Shown: one piece after another, positions 1-39,935 of the stretch | How positions within the stretch are numbered: the first letter of the stretch is position 1 | How the letters are laid out: each line of letters opens with the position of its first letter | Source of the DNA: a virus | Length of the DNA stretch: 39,935 nt | IMG/VR virus record: IMGVR_UViG_3300032069_000024 | Span: 1 to 39,935 of that record | Reading direction: 5' to 3' (one strand) | Translations under genes and position numbers: made by a program | Notes under the pieces: model-generated | The model's input: only the letters and a program-made list of their open reading frames with translations | Told to the model about the DNA's origin: nothing | Databases searched by the model: none

Positions 1-87
1 GCTAAAATCCAATCGGAGATAGCAAGAACCACTCCGAATAAACAATCATGGTCTGATTTTATAGATTCCTTAAGATGTGGAGGATAA
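1..87 (+). CDS. 3' end of internal virion protein (duplicate of the end of the gene at 38273-39895)
   Basis: This is the last 28 codons plus TAA of the large internal virion protein gene, present here because of the terminal repeat. Position 1 is the first base of a codon in the frame of that gene and the stop is at 85-87, one base before the ATG of the next gene. It is not a separate gene; see the entry at 38273. Confidence 0.85.
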   Translation, partial: AKIQSEIARTTPNKQSWSDFIDSLRCGG

Positions 88-127
88 TATGGCAAGATTT
101 TGTTTGATCCCCGAAGCAGTCACAAGA
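1..127. repeat. Terminal direct repeat, left copy
   Basis: Bases 1-127 are repeated exactly as 39809-39935, the last bases of the window. The length of exactly 127 equals a common assembler k-mer size, so this is best read as the overlap left when a circular or circularly permuted genome is assembled, not as a biological terminal repeat. Joining the copies gives a 39,808-bp circle and fuses the last and first genes cleanly. Confidence 0.9.
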
Positions 128-2122
128 TTCAAACAGGCATTAATCGACGGCACGCTCAATCCAGAACAAATGGGAACCATGACCAGCGCCGATAGACAAA
201 AGTTAATCGCTGGAGTTGTTGGTGATGAGAATGCTCAATTAGTCAATGCTCAATTTGAAAGCAAACTTTTACTTAAAAATCAAAAAGCCGGTATGATTAC
301 TTGGGCAAATAAAGTAATGGGGAATACTCAAGTAAAACGGGATATTATCTCTAAAATTGAAAGACTTGATAATGTTTTAACCCCCGAGAAGCAAGACATG
401 TTTTTGAAGGACTTGGTAGATACTAAGTTGGGTGTAAATGTTACGGCAGAAGAGGCAGGAAAAATATCAGAACTTGCTAATACAATGAAAGAAAATTACG
501 AAACTCGTTTTACCGATCCTAATAAAACTTACGCCAGAACATACAAACAATTACTTGATTATATCGCAGAAAAAAGACCCACTAAAAAAGGTTTTTTGGG
601 CTTTATACAAAGAGGTGTTGCGAATGTTGTTGGATTGCAACGAGCTGTCCAGACAGGTTTTGACATATCTTCTGCACTAAGACAAGCCGCACCATATTTT
701 GGACGCAAAGAATGGTTTGCATCTTTTGGTAGAGCCCTTAAATATGCTGCAAGCCAAAGAAATTTTGATGAATTAGAAATCAATATGTACTCTAACAAAA
801 ACTGGGATGTTATTTCTCCATTTAGAAAAGAACTTGGACTAACTCAATTGGGTGAAAAAATGACTCAAAGAGAGGAGCAGTTTCAGACAGATTTGTCGAT
901 GAGGATTCCCGTACTGAATGCTTCTCAGAGATTTTTTACAGGCATGCTTAATGATTTACGATTTAATCGGATGTCTAATACAATCAACGCTCTTGAAAAA
1001 AGAGGTATAAATATTTCCAAAGATCCACAACAATTAAAGGCTTTAGCAGAAGTTATTGGGATAGGAACGGGTCGAGGTCAATTAGGTAGATTAGAGCCAG
1101 CTGCTAATCAGTTAGCTACAGGATTATTTGCTCCGAGATATATCGCCTCCCGAGTCGAATTGATTACTAGCCCTGTTACTAAATCTGGTATCGCACGGAA
1201 AGAAGCAGCTAAATCCTTAGCAACTATGGCGGGGGTGGCGACTGCACTAATTTTTGGTCTCAAGCATAGTGGAGTAGACGTTGAGACAGACTGGCGAAGT
1301 TCTGCTTTCGGTAGGGCAAGGGTTGGTAATACCAGAATCGATCTAACCTTCGGCATGGGACAATATATTCGTCTCTTAGGACAACTATCGATGCACGCAA
1401 CTAAAACCCAGACTGGCGAAATTAAAGAATTGGATACTGGCGAATATGGTAGTAGAACTACTCTCGATGTGATATCAGAATTTTTTGCTGGTAAGATGGC
1501 TCCAATACCATCATTGGCATTAGACATCGCCAGCAGACAGGAAAGGTTTGGGACTGGTGCTAAATTAGGTCTCAACGTCAATACTTTAAAACGACTTGGC
1601 AGTATGTGGGAACCACTCTTGGTCTCGGACACAATGGAAGCATACAGAGATGCTTCAGGTCAAGAAAAAGTAGGCAGAGCCGCCTTAGCAGGTGCGTTAT
1701 CTTTAATTGGCGTTGGTGTCCAAACTTATGGTGGAACTAAACAAAAATTGCAGACGCTTTTTAATAATATCCCTGATAATGTAGTTGCTGAATTCAATCG
1801 ATTACAATCCTCGGGAAATGCCCCGACTATGTCTGATCCTGAAGGATTAGCTAATATCAAAGATTTTAAAACTAAAGTGTCTTCTGATACTTATAATCAA
1901 TTCTTGAATGAATTGAAATCAACTTTGCCCGGTGTCTACCAAAACACCATGATGAATTCTAACTATCTTGGTTCAAGCGATAAGGACAAAGCCAGCGCCT
2001 TAGATCACTTCAGAGATGCGGCTATTCAGACACTTCTCGATAAATATGGCTATGAAAAAACTAAAACAAAGAAAACTACGCCGTGGTATTCAGCCCCGAA
2101 ACAGCCTCGGGCGGTAAAATAA
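89..2122 (+). CDS. Large internal virion / ejection-type protein (677 aa)
   Basis: I chose ATG 89 because GGAGG at 79-83 sits 5 nt upstream; a GTG at 77 is in frame but lies before that ribosome site. The protein is long, mostly alpha-helical, rich in Ala, Gln and Lys, with short hydrophobic patches (around residues 385-400 and 530-550) and no enzymatic motif I recognise. It follows the 38273 gene with one base between stop and start in the closed circle, so the two probably act together in the virion. Large helical proteins at the end of a podovirus structural operon are typically internal or ejection proteins released into the cell with the DNA. The overall look recalls the large polyvalent protein (LPD38-like) group, but I cannot confirm the family. 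Function is by position and composition. Confidence 0.7.
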   Translation: MARFCLIPEAVTRFKQALIDGTLNPEQMGTMTSADRQKLIAGVVGDENAQLVNAQFESKLLLKNQKAGMITWANKVMGNTQVKRDIISKIERLDNVLTPEKQDMFLKDLVDTKLGVNVTAEEAGKISELANTMKENYETRFTDPNKTYARTYKQLLDYIAEKRPTKKGFLGFIQRGVANVVGLQRAVQTGFDISSALRQAAPYFGRKEWFASFGRALKYAASQRNFDELEINMYSNKNWDVISPFRKELGLTQLGEKMTQREEQFQTDLSMRIPVLNASQRFFTGMLNDLRFNRMSNTINALEKRGINISKDPQQLKALAEVIGIGTGRGQLGRLEPAANQLATGLFAPRYIASRVELITSPVTKSGIARKEAAKSLATMAGVATALIFGLKHSGVDVETDWRSSAFGRARVGNTRIDLTFGMGQYIRLLGQLSMHATKTQTGEIKELDTGEYGSRTTLDVISEFFAGKMAPIPSLALDIASRQERFGTGAKLGLNVNTLKRLGSMWEPLLVSDTMEAYRDASGQEKVGRAALAGALSLIGVGVQTYGGTKQKLQTLFNNIPDNVVAEFNRLQSSGNAPTMSDPEGLANIKDFKTKVSSDTYNQFLNELKSTLPGVYQNTMMNSNYLGSSDKDKASALDHFRDAAIQTLLDKYGYEKTKTKKTTPWYSAPKQPRAVK

Positions 2123-2123
2123 G

Positions 2124-2132
2124 TGATATAAT
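2124..2132 (+). promoter_or_regulatory. Extended -10 promoter TGATATAAT
   Basis: TGATATAAT (hexamer 2127-2132) follows directly after the preceding stop codon and lies 17 nt before the ATG at 2150, with AAAGGA between. The same TGnTATAAT box recurs at many gene starts in this genome. No good -35 is visible. Confidence 0.6.
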
Positions 2133-2149
2133 AAAATAGAAAGGAATTT

Positions 2150-2506
2150 ATGGACAACATCACAGCGCCCCCTGGAATCGACATGAGTTTAATCCGTGAG
2201 GCTCTTGAAAGAAGAAGAACTGGCGATATTAGAACCCCGCCGACAGGCCAGGTAACTTTGCCTGGTGGAGCAACACCCGGTGGTGGCCCCAATACGCCAG
2301 TGGCCGCCGTTCCGCCAACCGCACCCCCTGCCGGGGCGACTACGCCGCCCGCTGGAGGTGCCGCGCCCGCCCCTACTGCCAGGACTGATCAAAATGTTCT
2401 TGGTGGTCTCCAGGCCGGCCAGACAATCAAAAGTAGCCCTTTGGTAGATGATGAGACCAAAAACATCGCCAAAGTTCTCATCAAGAAGCTTATGGATCTT
2501 ATGTAG
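2150..2506 (+). CDS. Pro/Ala/Gly-rich small protein (118 aa), unknown
   Basis: Starts at ATG 2150 after AGAAAGGA. Residues 1-25 look structured (a short helix rich in Arg and Glu), residues about 28-80 are a low-complexity Pro/Ala/Gly/Thr linker, and the last 30 residues form another likely helix. The middle is much more GC-rich than its surroundings. It lies between the internal virion proteins and the lysis cassette, has no recognised domain, and could be a minor virion or lysis-accessory protein. The function is unknown. Confidence 0.65.
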   Translation: MDNITAPPGIDMSLIREALERRRTGDIRTPPTGQVTLPGGATPGGGPNTPVAAVPPTAPPAGATTPPAGGAAPAPTARTDQNVLGGLQAGQTIKSSPLVDDETKNIAKVLIKKLMDLM

Positions 2507-2514
2507 GGAGGTAT

Positions 2515-2721
2515 ATGACTGAGCAGGACATGCTAAAGTCAATCTATGAGCACATGATGGTTTTGAACCGAGAAATGGGAACGATTCAAGCTCAAGTGGA
2601 TGTTCTCATGAAATGGTTCTGGATTATTTTAGGTTCCTCAATTACAGCCACTATTGGCGCTATTTTCAATATCGTTATGCACTTTAATTCAAGGAAGAAT
2701 AATAAAAATGACTCTCGATGA
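2515..2721 (+). CDS. XhlA-like holin (68 aa)
   Basis: An N-terminal amphipathic, coiled-coil-like segment (residues about 1-33) is followed by one membrane helix (about 34-56) and a short basic tail with Lys, Arg and Asn. This is the layout of the XhlA/haemolysin-type holin-associated proteins that sit with endolysins in phages of Gram-positive bacteria. The SD AGGGAGG is just upstream. Its last 14 bases overlap the start of the endolysin remnant at 2708, a holin-endolysin overlap typical of lysis cassettes. The assignment rests on topology and context rather than on a motif. Confidence 0.65.
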   Translation: MTEQDMLKSIYEHMMVLNREMGTIQAQVDVLMKWFWIILGSSITATIGAIFNIVMHFNSRKNNKNDSR

Positions 2722-2794
2722 ATTTATCAAAAAATATGATGATACTTATTTGGAGTTTGATGGCGGATTTCTTTACCAATTTGACACCTTGTAA
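2708..2794 (+). pseudogene. Truncated CHAP endolysin start (28 codons), remnant
   Basis: This ORF encodes 28 residues beginning MTLDEFIKKYDDT and then stops. It aligns with the first 31 residues of the intact CHAP endolysin at 3267 (MVDLSKFIEKWDDT): about 14 of 28 positions match, including the DDT and DGG motifs. The homology ends at the point where the intact gene has the catalytic Cys (QCVDLA); here the Cys codon has become TTT, a codon is missing and TAA follows. It overlaps the holin by 14 bases, exactly where an endolysin would start, so it is probably what remains of an older endolysin allele cut off by the HNH gene that follows. It could also be a residual expressed peptide. Confidence 0.75.
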
Positions 2795-2809
2795 ATCGTT
2801 GGGTATAAT
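2781..2809 (+). promoter_or_regulatory. Consensus sigma70-type promoter for HNH gene
   Basis: TTGACA at 2781-2786, a 17-bp spacer and TATAAT at 2804-2809 match both consensus hexamers with ideal spacing. The -35 lies inside the endolysin remnant. The start of the HNH gene is 20 bp beyond the -10 with an AAAGGA ribosome site between. Confidence 0.8.
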
Positions 2810-2829
2810 GGTTATGGAAAGGAAAAACT

Positions 2830-3279
2830 ATGGCTATTAGCTCGACATCGTTCAAAAAAGGACACAAAGGATATAATTCTTGGCTTGGTAGGCATCACAC
2901 AGAGGAAACAAAAAGAAAAATTAGTTTAGCTCATAAGGGTAAGAAATTGTCAGAGGAACATAAAAGAAAAATAGTCGCCAAACTAATTGGAAGACCAGTC
3001 AGCGAAGAAACTAGAAAAAAGATAGGAGATGCGAATAGGGGCGAGAAGTGTGGAAATTGGAAAGGCGATGCTGTCAAATACCGAGCATTGCATAGTCGGA
3101 TAATAAGGGAATGGGGTAAAGCAAACATTTGTTCAAATTGCGAATCAACTAAAAATGTAGAATGGCATAACATAAGTGGAAAATATAAATTAGACCGTGA
3201 AGATTGGGAAAAATTATGTAGGAAGTGTCATATGGATAAAGATGAAAGAATTAAAAGGCGAAAAAAATGGTGGATTTAA
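2830..3279 (+). CDS. NUMOD3 + HNH homing endonuclease (149 aa)
   Basis: Residues about 11-70 contain three NUMOD3-like DNA-binding repeats (signature: LGRHHTEETKRKIS followed by two related SEE-K-R-KI units). Residues 101-134 are a zinc-type HNH nuclease: C101-x2-C104, a His at 112, then C130-x2-C133-H134. Such free-standing phage HNH enzymes cut intronless alleles and spread by homing. It has its own consensus promoter and overlaps the start of the CHAP endolysin by 13 bases. The endolysin remnant immediately upstream suggests it arrived here by homing into a holin-endolysin pair. The NUMOD3 region resembles that of the HNH gene at 33719. Confidence 0.92.
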   Translation: MAISSTSFKKGHKGYNSWLGRHHTEETKRKISLAHKGKKLSEEHKRKIVAKLIGRPVSEETRKKIGDANRGEKCGNWKGDAVKYRALHSRIIREWGKANICSNCESTKNVEWHNISGKYKLDREDWEKLCRKCHMDKDERIKRRKKWWI

Positions 3280-4016
3280 GTAAATTTATAGAAAAATGGG
3301 ATGATACATCTATTGACTGGGATGGTGGATATGGTTCCCAATGTGTCGACCTTGCAAAATTGTGGGAAGCAGAAAATGGTTGGCCTGTAATTTCTGGCAA
3401 TGCTCTTAACATAATAGATAATGCTGATAAGAATTTCTACGATGTAGTCAATTCTCCTCAAGCAGGGGATATTGTGGTCTGGGGTTCTGGTGTTGGTGAA
3501 CTCGGGCATATTGCGGTATTTGTCAGTCAACTGTCAGCTGACACTTTCAACTCTTTTGACCAGAATTGGCCAATTGGAAGCCCTTGTCATATACAACAAC
3601 ATACTTATAAAAATATAATCGGTTATCTTAGACCGAAAGGAGAAACTATGCCCGAACCTTGTTTTGCTTCAAGAGCAATGGTAGTAGGAAAAATTAAGGA
3701 GCTTTTGGATTATTGGTATTATAAACTTTACAGCGATATTGGCATACCCGCAACGCTACATGATACTCAAATAGAAGCCGAGCAGATTGCTGATTCGAAT
3801 ATAGATTTGGTTGGCTTTTTGAAAGAACAAGTCAGAACCGATTTCTTTAAGTATTTCGTGAGAAGAACAGAACTAGAAGAACTTAACCAAGAACTAAATG
3901 AATTAAAACTTAGCCAAGCGAAAGAATATGTCTGTCCACCCTGCCCTGATATTAATGAGTTGAGCGCCTCTGAACTATTGGCCAAAGCAATTAGAAAATT
4001 CCTGGGAATAAAATAG
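3267..4016 (+). CDS. CHAP-domain endolysin (249 aa)
   Basis: Residues 1-125 form a CHAP amidase/peptidase: the catalytic Cys is C26 in SQCVDLA, followed by an AGDIVVW strand (residues 66-72) and the catalytic His H81 in GELGHIAVF, then a polar FDQNW motif near residue 97. CHAP enzymes cut peptide cross-links or the amide bond of peptidoglycan. The C-terminal half (about 130-249) is helical and acidic, with a Cys pair in CPPCPD near residue 228, and may bind the wall or form oligomers; I do not recognise it. There is no signal peptide, so it needs a holin. The start overlaps the HNH gene, with AAAAGG as a modest ribosome site. Confidence 0.92.
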   Translation: MVDLSKFIEKWDDTSIDWDGGYGSQCVDLAKLWEAENGWPVISGNALNIIDNADKNFYDVVNSPQAGDIVVWGSGVGELGHIAVFVSQLSADTFNSFDQNWPIGSPCHIQQHTYKNIIGYLRPKGETMPEPCFASRAMVVGKIKELLDYWYYKLYSDIGIPATLHDTQIEAEQIADSNIDLVGFLKEQVRTDFFKYFVRRTELEELNQELNELKLSQAKEYVCPPCPDINELSASELLAKAIRKFLGIK

Positions 4017-4029
4017 TCAAAGGTTATGC

Positions 4030-4087
4030 TACTTCGGTTCTATGTGTATAAGAATAATAAAATTCTTGTATAGATAGAGCCGAAGTA
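4030..4087. repeat. Long inverted repeat / hairpin between endolysin and next gene
   Basis: Arms 4030-4043 and 4074-4087 pair over 14 bp (one G-U) around an AT-rich, partly self-complementary 30-base centre. The stem is not followed by a T-run on the + strand (A-run instead), so it is not a classical rho-independent terminator in the coding direction. It could act as an mRNA 3' stabiliser, a processing site or a replication structure. Confidence 0.7.
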
Positions 4088-4104
4088 AAAAGGCGGTGAG
4101 GCTA

Positions 4105-4299
4105 ATGACCGATGAGGAACGACGCGGTTTCGAAGTCTTGCATGATAGCCTCGGGGAACTGATCACCTTGGTGAGAAATCTCAAGATTATCATCAAGGTT
4201 CCAGGATCGAGCTACAGTGCAACCTTGCTGGAAGAAACGCAGCGCCGACTGGAAGAACAGCAGAAAAAAGTGCAGGACATTCTATGTAAAGGGAGGTGA
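4105..4299 (+). CDS. Small helical protein (64 aa), unknown
   Basis: ATG 4105 follows GGTGAGG; a GTG at 4096 is an in-frame alternative. The product is charged, with a long helix rich in Glu, Gln, Lys and Arg over the last 25 residues (coiled-coil-like) and a short hydrophobic stretch near residues 22-33. It lies between the CHAP endolysin and the structured RNA. Small coiled-coil proteins in lysis regions are sometimes holin partners, but nothing here proves that. Confidence 0.55.
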   Translation: MTDEERRGFEVLHDSLGELITLVRNLKIIIKVPGSSYSATLLEETQRRLEEQQKKVQDILCKGR

Positions 4300-4310
4300 T
4301 GCCTCGCCTC

Positions 4311-4402
4311 AACCAACGGGGGTTGGTTCGCAACGTGTCTCGCACAATGCGAGAACAATCCCAGCGAAGTTAGCTGGTAATCCGCTAAACAACCAACCCC
4401 CC
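4311..4402 (+). ncRNA. Structured RNA candidate 1 (leader of ATP-grasp gene)
   Basis: GGGGGTTGGTT (4318-4328) pairs with AACCAACCCCC (4391-4401), an 11-bp closing stem. Inside are two hairpins: TCTCGC/GCGAGA (4338-4354) and CCAGC/GCTGG (4361-4377). A competing hairpin AACCAAC/GTTGGTT (4311-4328) uses the same G-rich strand, so two mutually exclusive folds exist, as in riboswitches and attenuators. It ends 18 nt before the ATG at 4420, whose gene has no clear ribosome site. It matches no RNA class I know; it could be a cis-regulator or a separate small RNA. Confidence 0.6.
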
Positions 4403-4419
4403 AATTTATTCTATAGAAT

Positions 4420-5652
4420 ATGAAAAAATTTTTAGTTTTTGATTATGGTTTATTTGCCGAGCATGCCGCGGCTTTAACAAATGGGGGTAAAAACAAGGTA
4501 TTTTATTACACTCCTTGGCAATCAGACTTCCCGGCCTTTAGGGATTTTATTATCGGCCAGGGGACTGGAGTTGAAAAGATACGCTATTTTTGGGATCACG
4601 TTGACGAGGCGGATTGTATCGTTAATTTCGACGTCTACAGCAACGACGCTATGTCATATCTTAGAGAAAAAGGCTATCGGGTGTTCGGATCTGGCAAGGG
4701 CGAGATTTTAGAGAATGATCGCTGGCTTTTCAAAAAGGTGATGAAACAAATCGGGCTTCCAGTTAATAACGCTGTCAAAATCAAAGGCACGCCGGCGCTT
4801 AGAGAATACCTAAAGACCAATAAGGATAAGTATGTCAAAATTGATTTATTCCGCCGCGATGTCGAGAGCTTCCACTCTAAAGACTATAATTCAGCCGAAT
4901 TGATTTTAAATGAATTGGATAGCACTTTTGGACCCTTCAAAGACAATTTTGAATTTATAGTTGAGGAAGCGATCAAGGATGACTCCGTCGAGCCGGGTTC
5001 GGACGTTTTCTTTAACGGTAATGAATTTGTAAAACCATATTTATATGGTTACGAAATTGAAAAGGCTTTTTATATCGGCAAGTTCGTGGAGGAGTTGCCG
5101 GCGCAGATGCAGAATACCTTAGATAAACTGACGCCAGTCTTACGAAAACTTGACTATCGGGGGGCAATGTCGATCGAAGAAAAAGTTGTCTCCAAAGACA
5201 AAAGCTATCCAATAGATATTTGCGCGCGTCAACCGGCGCCTTTATCGGCCGGCTATGTCGAGTGGATCAAAAACTACCCCGAACTGGTTTGGAAAATTGC
5301 CGGCAAAGAACAGGTTCAGATCGACCCAATTGACAACTATGTAGGTGCACTCCCGTTAGAAAGTCAGCACGCCGATAAAAACTGGGTGAGAATTATCTTT
5401 GACGAGAAATATCGAAAGTATATTAAGTTCAGAAAATTCGCTAAATATCAAAATCACTATTACGCCGTCCCGAGCTTGAGTTCAATCATCGTCTTAGTGG
5501 CGTGGGGAAAGTCGGTCGAAGAGGTGTATAATAAACTTAAGGTCTTAATTGACAAAGTTGGGGCCTATGGTTTACAAACGGATATCTTTGGTGGCTTAGA
5601 ATTAGCCACAAAAGAGATAAATAAAGGTCGAGCATTAGGTATAAATTTTTGA
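4420..5652 (+). CDS. ATP-grasp-like ligase (410 aa)
   Basis: The fold layout suggests an ATP-grasp enzyme, related at a distance to PurD/D-Ala ligase-type carboxylate-amine ligases: an N-terminal alpha/beta domain (1-95), then the nucleotide region with K140 in YVKID, EFIVEEAI (178-185) as the hinge acidic strand, GSDVFFNG (193-200), and YRGAMSIEEKVV (246-257) followed by YPIDICARQPAP (263-274), the likely metal-binding end. Such enzymes join an acid to an amine using ATP. The substrate is unknown. It lies between the CHAP endolysin and a holin-like gene, so a role on the cell envelope or in modifying a virion peptide is possible. There is no Shine-Dalgarno near the ATG; a structured RNA lies just upstream. 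The family is inferred from motifs and order, not from a match. Confidence 0.6.
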   Translation: MKKFLVFDYGLFAEHAAALTNGGKNKVFYYTPWQSDFPAFRDFIIGQGTGVEKIRYFWDHVDEADCIVNFDVYSNDAMSYLREKGYRVFGSGKGEILENDRWLFKKVMKQIGLPVNNAVKIKGTPALREYLKTNKDKYVKIDLFRRDVESFHSKDYNSAELILNELDSTFGPFKDNFEFIVEEAIKDDSVEPGSDVFFNGNEFVKPYLYGYEIEKAFYIGKFVEELPAQMQNTLDKLTPVLRKLDYRGAMSIEEKVVSKDKSYPIDICARQPAPLSAGYVEWIKNYPELVWKIAGKEQVQIDPIDNYVGALPLESQHADKNWVRIIFDEKYRKYIKFRKFAKYQNHYYAVPSLSSIIVLVAWGKSVEEVYNKLKVLIDKVGAYGLQTDIFGGLELATKEINKGRALGINF

Positions 5653-5661
5653 GGAGAAATT

Positions 5662-5880
5662 ATGGATCAAGTAATTTTGGCATCTTCCATCATCGCCGTG
5701 ACCGAAGTCTTAAAAAGGCTTTTACCGCAGGCGATTAACGGCTGGGTGACTATTGTGGTCGCCGCTGTCCTTGGTATTTTGGCAGGTTTTGCTGGTATCT
5801 CTGGCGTCAATTGGTTTTCTGGTCTTTTGATCGGTTTGGCCGCCGCTGGTGGCGTTCGAGTGTTTTCGACCAACAAATAG
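5662..5880 (+). CDS. Small membrane protein, probable holin (72 aa)
   Basis: It starts at ATG 5662 after GGAGA. Three hydrophobic segments can be seen: residues about 4-20, 28-47 and 49-66, with Gly/Ala-rich faces and short polar turns, ending in a charged tail (STNK). This size and topology fit a phage holin with two or three membrane spans that forms holes for endolysin release. It comes 9 bases after the ATP-grasp gene and is followed by the promoter-RNA region. A second holin-like gene (2515) lies 3 kb upstream, so the pair could be holin and pinholin/antiholin. Confidence 0.65.
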   Translation: MDQVILASSIIAVTEVLKRLLPQAINGWVTIVVAAVLGILAGFAGISGVNWFSGLLIGLAAAGGVRVFSTNK

Positions 5881-5882
5881 TG

Positions 5883-5891
5883 TGGTATAAT
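5883..5891 (+). promoter_or_regulatory. Extended -10 promoter TGGTATAAT
   Basis: TGGTATAAT (hexamer 5886-5891) lies just after the holin-like gene and directly before the structured RNA at 5902-6021, with no ORF in between. It would start a transcript at about 5898. No convincing -35 is seen. Confidence 0.6.
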
Positions 5892-5901
5892 AGTATTGAA
5901 C

Positions 5902-6021
5902 TCGAGAAAGCCCTTCTCGACTCCTTCCAAAATAGCTATGCGCAGTAGGTTTTCCCCTCCTTGCCTACGATAAAAACGACCCGGTGCAAACCCGGGCGTA
6001 TAAAGCGCTGGCTATTTTTGG
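5902..6021 (+). ncRNA. Structured RNA candidate 2 (three-way-junction fold)
   Basis: A 5' hairpin CGAGAA/TTCTCG (5903-5919) is followed by a folded unit: closing stem CCAAAATAGC (5927-5936) with GCTATTTTTGG (6011-6021), a GCGC/GCGC extension (5940-5943 with 6005-6008), and two inner hairpins, GTAGG/CCTAC (5945-5968) and ACG(A)CCCGG/CCGGGCGT (5976-5999, loop TGCAAAC). The stems nest perfectly. It begins about 4 nt after a likely start site and its last arm ends in a short T-run, so it could be an independent small RNA with its own terminator. No ORF covers it. The class is unknown. Confidence 0.65.
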
Positions 6022-6054
6022 TATCTGTGCATAACTCTGGTTTTATTGGTTTAC

Positions 6055-6082
6055 TTGACAACCAAAATGGGGGTGGTAATAT
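6055..6082 (+). promoter_or_regulatory. Promoter of the replication initiator gene
   Basis: TTGACA at 6055-6060, a 16-bp spacer ending TGG and TAATAT at 6077-6082. The start site would be near 6089, in the first hairpin of the leader that precedes the initiator gene at 6205. Confidence 0.65.
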
Positions 6083-6083
6083 G

Positions 6084-6204
6084 GATTTAGCGGAAGTAAC
6101 GGGAGCTAAATCTGTATCATAAAGCTTGAATTCAAACTTTAGCCCGTAGAGAAAAAGCTCCTAAAAAAGCTTCCGCTCTCTGCGGGCTAGTTTGTAGGAG
6201 GAAT
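6084..6204 (+). promoter_or_regulatory. Structured 5' leader of the initiator gene
   Basis: Three elements can be seen: hairpin A, GATTTAGC/GCTAAATC (6084-6112); a small palindromic hairpin around TTGAATTCAA (6126-6135); and hairpin B, a 13-bp stem 6140-6152 with 6177-6189. The loop of A (GGAAG, GGGAG) is complementary to the loop of B (CTCCT, CTTCC), so the two loops could pair (kissing) or exchange partners. The strong SD AGGAGG (6196-6201) follows only 7 nt after stem B and 3 nt before the ATG. Control of initiator translation or transcription by this fold is an inference. Confidence 0.5.
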
Positions 6205-6915
6205 ATGGCCTCTCCACAAATAGAAAATGGTCATTTAGACCTTGCTAATGAATTGGTTGAGGTTTTAGCGAAGACGTATTTGAGTCCCAATGAATCACAA
6301 ATTTTGTGGGCGGTTTGGCGTAAGACATATTGTTGGCATAAAAAGAAGGATTGGATAGCTTACAAACAATTTCGGGACTTAACTGGGATGATTGATCCTA
6401 ATATCAATAAGATACTCAAAAGATTAGTTTATAGGAGAATACTTATCCGAACAGATAAGTCATATTCTTTCAATAAGAATTATGAAGAATGGTTATCTAA
6501 ACCGATAAGTAAGTTATCTAAACAGATAAGTGGAGTTATCCAAATAGATAAGAAAAAGTTATCTAAACAGATAGATACAAATAGTATACCAAAAGAAACT
6601 CTTACAAAAGAAACTACTACTATCGTAGTAGATGATTACATCACTTTTAAAGAAATTTGGAAAAAAGTTTACGGTAAATATCCAACTGGAGGTAGGATAT
6701 TGGTTGATTTTCCTATTAAAAGGCTGGTAAAAGCATATGGTATTCAAGAAGTTTGCGGTGCTATTATTTGGGCTGAAAAAAAACGGAAAGTATGCGACTA
6801 TATTCCCTCATTTAATAATCCGCTTGATTTGGAACGAAAATGGAATAGTTTAATTAATCAATATAGAAAGGAACAAAATGCCAAAGACTACATCATTGAT
6901 CTTGACCAAGTTTAA
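6205..6915 (+). CDS. Lambda O-like replication initiator (236 aa)
   Basis: The first 95 residues match the phage replication protein O N-terminal domain: SPQIENGHLDLANELVEVL, a winged-helix with LSPNESQILWAVWRKTYCWHKKKDWIA, and a recognition region near NINKILKRLVYRR. The middle (97-124) is a run of LSKQI-like repeats that simply reflects DNA iterons inside the gene. The C-terminal half (about 145-225) is a conserved helical domain with FKEIWKKVYGKYP and SFNNPLDLERKWNSLI. O-type proteins bind iterons, open the origin and recruit the host helicase. There is no phage helicase loader I can recognise; the next gene overlaps by 38 bases and is the best candidate partner. Confidence 0.88.
   Translation: MASPQIENGHLDLANELVEVLAKTYLSPNESQILWAVWRKTYCWHKKKDWIAYKQFRDLTGMIDPNINKILKRLVYRRILIRTDKSYSFNKNYEEWLSKPISKLSKQISGVIQIDKKKLSKQIDTNSIPKETLTKETTTIVVDDYITFKEIWKKVYGKYPTGGRILVDFPIKRLVKAYGIQEVCGAIIWAEKKRKVCDYIPSFNNPLDLERKWNSLINQYRKEQNAKDYIIDLDQV
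6442..6575 (+). repeat. Iterons, probable replication origin
   Basis: Five copies of an 18-bp element close to GTTATCTAAACAGATAAG occur at 6442-6459, 6492-6509, 6513-6530, 6535-6552 and 6558-6575. The last four are spaced 21, 22 and 23 bp, about two helix turns, so the bound proteins would line up on one face. Each copy is itself an inverted repeat (TTATCT-AAAC-AGATAA). They lie inside the initiator gene, as the lambda origin lies inside gene O. The DNA after the array is AT-rich and could melt. Confidence 0.85.
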
Positions 6916-7273
6916 AGTTAAATTCGCCGGTGGGGAAGAAGTAATTTTAAATGAAGGCCAGACTAAAATGGTTGATAAGGCTTATGACCAATGGAAGGAC
7001 ACTGGTAATAACAGATTTTTGAGATTAGGAAATTTAAGAGTTCTTGTGTCTCGCCTTGTTTCCATTGAACCGTACTTTGACGATAGCTTGGCCGAAAAAT
7101 CCCGGGCGCAAGAAGGTAATTACTACTTAGAATTAGCCGAGAGGTTAAAAAATAAGAAGAAATCACCTTTAAGAGAATTATGGCTTAAAAGAATTAAGCT
7201 AAATATTGAACGTTCAAAGAAAAATCTACCATGGTTATTTACCGAAGAAGAATTCGCTAAAGTTGGTTTGTGA
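6878..7273 (+). CDS. Unknown protein linked to the initiator gene (131 aa)
   Basis: ATG 6878 follows AGAAAGGA and overlaps the end of the initiator gene by 38 bases, so the two are translationally coupled. Residues 1-65 look beta-rich; residues 75-131 are helical and basic (many Lys and Arg, with a Lys-rich run near 92). I do not recognise a family. The place after an O-type gene is where a helicase loader (lambda P) often lies, but no Walker motif is present, so a DnaC-type ATPase is excluded. It could be a small accessory DNA-binding protein. Confidence 0.7.
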   Translation: MPKTTSLILTKFKVKFAGGEEVILNEGQTKMVDKAYDQWKDTGNNRFLRLGNLRVLVSRLVSIEPYFDDSLAEKSRAQEGNYYLELAERLKNKKKSPLRELWLKRIKLNIERSKKNLPWLFTEEEFAKVGL

Positions 7274-7289
7274 TATAATTAAAAAGGAC

Positions 7290-7325
7290 TTGACAAATGG
7301 GATTATTTATACTATAGTATAAATA
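7290..7325 (+). promoter_or_regulatory. Promoter with overlapping perfect palindrome (operator), leaderless HNH
   Basis: TTGACA (7290-7295), 17-bp spacer and TATAGT (7313-7318) are followed by 6 nt and the ATG at 7325. A perfect 22-bp palindrome (7304-7325, centre TATACTATAGTATA) covers the -10, the start site and the first base of the ATG, a place where a dimeric repressor would block transcription. A second box, TGATATAAT (7271-7279), lies just upstream. The 6-nt gap predicts a leaderless mRNA. Confidence 0.7.
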
Positions 7326-7750
7326 TGTCAAATCAAATCTTAAAATCTTACTGGAAATTGAAAAATAAAAAAAGACGCGAATATCGTCATAAGTATTATC
7401 TTCAAAATAAAGAAAGACAATTGTCTCAGGTAAAAAAATGGCAGAAAGACAATAAAGAAAAAGTTTATTCTTATATTAAGAAATGGAATAAGAAATACCG
7501 AAAAAGGGGCAGATACCCACGATGCGGACGAAATCGCCTGTATGTATATGAACGCGATAATTATACTTGTCAAATTTGTAAAAAAAAATATCCTTATAAC
7601 AAATTAGATATTCATCATATTGATAATCATGGAAGACACGACACTGATAATGGGTTGAAAGTCAATAATCAGCCGACTAATCTACAAACACTCTGTAAAA
7701 GTTGTCATGGGAGATTACATAGATTACAATATTTAGGAGGGAGAAAATAA
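7325..7750 (+). CDS. HNH endonuclease (141 aa)
   Basis: The first 65 residues are strongly basic and helical (Lys, Arg, Tyr and Trp-rich), likely a DNA-binding arm. Residues 72-130 form the HNH nuclease: C82-x2-C85, H97-H98, then C124-x2-C127-H128. There is no ribosome site; the -10 box lies 6 nt before the ATG, so the mRNA is probably leaderless. The stop codon abuts the ATT start of the lysozyme-like gene, and the SD of that gene lies inside this one. The base composition is more AT-rich than the following gene, consistent with a recently moved element. Confidence 0.9.
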   Translation: MSNQILKSYWKLKNKKRREYRHKYYLQNKERQLSQVKKWQKDNKEKVYSYIKKWNKKYRKRGRYPRCGRNRLYVYERDNYTCQICKKKYPYNKLDIHHIDNHGRHDTDNGLKVNNQPTNLQTLCKSCHGRLHRLQYLGGRK

Positions 7751-8247
7751 TTTGTAAATTAACATGGATCGCCAAGAATATACTGGCAATACTGATCACG
7801 GCTGTAGGCATCTGGCATCCAGCGGTTGAGCAGGTAAAGGTTGACCCGCCCAAAATTGACAATATCGTCGTTCAAACACCAGTTATAGACGAACGGCCAA
7901 ATAGAATTGACAACTGGCTGGCTTCACATAATTCACCGATGACGGGATTGGGAGAAGTCTATGTCCGGGAAGCCGACAAGCACCAGATAGACTGGCGGCT
8001 CCTTCCGGCAATATCACTGGTCGAATCCTCGGCCGGTCTGCACCAGCGCTATAATAATGCGTGGGGATGGAACTCGGCCAAAACAGGGTTTGACTCGTGG
8101 GCTGATGGCATCGCGTTTATTTTAGAACGCTTTAGCTCATCAGCAATTTATGCCGGTAGGGACACAGCTGGGATCTTATGGGCTTATAACGGCACTGTCC
8201 GGACAAGCTACGTCGGTGAGGTATTGGCTGTTATGGATCAAATTTAG
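7750..8247 (+). CDS. Membrane-anchored lysozyme-like hydrolase with ATT start (165 aa)
   Basis: Only a 102-residue ORF begins with ATG (7939), but the open frame continues upstream with sense-like coding: a basic N-terminus, a hydrophobic segment (residues about 5-21, WIAKNILAILITAVGIW), a spacer, then the enzyme domain. The SD AGGAGG (7735-7740) points to ATT 7750 (9 nt) or ATA 7747 (6 nt), so a rare start is the simplest reading. The domain (about 60-165) looks like a glucosaminidase/transglycosylase fold, with E92 in LVESS as the likely catalytic Glu and a YNNAWGW segment (101-107). A tethered wall hydrolase could serve lysis or entry. The HNH gene directly upstream may have displaced the original start. 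Confidence 0.75.
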   Translation: MCKLTWIAKNILAILITAVGIWHPAVEQVKVDPPKIDNIVVQTPVIDERPNRIDNWLASHNSPMTGLGEVYVREADKHQIDWRLLPAISLVESSAGLHQRYNNAWGWNSAKTGFDSWADGIAFILERFSSSAIYAGRDTAGILWAYNGTVRTSYVGEVLAVMDQI

Positions 8248-8337
8248 GGTTATTACAAGCAGGGGAATTTAATTCTTCGGTTTTGTATTTTTGTTCTCTG
8301 GGGATAACTTATATTGACTTGGTTCAGGAGTGGGGGC

Positions 8338-8366
8338 TTGACAACAATTTGTTGTTGTTTTATAAT
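8338..8366 (+). promoter_or_regulatory. Consensus promoter with inverted repeat
   Basis: TTGACA (8338-8343), a 17-bp spacer and TATAAT (8361-8366) match consensus fully. The spacer holds a 7-bp inverted repeat, ACAACAA-T-TTGTTGT (8341-8355), overlapping the -35: a plausible operator. It drives the early/accessory genes from 8413. The rest of 8248-8412 contains no ORF or other structure I can support. Confidence 0.8.
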
Positions 8367-8412
8367 AAGTATGTAGTGTAAGGATATGTGGATAAGTCAA
8401 AAAGGAGATGAT

Positions 8413-8637
8413 ATGAAAATAGAACTATGGAGCGAGAATAGGTTTGCTCTTATACCTGAACAACCAATAGATGAGATGATTTTGAGCAGAATAAGATACG
8501 GTGATGATAATTATAGATATCATGTGAATCTTTCATGCTCATGGGAGGAAGATAGTGAAGCTTATCCTAAGCAAATTACAAAACTTAATTTCGATATTAA
8601 TAAAATTAAAAAGAAAGCTAAAAAGGAGGTATCATGA
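8413..8637 (+). CDS. Unknown small protein (74 aa)
   Basis: ATG 8413 lies 5 nt after AAAGGAG (8401-8407); an in-frame upstream start at 8386 would bypass that site and is less likely. The product is acidic in the middle and ends in a Lys-rich helix. No domain is recognised. It is the first gene behind the consensus promoter at 8338, so it is probably made early. Confidence 0.7.
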   Translation: MKIELWSENRFALIPEQPIDEMILSRIRYGDDNYRYHVNLSCSWEEDSEAYPKQITKLNFDINKIKKKAKKEVS

Positions 8638-8795
8638 GAAGGCAAACAGCACTGGAAACCTGCATCAGGATCGCCTGTGATGCAGACAGACGGCATGAAG
8701 AGCCTGATCTGGCAAAGGCGATGGTAATCAAAACTGCTGAGGTCGACAGCAGTAAATTAACAGGTAACGAGGGGAAGGAGTCAAAATGGCTTTAG
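8634..8795 (+). CDS. Unknown small protein (53 aa)
   Basis: It begins at ATG 8634 after AAGGAGG, overlapping the previous stop by 4 bases, and runs to TAG 8793-8795, overlapping the next gene by 10 bases. The product is MRRQTALETCIRIACDADRR and then acidic and Lys-rich residues. The ribosome site and the overlaps at both ends support real translation; the function is unknown. Confidence 0.6.
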   Translation: MRRQTALETCIRIACDADRRHEEPDLAKAMVIKTAEVDSSKLTGNEGKESKWL

Positions 8796-9013
8796 AAAAA
8801 GTAAGAGTCTTAAGCAAACATCCGAGCTATAAGAAGGAGGATGTGCCTTGTATCTTAATAGCCGGTAAGGAGATTGCCAAGAAGTATGATTGGCATGTGG
8901 GGGACAAAGTTAAAGTCACCTTAGAAGAAGAAGGGGTTAAAATTACGAAGGAGAGCAATGAACAACAACAAGAATCAAAAGAGCCTGACAAAGTCATCAC
9001 AGGCCGAGACTAA
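8786..9013 (+). CDS. AbrB/SpoVT-like protein (75 aa)
   Basis: SD GGGGAAGGAG is upstream. Residues about 20-54 (GKEIAKKYDWHVGDKVKV, then a TLEEEGVKITK strand) have the sequence pattern of the swapped-hairpin AbrB/SpoVT DNA-binding fold, where a hydrophobic strand, GD turn and strand form half a dimer. The last 20 residues are a polar Gln/Glu tail. Such proteins are small transcription regulators or antitoxins; here no toxin is next to it. It overlaps the next gene by 56 bases. The fold assignment is moderate. Confidence 0.6.
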   Translation: MALEKVRVLSKHPSYKKEDVPCILIAGKEIAKKYDWHVGDKVKVTLEEEGVKITKESNEQQQESKEPDKVITGRD

Positions 9014-9740
9014 TCAAACTCAGATCTCGGTCTTTGGCAGTATTGGCCCGGCCGAACAAGTCAGAAGAGCGACTGAGACCGCGGATGCCTTAGCGCCGCT
9101 CATTGAGGCGAAGAAGCTATACTCGATGATCGCCGGCAAGAAGTATGTCCGGGCCGAAGGTTGGGCAACGTTGGGTGCTTTGTTGGGGGTGTTTCCGGAA
9201 GTGGAGTGGACAAAACCGATCAAATCTAACGGTGATAGCAAGCCAAAAGGTTGGGAGGCGCGGGTAGTGCTCAAGACACTCAAGGGAGAATCTATTTCGG
9301 CTGGAGAGGCGATGTGCACTCGCGATGAAAAGAACTGGGCAACTCGCGATGATTATGCTCTTAGAAGCATGGCGCAGACACGGGCGACTGGTAAGGCTTT
9401 CAGACTGCCTTTTGCTTGGATCATGGCTTTAGGCGGATATCAACCAACGCCCGCAGAAGAGATGGATGGTGTAACAGGTGGCGAAGAGCAAAATAACGCC
9501 CCACAGGGGCACACAGAGCCTTACTTTAACGGGTCAGCCCACATTAAACCAGAGAACCGTGACAAACCGGCTACTCCGGCTCAAGTTCAGGCGATATACA
9601 AAATAATTGCCAAAAAGACTGGCAAGACAGATAGCCAAGAGAATATCGATACTAATATCAAAGAAGTCTATGATGTAGATATGGCAACAATCACGATGCA
9701 AGAGGCTTCAGAGTTAATTGAGACTTTACAAGGAGAATAA
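8958..9740 (+). CDS. ssDNA-annealing-type recombination protein, probable (260 aa)
   Basis: After a polar N-terminus, the core (residues about 25-175) has the pattern of a phage protein family with YVRAEGWATLGALLGVFP, a strand region with GWEARVVLKTLKGE, and the conserved CTRDEKNWATRDDYALRSM followed by AQTRATGKAFRLPFAWI. I associate that pattern with Rad52-like or ssDNA-binding/annealing proteins of phages, but this is recollection of the family look, not a search. Residues 180-205 are a linker; the C-terminus (ATPAQVQAIYKIIAKKTGKT) looks like a small helical domain. Such proteins anneal single strands in recombination-dependent replication. It starts inside the AbrB-like gene (AAGGAGAG SD). 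Confidence 0.6.
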   Translation: MNNNKNQKSLTKSSQAETNQTQISVFGSIGPAEQVRRATETADALAPLIEAKKLYSMIAGKKYVRAEGWATLGALLGVFPEVEWTKPIKSNGDSKPKGWEARVVLKTLKGESISAGEAMCTRDEKNWATRDDYALRSMAQTRATGKAFRLPFAWIMALGGYQPTPAEEMDGVTGGEEQNNAPQGHTEPYFNGSAHIKPENRDKPATPAQVQAIYKIIAKKTGKTDSQENIDTNIKEVYDVDMATITMQEASELIETLQGE

Positions 9741-9747
9741 TTATTCG

Positions 9748-9832
9748 GGGGGGTTGTGGCTTGAGATGGTCATGCCTGGCGGCGCCTTCGACCGGCACCT
9801 GAGATAGGCGAGACCGGCGGCCACAATCCCCC
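9748..9832 (+). ncRNA. Structured RNA candidate 3 (long GC-rich stem)
   Basis: Bases 9748-9760 pair with 9820-9832 over 13 bp (one G-U): GGGGGGTTGTGGC with GCCACAATCCCCC. The inside is GC-rich and holds two imperfect 22-base direct repeats starting TGAGAT (from 9762 and 9800) and ending GGCGGC, plus possible GGTC/GACC pairing. The closing stem closely resembles that of RNA candidate 1 (GGGGGTTGGTT/AACCAACCCCC). There is no T-run and no ORF across it; a gene starts 16 nt later. It could be a leader element or a separate RNA. Confidence 0.6.
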
Positions 9833-9847
9833 AGAAACGGAGGAACT

Positions 9848-10027
9848 ATGAATGATATAACGTGTAGTCCGCTGAATGAAGTAGTTCAAATCATATTTAC
9901 TTTAATAGGTTTTATGTTAATGTTGATCATCGGTTATTTATTTAGAGATCATACAGCAAAAATTGAAAAAGATTTAGCAGATATTAAAAGAGAAATAAAT
10001 CAATCTGAAAAAGAGGAGGCAAAATGA
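9848..10027 (+). CDS. Single-span membrane protein (59 aa)
   Basis: ATG 9848 follows CGGAGGAAC. Residues about 13-32 form one hydrophobic helix (VVQIIFTLIGFMLMLIIGYLF), followed by a charged cytoplasmic coiled-coil-like tail (about 33-59). The stop overlaps the next ATG by 4 bases. The function is unknown; small single-span proteins with charged tails occur as holin-like or superinfection-exclusion proteins. Confidence 0.65.
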   Translation: MNDITCSPLNEVVQIIFTLIGFMLMLIIGYLFRDHTAKIEKDLADIKREINQSEKEEAK

Positions 10028-10401
10028 AAGAAGCGTGGGAAAAAAAATTTGATGATGATTTTTATGAATGTATAGGAGATAGTCCTTGTAATATTGATGA
10101 AGTCAAATCCTTCATCTCCTCTCAAATCAAGCAAGCCGAAAAACGAGGCTACGAGAGAGGTCGAAAAGAGAACCTAATGGCAATAGATAAAAAAGTAACT
10201 GAACACTTTAATAAAGCCTTAAAAGACACGTCAAATTGGTTATTTAAAGAAGCCGAAAAAGACGGGGCAAGAAAATTATTAGAATCTTTAATTGAAAAAC
10301 TCCGTAAAAGAGGTAAACCTGGCGGTTATATTGAGACAGGCGATTGTCAAGCGATGAAGATTCTGGAAAAAGAATTGGAGAGATTAAGTAAAGGAGAGTG
10401 A
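10024..10401 (+). CDS. Unknown charged helical protein (125 aa)
   Basis: SD AGAGGAGGC precedes ATG 10024. The product is strongly charged and helical, with an EKRGYERGRKEN segment and a C-terminal coiled-coil-like stretch ending ERLSKGE. The same LSKGE ending occurs in the gene ending at 10877, because both share a repeated DNA seam. No family is recognised. Confidence 0.65.
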   Translation: MKEAWEKKFDDDFYECIGDSPCNIDEVKSFISSQIKQAEKRGYERGRKENLMAIDKKVTEHFNKALKDTSNWLFKEAEKDGARKLLESLIEKLRKRGKPGGYIETGDCQAMKILEKELERLSKGE

Positions 10402-10874
10402 TGAAGGTGAAATATTATCGGGACAAATTACATCTTAATATAGCTGCTTATCAATGTCGTAAATGTAAAAATAACTTTCCAATGAATTTTATGAGTATAA
10501 TAAATGGAAAATGGACTTGTAATAAATGTTTAGGATTAGATTCTAAAATGCTTCAAAAATTAATTAAGTAAAGGAGAGAGATGAAAAACAGTACTAAAGG
10601 TGAAATTTACAAATATATCTGTCAGCATCTAAAATTAAAACCACCGACTCATTATGATATTCAGAAAAAGTTTGGTTTGGCGTTAAGCACTATCAATGAA
10701 CATATTCAATGGCTTAAAAAAGAACATTATTTGAGGAAGGATGGATTGCCAAAGATTTTACCTACAGCAGAAATTTTAGAGAATAATAATTATATCTTTT
10801 TATCCGACAAACATAGAATTAAATCAGATGGGACTACGCCACCAAAAGAATTATCTAAATTAAGTAAAGGAGAG
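10383..10874 (+). repeat. Three copies of a gene-junction repeat
   Basis: The 16-mer ATTAAGTAAAGGAGAG occurs at 10383-10398, 10563-10578 and 10859-10874. The first and third extend to 25 identical bases, including the next start codon. Each copy supplies both the end of one gene and the ribosome site of the next. Such seams let small genes be swapped, lost or gained by homologous recombination. Confidence 0.85.
10401..10571 (+). CDS. Zinc-ribbon microprotein (56 aa)
   Basis: ATG 10401 overlaps the previous stop (TGATG). Two Cys pairs, C19-x2-C22 and C41-x2-C44, form a zinc-ribbon pattern, with basic residues around. Zinc ribbons in small phage proteins bind nucleic acid or host proteins. Flanked on both sides by the repeated TTAAGTAAAGGAGAG seam, so it looks like an exchangeable cassette. 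Confidence 0.65.
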   Translation: MKVKYYRDKLHLNIAAYQCRKCKNNFPMNFMSIINGKWTCNKCLGLDSKMLQKLIK

Positions 10875-10877
10875 TGA
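10581..10877 (+). CDS. LexA-like winged-helix DNA-binding protein (98 aa)
   Basis: SD AAAGGAGAG. Residues about 5-65 have the LexA N-terminal winged-helix pattern: an opening helix (EIYKYICQHL), PTHYDIQKKFGLALSTINEHIQWL as turn plus recognition helix, then the wing (EHYLRKDGLPKILP). There is no LexA protease domain. It could repress an early promoter such as those at 8338 or 7290 that carry palindromes; that link is inference. The C-terminus comes from the repeated seam. Confidence 0.7.
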   Translation: MKNSTKGEIYKYICQHLKLKPPTHYDIQKKFGLALSTINEHIQWLKKEHYLRKDGLPKILPTAEILENNNYIFLSDKHRIKSDGTTPPKELSKLSKGE

Positions 10878-11245
10878 TGAAGGATGAGACAATGAAAGAA
10901 GAGATTTGTAAAGATTGTGGATTACCTGGTGAAATCTGTAATATCGCCGTTATGGCGGCAATGTTAAATGGTGGTAAAAATTATAGAAAACTTGCAGACG
11001 ATTATAGGGATAAAATTAAATCCGCTCTTGACCAAGCCCGTGCTGACGAGAGGAGACGGTGTGTGGAGGAGATAAAAGAAAACATTTTTAGAGCAGAATT
11101 TGACTTAGAATTAAACGCCGAACAAACCATTTCCAACGAAGCAATACTCTCAGAAAAATCTGTTTCTGACCCAGAAATAAATAAAAAATTAGAACTTTGG
11201 AACCAAATTTTAGACGCAATCCAATCATTAAAGGAGGGGAAATGA
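10877..11245 (+). CDS. Unknown protein with Cys motif (122 aa)
   Basis: ATG 10877 overlaps the previous stop; GTG 10874 is an in-frame alternative. Residues 9-16 hold C-x2-C (ICKDCGLPGEIC adds a third Cys), perhaps a degenerate zinc site. The rest is helical and acidic with a DQARADERRRCVEEIKEN segment typical of small phage early proteins. Function unknown. Confidence 0.6.
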   Translation: MKDETMKEEICKDCGLPGEICNIAVMAAMLNGGKNYRKLADDYRDKIKSALDQARADERRRCVEEIKENIFRAEFDLELNAEQTISNEAILSEKSVSDPEINKKLELWNQILDAIQSLKEGK

Positions 11246-11391
11246 AACATAAAACACCAGCAGAAAAATATAACTGGGAACAATTTATTAAAGTAGAAAA
11301 GTGGCGACAAAAGCAAAAAGGATTTCATGAAGATTTAGTTGAATCTTTGACGATTAGTCCCGACCCATCTGTCGGTGAAAGGGAGAGATGA
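11242..11391 (+). CDS. Unknown small protein (49 aa)
   Basis: The SD AAGGAGGGG (11230-11239) fixes the start at ATG 11242, overlapping the previous stop by 4 bases; a longer in-frame ATG at 11197 lies inside the previous gene and lacks a site. The protein is basic and helical, rich in Lys, Trp and Gln. No domain is recognised. Confidence 0.55.
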   Translation: MKHKTPAEKYNWEQFIKVEKWRQKQKGFHEDLVESLTISPDPSVGERER

Positions 11392-11419
11392 CCCACCCCT
11401 ATAATGTTGGAGGTAAAGA

Positions 11420-11680
11420 ATGAAGATAGTTGAAATAACATGGATTGATTCTATCGGCACAAACGGTATTTGGGAGGCTCTGGAAGATGTGGATAAAGAC
11501 CCGACCGATGAGTTTATCACGATTGGTTACCTCTTAAAGGAAAGCAAAAAGTATTATACCTTAAGTATGTCTTTACATAACAGCGAGGAATTTTTCCCTT
11601 ATCGAGTTGGTTCAGTTTTCAGAATACCGAAGGGTTGCGTTAAAAAAATTAAGAAATTTAGTCCCCCCAATAGCAAGTAA
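11420..11680 (+). CDS. Unknown beta-rich small protein (86 aa)
   Basis: ATG 11420 follows TTGGAGGTAAAGA, a strong site. A TATAAT (11400-11405) lies just upstream. The product looks like a small beta barrel-type fold (EITWIDSIGTNGIW, then an EFITIGYLL strand and IPKGCVKKIKKF). I have the impression of a widespread small phage protein family but cannot name it. Confidence 0.65.
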   Translation: MKIVEITWIDSIGTNGIWEALEDVDKDPTDEFITIGYLLKESKKYYTLSMSLHNSEEFFPYRVGSVFRIPKGCVKKIKKFSPPNSK

Positions 11681-11719
11681 GTAATTTAAAATTAGCAATT
11701 TAAGAGAGGAGAGAGGATA

Positions 11720-11747
11720 TTGACAACAGCGGGTTATTGTCTATAAT
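11720..11747 (+). promoter_or_regulatory. Promoter for a leaderless RHH gene
   Basis: TTGACA (11720-11725), a 16-bp spacer and TATAAT (11742-11747). The ATG at 11754 lies exactly 6 nt after the -10, with no SD, so the transcript should begin at or next to the start codon. Confidence 0.75.
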
Positions 11748-11753
11748 AAAACT

Positions 11754-11933
11754 ATGGAAACAAAGAAAGAATCAACAATTATATTCTATATTCGCGTGCC
11801 TGTCTCTTGGCATAGAGATCTTAAAAAAATAGCCGATGAAGTCAGACAAGATATGGGGAGTATGCTCAGACCTTATATTTATTTGGCAGTCAAAGATATT
11901 AAAAATAAATTTGAGAAAGGAGAACCAGTATGA
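11754..11933 (+). CDS. Ribbon-helix-helix-like regulator (59 aa)
   Basis: Leaderless start: the -10 is 6 nt before the ATG. Residues about 8-16 form a strand (TIIFYIRVP) followed by helices SWHRDLKKIADEV and MGSMLRPYIYLAV, the strand-helix-helix layout of Arc/MetJ-type DNA-binding dimers. It overlaps the next gene by 4 bases. It may control its own promoter or groES/groEL downstream; neither is shown. Confidence 0.6.
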   Translation: METKKESTIIFYIRVPVSWHRDLKKIADEVRQDMGSMLRPYIYLAVKDIKNKFEKGEPV

Positions 11934-12364
11934 AAATTCAACTGCGGGAGCTTCTGCCGGCGATGCCGGCGCTAAACAAGATTATTAGTGTGCCGTTTAA
12001 GAACGCCAAATTGGCCTATTCGATTATGAAGACTTCAAAAAAAGTTTTGAGCGAACTGGAAAACATAGAGAAGATGAGATTGGAATTAATTAAAAAGTAT
12101 GCGGAGTTAGATGAGAGGGGTCAGCCGGTTTTAGATGGCAGTCAATTTAAGTTAAGAGATCCTAGGGGTTTTGAGAAGGAATGGGACGATTTTATGGAAA
12201 CAGAAATTGACTTGGATGTCTGGATGTTGCCATTTGAGGCAATAGAAAATGTCCAACCACCACTATCTATTGCCGAAATGAATACTATTGATAAGTTTAT
12301 CAACGAAGATAAAAGAGAACAAGAAATTAAAGAGGCAGAGAAGCCGCAAGAGGAGGTAAAGTGA
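11930..12364 (+). CDS. DUF1617-like phage protein (144 aa)
   Basis: SD GAGAAAGGAG. The helical N-terminal two thirds (helices with LAYSIMKTSKKVLSELENIEKMRLELIKKYAE) and the acidic Asp/Glu-rich C-terminus with a LSIAEMNTIDKFI segment resemble the DUF1617 family of small phage proteins often found beside structural or packaging genes. The family's role is unknown. It overlaps groES by 4 bases, so it is probably in the same operon as the chaperonin. Confidence 0.55.
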   Translation: MKIQLRELLPAMPALNKIISVPFKNAKLAYSIMKTSKKVLSELENIEKMRLELIKKYAELDERGQPVLDGSQFKLRDPRGFEKEWDDFMETEIDLDVWMLPFEAIENVQPPLSIAEMNTIDKFINEDKREQEIKEAEKPQEEVK

Positions 12365-12696
12365 GCAAAAAAATTATTCCTCTTGCAGGGATGGTGCTCG
12401 TCGAGGACGAAGAAGAAAAACTTTCAAGCGGAATTGTATTGGCGGAAGAAAAGGATAAGCAGTCGCAGGTTGGGAAGGTGGTTGATCACACATCCATAAA
12501 AGAAGAAGGAGTCAGACAATTATTAGAAGCTGGATACCAGTTAACTTTACAAGATAATTATGATTTCTACAAAAGTAATCAAATAAAAATCGGTGATACC
12601 ATCATCTACAAAAAATACTCTGCTAGCGAAGTAGAATTGGAAGGTAAAAAATATCGGATTGTGGCTTTCCAGGACATTATTGGTATAATAAAATAA
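12361..12696 (+). CDS. groES: Phage GroES co-chaperonin (111 aa)
   Basis: Start GTG 12361, 5 nt after AGGAGG. The GroES pattern is clear: an N-terminal strand with PLAGMVLVEDEEE, the flexible mobile loop (about 17-31, with the SSGIVLAEE contact that binds GroEL), and the C-terminal signature GDTIIYKKYSASEVELEGKKYRIV. The region between, about residues 43-75, is longer than in the 97-residue E. coli protein (roughly 15 extra residues in the roof area). T4 gp31 has a comparable enlargement that makes room for the capsid protein; the same purpose here is inference. groEL follows 21 bases later. Confidence 0.95.
   Translation: MSKKIIPLAGMVLVEDEEEKLSSGIVLAEEKDKQSQVGKVVDHTSIKEEGVRQLLEAGYQLTLQDNYDFYKSNQIKIGDTIIYKKYSASEVELEGKKYRIVAFQDIIGIIK
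12681..12689 (+). promoter_or_regulatory. Extended -10 promoter inside the groES end, for groEL
   Basis: TGGTATAAT (hexamer 12684-12689) lies in the last codons of groES, with the SD AGAAAGGA and ATG 12718 downstream. A separate groEL start would let GroEL be made in excess of GroES. A gene-specific role cannot be proved from sequence. Confidence 0.5.
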
Positions 12697-12717
12697 GAAT
12701 AGAAAGGAACATTTCAA

Positions 12718-14391
12718 ATGTCCAAAGAACTTTTGTTTGATCTTAAGGCACGAGAAAAACTATTAGTAGGAACTGGAAAAGTTTGCCGCGTAGTTGGGTC
12801 TACTCTAGGTCCCAAAGCGGCCAATGTTGCTATTGAGAGACCATTCGGATCGCCGAGCATCCTCCACGATGGGGTTAGCTGTGCAAAGGAGATAGATTTA
12901 GATGACTCGTTTGAGAACTTAGGAGCTCAACTTATCAAGGAAGCCGCCCAGAAGACTAATGACAATTCGGGAGACGGAACTACCACCGCGACAATTCTAA
13001 CTCATGCGATCGCTTCTGAGGCGATCAAAAACATCGCCGCCGGCTCTAACGCGATGATGTTGCGCAAGGGCATCGAGATGGCGGTGAAAGATATTGTGAC
13101 CGCCCTGAAGAATATGTCGCAGAAGATTAAAACCAACGAGGAGATAAAGCAGATCGCCACCATCAGCGCCCAAGACGAGACCATCGGCTCCCTCATCGCC
13201 GGGGCGATTGAGAAGCTGGGCAAGGATTGTGTGATTGCGGTTGAGGAGTCAAACACGGTCGGGATGAACGTCGAATACAAAGAGGGCATGCAGTTTGACA
13301 AGGGTTGGATCTCGCCGTATTTAATCACCAACCCCCAGACAATGGAAGCGATAATTGACGAACCATATATAGTAATCACGGACGCTAAACTTACCACTAA
13401 CACACAATTTATGGAGTGGGCGAGATACTTAGAGAATCTTTATACTACCGATAAAAGAAAAGAGAACCCGAACGCCCCGGTGCAGATGCCGAAGAACATC
13501 GTCTTTATTGTCGGTGAAGTCTCTGGTATTGCTTTAGGTTCTATAATTCAAAACAAAATTCAAGGATTCTTTAACGTCTTGGCGGTTCAGGCTCCTCAAC
13601 ATGGCGACAAACAAAAAGAATTCTTACAGGACTTGGCGATTGTTACCGGCGGAACTTTTATTTCCGAGGAGACGGGCGGTTCTTTAGCGACGATGAAGTT
13701 AGAAGATTATGGCCACGCCAAAAAGGTGGTCTCAACTAAAGACAGCACAATGGTTATTAGCGGCGAAGGCAACAAGGAAGATATTAAAAAAAGAGTTGAG
13801 CAATTGGAGCATATTCTATCTTCAGATGACACTTCGGAATTTGAGAAGGAAAACTTAAAAGAGCGAATAGCTAAACTGACTTCCGGGATTGCGGTTATCA
13901 ATGTCGGCGCGCCTTCAGAGATGGAGATGAGAGAGAAGAAAGAACGCTGTATTGACGCTATTGAGGCGACTAAAGCGGCGATCGAAGAAGGTATCGTGCC
14001 GGGTGGTGAAGTGGCTTATTTATATGCATCTAAAAGAATAGAAACCGCACCAGGTAATGAACGAGATATAATGACAGGTTATGAATTAGTATTTAAAGCC
14101 ATCAAAAAACCATTCCAGACGCTTATGTCTAATTCGGGATATGATGCTGGACAGATGTTAGAAAAGATTGAGCAGGCACAATTCGCCGACGAGGTTAAAA
14201 ACATCGGTATTGACGTGATTGACGGTCAGATTAAGGATATGGTCAAGGCCGGTATTATTGATCCAGTGAAAGTCAGTAGGACTGCCTTAGAAAATGCGGC
14301 CTCCTGTGCGGCTTCAATTTTAACTACTAATTCTTTGGTGGTTACCAAGAAGGAAAAAGAAGATGGACGAGATACGCCGTCTCAACCATGA
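12718..14391 (+). CDS. groEL: Phage GroEL chaperonin (557 aa)
   Basis: A full-length group I chaperonin. Catalytic and ATP-site residues are kept: D51 (LHDGVSC), the phosphate loop GDGTTTAT (85-92) and D413 in RCIDAIEATKAA (E. coli D52, D87, D398). The apical domain (about 190-375) carries about 16 extra residues (near 240-258, including a Lys/Glu/Asn/Pro stretch) beside the helix that binds substrate and GroES. The usual GGG near residue 430 is GGE, and the GGM-rich tail is missing. ATP-driven rings fold proteins in a closed chamber with GroES. It is encoded within the early-to-packaging transition, so phage coat, portal or large internal proteins are likely clients. Its last bases overlap the next gene. 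Confidence 0.97.
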   Translation: MSKELLFDLKAREKLLVGTGKVCRVVGSTLGPKAANVAIERPFGSPSILHDGVSCAKEIDLDDSFENLGAQLIKEAAQKTNDNSGDGTTTATILTHAIASEAIKNIAAGSNAMMLRKGIEMAVKDIVTALKNMSQKIKTNEEIKQIATISAQDETIGSLIAGAIEKLGKDCVIAVEESNTVGMNVEYKEGMQFDKGWISPYLITNPQTMEAIIDEPYIVITDAKLTTNTQFMEWARYLENLYTTDKRKENPNAPVQMPKNIVFIVGEVSGIALGSIIQNKIQGFFNVLAVQAPQHGDKQKEFLQDLAIVTGGTFISEETGGSLATMKLEDYGHAKKVVSTKDSTMVISGEGNKEDIKKRVEQLEHILSSDDTSEFEKENLKERIAKLTSGIAVINVGAPSEMEMREKKERCIDAIEATKAAIEEGIVPGGEVAYLYASKRIETAPGNERDIMTGYELVFKAIKKPFQTLMSNSGYDAGQMLEKIEQAQFADEVKNIGIDVIDGQIKDMVKAGIIDPVKVSRTALENAASCAASILTTNSLVVTKKEKEDGRDTPSQP

Positions 14392-14557
14392 GTTTGATAT
14401 TAGGCCTATAAGGAAGATATTAAAGTTGCCCTGTGGTTGCACGTCGGTGGAAATTCTGAGGCCGCAGGATACTTATATCGTCTGCCCAGTTTGCTTCAAA
14501 AAATATCTCTTAACATATTCAAAGATTGGCAAGCATAAAATAGAAGGAGAATTATGA
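14363..14557 (+). CDS. Zinc-ribbon microprotein (64 aa)
   Basis: It starts inside groEL (overlap 29 bases) after AAGGAAAAAGA. Cys pairs at LPCGCTS (C24, C26) and CPVC (C41-x2-C44) suggest a small zinc site. The Lys-rich tail could bind nucleic acid. It has no match I can name. Confidence 0.6.
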   Translation: MDEIRRLNHEFDIRPIRKILKLPCGCTSVEILRPQDTYIVCPVCFKKYLLTYSKIGKHKIEGEL

Positions 14558-14676
14558 GTTTAGAACAGGCCAAGAAAAAAGCATGGAGAGATTGGTATTT
14601 AAGCATCGGGGCTTACTTAGTAGCTTTAGGAGTATTTATATGGCTTATTTACTCGTTGGTTCGCTCCTTACGCTGA
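14554..14676 (+). CDS. Tiny single-span membrane protein (40 aa)
   Basis: SD AGAAGGAGAA; the ATG overlaps the previous stop by 4 bases. A basic N-terminus (LEQAKKKAWRD) leads into one hydrophobic helix (residues 15-35) and a basic end. It overlaps the next membrane protein by 37 bases, and the two could act as a pair. Function unknown. Confidence 0.55.
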   Translation: MSLEQAKKKAWRDWYLSIGAYLVALGVFIWLIYSLVRSLR

Positions 14677-14864
14677 TTAATTTGTTGATTGGTGGTGTGG
14701 TTGGTTATTTGGTTGGCTCTAAAAAATTAGAGAAAAAGATGGAGCAGATTAAAAGTAAGTTCAAACCTCCACCAACTGAATCTGGCCCGGTAAAGCCCTA
14801 TACTCCAGAAGAGAAGGAAGAGTTAGATAATCCAGAACGACAACGATTCAAGGAATTGTTATGA
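14640..14864 (+). CDS. Membrane protein with coiled tail (74 aa)
   Basis: I chose ATG 14640 because TTAGGAG lies about 7 nt upstream; the longer in-frame reading from 14583 has no ribosome site. Residues 2-27 form one hydrophobic segment (AYLLVGSLLTLINLLIGGVV), followed by a Lys-rich helix and a Pro/Glu-rich tail. Function unknown. Confidence 0.6.
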   Translation: MAYLLVGSLLTLINLLIGGVVGYLVGSKKLEKKMEQIKSKFKPPPTESGPVKPYTPEEKEELDNPERQRFKELL

Positions 14865-15223
14865 AATGTCACACTTGTGGTCATATCTCATCACACATAA
14901 GAGTTGATTCAGATGGCAAGGAGAGTTGCCATAATTGCGGCGGGTTCTCTGAAGCTGGCGGTACTTCAACTGATGGCTTATTGACACGAAACAGCTTCCG
15001 TGTCCGCAGAGATTCAATTATGAATGAAGGCGACACTTTACCACCGCACGAATATGATAAGCACGAGAGGAAAATAAAGCCACGAGAGGACTTTATTAAA
15101 CGATTCCCCAACCGAGTCAGCGATACCTATAATCAAAAAGAATTAGATAGAGCAGGCTATAAGAAATTAAAGATAGATAAGCCAAAACCTAAAGCAGAAA
15201 GCGAGGAAATAATTGCCACTTAA
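14861..15223 (+). CDS. Zinc-ribbon protein (120 aa)
   Basis: N-terminal zinc ribbon: C3-x2-C6 and C23-x2-C26 (KCHTCG, SCHNCG). The rest is charged, with conserved-looking R-R-D-S near 48-52 and DFIKRFPNRVSDTY near 76-90, then a Lys/Pro tail. Proteins of this layout are common near phage packaging genes; the role is unknown. Its last codons are part of a 10-base repeat that flanks the next gene. Confidence 0.65.
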   Translation: MKCHTCGHISSHIRVDSDGKESCHNCGGFSEAGGTSTDGLLTRNSFRVRRDSIMNEGDTLPPHEYDKHERKIKPREDFIKRFPNRVSDTYNQKELDRAGYKKLKIDKPKPKAESEEIIAT

Positions 15224-15467
15224 ATGGATTGATATAATTGGAAAATCACAATTACAAAGAATAAAAGACAATCCCGAGGAAATAATTATTTTGAAAACTA
15301 TCTTTGATAATAGACCAGTATTATATTTAATATTGAGTCAAGAATTAGGAGAAGAGATTAATGATTGTTTAAAATTGAGTATAAAAAATAAAAAAGATTT
15401 CTTGTTTATTTCTATTGATAATTTTTTAGTAATAAATAGCAGGAAGAAAGTATTAAATGCCACTTAA
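15213..15467 (+). CDS. Small AT-rich protein (84 aa), probable insertion
   Basis: Start TTG 15213 (SD GCGAGG), 84 residues, rich in Ile, Leu, Lys and Asn: IIILKTIFDNRPVLYLILSQELGEEINDCLKL. The DNA is clearly more AT-rich than both neighbours. It lies precisely between two copies of TGCCACTTAA, and both its own end and that of the preceding gene are built from that repeat. No family is recognised. Confidence 0.6.
   Translation: MPLKWIDIIGKSQLQRIKDNPEEIIILKTIFDNRPVLYLILSQELGEEINDCLKLSIKNKKDFLFISIDNFLVINSRKKVLNAT
15214..15467 (+). repeat. 10-bp direct repeats flanking the 15213 gene
   Basis: TGCCACTTAA occurs at 15214-15223 and 15458-15467, 244 bp apart. Removing one copy and the DNA between would join the zinc-ribbon gene directly to the gene at 15457 with its start overlap intact, so the segment looks like a recent gain or duplication by short-homology recombination. 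Confidence 0.7.
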
Positions 15468-15693
15468 TAAGGAAGAATTTTTAAATCAGCACATCGATGA
15501 CCTACAAAAACAAATCTGGCTATTAGAGATAAGCCGGGATATTCTTGCAGAGCCAATTAGAAGAACTAATGATAAGAAACAGCAAGACGAGTTGATTGAA
15601 CTCCAAAACCAATTTATTGCACAAATCAAAGGCAACGAGCAACGTATTCAATATATTAGGAAGGTTATCAGTTTACGGGAGAAGATCCAATAA
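15457..15693 (+). CDS. Coiled-coil protein (78 aa)
   Basis: ATG 15457, start overlapping the repeat seam. Nearly the whole product is a heptad-like helix rich in Gln, Glu, Ile and Leu (QKQIWLLEISRDIL, IELQNQFIAQIKGNEQRIQYI). It probably forms a coiled-coil dimer or trimer. It lies between small unknown genes and the small terminase; a packaging or head accessory role is possible. Confidence 0.6.
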   Translation: MPLNKEEFLNQHIDDLQKQIWLLEISRDILAEPIRRTNDKKQQDELIELQNQFIAQIKGNEQRIQYIRKVISLREKIQ

Positions 15694-15732
15694 GACAAAG
15701 TGATAATAAAAAATGGACGGAGGTGAGTAAAA

Positions 15733-15972
15733 ATGAAAAGACCTAAATTATGGGAACGATTTGAACAATTATTAAACAAAGAGGTTAGACTTATTGAAGT
15801 ATCAGATGATGAATGGATTGAGCATTTCTATTTGCTTACGCCTATAGTCCAGAAAGATTATATCCTTAGAGGATTTTATGTTTACAAAGATGGTAGAAAA
15901 GCAATGACATATAAAGGAATTCCAGTAGTATTAAAACAAGAAAAAAAGAAATGCGATCATGAAATACAATAA
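15733..15972 (+). CDS. Unknown small protein (79 aa)
   Basis: A strong SD, GGAGGTGAG, lies about 6 nt before ATG 15733. The product is beta-rich and charged (DDEWIEHFYLL, then an ILRGFYVYKDGRKAM hairpin) ending in a Lys/Glu tail. It overlaps the small terminase start by 14 bases. No family recognised. Confidence 0.65.
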   Translation: MKRPKLWERFEQLLNKEVRLIEVSDDEWIEHFYLLTPIVQKDYILRGFYVYKDGRKAMTYKGIPVVLKQEKKKCDHEIQ

Positions 15973-16357
15973 AGAAGCCGTTGAAGCCTACATCAAAAAT
16001 GATATCAAAAAACTCGAAGAATACACCGCCAAAAAAGAGCCGATCATAGTGATACTTGGGCATATACAGAGGGGCAACTTCTATAACCATGCGTGCCAGT
16101 TGGCTAGAGTATCGGTAACTCAATTCGACGTATGGAAACGGAGGAAAGCGTCATTTGCGTTAGCAGTTGACCTTGCAGACGCAAAAGCAATAGATGAATT
16201 GAGGGGAATTATTAAGGAGCATGCTACTAACGAATGGACAGCGGCAAGATATTTATTATCAGTTAAGGATAGGAGATATCGTGAATCAAGTGAGGTTGAT
16301 GTTGAAGGCAGATTGGAGATGGTTCATATTTACAAGCCGAAAGTTGAGAATAAATAA
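15959..16357 (+). CDS. terS: Terminase small subunit (132 aa)
   Basis: Directly upstream of the large terminase, with TAATG overlap. The N-terminal third is helical and binds DNA; a helix-turn-helix can be read at about residues 42-62 (FYNHACQLARVSVTQFDVWKR), followed by a helical core with ALAVDLADAKAIDELR and NEWTAARYLLSVKDRRYRE, which is typical of small terminases that assemble into rings and recognise the packaging site. Assignment is by the helix-turn-helix pattern plus position. Confidence 0.8.
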   Translation: MKYNKEAVEAYIKNDIKKLEEYTAKKEPIIVILGHIQRGNFYNHACQLARVSVTQFDVWKRRKASFALAVDLADAKAIDELRGIIKEHATNEWTAARYLLSVKDRRYRESSEVDVEGRLEMVHIYKPKVENK

Positions 16358-17808
16358 TGGAATGGAAGCCGTTTCCCAAACAAGAGGTAGCTCTCAACAG
16401 CACCGCTTTTGAAACTCTTTTTGGTGGCAGTCGCGGACCTGGCAAGACCGATGCCGGGATGGTATGGCTTTTGGGGCCGGAGTATCAGCCGGGCAAACTG
16501 TATATTCAGCACCCGCGATATAGAGCACTCGTTTTAAGAAAAAACTACGATGATTTGGTTGACTGGCTCGATCGGGCGGAGTATATGTATGAAGCTTACG
16601 GCGCTCAAATAGCCGGTCTGCCAGCAGTGGTCAGGTGGCCTTCAGGGGCTATTTTTAGAACCGGGCACTTAAAAGACCGGCGGTCTTATGAGAAGTATTT
16701 AGGCCACGAATACCAGCGGATCTTGATTGAGGAACTGACGCTTATTCCGCAGGAGCGATATTATATTCAGGTTCTGGGTTCCTGCCGGTCAACCTTTACG
16801 GATTTGATCCCGAAGATATTCAATACTTCTAACCCGGATGGTGCCGGGCACGCCTGGGTCAAACGGCGCTTTATCGATCCGGCGCCGTGGGGGAAGGAAT
16901 TTATTGGCGCTGACACCGGCAGGACGCGGATATTCATCCCGGCGACGATCGAGGACAACCCGATTCTTCAACAAAAAGACCCCGGTTATGTTTCTTATCT
17001 TAACGGTCTCAAGGTTACTGATCCCGAACTTTACAAGGCTTGGCGGCTGGGCGACTGGAATATTTTCATCGGCCAGGTTTTTCGGGAATTTCTCAATAGT
17101 GTTCATGTTATCCCAAAGCCAGAAATTCCTCTGGATAGATGCAAGCGAATCATCACCTTTGACTGGGGATACAACGCCCCGGGCTGCGCTCTGTGGCTGG
17201 CCGTGGCTCCGGAAGATAGATTCGGTATTCAGCGAGTCTATTGTTATCGTGAACTTTATCAGAACCAAAAGACTCCTGAAGAGTGGGCAGACGAGATAAA
17301 CGTTTTCGCTTCAATTGAACCGACCGAATATTTAGTCTTGCCGCGGGACTGCTACGCCTCTGATAAAGGTGAACGCTCAATTGCCTCTATCTTTCAAAGC
17401 AAGATTAAGACGAGGATAGTCGAGGGAGAGTCGCTAACACGGACAGCGCGGCTGAATCGTCAAGCGGTTACTCATCAGTTCTTAGCGAACGTCCGGGATG
17501 GACGACCGAATCTTTTGATTTTGGAGCGCTGTCAGAATCTGATTAGGACCTTGCCTGAATTGGTGTATGATGAGGTTGATCAGGAGTTGGTGGACACAGA
17601 AGGCGAGGATCACGCGTTCGACAGCCTAGGCATGGGACTGCGGTTTATCAAACAAAAATATCATCTTCTGTCTGGGCCGGTGAGGCCAGTGACGGGGCGA
17701 CCCGGCGAAGGCTTGACGGTGACTAAATCTGGAGAACTTAGAGCCCCTGACTTTTGGGAAGAATTTAAATATCGTCAAACAAAACGTGGTATGCCGGAGA
17801 ATAAGTGA
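16357..17808 (+). CDS. terL: Terminase large subunit (483 aa)
   Basis: ATPase domain: Walker A GGSRGPGKT (23-31) and Walker B RILIEE (121-126), with a coupling-type SNPDG segment near residue 160. Nuclease domain: RNase H-like, first Asp in ITFDWGYNAPGC (about residue 268), further acidic residues in YASDKGER (about 330) and DTEGEDHAFDSLGMGL (about 412-427). It cuts and pumps DNA into the prohead. Start at ATG 16357 overlaps the small-terminase stop. The stop is followed directly by TGATATAAT. Confidence 0.97.
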   Translation: MEWKPFPKQEVALNSTAFETLFGGSRGPGKTDAGMVWLLGPEYQPGKLYIQHPRYRALVLRKNYDDLVDWLDRAEYMYEAYGAQIAGLPAVVRWPSGAIFRTGHLKDRRSYEKYLGHEYQRILIEELTLIPQERYYIQVLGSCRSTFTDLIPKIFNTSNPDGAGHAWVKRRFIDPAPWGKEFIGADTGRTRIFIPATIEDNPILQQKDPGYVSYLNGLKVTDPELYKAWRLGDWNIFIGQVFREFLNSVHVIPKPEIPLDRCKRIITFDWGYNAPGCALWLAVAPEDRFGIQRVYCYRELYQNQKTPEEWADEINVFASIEPTEYLVLPRDCYASDKGERSIASIFQSKIKTRIVEGESLTRTARLNRQAVTHQFLANVRDGRPNLLILERCQNLIRTLPELVYDEVDQELVDTEGEDHAFDSLGMGLRFIKQKYHLLSGPVRPVTGRPGEGLTVTKSGELRAPDFWEEFKYRQTKRGMPENK

Positions 17809-17814
17809 TATAAT
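17806..17814 (+). promoter_or_regulatory. Extended -10 with leaderless ATG at 17821
   Basis: TGATATAAT (hexamer 17809-17814), overlapping the terminase stop codon; the ATG at 17821 is 6 nt later with no ribosome site, so the transcript is probably leaderless. Confidence 0.7.
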
Positions 17815-17820
17815 AAAATT

Positions 17821-18141
17821 ATGATGATGGTACCCGCCGCTTTTAAGACAAAAGTGCCAGAGATATCAGTTTGGTTAGATGACAATATTGCCGACGAAAA
17901 GATATTGAAAAAGTTTCATTGTGTTGTTTGCGGCAAGACGGTCTTTGAATATTATTCTGATATTGATATTATCATCGCTGGTAAGCATCTTCAAAAGAGA
18001 CCAAAAGTGATTCAATGTAATAATATAGTCATTATGGATTCAGTCACCCAACAAGTTGTTAATGTAACCACTGAAGATTACAACGCCAATCGTAATCGAT
18101 ATTTTAAGATTAAGTGCCGAACGAAATATTGGATTAGCTGA
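17821..18141 (+). CDS. Unknown zinc-ribbon-like protein between terminase and portal (106 aa)
   Basis: It begins MMMVPAAF; three consecutive Met codons, first 6 nt behind the -10. One Cys pair (CVVCGK, about residues 33-38) and two more Cys (about residues 66 and 98) may bind zinc; the rest is beta-rich. Such small proteins lie next to portal genes in some phages, but I cannot name a family. The leaderless start differs from the SD-led portal gene that follows. Confidence 0.65.
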   Translation: MMMVPAAFKTKVPEISVWLDDNIADEKILKKFHCVVCGKTVFEYYSDIDIIIAGKHLQKRPKVIQCNNIVIMDSVTQQVVNVTTEDYNANRNRYFKIKCRTKYWIS

Positions 18142-18152
18142 AGGAGAATTAT

Positions 18153-20258
18153 ATGGATCAACCAACTCCAAAACCCACCGAAGAATTAAGAAAAGAAGAA
18201 GCTTCTCTTATTCATCCTTCGCTGAAGCTTGATATTGAAGATAACCTTTTGGTTAGACTGATTGAGACAAGAATCAAAGCCGATGACGAATTCTATAACG
18301 GCCGGCTTAAATTAGACAAGCGTCGCAAAAGAATGAATGATTTTTGGTTAGGTAAGCAGATAGACGAATCGCAGCTTGATTTAAGTTGGCAGATTCCTTA
18401 TGTCGATAATATCATCTGGCGAGATTTAGAGACTCGGATTGGCATCGCCGCTGCGCGACTGCCAGAGATAATTGTTATTCCGCCGAGTGATGATCCAACC
18501 ACCAGAGAGCGCGCCAAGAAGGTTGAGGACGGTTTGACTATCAGAGTTCTAAACGATGATATCAGACGTTTAGTCAAAGACGGTATCCGCGATAACCACC
18601 TTAATTTCACCGGTGTTATCAAAATTCCCTGGGACCCCAATAGGGGAGAGAACGGCGATTTTGTTTTTGAGAAAATTGATCCCAGAAAAATTGGCATGGA
18701 TCACACCGCCACAATTCCCCATGATGGCTATACCGCCGACAATATGGAATTAATTTATGAATGGATTGAGGAGCCGGTAGGCGTGGTGATGGCTAAGTTC
18801 CCCGACAAGAGAGAAGAACTTAAAAAGAGATTAAAAATCATCTTAGGCACCACTCAACAGATGGCGGCGAAAATGCGCTATTTGGAAGTTTGGTTTACGT
18901 GGTTTGATAAGGACGGCACGCGGCAGGAAGGCGTCTGTTGGAAGTATAAGAATATGATTTTAGATAAAGCCAAAAATCCATATTATGACTGGGAAGGCGT
19001 GGAAAAGCCGACCCAAGATGAGAACGGTCTGCCAATCACGAAAACGGTTTATCAAAACTTCTTTGAACGGCCGCGCAAGCCCTATATTTTCTTTACTCAT
19101 CAGAACTTAGGCAATTCGCCAATAGATGATACGACCGCGGTGGAGCAGGCAATTCCAATCCAGCGCAATACCAATAAGCGGGGCCGGCAGATCACCGAGA
19201 TTGCCGACAACGCCGTGCCTAAGAAAGTCTTTAACGGCAATTTTATTACCAAAGAAGAAGCCCGGCGGGTTTCTCAAGACCCTGGCGAACATGTTTGGTT
19301 AGATGGATCGGGTGGTAATTTAGATGATGTTCGAAAAGCTTTTGGAACGATCGAATCTGCTCCGCCTTCGCCAATGCTCTATGACGATTTAATTGCTAAT
19401 CGCGGCGAGATTGATTCAATGTTTTCTACTCATTCAACCACGCGCGGCGAGACACAACCTCAACAATCGGGCATTGCCAAACAGATCACCCGTGAAGGCG
19501 ATTTAACTATTTCAGATGACCTGGTAGAGACGATGGTCGTCAGGGTCATCTCCGAGATGGCTGGTTGGGCCTTGCAGATGATGAAGACGATGTATAATAA
19601 GGAACACTATCTTCGGTCGATGGGTAAGGACGGCGAGATGGTCTCCTTGTCGCTGGCGCAAGATAGTATTGACGAAGGCATTTCGCTCAAAGTTAAAGCT
19701 TCTACTATTGATAAAGTTAGACGACGTGGAGAAGCAATGGAATTAGCCACTTCCAAGAGCATTGATCCTTTAACGCTTTTTGAGGACATGGATGTGCCCA
19801 ATCCCAAAGAGCGAGCTCAAAGACTAATTGCTTTCATGCGCGGGGAGATGGATGGCTATGCGGCTTATGAGCAGGTTACAGGACTTGCCGGGGGCAAAGA
19901 AGGCGCTCCACAGGGGCAGCCAGGGGCTCCTGGATTGACTGCTGCTCAAGCCCAGCAAGATATTCAGTCTCTTATGGCTGGTCAGCCGGTCGAACCGCAA
20001 GGGATGCCGACCGCCGAATATGTCCAGGCCTTTATGGACTTTTCTAATTCAGGTCAGTTAGAGCAGTTGCCGCCAGAAGTCCATCAGAACTTCCTACAAT
20101 ATATCCAGAAGCTCAAGGCGATGATTGCTCAGCAAGCGGGAGGACAAGTAGGAGTCCCCACAGCCGCTCCGCCTTCCGCTCCAATGACTGCTCAACCACC
20201 AGCTACGACTATGACGCCTGCCGTTCCCGAAGGTGGAAGCCCGCAACCAACAATTTGA
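18153..20258 (+). CDS. Portal protein (701 aa)
   Basis: SD AAGGAG. The core (about 25-480) fits a large podovirus-type portal: the N-terminal helical clip/stem region, a conserved DFWLGKQIDES segment, IPYVDNIIWRDLETRIG, an ECxxx-like strand with KIPWDPNRGENGDFVFEKIDP (about 150-175), and ERPRKPYIFFTHQNLG in the wing. The C-terminal 110 residues (after about 585) are low-complexity Gln/Pro/Ala. The portal is a dodecamer at one capsid vertex through which the DNA passes. It follows the terminase block and precedes scaffold and coat, the usual order. At 701 residues it is longer than most siphovirus portals. Confidence 0.9.
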   Translation: MDQPTPKPTEELRKEEASLIHPSLKLDIEDNLLVRLIETRIKADDEFYNGRLKLDKRRKRMNDFWLGKQIDESQLDLSWQIPYVDNIIWRDLETRIGIAAARLPEIIVIPPSDDPTTRERAKKVEDGLTIRVLNDDIRRLVKDGIRDNHLNFTGVIKIPWDPNRGENGDFVFEKIDPRKIGMDHTATIPHDGYTADNMELIYEWIEEPVGVVMAKFPDKREELKKRLKIILGTTQQMAAKMRYLEVWFTWFDKDGTRQEGVCWKYKNMILDKAKNPYYDWEGVEKPTQDENGLPITKTVYQNFFERPRKPYIFFTHQNLGNSPIDDTTAVEQAIPIQRNTNKRGRQITEIADNAVPKKVFNGNFITKEEARRVSQDPGEHVWLDGSGGNLDDVRKAFGTIESAPPSPMLYDDLIANRGEIDSMFSTHSTTRGETQPQQSGIAKQITREGDLTISDDLVETMVVRVISEMAGWALQMMKTMYNKEHYLRSMGKDGEMVSLSLAQDSIDEGISLKVKASTIDKVRRRGEAMELATSKSIDPLTLFEDMDVPNPKERAQRLIAFMRGEMDGYAAYEQVTGLAGGKEGAPQGQPGAPGLTAAQAQQDIQSLMAGQPVEPQGMPTAEYVQAFMDFSNSGQLEQLPPEVHQNFLQYIQKLKAMIAQQAGGQVGVPTAAPPSAPMTAQPPATTMTPAVPEGGSPQPTI

Positions 20259-20263
20259 TTTTG

Positions 20264-20272
20264 TGATATAAT
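20264..20272 (+). promoter_or_regulatory. Extended -10 with leaderless ATG at 20279
   Basis: TGATATAAT (hexamer 20267-20272), then AAAAAT and ATG 20279; no ribosome site. The same 6-nt spacing as at 7325, 11754, 17821 and 26569. Confidence 0.7.
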
Positions 20273-20278
20273 AAAAAT

Positions 20279-20575
20279 ATGAGCATATTAGATTGGTTTA
20301 AGAAACAACCTAAAAGAGATACTGAAGTTGATAGTCAGCGATTCAAGGTTGATACTCGTCTTCCTGTCCGGGACACCGGCGCTGATTGGAAAAGTTTTTA
20401 TGTCAGCAAGGTCAAGAGCGGCTGGACGCCATATGGATGGAAGCGCGATAAGTCAGGTGATATCAAAAAAAAGATGTTTTATGTTCCAAACCCCAAAAAG
20501 CAAAAAGAGGAGCGAGAACAATTAAAAACAGAATACTTACAATATTTGTCCGGAAAATATGGACAGGAGGCATGA
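20279..20575 (+). CDS. Unknown small head-region protein (98 aa)
   Basis: Leaderless start, basic and short. Conserved-looking parts are LDWFKKQPKRDT at the start and WTPYGWKRDKSGDIKKKMFYVPN in the middle, which suggest a small beta hairpin; the end is a Lys/Glu helix. Its position between portal and scaffold suggests a minor head or assembly protein. No family recognised. Confidence 0.65.
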   Translation: MSILDWFKKQPKRDTEVDSQRFKVDTRLPVRDTGADWKSFYVSKVKSGWTPYGWKRDKSGDIKKKMFYVPNPKKQKEEREQLKTEYLQYLSGKYGQEA

Positions 20576-20790
20576 TGCCATTCAAATCAAAAGCGCAACA
20601 AAGGTGGATGTTTGCCGCCGAAGCCCGCGGTGAAGTGCCAAAAGGGACAGCCGAGCGATGGGCTCATGAGACCAAAAGTATCAAAAGCTTACCCGAGAAG
20701 AAAGCCGCTAAAGGCAAAAGCAAAGCCAAAAAGACTTCGGTGCACAAAAAAGCTTTAGAAGTCCTTAAAGAAAAATCACACGGAGAGTAA
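20575..20790 (+). CDS. Small basic phage protein (PFKSKAQQRWMF type, 71 aa)
   Basis: The start is ATG 20575 (SD GGAGG at 20566-20570); ATG 20572 is an alternative. PFKSKAQQRWMFAAEARGEV then ERWAHETKSIKSLPE is a pattern I know from many phages as a short protein of unknown function that sits near head genes. The last half is Lys-rich. Its presence supports a typical phage head-gene neighbourhood. Confidence 0.75.
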   Translation: MPFKSKAQQRWMFAAEARGEVPKGTAERWAHETKSIKSLPEKKAAKGKSKAKKTSVHKKALEVLKEKSHGE

Positions 20791-21084
20791 ATGCCGAAGG
20801 AAGATGTCGTCGAAAGAATCAAACCGACGCTTTATTTGACCGAAAAAGACTGCCCCAAGATTAAAGGAATGAAGGTCAATCAGGGTTATGATTTTATCAT
20901 CCATGCTAATATGAAATCACTGTCAATCGGAGATGAGACGGGCAATTCCAAATCAAAGAAACCTTTACACTCCGGCCGGTTTGAGATCGTCTCTGTTGAA
21001 GCCCCGGAAGCCACTCAAAAATTAAATGAAGAAGACTTTGATGAGAAAAAAATAAAAGTATTAGAACAAAAAGCTAACGAATAA
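20791..21084 (+). CDS. Unknown small head-region protein (97 aa)
   Basis: SD CGGAGAG; beta-rich (LYLTEKDCPKIKGMKVNQGYDFII and a KPLHSGRFEIVSVEAPE hairpin) with an acidic helical tail. It lies between the portal-linked genes and the scaffold, suggesting a minor head component. No family recognised. Confidence 0.65.
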   Translation: MPKEDVVERIKPTLYLTEKDCPKIKGMKVNQGYDFIIHANMKSLSIGDETGNSKSKKPLHSGRFEIVSVEAPEATQKLNEEDFDEKKIKVLEQKANE

Positions 21085-21105
21085 TTTTAGAAAGGAGCAT
21101 TTAAC

Positions 21106-21837
21106 ATGCCCAACCCACTGGAAAATCTATTAGGAGACGAGTCACAAACGCCTCCTGCTGGCGATAAAAAGCCAGAACCAAATCCTGAGTTAGACTCTCT
21201 GAAGGAATCCGTCAACACGCTTGGCGATAATTTACAATCGCTGAACGACAAATTGAGCGGGATCGAAGAAAAACTGGTCACTCCATCGCCCGCTGAAGAA
21301 CCCGGGGAGGAATTGCCTTACACCGGCCCGGCTGGACAGCCACGCGATTGGAAGGAAGTCAGAGAGACGGCGAGAAAAGATGCCGAAGAAGTGGCTGAAG
21401 AAAAATTAAGAGCCAAAGAAGAAGAAGCAGAAGCACGATATGCTGAAGAGGAAAAAGAGCGGGGAGCGATTAATGAGGCGTTTAATAAACAAATTGACGA
21501 GATGGAAAAGGATAATTTAATCCAGCCGATTAAAAATATGGACGATCCAGAAGATCCGGGTAAAGTGGAAAGACGCGAGATCTTTGGTTATGCCGGCTAC
21601 CGGCTCAAGAGCACTGATTTGAAAGCCGCCAAAGAAGCTTTAGACCAATACCATCAAAACGGGATGGCTTTTGATCCGAAAAGTAATAAGTTCATCCGCA
21701 CGCGGACTTCATCGCCCGGACAGACCGTGCCAGTTGGATCATCTTCATCGCGCGGAGCGAGTGGTAAATCACCAATTGATTACAAAACTTTACACGCTCA
21801 TTCAATTGATTCGCTTATTCAGATGTCTCAAGAATAG
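21106..21837 (+). CDS. Scaffolding protein, probable (243 aa)
   Basis: SD AAAGGAG. Composition and position fit a scaffold: acidic, rich in Glu, Lys, Ala and Pro, a coiled-coil stretch (about 85-145, EEVAEEKLRAKEEEAEARYAEEEK), little globular character, and a short conserved-like C-terminal region before the coat gene (HAHSIDSLIQMSQE) that could bind the coat protein. Scaffolds direct prohead assembly and leave. There is no protease signature. Confidence 0.75.
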   Translation: MPNPLENLLGDESQTPPAGDKKPEPNPELDSLKESVNTLGDNLQSLNDKLSGIEEKLVTPSPAEEPGEELPYTGPAGQPRDWKEVRETARKDAEEVAEEKLRAKEEEAEARYAEEEKERGAINEAFNKQIDEMEKDNLIQPIKNMDDPEDPGKVERREIFGYAGYRLKSTDLKAAKEALDQYHQNGMAFDPKSNKFIRTRTSSPGQTVPVGSSSSRGASGKSPIDYKTLHAHSIDSLIQMSQE

Positions 21838-21842
21838 ACGAC

Positions 21843-21872
21843 TTGACTTTTTCAAATTAAGTATTATATAAT
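21843..21872 (+). promoter_or_regulatory. Promoter of the major capsid operon
   Basis: TTGACT (21843-21848), an 18-bp spacer and TATAAT (21867-21872). Transcription would start near 21879, just ahead of the leader hairpin. Placed between scaffold and coat genes. Confidence 0.7.
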
Positions 21873-21883
21873 AATATTAAAGA

Positions 21884-21919
21884 CGCTTTAAGCAGTCCGC
21901 CAACTTTGGGCTGTTTTTT
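21884..21919 (+). terminator. Leader terminator (attenuator) before the coat gene
   Basis: CGCTTTAAGCAG at 21884-21895 begins 12 bases after the -10. The stem CAGTCC (21893-21898) with GGGCTG (21908-21913, one G-U) is followed by T6 (21914-21919): a short rho-independent-like terminator only about 40 nt into the transcript. The same 12-mer, at the same distance from a -10, leads another hairpin/T-run at 37206. It suggests transcription attenuation of late genes, opened by an unknown antiterminator. Confidence 0.7.
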
Positions 21920-21945
21920 ATTAAACAATAATAGAAAGGACTACT

Positions 21946-23022
21946 ATGACTTTTTCCGATCAAATTATGGCGATGACACAGGAAGTATTAATTCCTAAAA
22001 TCGTCGACAACGTATTGAATTCAAACATTTTATGTTTGAGGCTCATCGGCAACGCCTTGCAAGGCAAAGGCTATGATATCCGCAAATCAATTAAGTATCA
22101 GTTATCTGGCACGGCCTCGTCTTTTGCCGGGCTTGATACTTTCAGTGCCGCTCAGCTTTCAACCAAAGTGAAGATGGTCTATGACATGCGCGGAGCTCGA
22201 CAGCCCGTGGCTATTTCTGGTATGGATGCCGTGGCCAATGCTTCAGCCGAATCGAAGACTGATTTAGTCAAAGAAGCGGTCGAAGAGACTCAGCAAGAAT
22301 TGGTTGATGCAATTGGGACGATGATCTATGGCACTGGCACCGGCAACGCCAACAAAGACTTCCTCGGTCTGGGAGCGATTGTTGATGATGGCACCGATGT
22401 TACAACTCTTGCCGGTCTGTCACGAACCACTTACTCGGTCTTAAATGCTACCCGAACCGCTTCTGGTGGGACTTTAACCTTAGCTAAATTGGCAACTCTT
22501 TTCTCAGCGATTTCTTCTGGTTCAGGTAACGCCTCGCCGACTTTGATGGTTTCCAACGAGACCGTTTGGGATCTTTACGAGCAGTTATTAACTCCGATGG
22601 TTAGGGAGCAATACTCGATGATGGGATATTACGATGTCGGACGAGTGGGCGGTGCCAAGAGGGCTGGACAGGGTTTGGTTGGCACCCAGGGCTTTGTGGC
22701 GGTTTCCTACAAGGGAATTCCTTTTGTCCGCGACGAGAAAGCCACCTCTCAAAACCTCTTTATGCTTAACGAGAACTGGATGGATTGGTATGGCTGGGAC
22801 GCCAAGGGATTTGCTGACTACTCTAAAGTTGCCTTCACTTCAACCCAAATTGAGGGCGAATATGCCGAACCGCCGATGAGCAACTTCACCGGCTTCAACT
22901 GGTCAGGCCTGAAGACTCCGACCAATCAATTCGGGGTGATCGCCGACGTGATTCTCTTGGGCAACCTGACTTCGTGGCAGCCACGCCGCCAAGGCCGCTT
23001 GACTGGTATCACCGGGGTTTGA
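21946..23022 (+). CDS. Major capsid protein (358 aa)
   Basis: SD AAAGGA. Follows scaffold and begins the structural operon. The alternating helix and beta pattern (MTFSDQIMAMTQEVLIPKIVD, a KSIKYQLSG strand, a DAVANASAESKTDLVKEAVEET helix and a C-terminal YKGIPFVRDEKA strand) matches an HK97-fold coat protein of the P22/podovirus type. No maturation protease or delta domain is visible, so processing may be minimal. GroES/GroEL encoded upstream could assist its folding. Confidence 0.9.
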   Translation: MTFSDQIMAMTQEVLIPKIVDNVLNSNILCLRLIGNALQGKGYDIRKSIKYQLSGTASSFAGLDTFSAAQLSTKVKMVYDMRGARQPVAISGMDAVANASAESKTDLVKEAVEETQQELVDAIGTMIYGTGTGNANKDFLGLGAIVDDGTDVTTLAGLSRTTYSVLNATRTASGGTLTLAKLATLFSAISSGSGNASPTLMVSNETVWDLYEQLLTPMVREQYSMMGYYDVGRVGGAKRAGQGLVGTQGFVAVSYKGIPFVRDEKATSQNLFMLNENWMDWYGWDAKGFADYSKVAFTSTQIEGEYAEPPMSNFTGFNWSGLKTPTNQFGVIADVILLGNLTSWQPRRQGRLTGITGV

Positions 23023-23060
23023 CCTTGAAACTAAAATAATTTTAATACGAAAGGACAATT

Positions 23061-23798
23061 ATGAAACTTGAATCTATCGCGACCATCCTTGACTTTGATC
23101 CTTATAAAACAAGGACGGAGGCGGGTTCAACGCACAATCTTGGTGAATTAGTCGCTTTAGCTGATCAGCGAAAATTCCGCTATGCGGTAGCTGGAGCCTC
23201 CAATATTTCTCACGGCAAGCTTCAGTTAGCGCCGGCGCCGAAGACGAACCACCACAACATTGTTGTTTATGCGACGGCGGCAATTAATGCAACCGAAGTT
23301 CAGGCCACATTGGGTGCGACCGCAGCCACCGCCAACGAATACAGCGAAGGTTATCTTTGTGTCAACGACGCTACCGGCGAAGGATATACCTATAAGATTT
23401 CGGGGCACGCGGCCGCTGCCCAGTCCGCGGTGATTACCGTTGAACTCTTTGACCCGATCAAAGTGGCCTTAGTGGCTGCAACATCGGAAATTTCCTTGCT
23501 CTATAATACCTACAATGGAGTAGTCGAGGGAACTTCCGCGACCCAATCTCCGGCCGGTGTTCCGTATGTTGACATTTCGAGCGGCGATTATGGCTGGCTT
23601 CAGACACGGGGTGTCGCTGCGGTATTGAACGGCGCTTCAGTCACTTTGGGCGCAAGACTTATGGCTTCCAGTGCCACAGCTGGCGCCGTTGTTGACCAAA
23701 CCGACGTCACCGCTCCACAGGCCGAATGGCAAATTGGCTTTGCTATCACCGTCGGGGTCTCGACCGAATACAAACCAATATTCCTCACAATAGATTAG
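23061..23798 (+). CDS. Virion decoration-type protein (245 aa)
   Basis: SD CGAAAGGA. It follows the coat gene; the sequence is beta-rich, Ala/Thr/Val-heavy, with repeated small-residue strands (AINATEVQATLGATAATAN) typical of structural proteins on the head surface. The exact family is not recognised. Candidate roles are head decoration or head fibre; position supports a virion role. Confidence 0.7.
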   Translation: MKLESIATILDFDPYKTRTEAGSTHNLGELVALADQRKFRYAVAGASNISHGKLQLAPAPKTNHHNIVVYATAAINATEVQATLGATAATANEYSEGYLCVNDATGEGYTYKISGHAAAAQSAVITVELFDPIKVALVAATSEISLLYNTYNGVVEGTSATQSPAGVPYVDISSGDYGWLQTRGVAAVLNGASVTLGARLMASSATAGAVVDQTDVTAPQAEWQIGFAITVGVSTEYKPIFLTID

Positions 23799-23806
23799 GA
23801 GATTAA

Positions 23807-23965
23807 ATGGCAAAAAAAGTAAAAGCAACCGCAGCAGTTGCTGCTAAAGAAGAAGAAGCTTCCAAAGGGTGCAAAAACTGCAATAACACAGGACTGATTG
23901 GAAAAGGAGTTGAGGCCAAACTCTGTCCCATTTGCAACGGATCTCCTTTTGGAGAACCTAAATAA
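23807..23965 (+). CDS. DnaJ-type zinc-knuckle microprotein (52 aa)
   Basis: SD TAGGAGA before ATG 23807. A Lys/Ala-rich N-terminus is followed by two CxxC units: C22-x2-C25 (GCKNCN) and C42-x2-C45 (CPICNG). The C-x2-C-x-G pattern resembles the DnaJ central zinc finger. Role unknown; it sits inside the structural operon. Confidence 0.65.
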   Translation: MAKKVKATAAVAAKEEEASKGCKNCNNTGLIGKGVEAKLCPICNGSPFGEPK

Positions 23966-23977
23966 TAAAGGAGCAAA

Positions 23978-24490
23978 ATGGCAATAAATATTGAAGAACA
24001 CATTCCTGTGGTAAAGCAAGAAGGTTTGAATACCGCTAAGAACATTACCACGACAGGAAATTTCACGTCGACAGGCACCTTTGATATGTCATCCTCTTCC
24101 TCTGCTTTCACCACCCCTACAGGTGTAAATACTTTAAGTGGTAATACTAAGATAGCTACCGGCAAGACTCTTTCGGTTCTTGACAACGGCACGGCCACGG
24201 CTACGACGGGTGCAGCAACCCTTAGCAAGTCTGCCGGCGTTATCACCTCTGAATCATTAAGTACGGCAGCGGGGGCAACCTATACGCTGACTTTGACCAA
24301 TACTGTGGTAGCCGCGGCAGACATTGTTCTTGCATCCGTGGCACTGGGAACGGCAACCGCCGGTATGCCTGTTATTACCACTGTTGCTCCAGCAGCAGGG
24401 AGCGTAGTGATAGTCGTCCAGAATATCCACGCCTCAGCCGCTCTTAACGGCACGATAAAGATTTCCTTTATGGTTATTAAGGTAACCTAA
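23978..24490 (+). CDS. Virion surface / fibre-like protein (170 aa)
   Basis: SD AAAGGAG. Nearly pure beta-strand composition: Thr, Ser, Ala, Gly and Val-rich, with strand-turn repeats (ATATTGAATLSKSAGVIT, YTLTLTNTVV). The C-terminal 60 residues (VVAAADIVLASVALGTATAG, VVQNIHASAALNGTIKISFMVI) look like a compact trimeric knob often met on phage head or tail fibres. No adhesin enzyme is visible. Followed by a clear terminator. Confidence 0.65.
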   Translation: MAINIEEHIPVVKQEGLNTAKNITTTGNFTSTGTFDMSSSSSAFTTPTGVNTLSGNTKIATGKTLSVLDNGTATATTGAATLSKSAGVITSESLSTAAGATYTLTLTNTVVAAADIVLASVALGTATAGMPVITTVAPAAGSVVIVVQNIHASAALNGTIKISFMVIKVT

Positions 24491-24518
24491 ACTTAAAATA
24501 TAAAATAGGTCGATTCCG

Positions 24519-24542
24519 AAAGGATCCGGAAGGATCCTTTTT
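24519..24542 (+). terminator. Rho-independent terminator
   Basis: A 9-bp stem AAAGGATCC/GGATCCTTT (24519-24527 with 24532-24540) closes a GGAA loop and runs into T5. It ends the capsid operon before the next promoter. Confidence 0.85.
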
Positions 24543-24547
24543 GGTAT

Positions 24548-24573
24548 TTGACAAATTTAATTTGTGGTATAAT
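24548..24573 (+). promoter_or_regulatory. Promoter after the capsid operon terminator
   Basis: TTGACA (24548-24553) and TGGTATAAT (hexamer 24568-24573). The spacer is only 14 bp, so the extended -10 probably carries the activity. ATG 24593 follows with AAAGGA. Confidence 0.65.
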
Positions 24574-24592
24574 AAATCTAAAGGATTAAACT

Positions 24593-25051
24593 ATGCAAAC
24601 TCAATCAAGCTTCTATCGCGACGCTAACAGAGTTCCAATTGTTACAGATGGACTCATAACCAAAAGAACAATAACTTTTGCAGGTGGAACTACAGACGCC
24701 TGGGGAGATTATGACGGTGCTTTAAATGGCACGGCTATATTTACTGTTGAAGGATTGATTTTCGTAAAACTAATTGCAATTTGCACAGCAGATCTAATTG
24801 GCAATACTGCTACAATAGAAGTAGGTATTTCAGGTCAGACAACTATATTTATGCCACAAGAAACAGCTGCCGAGATTGTCGCAGACACTATTTGGCTTCA
24901 CGATGCGGCGAACGCTGATAACGCTATTATAGGAGAAGAAAGTGCGGCAACTGGCAATCTTCCCGAATGGGCTATTTTTGCTCAAGATATTATTTTAACG
25001 GTTGGAACAGCAAATATTACTAGCGGAGCATTAGATTTTTACTGCATATAG
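24593..25051 (+). CDS. Virion protein, beta-rich (152 aa)
   Basis: SD AAAGGA. Beta-rich, with FYRDANRVPIVTDGLITKRTITFAGG and a C-terminal SGALDFYCI. Starts with a promoter of its own after a terminator, so it may be regulated apart from the coat gene. A capsid or connector accessory role is inferred from position only. The 25052-25127 gap before the next gene has nothing I can support beyond an AAAGGAG ribosome site. Confidence 0.6.
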   Translation: MQTQSSFYRDANRVPIVTDGLITKRTITFAGGTTDAWGDYDGALNGTAIFTVEGLIFVKLIAICTADLIGNTATIEVGISGQTTIFMPQETAAEIVADTIWLHDAANADNAIIGEESAATGNLPEWAIFAQDIILTVGTANITSGALDFYCI

Positions 25052-25127
25052 AGACCGATATCTTCTGATGCCAACTTAACACCAACTACTACATAAAAAT
25101 ATAACTAATTTAGAAAGGAGCATTAAA

Positions 25128-25763
25128 ATGCCCAACCCAAAGACTGATTGTCAGGACATCTTAATTGTCCAGAATATCGATCTCAATTGCACTGATATCG
25201 ACAGCGAAGAAGGCTGGAGCCACGCTGATTTTTTTCAAGTTAAGTATGGCGGCGCGCCTTTAAGGATCGCCCCCGGGGAGACACGCCGGGTGCCACGCTA
25301 TCGAGCCGAGCACTATGCTAAGCACTTGGCTGATCATATGCTACAGAAGATGGAAGTCGAGACCGGTAAGCAGTTTTTAGTCAATAACGTGATTGAACGA
25401 CCGAAGATGCTGGCTAAGATTTTAGTCGGTGTCGATTCTTACTATTTAGAGCAAGATATCAAACCACCAACCGAGACCGATAAACTGATCGCCGAAGATC
25501 AACAACTCAATCCGCAAGAAGAAGAGAAAGCGATGGACTTAGGTGAAGTTCCCAATCCGATGGTAGGAGTTTTGAAGGAAGCCCCTAAAACACCGCCTCT
25601 GCCAGCAGACGAACCTGAAGAGGAAGGCAAAACATCGATTTTTGACCCCAAGAAGCCCAAACCATCGCGGGCGGCTTTAATCAAAGAATGCGCCAAGCTC
25701 GGGATAGAGTGGAAGATGACCGACTCGTACGAAACCTTAGAGGCAAAACTTAAGGCGTTCTAA
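25128..25763 (+). CDS. Structural-region protein with SAP/HeH-like C-terminus (211 aa)
   Basis: SD AAAGGAG. The first 120 residues are mixed (IAPGETRRVPRYRAEHYAKHLADHM and a NNVIERPKMLAKILV strand); residues 125-175 are an acidic Pro-rich linker; residues about 178-211 (PSRAALIKECAKLGIEWKM then ETLEAKLKAF) have the helix-extended-loop-helix look of SAP/HeH DNA-binding motifs. It overlaps the next gene by one base. Role unknown. Confidence 0.6.
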   Translation: MPNPKTDCQDILIVQNIDLNCTDIDSEEGWSHADFFQVKYGGAPLRIAPGETRRVPRYRAEHYAKHLADHMLQKMEVETGKQFLVNNVIERPKMLAKILVGVDSYYLEQDIKPPTETDKLIAEDQQLNPQEEEKAMDLGEVPNPMVGVLKEAPKTPPLPADEPEEEGKTSIFDPKKPKPSRAALIKECAKLGIEWKMTDSYETLEAKLKAF

Positions 25764-26551
25764 TGGATAGTTTTGAGAATGCGGCTAAATTTTTAAATGA
25801 TAATGTTAAAGAGCTTAAAAAACAGAAAAAAAGCTTAGAAATTGAAGTTGCTAATTTATGGGCTTCTAAGCAGGCAGGAAGACGACAATTATATCATCTC
25901 GGCGGTAACATCAGCATGCTTGAAAAGCAAAAGAAAACTCTGGAAGAGAAAATTACTGAAGAGATGGAGGCGATGAAAACCGCCAAGAGCCAACAGGAAG
26001 AAATGCTTAAAACCCAAAAAGAATTAACTCAAATAGAAATAATTAATAGTGGGAATGAGTTAGATAAAAAACGCGAGAAATTGGAGGCTGATAAGAAAAG
26101 GTATTTGACTGATAAGCAGGCTTTGGAGATTTACGAACTGGATCTCAAGAATTTTAATAAAGAATTGGATCAAAAAGCCAAAGACTTAGACGATAAGGAA
26201 AAAGATCTTAAGGAGCAACACTCTCTTGCCGATCAGAAACTCAAACTGGCAGGGGAGAAAGAAAAAGGCCTGACTGAAGAGAAGGCTATTTTTGAGAACG
26301 AGCAATCTACCAAGAGAGAAAAAATCGACAAGGAGCTCAAAGAAACTGAAACAAAACTAAAGGAAGTCAATGATTTATTAAAGACGCTCAACGACAGGAC
26401 TTTACAGATGCAGAAGGCTCAAAAAGATTTGGAAATCAGGGCAGATGTCCTCAATAAAAAAGCCTTTGTTTTAGAAGGCAAGGAGCGGGATCTAAGAAAA
26501 AGAGAGATTCTGCTCAAGGATCGGGAAGAATTATCAAAAAGCCATCTCTAA
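25763..26551 (+). CDS. Long coiled-coil protein (262 aa)
   Basis: Nearly the whole protein is one long charged heptad helix (Lys, Glu, Leu, Asp and Gln), for example residues about 105-235, with no catalytic motif. It could be a rod-like virion component. It starts at the final base of the previous stop and is followed by an extended -10 that leads the next gene. Confidence 0.7.
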   Translation: MDSFENAAKFLNDNVKELKKQKKSLEIEVANLWASKQAGRRQLYHLGGNISMLEKQKKTLEEKITEEMEAMKTAKSQQEEMLKTQKELTQIEIINSGNELDKKREKLEADKKRYLTDKQALEIYELDLKNFNKELDQKAKDLDDKEKDLKEQHSLADQKLKLAGEKEKGLTEEKAIFENEQSTKREKIDKELKETETKLKEVNDLLKTLNDRTLQMQKAQKDLEIRADVLNKKAFVLEGKERDLRKREILLKDREELSKSHL

Positions 26552-26553
26552 AG

Positions 26554-26562
26554 TGATATAAT
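26554..26562 (+). promoter_or_regulatory. Extended -10 with leaderless ATG at 26569
   Basis: TGATATAAT (hexamer 26557-26562), then AGAACT and ATG 26569; no SD. Fifth case of the exact 6-nt spacing. Confidence 0.7.
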
Positions 26563-26568
26563 AGAACT

Positions 26569-26985
26569 ATGAGTAGGGCTCGTAGAGACGAAAACAGAAT
26601 CGTGGCAATTATTGTAGAGTCCAGCGATGGCGATGGGACTATTATTCCTTTGGTAGCCGATCCGGTGACCAGTCGGCTTTTAGTGAACTCAACAATCTCC
26701 GGCTCTTTATCAATCGCGCCGCTGACAACGATTTATAATGGCTCTAAAACTGTCCCTACGGCCATGGCGGAGGCGATCGCCTCTTCACAGGCGGTTAGTA
26801 GCGTTACGGTGAAGGCTTTATCGACTAATACGGTTGCTGTTTATGTTGGAGTCTCTGGAGTGACAACCGCTAACGGTTTTGAATTATTGGCCGGGGAGTC
26901 TCTTAGTTTAGACATAGATAATCTGGCCGATGTCTTTGTAATTTCAGGGTCGGCATCTCAAGTAGTGAGGTATATTGCTATATGA
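26569..26985 (+). CDS. Beta-rich virion protein (138 aa)
   Basis: Leaderless start, then an Arg-rich N-terminus (SRARRDENRIVAIIV) and beta strands with SVTVKALSTNTVAVYVGVSG and ESLSLDIDNLADVFVISG. The pattern resembles small head-spike or decoration proteins that come as trimers. It overlaps the tail-fibre-like gene by 4 bases. No family recognised. Confidence 0.6.
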   Translation: MSRARRDENRIVAIIVESSDGDGTIIPLVADPVTSRLLVNSTISGSLSIAPLTTIYNGSKTVPTAMAEAIASSQAVSSVTVKALSTNTVAVYVGVSGVTTANGFELLAGESLSLDIDNLADVFVISGSASQVVRYIAI

Positions 26986-28199
26986 ATTCAAGAACTAATC
27001 ACAATTTAGGAATAGCAAGTTTAGACACACGCTATCAACCCTTAGACGCCGACCTTACCGCTATCGCCGCTTTAGGATTCACTGCCACCGCTTTTCTTAA
27101 AAAGACCGCCGCCGACACTTGGGCGTTGGATACCAATACTTATTCTTTGAGTTCTCACAACCATAGCGGCGTTTATGAACCTGTTCTCGGCAATCCCGCT
27201 GTTGACGGTTATGTTTTGTCCTCTACCGTAGCGGGAGTTAGAAGTTGGGTTGCTCAAGGCGGTGGCGGAGGCGGATATGCCACGATTCAAGAGGAAGGAA
27301 CTGGTCTTACCCAAAGAACGATAATGAACTTTATCGGAGCAGGTATCACCGCCTCTGATGATGCGGCTAACACAAGAACCAACATTACATTAGATGCTAC
27401 CTTGAATAGTTTATCTGCTCTTGGAACAGCCGCAGATAAAATTGCTTATACCACAGGTGTGGACACTTGGGCGGAAACTCCTTTAACTGCCGCAGGACGC
27501 TCTATTTTAGACGATGCTGATGTTGGAGCAATTAGAACTACTTTAGGCGTGGGGACAGCCGATAGCCCGACTTTTGCGGGTGGGATAATTAGTGCCGCAA
27601 GTGTTACTTTTACTTTATCAAGCACAAGTGTTGCTGCTTCTCCATATTCACGTGTCTTATTCAATACCTCTCATACTAATGCAGGAGCAAGAAACTGGGA
27701 CTTTGGTATCCAACTCTCAAATTATGGCACTTTAGACTTCCGATGTGGAGCAACTCAGGGAGCCGCACCAAGTGTCATAGCGGCTTACTTTGATAATGCC
27801 TATAATTTGAATCTTAATTCTCACAGACTCTACCTCAACTCCGCTTATTTGGACGGGGCGACGGCGGGATTTATAGGAGTCAGTGGTTCAATCCTTACTA
27901 GCCTGACAATATCACGTCAGGGCTTAACAACTGGGGTCAATCCCACACTTACTATCATCACGGCAAATGCCGCAGATGATGCTATCCTCAATCTCTGGCT
28001 TGCTGGGACGCGCAACTGGCAACTCCGAACGAACCGTGCCAGTGATACCTTCTCAATCTGGGATGGCAGTGCTGGTGATGCGAAGCTGGAACTTGAACCA
28101 GGATACAAAGGGGGAGCAACATCAATATACGGAGCGAATGGAAATGCTTTGCGAATAACAAATCCAAGTGCTGGGGTTATAGCATTTACGGTGGTGTAA
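26982..28199 (+). CDS. Tail fibre-like protein (405 aa)
   Basis: It starts with NHNLGIASLDTRYQPLDADL, a pattern common at the start of phage tail-fibre or collar proteins, and has several SSHNHSG and GYVLSS-type repeats, a Gly-rich hinge near 93, then beta-prism-like segments (ILNLWLAGTRNWQLRTNR). The C-terminus ends in short strands. Fibres bind the host. No chaperone or endosialidase domain is visible. Confidence 0.7.
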   Translation: MNSRTNHNLGIASLDTRYQPLDADLTAIAALGFTATAFLKKTAADTWALDTNTYSLSSHNHSGVYEPVLGNPAVDGYVLSSTVAGVRSWVAQGGGGGGYATIQEEGTGLTQRTIMNFIGAGITASDDAANTRTNITLDATLNSLSALGTAADKIAYTTGVDTWAETPLTAAGRSILDDADVGAIRTTLGVGTADSPTFAGGIISAASVTFTLSSTSVAASPYSRVLFNTSHTNAGARNWDFGIQLSNYGTLDFRCGATQGAAPSVIAAYFDNAYNLNLNSHRLYLNSAYLDGATAGFIGVSGSILTSLTISRQGLTTGVNPTLTIITANAADDAILNLWLAGTRNWQLRTNRASDTFSIWDGSAGDAKLELEPGYKGGATSIYGANGNALRITNPSAGVIAFTVV

Positions 28200-28200
28200 A

Positions 28201-28695
28201 ATGAGTTTAATTTGTAGTGTAAATGTTTCTGGTAGTAATTCTGAACCTTGCGGCACATATCCAGATTGTGATGCAATCTGCTGTAATAATGATTATTCAG
28301 GATGCACAGGAACAACCACAGGGTGCACGGGCAAGGCTTATGCTGATTGTGTTGCACCGTGTTGCGAGTGGTTCCAACCACCAGGCCAGCCAGCTTACTG
28401 CAGGAATGTAACCTGTGTTGGAATGTCGGAAGCAAACTGCGGAAGTTGTCCAGGTTGCACCAAGACAGGCAGTTGCTCAAATAAAACCTGTGCTTCGGGG
28501 GCGGGAACTGACCTCCTGGCTTGTACGGGGTGCAATACTTGCTCTGGGACAGCGACATTATCGGGGACAGTTGATTTGAGAAGTTATTGGTCAATCAACT
28601 TAAAAGCCAAATCACCGACAATTTGTTTTAAGACGACAGCGGTTAATGATAGTTTGATTCAAGATAATACCCATAAACTTAATTTTCCAGTCTAA
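28201..28695 (+). CDS. Cysteine-rich protein (164 aa)
   Basis: 21 of 164 residues are Cys, in repeated modules such as C-x5-C, ICC, C-x2-C, APCC and SCPGC, mostly in residues 5-120, followed by a Cys-poor tail (about 125-164). Such density implies many disulphides, so the protein probably folds outside the cytoplasm or is virion-exposed. There is no signal peptide, SD site weak, and it lies one base after the tail-fibre-like gene. I know of no family that fits. A receptor-binding or adhesive role is possible. Confidence 0.7.
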   Translation: MSLICSVNVSGSNSEPCGTYPDCDAICCNNDYSGCTGTTTGCTGKAYADCVAPCCEWFQPPGQPAYCRNVTCVGMSEANCGSCPGCTKTGSCSNKTCASGAGTDLLACTGCNTCSGTATLSGTVDLRSYWSINLKAKSPTICFKTTAVNDSLIQDNTHKLNFPV

Positions 28696-28709
28696 TAGAA
28701 AGGAACAAA

Positions 28710-28976
28710 ATGAACGAACAAGAAGCGGCAAAAGTATTGAAAGCGTATTTTTTACAGCACCGCAAGGGAGCGTGGGAAAAATCGCAGGTAAGTTACCTTG
28801 AAAGTAGGTCGTGTGCTTTGGGAACGTGTGGCAACAAGTTTGAAGATGTTAGTGAAGAAGAAAAGAAAAAAGAGCTTGAGAAATTAGAAAATGCGTATCG
28901 GGAAGACCAAAGAGACTTTGACCAAGAAACAATTGTAATCTATAAACTTCAGCAAATTATAGAAGGGAAAATATGA
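28710..28976 (+). CDS. Unknown helical protein (88 aa)
   Basis: SD AGAAAGGA. Acidic and helical, coiled-coil-like in the second half. A single CALGTCG pair is the only notable motif. It overlaps the next gene by 4 bases. Function unknown. Confidence 0.6.
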   Translation: MNEQEAAKVLKAYFLQHRKGAWEKSQVSYLESRSCALGTCGNKFEDVSEEEKKKELEKLENAYREDQRDFDQETIVIYKLQQIIEGKI

Positions 28977-29191
28977 CCAAAGAAGAGATAGAATCAGAAC
29001 GTCTAAAACTTAGCGAATGGTATGCCGAGCAGACCAGAATCTTTAATGAAAAGAACTGGCTGTTGGATGAAGAAAAAGAAAAGTATCCAGAGGAGCGGAC
29101 TTTAGACACTAAAAGTTTGGCGACAGAATATGCCAAGATAGAAAGTCCAGTGGCGGAGGTAAAAGTGGCAACCGAAGAGGTTATCAAATGA
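28973..29191 (+). CDS. Unknown acidic helical protein (72 aa)
   Basis: Follows the previous gene with 4-base overlap (GAAGGGAA SD). Helical and charged (EEIESERLKLSEWYAEQTRIF, then a Val-rich end). No domain recognised. Confidence 0.6.
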   Translation: MTKEEIESERLKLSEWYAEQTRIFNEKNWLLDEEKEKYPEERTLDTKSLATEYAKIESPVAEVKVATEEVIK

Positions 29192-29221
29192 TAGTCTATT
29201 CCACCCCAAAATGCTTTAATG

Positions 29222-29230
29222 TGATATAAT
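29222..29230 (+). promoter_or_regulatory. Extended -10 promoter TGATATAAT
   Basis: TGATATAAT (hexamer 29225-29230), with AGAAAGGA and ATG 29250 downstream. No -35 apparent. Confidence 0.6.
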
Positions 29231-29249
29231 ATATTTAGAAAGGAATATT

Positions 29250-29423
29250 ATGAGATTTAAAGCAAGGATTGTAAATGGTCTTCCGGTAGTTTTAGCTGAA
29301 GCACTAAGAACAAAAAACAAAAATGGAGGATATGATATCACAATTCAAGCCCCAAGTTTACAATTAATTAATGATTTTATAGAAAGGAACAAAAATGGCA
29401 AGCGGGATTTACAATCGGTTTAA
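29250..29423 (+). CDS. Unknown small protein (57 aa)
   Basis: ATG 29250 after AGAAAGGA behind the extended -10. The product is basic and beta-like (RFKARIVNGLPVVLAEAL, then NGGYDITIQAPSLQLI). It overlaps the next gene by 29 bases. Function unknown; accepted on promoter plus ribosome site. Confidence 0.55.
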   Translation: MRFKARIVNGLPVVLAEALRTKNKNGGYDITIQAPSLQLINDFIERNKNGKRDLQSV

Positions 29424-29799
29424 AGCTAACTTAATGAACAAAGTAGTGGATTTGGAAGCAGACACAATTAATGTTGCTCTTTATGATAATACTCATGTTT
29501 TTACTGCAACTGATAATACTTATGTCACCACGAATGAATTACCAACAGCTGGTGGATACACTCAAGGTGGTGCGGCCTTAGCCAATAAAGCCGTTACACA
29601 AGCGGCGACTACCAAATTTGACGCTGATGATACTGCCTGGACAAATGCTACTTTTACTGCTTATCACGCTGTAATCTGGGATGATACTGTTGCAACTGAT
29701 GATTTGATCGGGAACATCGATTTTGGTGGAGCGCAGTCAGTATCTTCTGGAACTTTCACTATTCAATGGAATGCTTCCGGAATTATTACACTTGCTTAA
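29395..29799 (+). CDS. Conserved phage virion protein (134 aa)
   Basis: SD AGAAAGGA. The start ASGIYNRFKANLMNKVVDLEADTINVALYDN and the C-terminal IQWNASGIITLA are hallmarks of a widespread phage family of small beta-sandwich proteins in tail or head-fibre clusters, usually unnamed. It probably is a small structural protein. The function is not further defined. Confidence 0.75.
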   Translation: MASGIYNRFKANLMNKVVDLEADTINVALYDNTHVFTATDNTYVTTNELPTAGGYTQGGAALANKAVTQAATTKFDADDTAWTNATFTAYHAVIWDDTVATDDLIGNIDFGGAQSVSSGTFTIQWNASGIITLA

Positions 29800-29810
29800 G
29801 AATAATTAAG

Positions 29811-29857
29811 CAGGAGCTTATAGGAGCACTCTTAAAGACTCCTGTTTATGACAGGAG
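29811..29857 (+). promoter_or_regulatory. Possible SD-sequestering RNA switch before the fibre gene
   Basis: CTCCTGT (29839-29845) can pair with ACAGGAG (29851-29857), which contains the ribosome site of the gene starting at 29864. CTCCT can instead pair with AGGAG further upstream (29811-29816 or near 29822), so two exclusive folds exist. It could set the level of the large repeat protein. No T-run follows, so this is not a terminator. Confidence 0.45.
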
Positions 29858-29863
29858 CAGTTG

Positions 29864-32158
29864 ATGAATTACAGGAAAGAGAACAACACATACCTTGCTA
29901 TACCCAAAGACGACCCAAAAGACCGTATCTCTATTGAAGTTGGCGACTCAAAACAACCCGACTTTTATCCTCAATTAAAGGTGATGAGGTGGGACAATGA
30001 GGTCAATTTTAGTGCTCGTTTAGTTAATGACGAAAAGAGCCCGATAGTCTCAAAGGTTGGCGAGAAAATCAAGTGGCAAGGCGAAAAAGTCAGTGCTGAA
30101 ATGTATGCCCTAACTGAAGGCGAGGGCGGCTACGAGTTTGAGGTTGTCCTAAAAGAAAAACCTGTTACGAATAAAATTGAATTTACTCTTGAGACTAAAG
30201 GATTGGACTTTTTTTACCAACCAGAACTGACAAAACAAGAGATAAAAGATGGTGCGATTAGACCTGAAAATGTCGTTGGCTCTTATGCAGTCTATTGCTC
30301 TGAAAACAAGACAAACTGGGTTGGCGGAAAGTTGTATCGGGCAGGTAAAGTCGGGCATATCTATAGACCAAAGATAACAGACAGCGTTGGCAGTTGGATT
30401 TGGGGCGAATTAAGTATAGATAAAGAAGCGGGAATTTTGACGGTTACTATTCCCCAGATATTTTTAAATAGGGCAGTTTATCCAGTCAGGATTGACCCGA
30501 CTTTTGGGTATACAACAAAAGGGGCATCTGGAAATTTTGCATGGAATAGACAGTTTTGGGGATTATTTCCAGTCACGGAAAATGGTAGTGTTTCAAAAAT
30601 CACGGCTTATGTTTATGATGTGAATAATTATAATCCTATTACTTCAGTAGCATTGTATAATAGTGTAGATACAAATGCTGGTACGAAAATATCCAATAGT
30701 GCTAATTTAAATATAGGTTTAGGATACAATGGTTGGTTTGATTATCCACTTACAGGCAATATAATTTCTGGCAATAGTTATTGGTTAGCAATTTGGAGTG
30801 GAGCAGGTACAGGTCTTGGTAATAATTGCTATGTTTATATGGATTATACGGGTGGTACTGTAAAATATAGAGATGCCAGCGATTGGCCAGATAGTCCGTC
30901 TTTAGCAATTTATGGTACTGGTAATTATAAATTATCCATCTACTGCACCTATACAGCAGCAGGCGGATGGGATCTAACCGTTACTCCAAGCGCTCAATCT
31001 ATGGTCTTATCTTTAAAAACTCCTACGGTAACAATGAGTAAAACTATTGCTACCTCTGCTCTGGCTTTGGTGTTGGCACTATTGGTATCTTCTTGTAAAA
31101 TAACCAATTCGCCATCCGCTCAAACATTAAGTTTAAGTATTCCATCACCAACAATTAAAATAAGTAGTAAGGCGTCTCCTGCGACACAAACTTTATCACT
31201 AAATCTTCAGGAATCACATATACCTGGAACTCAAAAACCTTCTACTTTGACCTCTACACTAACTTTAAATGCACCTTTAATTACATTTGATGTCAAACCT
31301 TCTGCTCAATCTTTGTCTTTAACATTACCTGGTATTAAAATTACATCAATATTATTACCAGCGACTCAGGAATTAACTCTTAATCTTAGATATATTACTA
31401 TCGCAATTAGTATTCCTTGCACTGTTGTGCCTGCGCCGTTTGAAATGAATATAAGCACTCATTCACCCAATGTCAACAAATTAACTAAACCTTCCACTCT
31501 GACTATAACCTCAACTCTTGAGAGTTCATCTGCTAAAACACTAGATTCATATACCCCGGCAACCAGAACGATGAATTTAGTCTTATTCTCACCTATCGTC
31601 ACCAGATCATCAAAAAATTCGCCTTCTACTCAAACTTTAACATTGGGTTTACAAACTCCAACGGTTCAAGTAGCGATAACAACTACTACTCAAACACTCG
31701 CACTAACATTAAACGCGCCGACTATTATAGTTACTAAAGCACCAAGCGCACAAACTTTATCACTAACATTAAAAACACCGTCTGTTACGATTGGTGGTAT
31801 AGTTTTTAGTGCTTCTGTTAATGTATTATCATTAACTTTGAAGACTCCAGCAATCACGATCGAGGAGATTGCTCCTCATCCGATGTGGACTGAAATCACC
31901 CGGCGGAAAACAGATTTTAATGAAGCAGGCAGGAGCAAAACTGACTTTTCTGAAAGTTCAAGACAAAAGACCGCTTTTAGTGATATTACCAAACAAAAGA
32001 CGGATTTTGATGAAGTTAGTGAGGGTGATTCGTCTGTTGAGCAAATCACTTATGGAGATAGCAATACTATGTATGGGGAGGGAGACTGCAGATACAACGG
32101 AGAAAAATTATCAATGACTTGGCCAGCTGGAAGAAAAAAGACAGCGTGGGGAGAATAG
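29864..32158 (+). CDS. Large repeat tail-fibre/adhesin protein (764 aa)
   Basis: I chose ATG 29864 (AGGAG, 7 nt). Residues 1-200 form a beta-rich attachment domain; residues 215-365 look like a carbohydrate-module-type beta sandwich (NWVGGKLYRAGKVGHIYRP, DSVGSWIWGEL, and a SYWLAIWSGAGTG segment). Residues about 372-665 consist of about 13 repeats of roughly 15-30 residues with the pattern PSAQTLSLTLKTPTVTI. The tail (about 668-715) has four short units such as RRKTDFNEA, KTDFSESS and QKTAFSDI. Repeat fibres on phages bind cell-surface glycans; the repeat number could vary. Host binding is inferred. Confidence 0.75.
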   Translation: MNYRKENNTYLAIPKDDPKDRISIEVGDSKQPDFYPQLKVMRWDNEVNFSARLVNDEKSPIVSKVGEKIKWQGEKVSAEMYALTEGEGGYEFEVVLKEKPVTNKIEFTLETKGLDFFYQPELTKQEIKDGAIRPENVVGSYAVYCSENKTNWVGGKLYRAGKVGHIYRPKITDSVGSWIWGELSIDKEAGILTVTIPQIFLNRAVYPVRIDPTFGYTTKGASGNFAWNRQFWGLFPVTENGSVSKITAYVYDVNNYNPITSVALYNSVDTNAGTKISNSANLNIGLGYNGWFDYPLTGNIISGNSYWLAIWSGAGTGLGNNCYVYMDYTGGTVKYRDASDWPDSPSLAIYGTGNYKLSIYCTYTAAGGWDLTVTPSAQSMVLSLKTPTVTMSKTIATSALALVLALLVSSCKITNSPSAQTLSLSIPSPTIKISSKASPATQTLSLNLQESHIPGTQKPSTLTSTLTLNAPLITFDVKPSAQSLSLTLPGIKITSILLPATQELTLNLRYITIAISIPCTVVPAPFEMNISTHSPNVNKLTKPSTLTITSTLESSSAKTLDSYTPATRTMNLVLFSPIVTRSSKNSPSTQTLTLGLQTPTVQVAITTTTQTLALTLNAPTIIVTKAPSAQTLSLTLKTPSVTIGGIVFSASVNVLSLTLKTPAITIEEIAPHPMWTEITRRKTDFNEAGRSKTDFSESSRQKTAFSDITKQKTDFDEVSEGDSSVEQITYGDSNTMYGEGDCRYNGEKLSMTWPAGRKKTAWGE
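30977..31860 (+). repeat. In-frame repeats in the fibre gene
   Basis: This region encodes about 13 degenerate copies of a 15-30 residue beta unit (consensus PSAQTLSLTLKTPTVTI). DNA copies are diverged in sequence but keep the frame, so they may gain or lose units by recombination. Confidence 0.75.
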
Positions 32159-32167
32159 TGATATAAT
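32159..32167 (+). promoter_or_regulatory. Extended -10 promoter TGATATAAT
   Basis: TGATATAAT (hexamer 32162-32167) directly after the previous stop codon, with AAAGGA and ATG 32183 next. Confidence 0.6.
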
Positions 32168-32182
32168 TAGATAAAGGATTCT

Positions 32183-32794
32183 ATGGCATATCCAACCAAT
32201 TTACCAACCTATACCGATCCGACTTCTACTAATCCTCTTAGTGATCCCGATCTTGCTACTCAACAGGCCGCACAAAATGCCGATATTATAGCATTAGCGA
32301 CTAAAGTCGGCGCTGACAGTTCGGCGGTGGCGACTTCTTTGGATTATATTCTTAAAAATACTACAGGTGGCCACGACCACGATGGGACGAATAGTAAATT
32401 AATATCTGTCACACCATACGGTTCAATTGGATATGCCCAAGTTACGGCTGACCAAACTGGCATTACGACAACAGAAACAGATTTAACTGGTTTATCTGTC
32501 GCTGTAACAGTTCCAGCTGGTAGAACGATTAAAGTCACAGGTCGTGCTTACTTTACTGCCTTCGCCGGCGGGTGTAACGGAGCTAACTTTGAAATTTATG
32601 AAGGAGCCACAATGCTGCAGATTGGTGGTGCTACTGGTGGTCTGTCAAGTAATGGAGTAGTTGAACAAGTTATTTTAACGCCGTCTACTGGTTCGCACAC
32701 TTATAAACTAAAGGCATACGCTAACGCCGCTGGGACTATGACAATGCAAGCCGGAGCAACTTATCCATGTTTTATTTTAGTAGAATTAATTTAG
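32183..32794 (+). CDS. Tail fibre/spike-type protein (203 aa)
   Basis: SD AAAGGA. N-terminal residues 1-55 are helical (ATQQAAQNADIIALATKVGAD); a HDHDGTNSK turn; then a beta-sandwich of about 110 residues (VAVTVPAGRTIKVTGRAYFTAF, NFEIYEGATMLQIGG, HTYKLKAYANAAG). This layout, a coil followed by a C1q/TNF-like or collar-like knob, is common in phage fibre tips. The domain type is suggested by pattern only. Confidence 0.65.
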   Translation: MAYPTNLPTYTDPTSTNPLSDPDLATQQAAQNADIIALATKVGADSSAVATSLDYILKNTTGGHDHDGTNSKLISVTPYGSIGYAQVTADQTGITTTETDLTGLSVAVTVPAGRTIKVTGRAYFTAFAGGCNGANFEIYEGATMLQIGGATGGLSSNGVVEQVILTPSTGSHTYKLKAYANAAGTMTMQAGATYPCFILVELI

Positions 32795-32806
32795 AAAGGA
32801 ATTAAA

Positions 32807-33715
32807 ATTTTAGTATTTGACGACGCAATCACAACTTGCCAAAATCTCGCTGACGATACTACCAACGACACTTTTCTGAAATTATTTATGAATCTTGGCT
32901 ATAAATTTCTACTCGCTGAACTCGGCAGGACTGTCACCGAAAAAACCAAGACCGCCTCAACCGTAGCCAGCCAGCAATTCTATCAGATGCCGCCAGACTT
33001 CTTATGGCTCAAGGATTTAACCGTTACCGTTGGCTCAACCACCTATCCGACCACCGAAATTGTCGACCAGGAAGAATGGGATTATTTAAATCAGACGAGT
33101 CAGACATCGGACATACCCACTTTCATCTTTGTCAGGCCCTACTGGGGGGTTTCGGGGGCTGAAGTGGGCATCTTCCCGATCCCGGCATCCGCCGGTAATA
33201 CTATTAATCTTGTCTATGAAGCGGGAGATAAAGATTTATCCGTTGCCGCTTACACGACTGGCACGGTGACGATGATCAATGGGTCTGCTACTGTCACTGG
33301 ATCTGGAACTACCTTCACGGCGGCAATGGTTGGCAGATACTTCACTATCACGACCGCCGGCGGAGATGGTCAGTGGTATAAGATTGCCAGCCGGACTTCT
33401 AACACCGTAATTACTTTAGAGAATTACTACGATGGAATTTCTGGCTCATCGTTGAATTACAAGATCGCCGAAGCCTTCGCCTTGCCGGAAGAGATGCAGA
33501 TATTGCCGGTCTATTACGCTTTGCAACACTACTTTGCGATGAAGAAGGATGCTGATCAGGAGACCAAATATTTGACTTTGTTTAACGCTGGACTAATACA
33601 AGCCAAACGGCGATATGGGACTAAATCCAGGAGCGCGATCATCAAGAAAAACCCTTGGAAATTTTCTGGAGGTTCTGTATACCCATTTTATTTTCCTTCA
33701 GAAATTAGTAGTTGA
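32807..33715 (+). CDS. Head-tail connector protein with ATT start (302 aa)
   Basis: The open frame extends 27 codons upstream of the first ATG (32888) with sense-like sequence: VFDDAITTCQNLADDT then NDTFLKLFMNLGYKF. SD AAAGGA (32795-32800) is 6 nt before ATT 32807, so ATT is the likely start; the first residues then read MLVFDDAIT. The N-terminal 45 residues are helical and match the look of podovirus adaptor/connector proteins that ring the portal; a beta sandwich follows (YWGVSGAEVGIFP, VTMINGSATVTGSGTTF) and a C-terminal helix with YYALQHYFAMKKDADQ. Assignment is by pattern and position. Confidence 0.7.
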   Translation: MLVFDDAITTCQNLADDTTNDTFLKLFMNLGYKFLLAELGRTVTEKTKTASTVASQQFYQMPPDFLWLKDLTVTVGSTTYPTTEIVDQEEWDYLNQTSQTSDIPTFIFVRPYWGVSGAEVGIFPIPASAGNTINLVYEAGDKDLSVAAYTTGTVTMINGSATVTGSGTTFTAAMVGRYFTITTAGGDGQWYKIASRTSNTVITLENYYDGISGSSLNYKIAEAFALPEEMQILPVYYALQHYFAMKKDADQETKYLTLFNAGLIQAKRRYGTKSRSAIIKKNPWKFSGGSVYPFYFPSEISS

Positions 33716-33718
33716 GAT

Positions 33719-34384
33719 ATGGTAAATAGAAACGAAAAAGGACAATTTACAAAAGGTCATAAATTAAGTCAGGGCGAAAATAACCCCTTTTATGGCAAAA
33801 AACATTCTGAAGAGACAAAGAAGAAGATGAGATTAAACGGTAAAGCCAATCTAACAGGAATCGAGAATGGTAAAAAGACAAGATTTGAAAAAGGTCATAA
33901 GGGCTTTAATAGTTTTTTGGGCAGAAAACATACCGAAGAAACAAAAAGAAAGATGAGATTAAGTGGTAAAAACAAGAATAAAGGTATTCCAAAACCACCC
34001 TTTACGGAAGAACATAAAAGAAATATAAGCTTGTCTCATAGAGGTAAAAAACCTTCAGAAGAAACAAGACGAAAAATGAGTCAATCTCAGAAAGGTAAAC
34101 ACGTTGGGGAAAAATGTCACTGGTGGAAAGGTGGAATTACTCCGATAAATCAATTAATAAGAAGTAGTGTTGAATATAGATTATGGCGAGAAGCGGTGTA
34201 TTCAAGAGATAATTATACTTGTCGTTTCTGTGGCAAGAGAAGTAAAGATAGAAGAAAATTAAATGCAGATCATATAAAACCATTCGCTGATTATCCTGAG
34301 TTGCGATTTGCCATAGATAACGGAAGAACACTTTGTGTCGATTGCCACAAAAAAACAGAAACTTATGGTAAAAGGAAGACCTAA
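33719..34384 (+). CDS. NUMOD3 + HNH homing endonuclease (221 aa)
   Basis: N-terminal half: four NUMOD3-like repeats (KGHKLSQGENNPFYGKKHSE-type, KGHKGFNSFLGRKHTEE, KPPFTEEHKRNISLS, KKPSEETRRKMSQ). C-terminal half: HNH nuclease with C-x2-C (CRFCGK), ADHIKPF and LCVDCHKKTE. It starts 3 bases after the connector gene and ends 2 bases before the nozzle-like gene, a typical free-standing homing insertion between structural genes. Its NUMOD3 region is closely related to that of the HNH gene at 2830. Confidence 0.92.
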   Translation: MVNRNEKGQFTKGHKLSQGENNPFYGKKHSEETKKKMRLNGKANLTGIENGKKTRFEKGHKGFNSFLGRKHTEETKRKMRLSGKNKNKGIPKPPFTEEHKRNISLSHRGKKPSEETRRKMSQSQKGKHVGEKCHWWKGGITPINQLIRSSVEYRLWREAVYSRDNYTCRFCGKRSKDRRKLNADHIKPFADYPELRFAIDNGRTLCVDCHKKTETYGKRKT

Positions 34385-34386
34385 TT

Positions 34387-35841
34387 ATGGCAATCAAATT
34401 TTTGGTGCAGAAATTTTTTTCAGGAGGCATAGCTTCGAGTAAAAAGATCGGCGTTCGAGGCAGTTTTGCCCTTGCCCAAAGAGCCAATATTTTTGATGAA
34501 GCTACTGAAGTTACTATTAACCCGACGAGTGTAAAGGTTTCTGGAACTACTGTCACCGACCTAATCAAATGGATAGTTTCAGGAAATCCTTATGACACCA
34601 ACACCTATTTTTATTCATCTGGCGGTAAGTTATACAAAGAAACTTCGGGAGGAACTTGGAGTGCCGTCGGAACTCTCTCAACTGCTTCTGGACAAGGGGC
34701 TGATTTATATTCTGATTATATTTATTTCACCAAGAATGCGGCGATGGCGCGCTACGGCCCCTTGTCCGGGTCGCCTTCTTTAACTGATCCCTGGACGACG
34801 GCGACTGGCATCAATACGACATCTGACTATGCTCCGGTGAAAGCCTTCGCTGCTGGAGGATTGGCGGTAGGTCACGGCAATTATCTCGGTTGGTGGGATG
34901 GAGCAGTTTGGGACAATGACCGTCTGGTTTTCCCCCCAGGTCACAACGTTAGAAGTCTTGATGTTATTGACGAATTTTTAGTTATAGGAACATGGAGAGG
35001 AACTTCTATAACCGCTAATGAGGAAGGAGCTTTATGGTTTTGGGATGGAACATCCCAATATCCAAATTTCTTCGTCAATATCAACGAAGGCGGCGTGGCG
35101 GCGGTTCTCAACAACAAAAACCGGCTGATCACTTCCATCGGCGGCAGCGGCGTCTTGATGCAGAACTACCGGCCGTTCCAGAAGATCAATACTGTGCCGC
35201 TTTTGACTATCGGCAAGTATGTAGAGGTTCTGCCGGGGGCGATGACCAACTGGCGGGGGATGGCTCATATCGGGATCGGCGGCAACACTGACAGCGCCGA
35301 CATATATCAAGGCGTTTATACTTTTGGCAATTCGCGGGAGGAGTTTCCCGAAGCCTTAAACTATGGTTATACGATTTCCACTGGCACCGCTCAGAGCACA
35401 ACTTTAAAAATTGGCGCTCTTAAGGGCATCGGCAATAATCTCTATATCGCTTGGCGGGACGGTGACACCTACGGCGTTGACAAGGTCACCAACAGCGGCT
35501 CGCCTTTTGCCTCCGCAGTTATTGAGAGTTTAATATTTGATAACGACGACTCCGGCCGTGACAAGTTGGCGCTTAAACTCAAAGCTACTCATCTTCCTTT
35601 GGCTTCGGGAGAGAGTGTTCAGTTAGGATACAAAGTCAACCGGGCTTCCAGTTACACTACCGGCACCGTCAACAGCACTGTTGATTCAACAGAGACCGAG
35701 TTGCCAATACCATCATCGGCAGCCAGATTTAGAGAATTTCAGTGGGAGGCTGTTTTAGCCACCACCGGCTCGACTTCACCGACCCTGACTTCAGTTACCT
35801 TGCAGTTCGACGATTTGGCAAAAGAATTGGGAGGATTCTAA
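34387..35841 (+). CDS. Tail nozzle / beta-propeller-like protein (484 aa)
   Basis: A regular series of strand-turn blocks (SGGKLYKETSGGTWSAVGTL, GGLAVGHGNYLGWWDGAVW, FLVIGTWRGTSIT, GGVAAVLNNKNRLITSIGGSG) suggests a beta-propeller. In podoviruses such proteins form the tail nozzle below the connector (T7 gp12- or P22 gp10-like). No enzyme motif is visible. The start is 2 bases after the HNH gene with weak ribosome signal. Role inferred from fold type and position. Confidence 0.65.
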   Translation: MAIKFLVQKFFSGGIASSKKIGVRGSFALAQRANIFDEATEVTINPTSVKVSGTTVTDLIKWIVSGNPYDTNTYFYSSGGKLYKETSGGTWSAVGTLSTASGQGADLYSDYIYFTKNAAMARYGPLSGSPSLTDPWTTATGINTTSDYAPVKAFAAGGLAVGHGNYLGWWDGAVWDNDRLVFPPGHNVRSLDVIDEFLVIGTWRGTSITANEEGALWFWDGTSQYPNFFVNINEGGVAAVLNNKNRLITSIGGSGVLMQNYRPFQKINTVPLLTIGKYVEVLPGAMTNWRGMAHIGIGGNTDSADIYQGVYTFGNSREEFPEALNYGYTISTGTAQSTTLKIGALKGIGNNLYIAWRDGDTYGVDKVTNSGSPFASAVIESLIFDNDDSGRDKLALKLKATHLPLASGESVQLGYKVNRASSYTTGTVNSTVDSTETELPIPSSAARFREFQWEAVLATTGSTSPTLTSVTLQFDDLAKELGGF

Positions 35842-35842
35842 G

Positions 35843-36073
35843 ATGGCTCAAACTATTACTTTCCCAGAATTAGAACCAGCGGCTGTTTCAACCGAAGCCC
35901 AAGATACTCGGATACTGCCGAGGAATATTTTTGCTTCTGGGACTTTGCCGGGGAATACGATCTTGAGATTAGGTGATGCCAATATTATTATTGATACCCC
36001 TAACCGTCGAATTATTATCAATGATGGCACAAATGATCGTGTTTTAATTGGGTATCAAGAGGGGGGTTTCTAA
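35843..36073 (+). CDS. Small virion protein (76 aa)
   Basis: Beta-rich with ILRLGDANIIIDTPNRRIIINDG near the end, a pattern of short phage head or tail components. It starts one base after the previous stop (GGGAGG SD-like sequence upstream) and overlaps the next gene by one base. No family recognised. Confidence 0.6.
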   Translation: MAQTITFPELEPAAVSTEAQDTRILPRNIFASGTLPGNTILRLGDANIIIDTPNRRIIINDGTNDRVLIGYQEGGF

Positions 36074-36801
36074 TGTCCGATTGGGGAGTCAAAGTATCTC
36101 AACCGGGATACAATGTTAAAACCTGTGCGGATAGAGAGCTTCTTTTTTCTTCTTCTTTTAAGACTCTAAAAATAGAAAAAGAAGGACTTATTGTAGTCAA
36201 TCCTGGTGAAAGTGGATTAATTTCTCATAATTTAGGATATTATCCTGCATTTATTATTTATAAAAAGACAGGATCTATATGGAATATCTCATCATCTGGT
36301 TATGGATCTATTGATACTTCTAATCTAAATTTATATGTTCCACCAGTAAACCCAATCACATATTATTATTATATTTTTAAACATAGGTTAGATTCCGTAA
36401 TAGACCAAACAAATATAAATCTTACTCCAACCTCCGTTAAAAATGCAGGCGACTATGGTTTGAAAATATCAAAGGAAGGCAAAAATATTACGAACGGTAA
36501 TATTGATATGAATATTACCTCAGGACTTAAAACTCACATAATTCATAGGTCTGGTTATGGAACATCAACTCTGGATGATGTTACTATTTCTCATAATTTA
36601 GGGTATATTCCTATGCACTTAGCGTATTGTAAAAAGGATACCGATACTAAAGTTAGCATTAATTTTTCTCCCGCATTTGAATATTCCATATCTACGACCA
36701 CTACTATAAAAATTTATAATTATCAGTTGGATTTTTTTGGCGAAAAACGTTGGAACATAAATTGGATTTATTATTATTTAATTTTTAAAGATTCAATATG
36801 A
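36073..36801 (+). CDS. Two-domain fibre-type protein (242 aa)
   Basis: It holds two copies of one domain. Each begins with a DWGVKVSQPGYNVK / DYGLKISKEGKNI block and reaches an ISHNLGYYP / ISHNLGYIP block about 50-60 residues later. The domain is beta-rich and ends in hydrophobic strands (PITYYYYIFKH, INWIYYYLIFKDS). It also recurs in the next gene. A fibre or host-contact role is likely from repeats and place. GGGGG SD-like sequence precedes ATG. Confidence 0.7.
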   Translation: MSDWGVKVSQPGYNVKTCADRELLFSSSFKTLKIEKEGLIVVNPGESGLISHNLGYYPAFIIYKKTGSIWNISSSGYGSIDTSNLNLYVPPVNPITYYYYIFKHRLDSVIDQTNINLTPTSVKNAGDYGLKISKEGKNITNGNIDMNITSGLKTHIIHRSGYGTSTLDDVTISHNLGYIPMHLAYCKKDTDTKVSINFSPAFEYSISTTTTIKIYNYQLDFFGEKRWNINWIYYYLIFKDSI

Positions 36802-37178
36802 AAAATTATGGTTTTAAAATATCAGAAACGGGTGTTGATGTTAATAATGCAACAGACGATGAGTGTATCATTCATTCTAAATATTCTCATCTTAAACCTT
36901 ATGTTACTGATATTTTTTCCTATAATATTCCTGCGTCCCCAGATCCCGTGACTACTACTATTTATACCCATAATTTGAATTATGTTCCGTCTTTTCAATC
37001 ATTCATTGATTATAATAATAGCGGAGAATGGAGATCATTATCAATTGGGGGTTTTGATAGTGGGATTTCATGTAGCTGTGATACCACAAAATTATATTTA
37101 TATGTTTTGGGATATTCTCAGTTTGCAGGAAATAATATAAAGGTAAAATATTATCTATTTATTGATAAAATAGAATAA
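36798..37178 (+). CDS. Single-domain paralogue of the preceding protein (126 aa)
   Basis: It overlaps the 36073 gene by 4 bases and repeats its domain: KNYGFKISETGVDV at the start, then THNLNYVPSFQSF at about residues 55-67, ending with a hydrophobic beta strand. A third copy of the same unit, so the pair arose by tandem duplication. AT-rich, with a low-level SD. Probable tail or fibre component. Confidence 0.7.
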   Translation: MKNYGFKISETGVDVNNATDDECIIHSKYSHLKPYVTDIFSYNIPASPDPVTTTIYTHNLNYVPSFQSFIDYNNSGEWRSLSIGGFDSGISCSCDTTKLYLYVLGYSQFAGNNIKVKYYLFIDKIE

Positions 37179-37185
37179 TAATTTA

Positions 37186-37194
37186 TGATATAAT
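37186..37194 (+). promoter_or_regulatory. Extended -10 promoter of the internal virion protein operon
   Basis: TGATATAAT (hexamer 37189-37194), just after the preceding gene and 12 bases before the CGCTTTAAGCAG element. Start site near 37201. Confidence 0.65.
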
Positions 37195-37203
37195 ATAAGT
37201 AAG

Positions 37204-37233
37204 ACCGCTTTAAGCAGGTATCAGCGGTTTTTT
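37204..37233 (+). terminator. Leader terminator (attenuator) before internal virion proteins
   Basis: ACCGCT (37204-37209) pairs with AGCGGT (37223-37228), followed by T6. The stem loop contains CGCTTTAAGCAG (37206-37217), identical to the element in the coat leader at 21884 and at the same 12-nt distance from the -10. A transcript would end about 33 nt after its start unless antiterminated. Confidence 0.7.
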
Positions 37234-37247
37234 ATTTAGGAGAATTT

Positions 37248-38258
37248 ATGGCCACTCTAACACCAGAACAAAAAATAGCATTGACTAAACAAAAGACTAA
37301 GACCCCTCCTATTAGTAAATTGGATATACTTAAACAAAAGGCGGCACCCCCAGCAGAAGAACCAATGCCGACCGATCCTTTGGGATTTGCTCAATGGTCT
37401 GCCCGACAAGACCAGAATTTACTTAGAAGTCAGCAACAACAGATAGAGTCTGGAATTGGTCAATATAGGGCGGCCAGTCAAGCCCAGGAGCCGCTACAAG
37501 CGGCCTACACGCGACTTGGCACTGAGGCCGGTGTACCAGAGATTGAAAAAACAATCGGCGGTTATAAAACTCAAATAGCTACTATTCAAAATCAGCTTAA
37601 TGCGCTTGAAGCCAATATAAATGAAAGAACAAGGGGTCAAGGAATGACTGAAGCCCAAAGACAAAGACTGATAGCTCACGAAAGACAACCCTTGACTGAA
37701 CAGCTTGGTCAGGTGAGCACAGCGATGGCGCCCGAGGTTGAACAGTTATCAGCGGCTCAATCTAAAATTGCCACTCAACTTGGACTAATCAGTCAAGACC
37801 AGCAAAAAGCACTCCAACCACTGATTATGCAGATTGATACTATGTCTGACAGATTCTCACGAGAAATCAATATGTATACTTCTGAGAAGCAAACTACCTT
37901 AACGGCCTTAATGGATAAACTGACTCGCGACAGACAATTAGCGGATAGAGAATGGCAACAAGCTCAGGATCTGGCGGCTGAAGAACGAAAGTGGGCACAG
38001 ACTAAAGAACAATTGGCTTTGCAATTCTCGTATGATGCAAAACTCAAAGGTATGACGAGTGGTGAAGATACGGTCACTAAACCTGATGCTGAAAAAAGTC
38101 TGAGAAATGAAATGGCTAATTATATAGCAGCTGGAGGGAATATGGATCCAAATAGTGGAGGAGCAAACGCTTTTAGAGCTTGGTTAGCAAAATATGCCCC
38201 TTATGGATTTTCATCTCAAGACATTAAAAACATCGCCGCCAGTGTTTATGGAGGATAA
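37248..38258 (+). CDS. Internal virion protein, coiled-coil (336 aa)
   Basis: SD AGGAGA. Mostly helical, Gln/Ala-rich with coiled-coil segments (IATIQNQLNALEANINERTRG, QSKIATQLGLISQDQQKAL, DRQLADREWQQAQDLAAEERK). The N-terminus is basic/Pro-rich and the end (YIAAGGNMDPNSGGANAFRAWL) has a small globular look. Proteins like this are ejected with the DNA in podoviruses. It is first in the attenuated operon. Confidence 0.7.
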   Translation: MATLTPEQKIALTKQKTKTPPISKLDILKQKAAPPAEEPMPTDPLGFAQWSARQDQNLLRSQQQQIESGIGQYRAASQAQEPLQAAYTRLGTEAGVPEIEKTIGGYKTQIATIQNQLNALEANINERTRGQGMTEAQRQRLIAHERQPLTEQLGQVSTAMAPEVEQLSAAQSKIATQLGLISQDQQKALQPLIMQIDTMSDRFSREINMYTSEKQTTLTALMDKLTRDRQLADREWQQAQDLAAEERKWAQTKEQLALQFSYDAKLKGMTSGEDTVTKPDAEKSLRNEMANYIAAGGNMDPNSGGANAFRAWLAKYAPYGFSSQDIKNIAASVYGG

Positions 38259-38272
38259 TAAGAAAGTTTAAG

Positions 38273-39895
38273 ATGGCTAAAAAAAAAATTGATTATATAA
38301 TCGGTGAACCAATTGATGTAGATTCTTTAATACAGAACCAGGGATCTTATCAAGAACCCTTTGGAGAATCCGAAGAAGAGAAACGCCGTCGCAGAGAGTT
38401 AGAAGTACTCCAACAGAGATCTCAAGAGGAAGCCCAACCAAGAAGCCTTTGGCAAAGAGCTGGTGGGTTTGTTAGAGGCGTTGGAAGGGGCGTTGAGGAA
38501 ACAGCTAAAGAGATTAAAGCCCATCCTAAAGAAAGTATAATTTCTGCTGGCAAAGGTATTAGAGTTGGTTGGAATGAACTCGCCGATATATCAGGAACTT
38601 TATTCAATAGAGCAATGGAAGCTGGGGGAAATCTTTTATTACCTTCGGATATTACGGAATCAGCTAATAAGAGGGAAGAACAAATTCTTGCAGAATCTCG
38701 CCAAAAGACTGCTCAACAACAAGAAGAAATAAGTCAATTACCAGGAAGGCAAAAAACAATCGGCAAGGTTGGGAAATTTCTTGGTGGTAATGTCCCTATT
38801 ATGGTTGCTTTAAAGGGATTGCCCGTCCCTGCAGTTATTGAGGGAGCTTCACCATTAGTCAGGTGGGCTGGTTCATCTGCAATTAGAGGAACTGAATTTG
38901 CGGGTTATGGTGTATTACAAGATATTGCTGATGGTAAATCAACCAAAGAGACATTAAAAAATATACCCAGAAATTTGACGGTTGGTGCTTTGGCAAATAC
39001 AATACTTAGTCCCAGATTAGCGATTCAAGTCGCAAAAGACCCACTCGGCAAGAAAGCTATTAGAGACTTAACTTCAACTGAAGCCAAGTCTATTATTGAT
39101 CTTTTAGGAGGTAAAGAACCTCCACCTGCGGGCGCCGGGACTATGACTGATATTACCAGAGTCCCGGCCGGCACGGCAGAAGCCGCCTTGAGACCAACGG
39201 TGAGACCACAGCCAGGTTTTGATATTACTGGTAGAGAAGCACGCCCGACTGTAGGATTGGGAGCAGTGCAAGAGGCGATTAGACCAGGAGTCAAGCCAGG
39301 AGAGGTGGGGGGAGTGGGACGACCCGCCGAAGCAATTCCAACTAAAGTACCTAGCACAATATTGCCGGTTGGAGAAGGTGCAACCAAAACAAGCCGATTA
39401 GCTCAAAGAATTACCAGTAGATTGGAAGGACTTGATCAGCAAACCAAAGACGCTTTACCAACCTATAACGTAATGAATAAACAAGACCAGATTGCCGCTG
39501 CGGCAGATTATGTCACTCGAAATCCCGACGAAGCTATGGCGGTCTTAAAAGGCGATGTGGCACCCCCGCAGGGATTATTGCGCAACTCTATCGCTTTAGC
39601 GCTTGAAGAGAAAGCCACTCAGGATGGAGACGCCGAGATGGCAAGAAACTTAGCCAGTCTTTATTCAACCCGCGCAGGTCAGGAAATCAGTATTTTGACT
39701 GAGCGAGATCCAAATAGCCCAGTCAGATACATCGCTGATGTGCAAAAAGCACGCATAGAGGCACGTGGGGGTCAGGAAGCGGTAACACGATCAACCACAG
39801 AAGAAACTGCTAAAATCCAATCGGAGATAGCAAGAACCACTCCGAATAAACAATCATGGTCTGATTTTATAGATTCCTTAAGATGTGGAGGATAA
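38273..39895 (+). CDS. Large internal virion / ejection protein (540 aa)
   Basis: ATG 38273; the ribosome site is weak (AGAAAG-like). The N-terminus (1-70) is charged with a polybasic EEEKRRRRELEVLQQR segment; around 65-190 there are amphipathic helices; residues about 290-350 are a Pro/Gly/Arg-rich linker; the C-terminus (370-540) is helical again and ends FIDSLRCGG. There is no catalytic motif. Across the circular junction the next gene (89-2122) begins one base after its stop. Together they form the largest polypeptide set of the genome and are typical of the internal virion proteins of short-tailed phages. Confidence 0.7.
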   Translation: MAKKKIDYIIGEPIDVDSLIQNQGSYQEPFGESEEEKRRRRELEVLQQRSQEEAQPRSLWQRAGGFVRGVGRGVEETAKEIKAHPKESIISAGKGIRVGWNELADISGTLFNRAMEAGGNLLLPSDITESANKREEQILAESRQKTAQQQEEISQLPGRQKTIGKVGKFLGGNVPIMVALKGLPVPAVIEGASPLVRWAGSSAIRGTEFAGYGVLQDIADGKSTKETLKNIPRNLTVGALANTILSPRLAIQVAKDPLGKKAIRDLTSTEAKSIIDLLGGKEPPPAGAGTMTDITRVPAGTAEAALRPTVRPQPGFDITGREARPTVGLGAVQEAIRPGVKPGEVGGVGRPAEAIPTKVPSTILPVGEGATKTSRLAQRITSRLEGLDQQTKDALPTYNVMNKQDQIAAAADYVTRNPDEAMAVLKGDVAPPQGLLRNSIALALEEKATQDGDAEMARNLASLYSTRAGQEISILTERDPNSPVRYIADVQKARIEARGGQEAVTRSTTEETAKIQSEIARTTPNKQSWSDFIDSLRCGG

Positions 39896-39935
39896 TATGG
39901 CAAGATTTTGTTTGATCCCCGAAGCAGTCACAAGA
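39809..39935. repeat. Terminal direct repeat, right copy
   Basis: Exact copy of bases 1-127, covering the last 29 codons of the 38273 gene, the junction and the first 13 codons of the next protein. Confidence 0.9.
39897..39935 (+). CDS. 5' end of internal virion protein (duplicate of 89-127)
   Basis: The first 13 codons of the 677-residue protein, truncated by the window end. The full gene is the entry at 89. Confidence 0.85.
   Translation, partial: MARFCLIPEAVTR

Follow-up and report, generated by a model that had tools for sequence, protein, structure and literature searches.

How does translation begin at a gene whose start codon lies exactly 6 nt behind a promoter hexamer? The question is posed by the window analysed here, a 39.9-kb IMG/VR virus record taken at its full length of 39,935 nucleotides, in which a TATAAT or TATAGT hexamer on the plus strand ends exactly 6 nt (N6) before the ATG of five genes, at 7325, 11754, 17821, 20279 and 26569. 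The -10 hexamer of a sigma70-type promoter normally spans positions -12 to -7, with six bases between hexamer and +1, and a 6-nt gap therefore makes the A of the ATG the +1 position. A sequence-only reading had predicted that these genes are transcribed into leaderless mRNAs alongside genes led by a Shine–Dalgarno (SD) sequence. All five sites are as it described them, and the prediction gains from the loss of SD at these sites, from two distinct gap classes, from conservation behind the terminase gene and from an ATG-only signal in Patescibacteria genomes.

Five promoters with a common spacing

Two of the five promoters carry a TTGACA -35 element. The first of these (7290-7295), with a 17-nt spacer to the TATAGT at 7313-7318 (TATAGT-ATAAAT-ATG), precedes a predicted leaderless HNH endonuclease gene (7325-7750), a label of the sequence-only reading that is sound (PHROG HNH matches, best E 3.6e-12). 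The second (11720-11725), with a 16-nt spacer to the TATAAT at 11742-11747 (TATAAT-AAAACT-ATG), precedes a predicted leaderless 59-aa ORF (11754-11933) that we assign to no family, the earlier RHH-like label finding only sub-threshold Pfam matches (RHH_7, E = 0.076; KH_2, E = 0.064). The previous ORF ends about 50 nt before 7325 and about 70 nt before 11754. The remaining three are extended -10 promoters (GTGATATAAT). At 17806-17814 the terminase gene (16357-17808) lends its TGA stop codon (17806-17808) to the extended -10 TGATATAAT, which leads (TATAAT-AAAATT-ATG) to a small, predicted leaderless gene between terminase and portal (17821-18141), whose gap is kept in relatives and whose product matched no Pfam or PHROG family. 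The same element lies directly 3' of the portal stop codon (20264-20272; TATAAT-AAAAAT-ATG), ahead of a predicted leaderless 98-aa gene (20279-20575), and at a gene junction (26554-26562; TATAAT-AGAACT-ATG), ahead of a 138-aa virion-region gene (26569-26985) that is likewise predicted leaderless and is followed by a gene resembling a tail fibre. The distance from the upstream stop to the ATG is 12, 20 and 17 nt for 17821, 20279 and 26569, and an SD motif is absent from the 20 nt upstream of the ATG in all five genes.

Two further features overlap the HNH promoter. A perfect 22-bp palindrome at 7304-7325 (TATTTATACTA/TAGTATAAATA) spans its -10, extends as far as the A of the HNH start codon, and is a candidate operator. 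In addition, 7274-7313 holds an upstream promoter with an AAAGGA site leading to a six-codon ORF (ATG at 7297), the TAG stop of which lies inside the TATAGT -10.

To place the five sites among the other promoters of the window, we surveyed 60 likely gene starts and counted TATA[AG]T hexamers up to 40 nt upstream of the ATG. The 13 hexamers found form two classes, one with a gap of 6 nt in five genes, none with an SD, and one with gaps of 14, 15, 17, 19, 19, 19, 20 and 28 nt in eight genes, every one with an SD (AAAGGA, AAGGA or GGAGG); the earlier observation that other promoters place an AAAGGA site between -10 and ATG thus extends to the whole second class. Comparators with AAAGGA-led leaders, all on the plus strand, are the TATAAT hexamers at 2127-2132 (gap 17, ATG at 2150), 12684-12689 (gap 28, groEL ATG at 12718) and 24568-24573 (gap 19, ATG at 24593), and the extended -10 elements TGATATAAT at 29225-29230 (gap 19, ATG at 29250) and 32162-32167 (gap 15, ATG at 32183). 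When the upstream regions were resampled under a first-order Markov model, N6 sites averaged 0.10 and numbered at most 3, five being reached in 0 of 2000 resamplings, and under a uniform-spacing model the probability that any one gap is common to 5 of 13 hexamers is 0.0008, in line with the earlier argument that so uniform a spacing speaks against chance.

Relatives of the phage and its probable host

The comparison set consisted of 83 related loci on viral contigs, obtained in two scans, and two annotated phages. In the nearer group of 50 loci (window and L003 left out, duplicate sites removed, ORFs of at least 40 codons), TATAAT stands at N6 from an ATG 30 times, against a mean of 3.1 at other spacings (Poisson P 1.5e-19). 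Beside the peak there is a shoulder at N7-N9. Scrambled hexamers give a flat spacing in the related phage loci, and the distant group B, 32 loci comparable in both GC and TATAAT content, has no N6 site.

Conservation is clearest behind the terminase gene, where a TATAAT lies 5-7 nt ahead of the next gene's ATG in 11 of 37 loci versus 12 of 435 other gene ends, or, with relaxed -10 boxes, in 15 of 37 versus 24 of 435. This gap is still present at terminase identities as low as about 42-54% (examples are L004, L006, L105, L106, L107, L014, L118 and L137), and in L105 the terminase stop TAA falls inside the TATAAT; some relatives have a gap of 7 or 9. The spacing is not universal. Loss of the 6-nt gap in relatives, which had been named beforehand as evidence against the prediction, does occur in the orthologues of 17821 in L005 and of 26569 in L006, where the leader is longer (17 nt in L006) and contains an SD-like GAGG, but not for the post-terminase gene as a whole. 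In L308 the orthologue of 26569 is at N6; the promoter behind the portal gene of L004 has AAGGAG and then the next gene after it. Since L005, L006 and L004 switch start mode, it appears that among relatives the promoter tends to persist while the leader comes and goes. For 20279 there is one relative, in which the N6 ATG opens an 11-codon ORF; for 7325 the viral contigs offer only HNH-domain matches, none informative for spacing, and for 11754 they contain no orthologue.

Several other arrangements recur in these loci. At L003 (4098), L004 (17656) and L310 (about 1453), TATAAT or TAAAAT-N6-ATG opens ORFs of 11, 4 and 3 codons that have an SD-led gene behind them; these are possible leaderless mini-cistrons, and L310 has a terminator-like hairpin between the mini-ORF and the SD-led gene. 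A tRNA-like sequence (CCTACCTAGCTCAGTTGGTAGAGC...) begins directly 3' of the terminase stop codon in L124 (12250) and L125 (4994). In the window, a terminator-like hairpin with a T run, downstream of a TATAAT, lies directly before the capsid gene (21867-21946) and before the gene at 37248 (37189-37248), and both copies contain CGCTTTAAGCAG. Such a hairpin ends 3-20 nt before a portal or capsid ATG, usually without an SD, in L010, L013, L014, L015, L017, L118, L121, L123, L127, L128, L134, L135, L141 and L152. Attenuation or 5'-end stabilisation is a possible role of these hairpins.

The window has no direct DNA match to known phages and contains no Rfam families or tRNA genes. Its closest named relatives by terminase and capsid are Caudoviricetes sp. 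cthkR962 (MW202566; unassigned, from spring water at Manatee Spring) and TM7 phage DolZOral124_53_65 (MG269973; Saccharibacteria), with terminase identities of 49.5% and 37.4% and the only full-length matches to the major capsid protein (57% and 33%). The window encodes GroES (12361) and GroEL (12718), spanning 12361-14391, and chaperonin genes are present in both relatives, which nonetheless differ from the window in their terminases, only 50% and 37% identical, and in having few N6 sites. From the terminase and capsid kinship, together with the chaperonin genes common to both relatives, we infer that the host is likely a member of the Patescibacteria. Of 379 Patescibacteria genomes, only 2 contain terminase relatives (38-41% identity), and the closest matches in genome bins carry mixed taxonomic labels.

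Start-codon spacing in Patescibacteria genomes

Patescibacteria make up a very large, mostly uncultured share of bacterial diversity and have reduced ribosomes. In 96 genomes (88 Mb) from the phylum of one Patescibacteria bin, a set whose membership rests on the title of the central record, TGnTATAAT precedes ATG at N6 488 times, at N5 102 times and at N12 79 times; 61 Bacillota genomes (156 Mb) show little excess, with 224 at N6 and 164 at N12. At the level of ORFs, counted over 400 kb per genome in four Patescibacteria genomes, ATG starts give 22-29 N6 sites per 400 kb, about 10 at N7 and about 4 elsewhere, while 800 kb of Bacillota sequence gives no N6 peak. Nor do GTG, TTG or CTG starts give one in the four genomes, such that the 5' AUG expected of leaderless genes is reflected at the DNA level in a signal limited to ATG. 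Across relatives and Patescibacteria genomes, an SD accompanies 0-5% of N6 genes versus 17-41% of other genes, and a TGn extension 38-59% versus about 5%. Several N6 genes have housekeeping functions: the ten Patescibacteria N6 genes that we checked include those for a class II aminoacyl-tRNA synthetase, tRNA nucleotidyltransferase, a UvrD-like helicase, FtsK and, in two genomes, LigA. The helicase and one LigA match their families from a position at most 8 residues away from the predicted start, which makes these two starts plausible.

The excess of N6 and N7 sites corresponds to roughly 5-8% of genes, a minimum in that only near-consensus -10 boxes were counted. We consider it likely that leaderless mRNAs supply a regular share of the proteins made throughout the Patescibacteria (roughly 5-8% of genes on the strict count, probably more with degenerate -10 boxes), that some lineages use a 5-nt spacing, and that their phages have adopted the same mode. 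In G041, G059 and G088, TGnTATAAT-N5-ATG occurs 11, 11 and 7 times versus 4, 6 and 7 at N6, and G041 peaks at N5 rather than N6 at ORF level; such lineages may have a shifted start-site distance.

Proposed leaderless initiation, its alternatives and known systems

We suggest that at the five sigma70-type promoters the host RNA polymerase would start on, or about 1 nt from, the A of the ATG, giving transcripts that lack a leader and carry a 5'-terminal AUG. If other bacteria are a guide, ribosomes would then initiate on this AUG as 70S particles carrying initiator tRNA. Other genes of the phage use this type of promoter as well, there set 14-28 nt ahead of the ATG and paired with an AAAGGA-type SD. 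The phage would in this respect follow its probable host phylum, in which several per cent of genes have the same -10/ATG layout. We put the probability that the five genes have leaderless mRNAs made from sigma70-type promoters, beside SD-led genes and after the practice of the probable host phylum, at about 0.86.

A functionally similar outcome would arise if flexible start-site selection placed the transcription start 1-3 nt upstream of the ATG, as a near-terminal AUG still loads ribosomes and would work nearly the same. The N7-N9 shoulder in the phages, the N7 sites in Patescibacteria genomes and the gaps of 7 or 9 in some relatives are consistent with such a very short leader, which we nevertheless regard as unlikely, given that the peak itself lies at 6, the canonical distance from -10 to +1, and that A is a good initiating base. 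Translation could also reinitiate on read-through mRNA of the upstream gene, the -10 being incidental or only adding transcript. With three of the five starts 12-20 nt behind an upstream stop, read-through transcripts with translational coupling could indeed supply these proteins too; however, 7325 and 11754 stand well clear of the previous ORF behind full -35/-10 promoters, and coupling predicts no exact -10 spacing, contrary to the N6 peak in phages and Patescibacteria genomes. Coupling may thus raise the output of three of the five genes without explaining the exact spacing, and as the full account of these starts it is quite improbable.

Misplaced start codons are less probable again. The true start might lie further downstream behind a normal leader, and 17821, which reads ATGATGATG, offers three in-frame ATGs, but the later ATGs have no preceding SD, orthologues start at the same place, and ATG is the only triplet that shows the N6 signal. 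Random occurrence in an AT-rich genome might be entertained on the grounds that TATAAT is frequent in the window, with some 70 copies over both strands, and that two minus-strand N6 matches have no clear gene. Chance is refuted, though, by the resampling and by the absence of N6 sites from the distant group of similar GC, and the scrambled hexamers without a peak argue the same way; we give it next to no weight.

The leaderless process is known; what appears new is the phylum and the phage in which it is predicted here. In the open-access PMC literature we found no report of leaderless genes in Patescibacteria/CPR or their phages: papers on Patescibacteria/CPR that mention the word have it only among their references or in a general comment about YchF, and a 2023 mBio paper on phages and the CPR translation machinery contains neither "leaderless" nor "Shine-Dalgarno". 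Evidence for leaderless starts in this phylum and its phages bears on the age of this start mode and improves the prediction of gene starts in thousands of metagenome-assembled genomes. Because it separates the near from the distant clade within the terminase family, the N6 signature may also help to link phages to Patescibacteria hosts.

The closest parallel is the TA-led or leaderless layout of Deinococcus-Thermus and Actinobacteria, in which a -10 lies about 6-7 nt before the ORF, without an SD and beside SD-led genes (Zheng 2011, PMC3160421; Zhong 2025, PMC12340547; Cortes 2013, PMC3898074). The window shares the -10 about 6 nt before the ORF, the missing SD and the SD-led genes alongside. 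Contrasting with the TANNNT -10 of TA-led genes, however, the -10 in the window and in Patescibacteria is a strong TATAAT, often TGn-extended, the share of genes is smaller, and the setting is a phage and a phylum for which we found no such report. Deinococcus pprI is described with a GTG start behind a -10 motif (PMC12340547), whereas Patescibacteria genomes give no GTG signal. Among phages, the lambda cI mRNA is leaderless, and a 70S initiation route serves leaderless mRNA (both reviewed in PMC9031893). As with cI, a phage gene here has an mRNA predicted to start at its own AUG; but while lambda has one such regulatory transcript, the window applies one geometry, that of its probable host phylum, to several classes of gene, from a nuclease to the head and virion regions.

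Follow-up and report, generated by a model that had tools for sequence, protein, structure and literature searches.

Known controls of phage late genes include the Q protein of lambda, p7 of Xp10 and phage RNA polymerases. In the lambdoid arrangement (Q, pR′-tR′), the late promoter is followed at once by a terminator, and the late genes presumably stay off until a phage factor acts. In the RAT elements of the BglG/SacY/LicT family and in ANTAR-controlled leaders, an RNA hairpin overlaps the 5′ arm of an intrinsic terminator; a protein that stabilises the hairpin keeps this terminator from forming. The Com protein of phage Mu recognises a short RNA hairpin that contains a GAG motif and lies beside an inhibitory structure, selecting GAG(N)2CC (PMC6483171), and the ops element is a small hairpin in non-template DNA (PMC5995543). 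In the phages of Patescibacteria (CPR bacteria), hosts that are ultra-small and parasitic, the timing of gene expression is essentially unknown, and the open-access papers searched, including two recent ones on these phages (PMC13059738, PMC12911398), describe no leaders of the kind presented here. Comparison of related virus sequences indicates that the late operons of such phages carry a genuine and conserved leader that is built like an attenuator switch.

The stretch of DNA analysed (the window) is a complete virus record: it is 39,935 bases long, has a direct terminal repeat of 127 bp and codes for GroEL, terminase, portal and major head protein. The relatives of its coat protein are found on IMG/VR contigs, on one contig of a Woesebacteria genome bin and in TM7 phage MG269973, so that Patescibacteria are probably the hosts. 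The GroEL gene lies with a GroES-like gene at 12361-14391, both phage-coded, and GroEL homologues occur in 13/18 relatives. Two leaders in the window have the same order of parts, namely promoter, the 12-mer CGCTTTAAGCAG, stable hairpin with T6, Shine-Dalgarno sequence and ATG (21946; 37248). The features referred to below are as follows:

17821-18141, + strand: candidate trans-acting factor, a 106-aa zinc ribbon like phage Mu Com, between terminase and portal
21843-21872, + strand: promoter P-coat, TTGACT-18 nt-TATAAT, strong; same position in relatives; predicted start ~21879
21882-21897, + strand: H1 of leader 1, proposed antiterminator hairpin GACGC-UUUAA-GC-A-GUC, from folding and from covariation in relatives
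21890-21919, + strand: intrinsic terminator of leader 1, stem AAGCAGUCCG / UGGGCUGUUU, T6 at 21914-21919, MFE -11.1 kcal/mol
21946-23022, + strand: major head (coat) protein gene behind leader 1, PHROG 9953, E 1.2e-42
37184-37194, + strand: leader 2 promoter, weak -35 and extended -10 TGATATAAT; -10 at 37189-37194; predicted start ~37201
37204-37219, + strand: H1 of leader 2, ACCGC-UUUAA-GC-A-GGU; 12-mer at 37206-37217
37204-37233, + strand: intrinsic terminator of leader 2, stem ACCGCU / AGCGGU with T6, MFE -9.5 kcal/mol
37248-38258, + strand: first gene of the second late operon, 336 aa, homologues in 14/18 relatives

There are exactly two copies of CGCTTTAAGCAG in the window, both on the + strand (21884-21895 and 37206-37217), and each begins 12 nt past the end of TATAAT (21867-21872; 37189-37194). 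These coordinates confirm a sequence-only reading of the same DNA, which had placed the 12-mer at an equal distance from the two -10 elements; the hairpin and T6 that it had described after the 12-mer are likewise present in both leaders (-11.1 and -9.5 kcal/mol). Finding a 12-mer twice in 40 kb is unremarkable; what is unusual is where the copies lie. The genes behind the leaders had been labelled as a coat operon and an internal virion operon: the first label stands, with a match to a PHROG major head protein (E 1e-42), but the block at 37248-39895 has no database match, leaving 'internal virion' without such support. Used as a query for relatives, the 37-kb protein found nothing among viral contigs, whereas a whole-record search did find homologues. 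Elsewhere among the late genes, a palindrome (GAAAGGATCCGGAAGGATCCTTTT, 24501-24545) that is terminator-like and without the H1 layout lies between two genes, and a 152-aa protein (24593-25051) recurs in 13/19 genomes with identity up to 68%, in several of them being more alike than the same genome's coat protein.

Folding places the 12-mer within a second hairpin, H1, that shares nucleotides with the terminator, through the 3′ half in the coat leader and through the 5′ half in the 37-kb leader. In the coat leader H1 lies at about +4 of the inferred RNA, with the 12-mer (21884-21895) inside it, and is predicted to reach -3.8 kcal/mol with only the first 20 nt of the RNA out; the 5′ arm of the terminator includes the entire 3′ arm of H1. 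In leader 2 the outer pairs of H1 are altered on both sides relative to leader 1, the predicted energy is -4.3 kcal/mol for the first 21 nt, and a single segment serves as 5′ arm for both H1 and the terminator.

We examined ~150 bp 5′ of the coat gene in 15 and 59 related loci, two sets that overlap. Nearly all loci with at least 44% coat identity, and one at 34%, have a promoter followed by a 30-50-nt leader and an intrinsic terminator, and a tiny RNA hairpin of 3-6 bp at about +4 of the predicted transcript is kept across ~40 related phages. Its sequence is GACGCUUUAAGCAGUC in the window, GACGCUUAAAGCAGUC in L001, GACACUAUAAGUAGUC in L002, GAACUCUAUACGAAGUC in L006, AACGCCACAGAGCUGUU in L027, AUCGCCACAGAGCUGAU in L028 and ACCGCUUUAAGCAGGU in leader 2 of the window; these are one hairpin altered on both sides, usually with one bulged nucleotide, through compensatory changes from GC/GC to AC/GU to UC/GA, from GAC/GUC to ACC/GGU and from AAC/GUU to AUC/GAU. 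Clade B is more distant: its RNA would begin AGAG, and the stem has three to four pairs (GGU/ACC, GUC/GAC, GAC/GUC, GGC/GCC, GAU/AUC). Across a set of 56 leaders, which together with their H1 stems was partly picked by eye, H1 starts at +3 to +5 in 49, counting from starts predicted from the -10, and its loop sequence varies among phages. The 12-mer itself is another matter. Exact copies are confined to the window among the sequences examined, with near copies in G001 and L242, so the earlier view that the 12-mer is the conserved part, with the check it had proposed of finding the 12-mer in related phages, fails: most relatives are without it, and what is kept is the base pairing of H1 and its overlap with the terminator.

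Searching by the leader pattern alone with a terminator filter yielded two further coat genes (L157, L242). A loose scan of IMG/VR for a promoter followed by AGAGGT..ACCC gave at least 120 stretches, mostly chance, which were retained only if a terminator was present. The coat gene stands without a leader in G014, MG269973, G009 and G019; in two other loci (L034, L051) H1 is kept and the terminator or T-tract is degenerate, a possible partial loss of the switch. We rejected attenuation by a leader peptide, since an ATG within the first 30 nt is present in just 10/56 leaders and there is no common leader ORF.

The pairing of H1 is maintained by compensatory changes. When leader heads and terminator arms were swapped among clade B leaders, own combinations scored 193 against 138±12 for swapped ones (0/2000), and the same swap assessed by folding energy gave -59.4 against -37.5±4.9 (0/2000). 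Exact Watson-Crick complements of the H1 stem triplet are present in 23/27, compared with 13.3±1.8 after swapping (0/5000). Within clade A alone the swap test was not significant (458/2000), because the leaders of this clade are too alike; there the evidence for H1 pairing is the list of compensatory variants given above. For clades B and C, 24 leaders were aligned with MAFFT without guidance, which misplaces several rows; pair counts on this alignment still give 88.9% paired, covariation is 0.518 against 0.262±0.049 (0/500), doubly changed cells number 15 against 6.2, and slid controls reach no more than 0.09.

This covariation, together with the placement, recurrence and mutual exclusion of the two hairpins, can be read from the sequences themselves. 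H1 shares at least 2 nt with the terminator fold in 56/56 leaders, mostly through its 3′ arm. In the 37-kb leader of the window the 5′ arm takes this part; in L027 and L028 both arms contribute nucleotides, the 5′ one over its full length. Because one arm of H1 is also a terminator arm, the two structures are mutually exclusive, and forcing H1 costs the terminator ~8 kcal/mol (median of 56 leaders). Two exceptions, L242 and L002, have a slight overlap in which H1 barely weakens the terminator. The leaders therefore have the two structural features of an attenuator, an intrinsic terminator between promoter and gene and an alternative hairpin that overlaps it and is kept by covariation, the overlap being weak in L002 and L242. 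Median predicted folds over the 56 leaders are -1.4 kcal/mol for H1 alone and -12.8 for the whole leader; with the terminator so much more stable, 'off' is the expected default, and H1 probably needs a partner.

The same layout recurs within genomes. Scans of 19 genomes gave 35 sites at which a promoter, H1-like stem, terminator and start codon occur together, compared with ~5 for shuffled sequence, and in most genomes where this was traced the leader stands before 2-5 late operons (two in the window, G001, G015 and G016, four in G003 and five in G020). In G001, G010 and G011 and, by coordinates, also in G002, it precedes the counterpart of the window gene at 37248; other late genes preceded by it are portal and others in G020 and tail-fibre-like genes in G015 and G016. 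In G003 a homologue of the 152-aa protein lies directly 3′ of one late leader, and in G002 (L088) sites at 10435, 14998 and 18405 on the minus strand are further late leaders with a CGYTTYAGCAAGCC-type start and a poorer H1 fit. By contrast, the leader is missing from the window's four best early promoters, which are near-consensus and lie at 2781, 7290, 8338 and 11720. The sequence-only reading, in which late structural operons share a promoter-proximal terminator as in an antitermination switch, is supported, and comparative evidence supports the class of mechanism as well, but the scope of two sites was too narrow, as dozens of phages carry the leader, at several operons per genome. Leaders of one genome have a common stretch of 7.1 nt, against 4.7 nt between genomes; promoter spacers have no such within-genome likeness (4.5 against 4.5).

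We consider it probable that the leader is a transcription attenuator that holds late operons off, with H1 as a factor-held antiterminator. RNA polymerase would start at the sigma70-type promoter and make an RNA of ~35-50 nt, mostly beginning (A)AGA. By default, transcription would stop before the gene at the terminator hairpin, whose predicted stability far exceeds that of any other fold. H1, at the extreme 5′ end and sharing an arm with the terminator, would emerge first; a trans-acting factor holding it closed would block the terminator and let polymerase continue into the operon. With this element before 2-5 late operons, a single factor would switch the virion genes on together.

Other mechanisms could produce parts of this picture. 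One is processive antitermination as in lambda Q or RfaH/ops: a factor would load on paused polymerase through a promoter-near DNA element and from then on disregard the terminator, with H1 serving as a signal in non-template DNA or for pausing and not as an RNA antiterminator. The lambda pR′-tR′ layout has a promoter-proximal terminator before late genes, as here; H1 sits in the path of the early transcription bubble, and ops is likewise a small non-template DNA hairpin (PMC5995543). We nevertheless think this unlikely: a -10-like pause hexamer is present in 3/56 leaders only, the promoter spacers of one genome share no element, a site for loading on DNA need not overlap an arm of every terminator, and, against the RfaH kind, a search with PF02357 (NusG-like) matched 0/18 genomes and 10/14 controls. 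The leader thus lacks those hallmarks of lambda-Q and NusG-type systems that were tested.

A different possibility is that the operons are unregulated, the terminator insulating them from upstream transcription or tuning output by leaky read-through, with H1 a by-product. Terminators between operons are common and strong promoters could tolerate partial termination, but every one of these terminators follows the promoter of the operon itself, the compensatory changes in H1 would be needless for an insulator, and the layout is repeated before several late operons, so that we regard this as quite improbable. It is also very doubtful, in our view, that H1 is held by a small ligand or by a factor of the host and not by a phage protein, even if leader-less genomes are few and the phage trans-acting factor is itself deduced. 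The leaders gave 0 matches to Rfam covariance models at gathering threshold and their loop sequence is variable, unlike a riboswitch pocket, both of which speak against this view; that stems differ between phages and leaders are alike within a genome is what a phage-coded partner predicts.

For the attenuator reading, the Com-like zinc ribbon at 17821-18141 would be a concrete phage-coded candidate for the factor that binds H1. In profile searches of the phages' own ORFs, its family lies directly 5′ of portal in 17/19 genomes; it is upstream of portal in 17/17 leader-bearing genomes and absent in 3/4 leader-less ones (G014, MG269973 and G009, each without a coat leader), the fourth, G019, having a weak relative (7.5e-5). 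The leader label changes three times on the coat tree, so leader and zinc ribbon may be gained or lost together more than once, a suggestive pattern that involves just four leader-less genomes. In pairwise profile comparison (hhalign) the family scored 96% with Com relatives, over both knuckles, against 6% for a control, another zinc ribbon of the same phages; being pairwise, the comparison makes the likeness a suggestive one. The Com family model PF10122 gave no match over the cut-off, the control being likewise silent; PHROG gpCom matched at E 0.034 in 3/9, and none of the curated models matches the zinc ribbon. GAG occurs within the first six nt of 29/56 leaders, against 3.3 expected on shuffling. 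Its place in the window, ahead of portal and of the two attenuated operons, means that it could be made first. Together these observations suggest, as a lead, that the zinc ribbon acts on H1. That it is a late antiterminator clamping the 5′-terminal hairpin of each late mRNA, which would make a separate class of phage late control in a broad family of Patescibacteria viruses, is a tentative idea that we hold possible and somewhat doubtful. Two other families were rejected as factor: the zinc ribbon at 14861, in all 19 genomes, leader or none, and hence untracked with leaders, and a 79-aa family at 15733, whose spread into the coat protein was false. The former (14861-15223) is a small protein with a QRDxHxxDxIQP...NPDF motif upstream of terminase.

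The leader offers a testable regulon signature by which late operons of uncultured viruses can be predicted from their DNA sequence alone, and the analysis names a candidate regulator for their late genes; if the mechanism is true, it would represent a hitherto undescribed timing of virus assembly. If the Com reading is true, a Com-type RNA switch has moved from translation to transcription. Com acts on the translation of one gene, mom, while here a transcription terminator is the inhibitory structure and the targets are several; the likeness lies in the candidate protein and in the clade B leaders, whose AGAG start recalls the GAG of the Com hairpin. With lambdoid late control the leader shares the promoter followed at once by a terminator and late genes that presumably wait for a phage factor. 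It differs in having no sigma-pause hexamer (3/56) and no promoter element in common, in placing a switch at each operon instead of a single one in the genome, and in a terminator that overlaps the recognition hairpin. That overlap is shared with the RAT and ANTAR-controlled leaders, although among the subset of window proteins scanned no Pfam or PHROG match to a BglG/LicT-type CAT + PRD or an ANTAR protein was found. H1 is far smaller than those elements (3-6 bp, ~16 nt), occupies the extreme 5′ terminus of the RNA and stands before several phage late operons. To our knowledge this makes it among the smallest antiterminators proposed, one that could serve as a compact RNA switch, and its anatomy suggests that the leader works like RAT/ANTAR-type antitermination.
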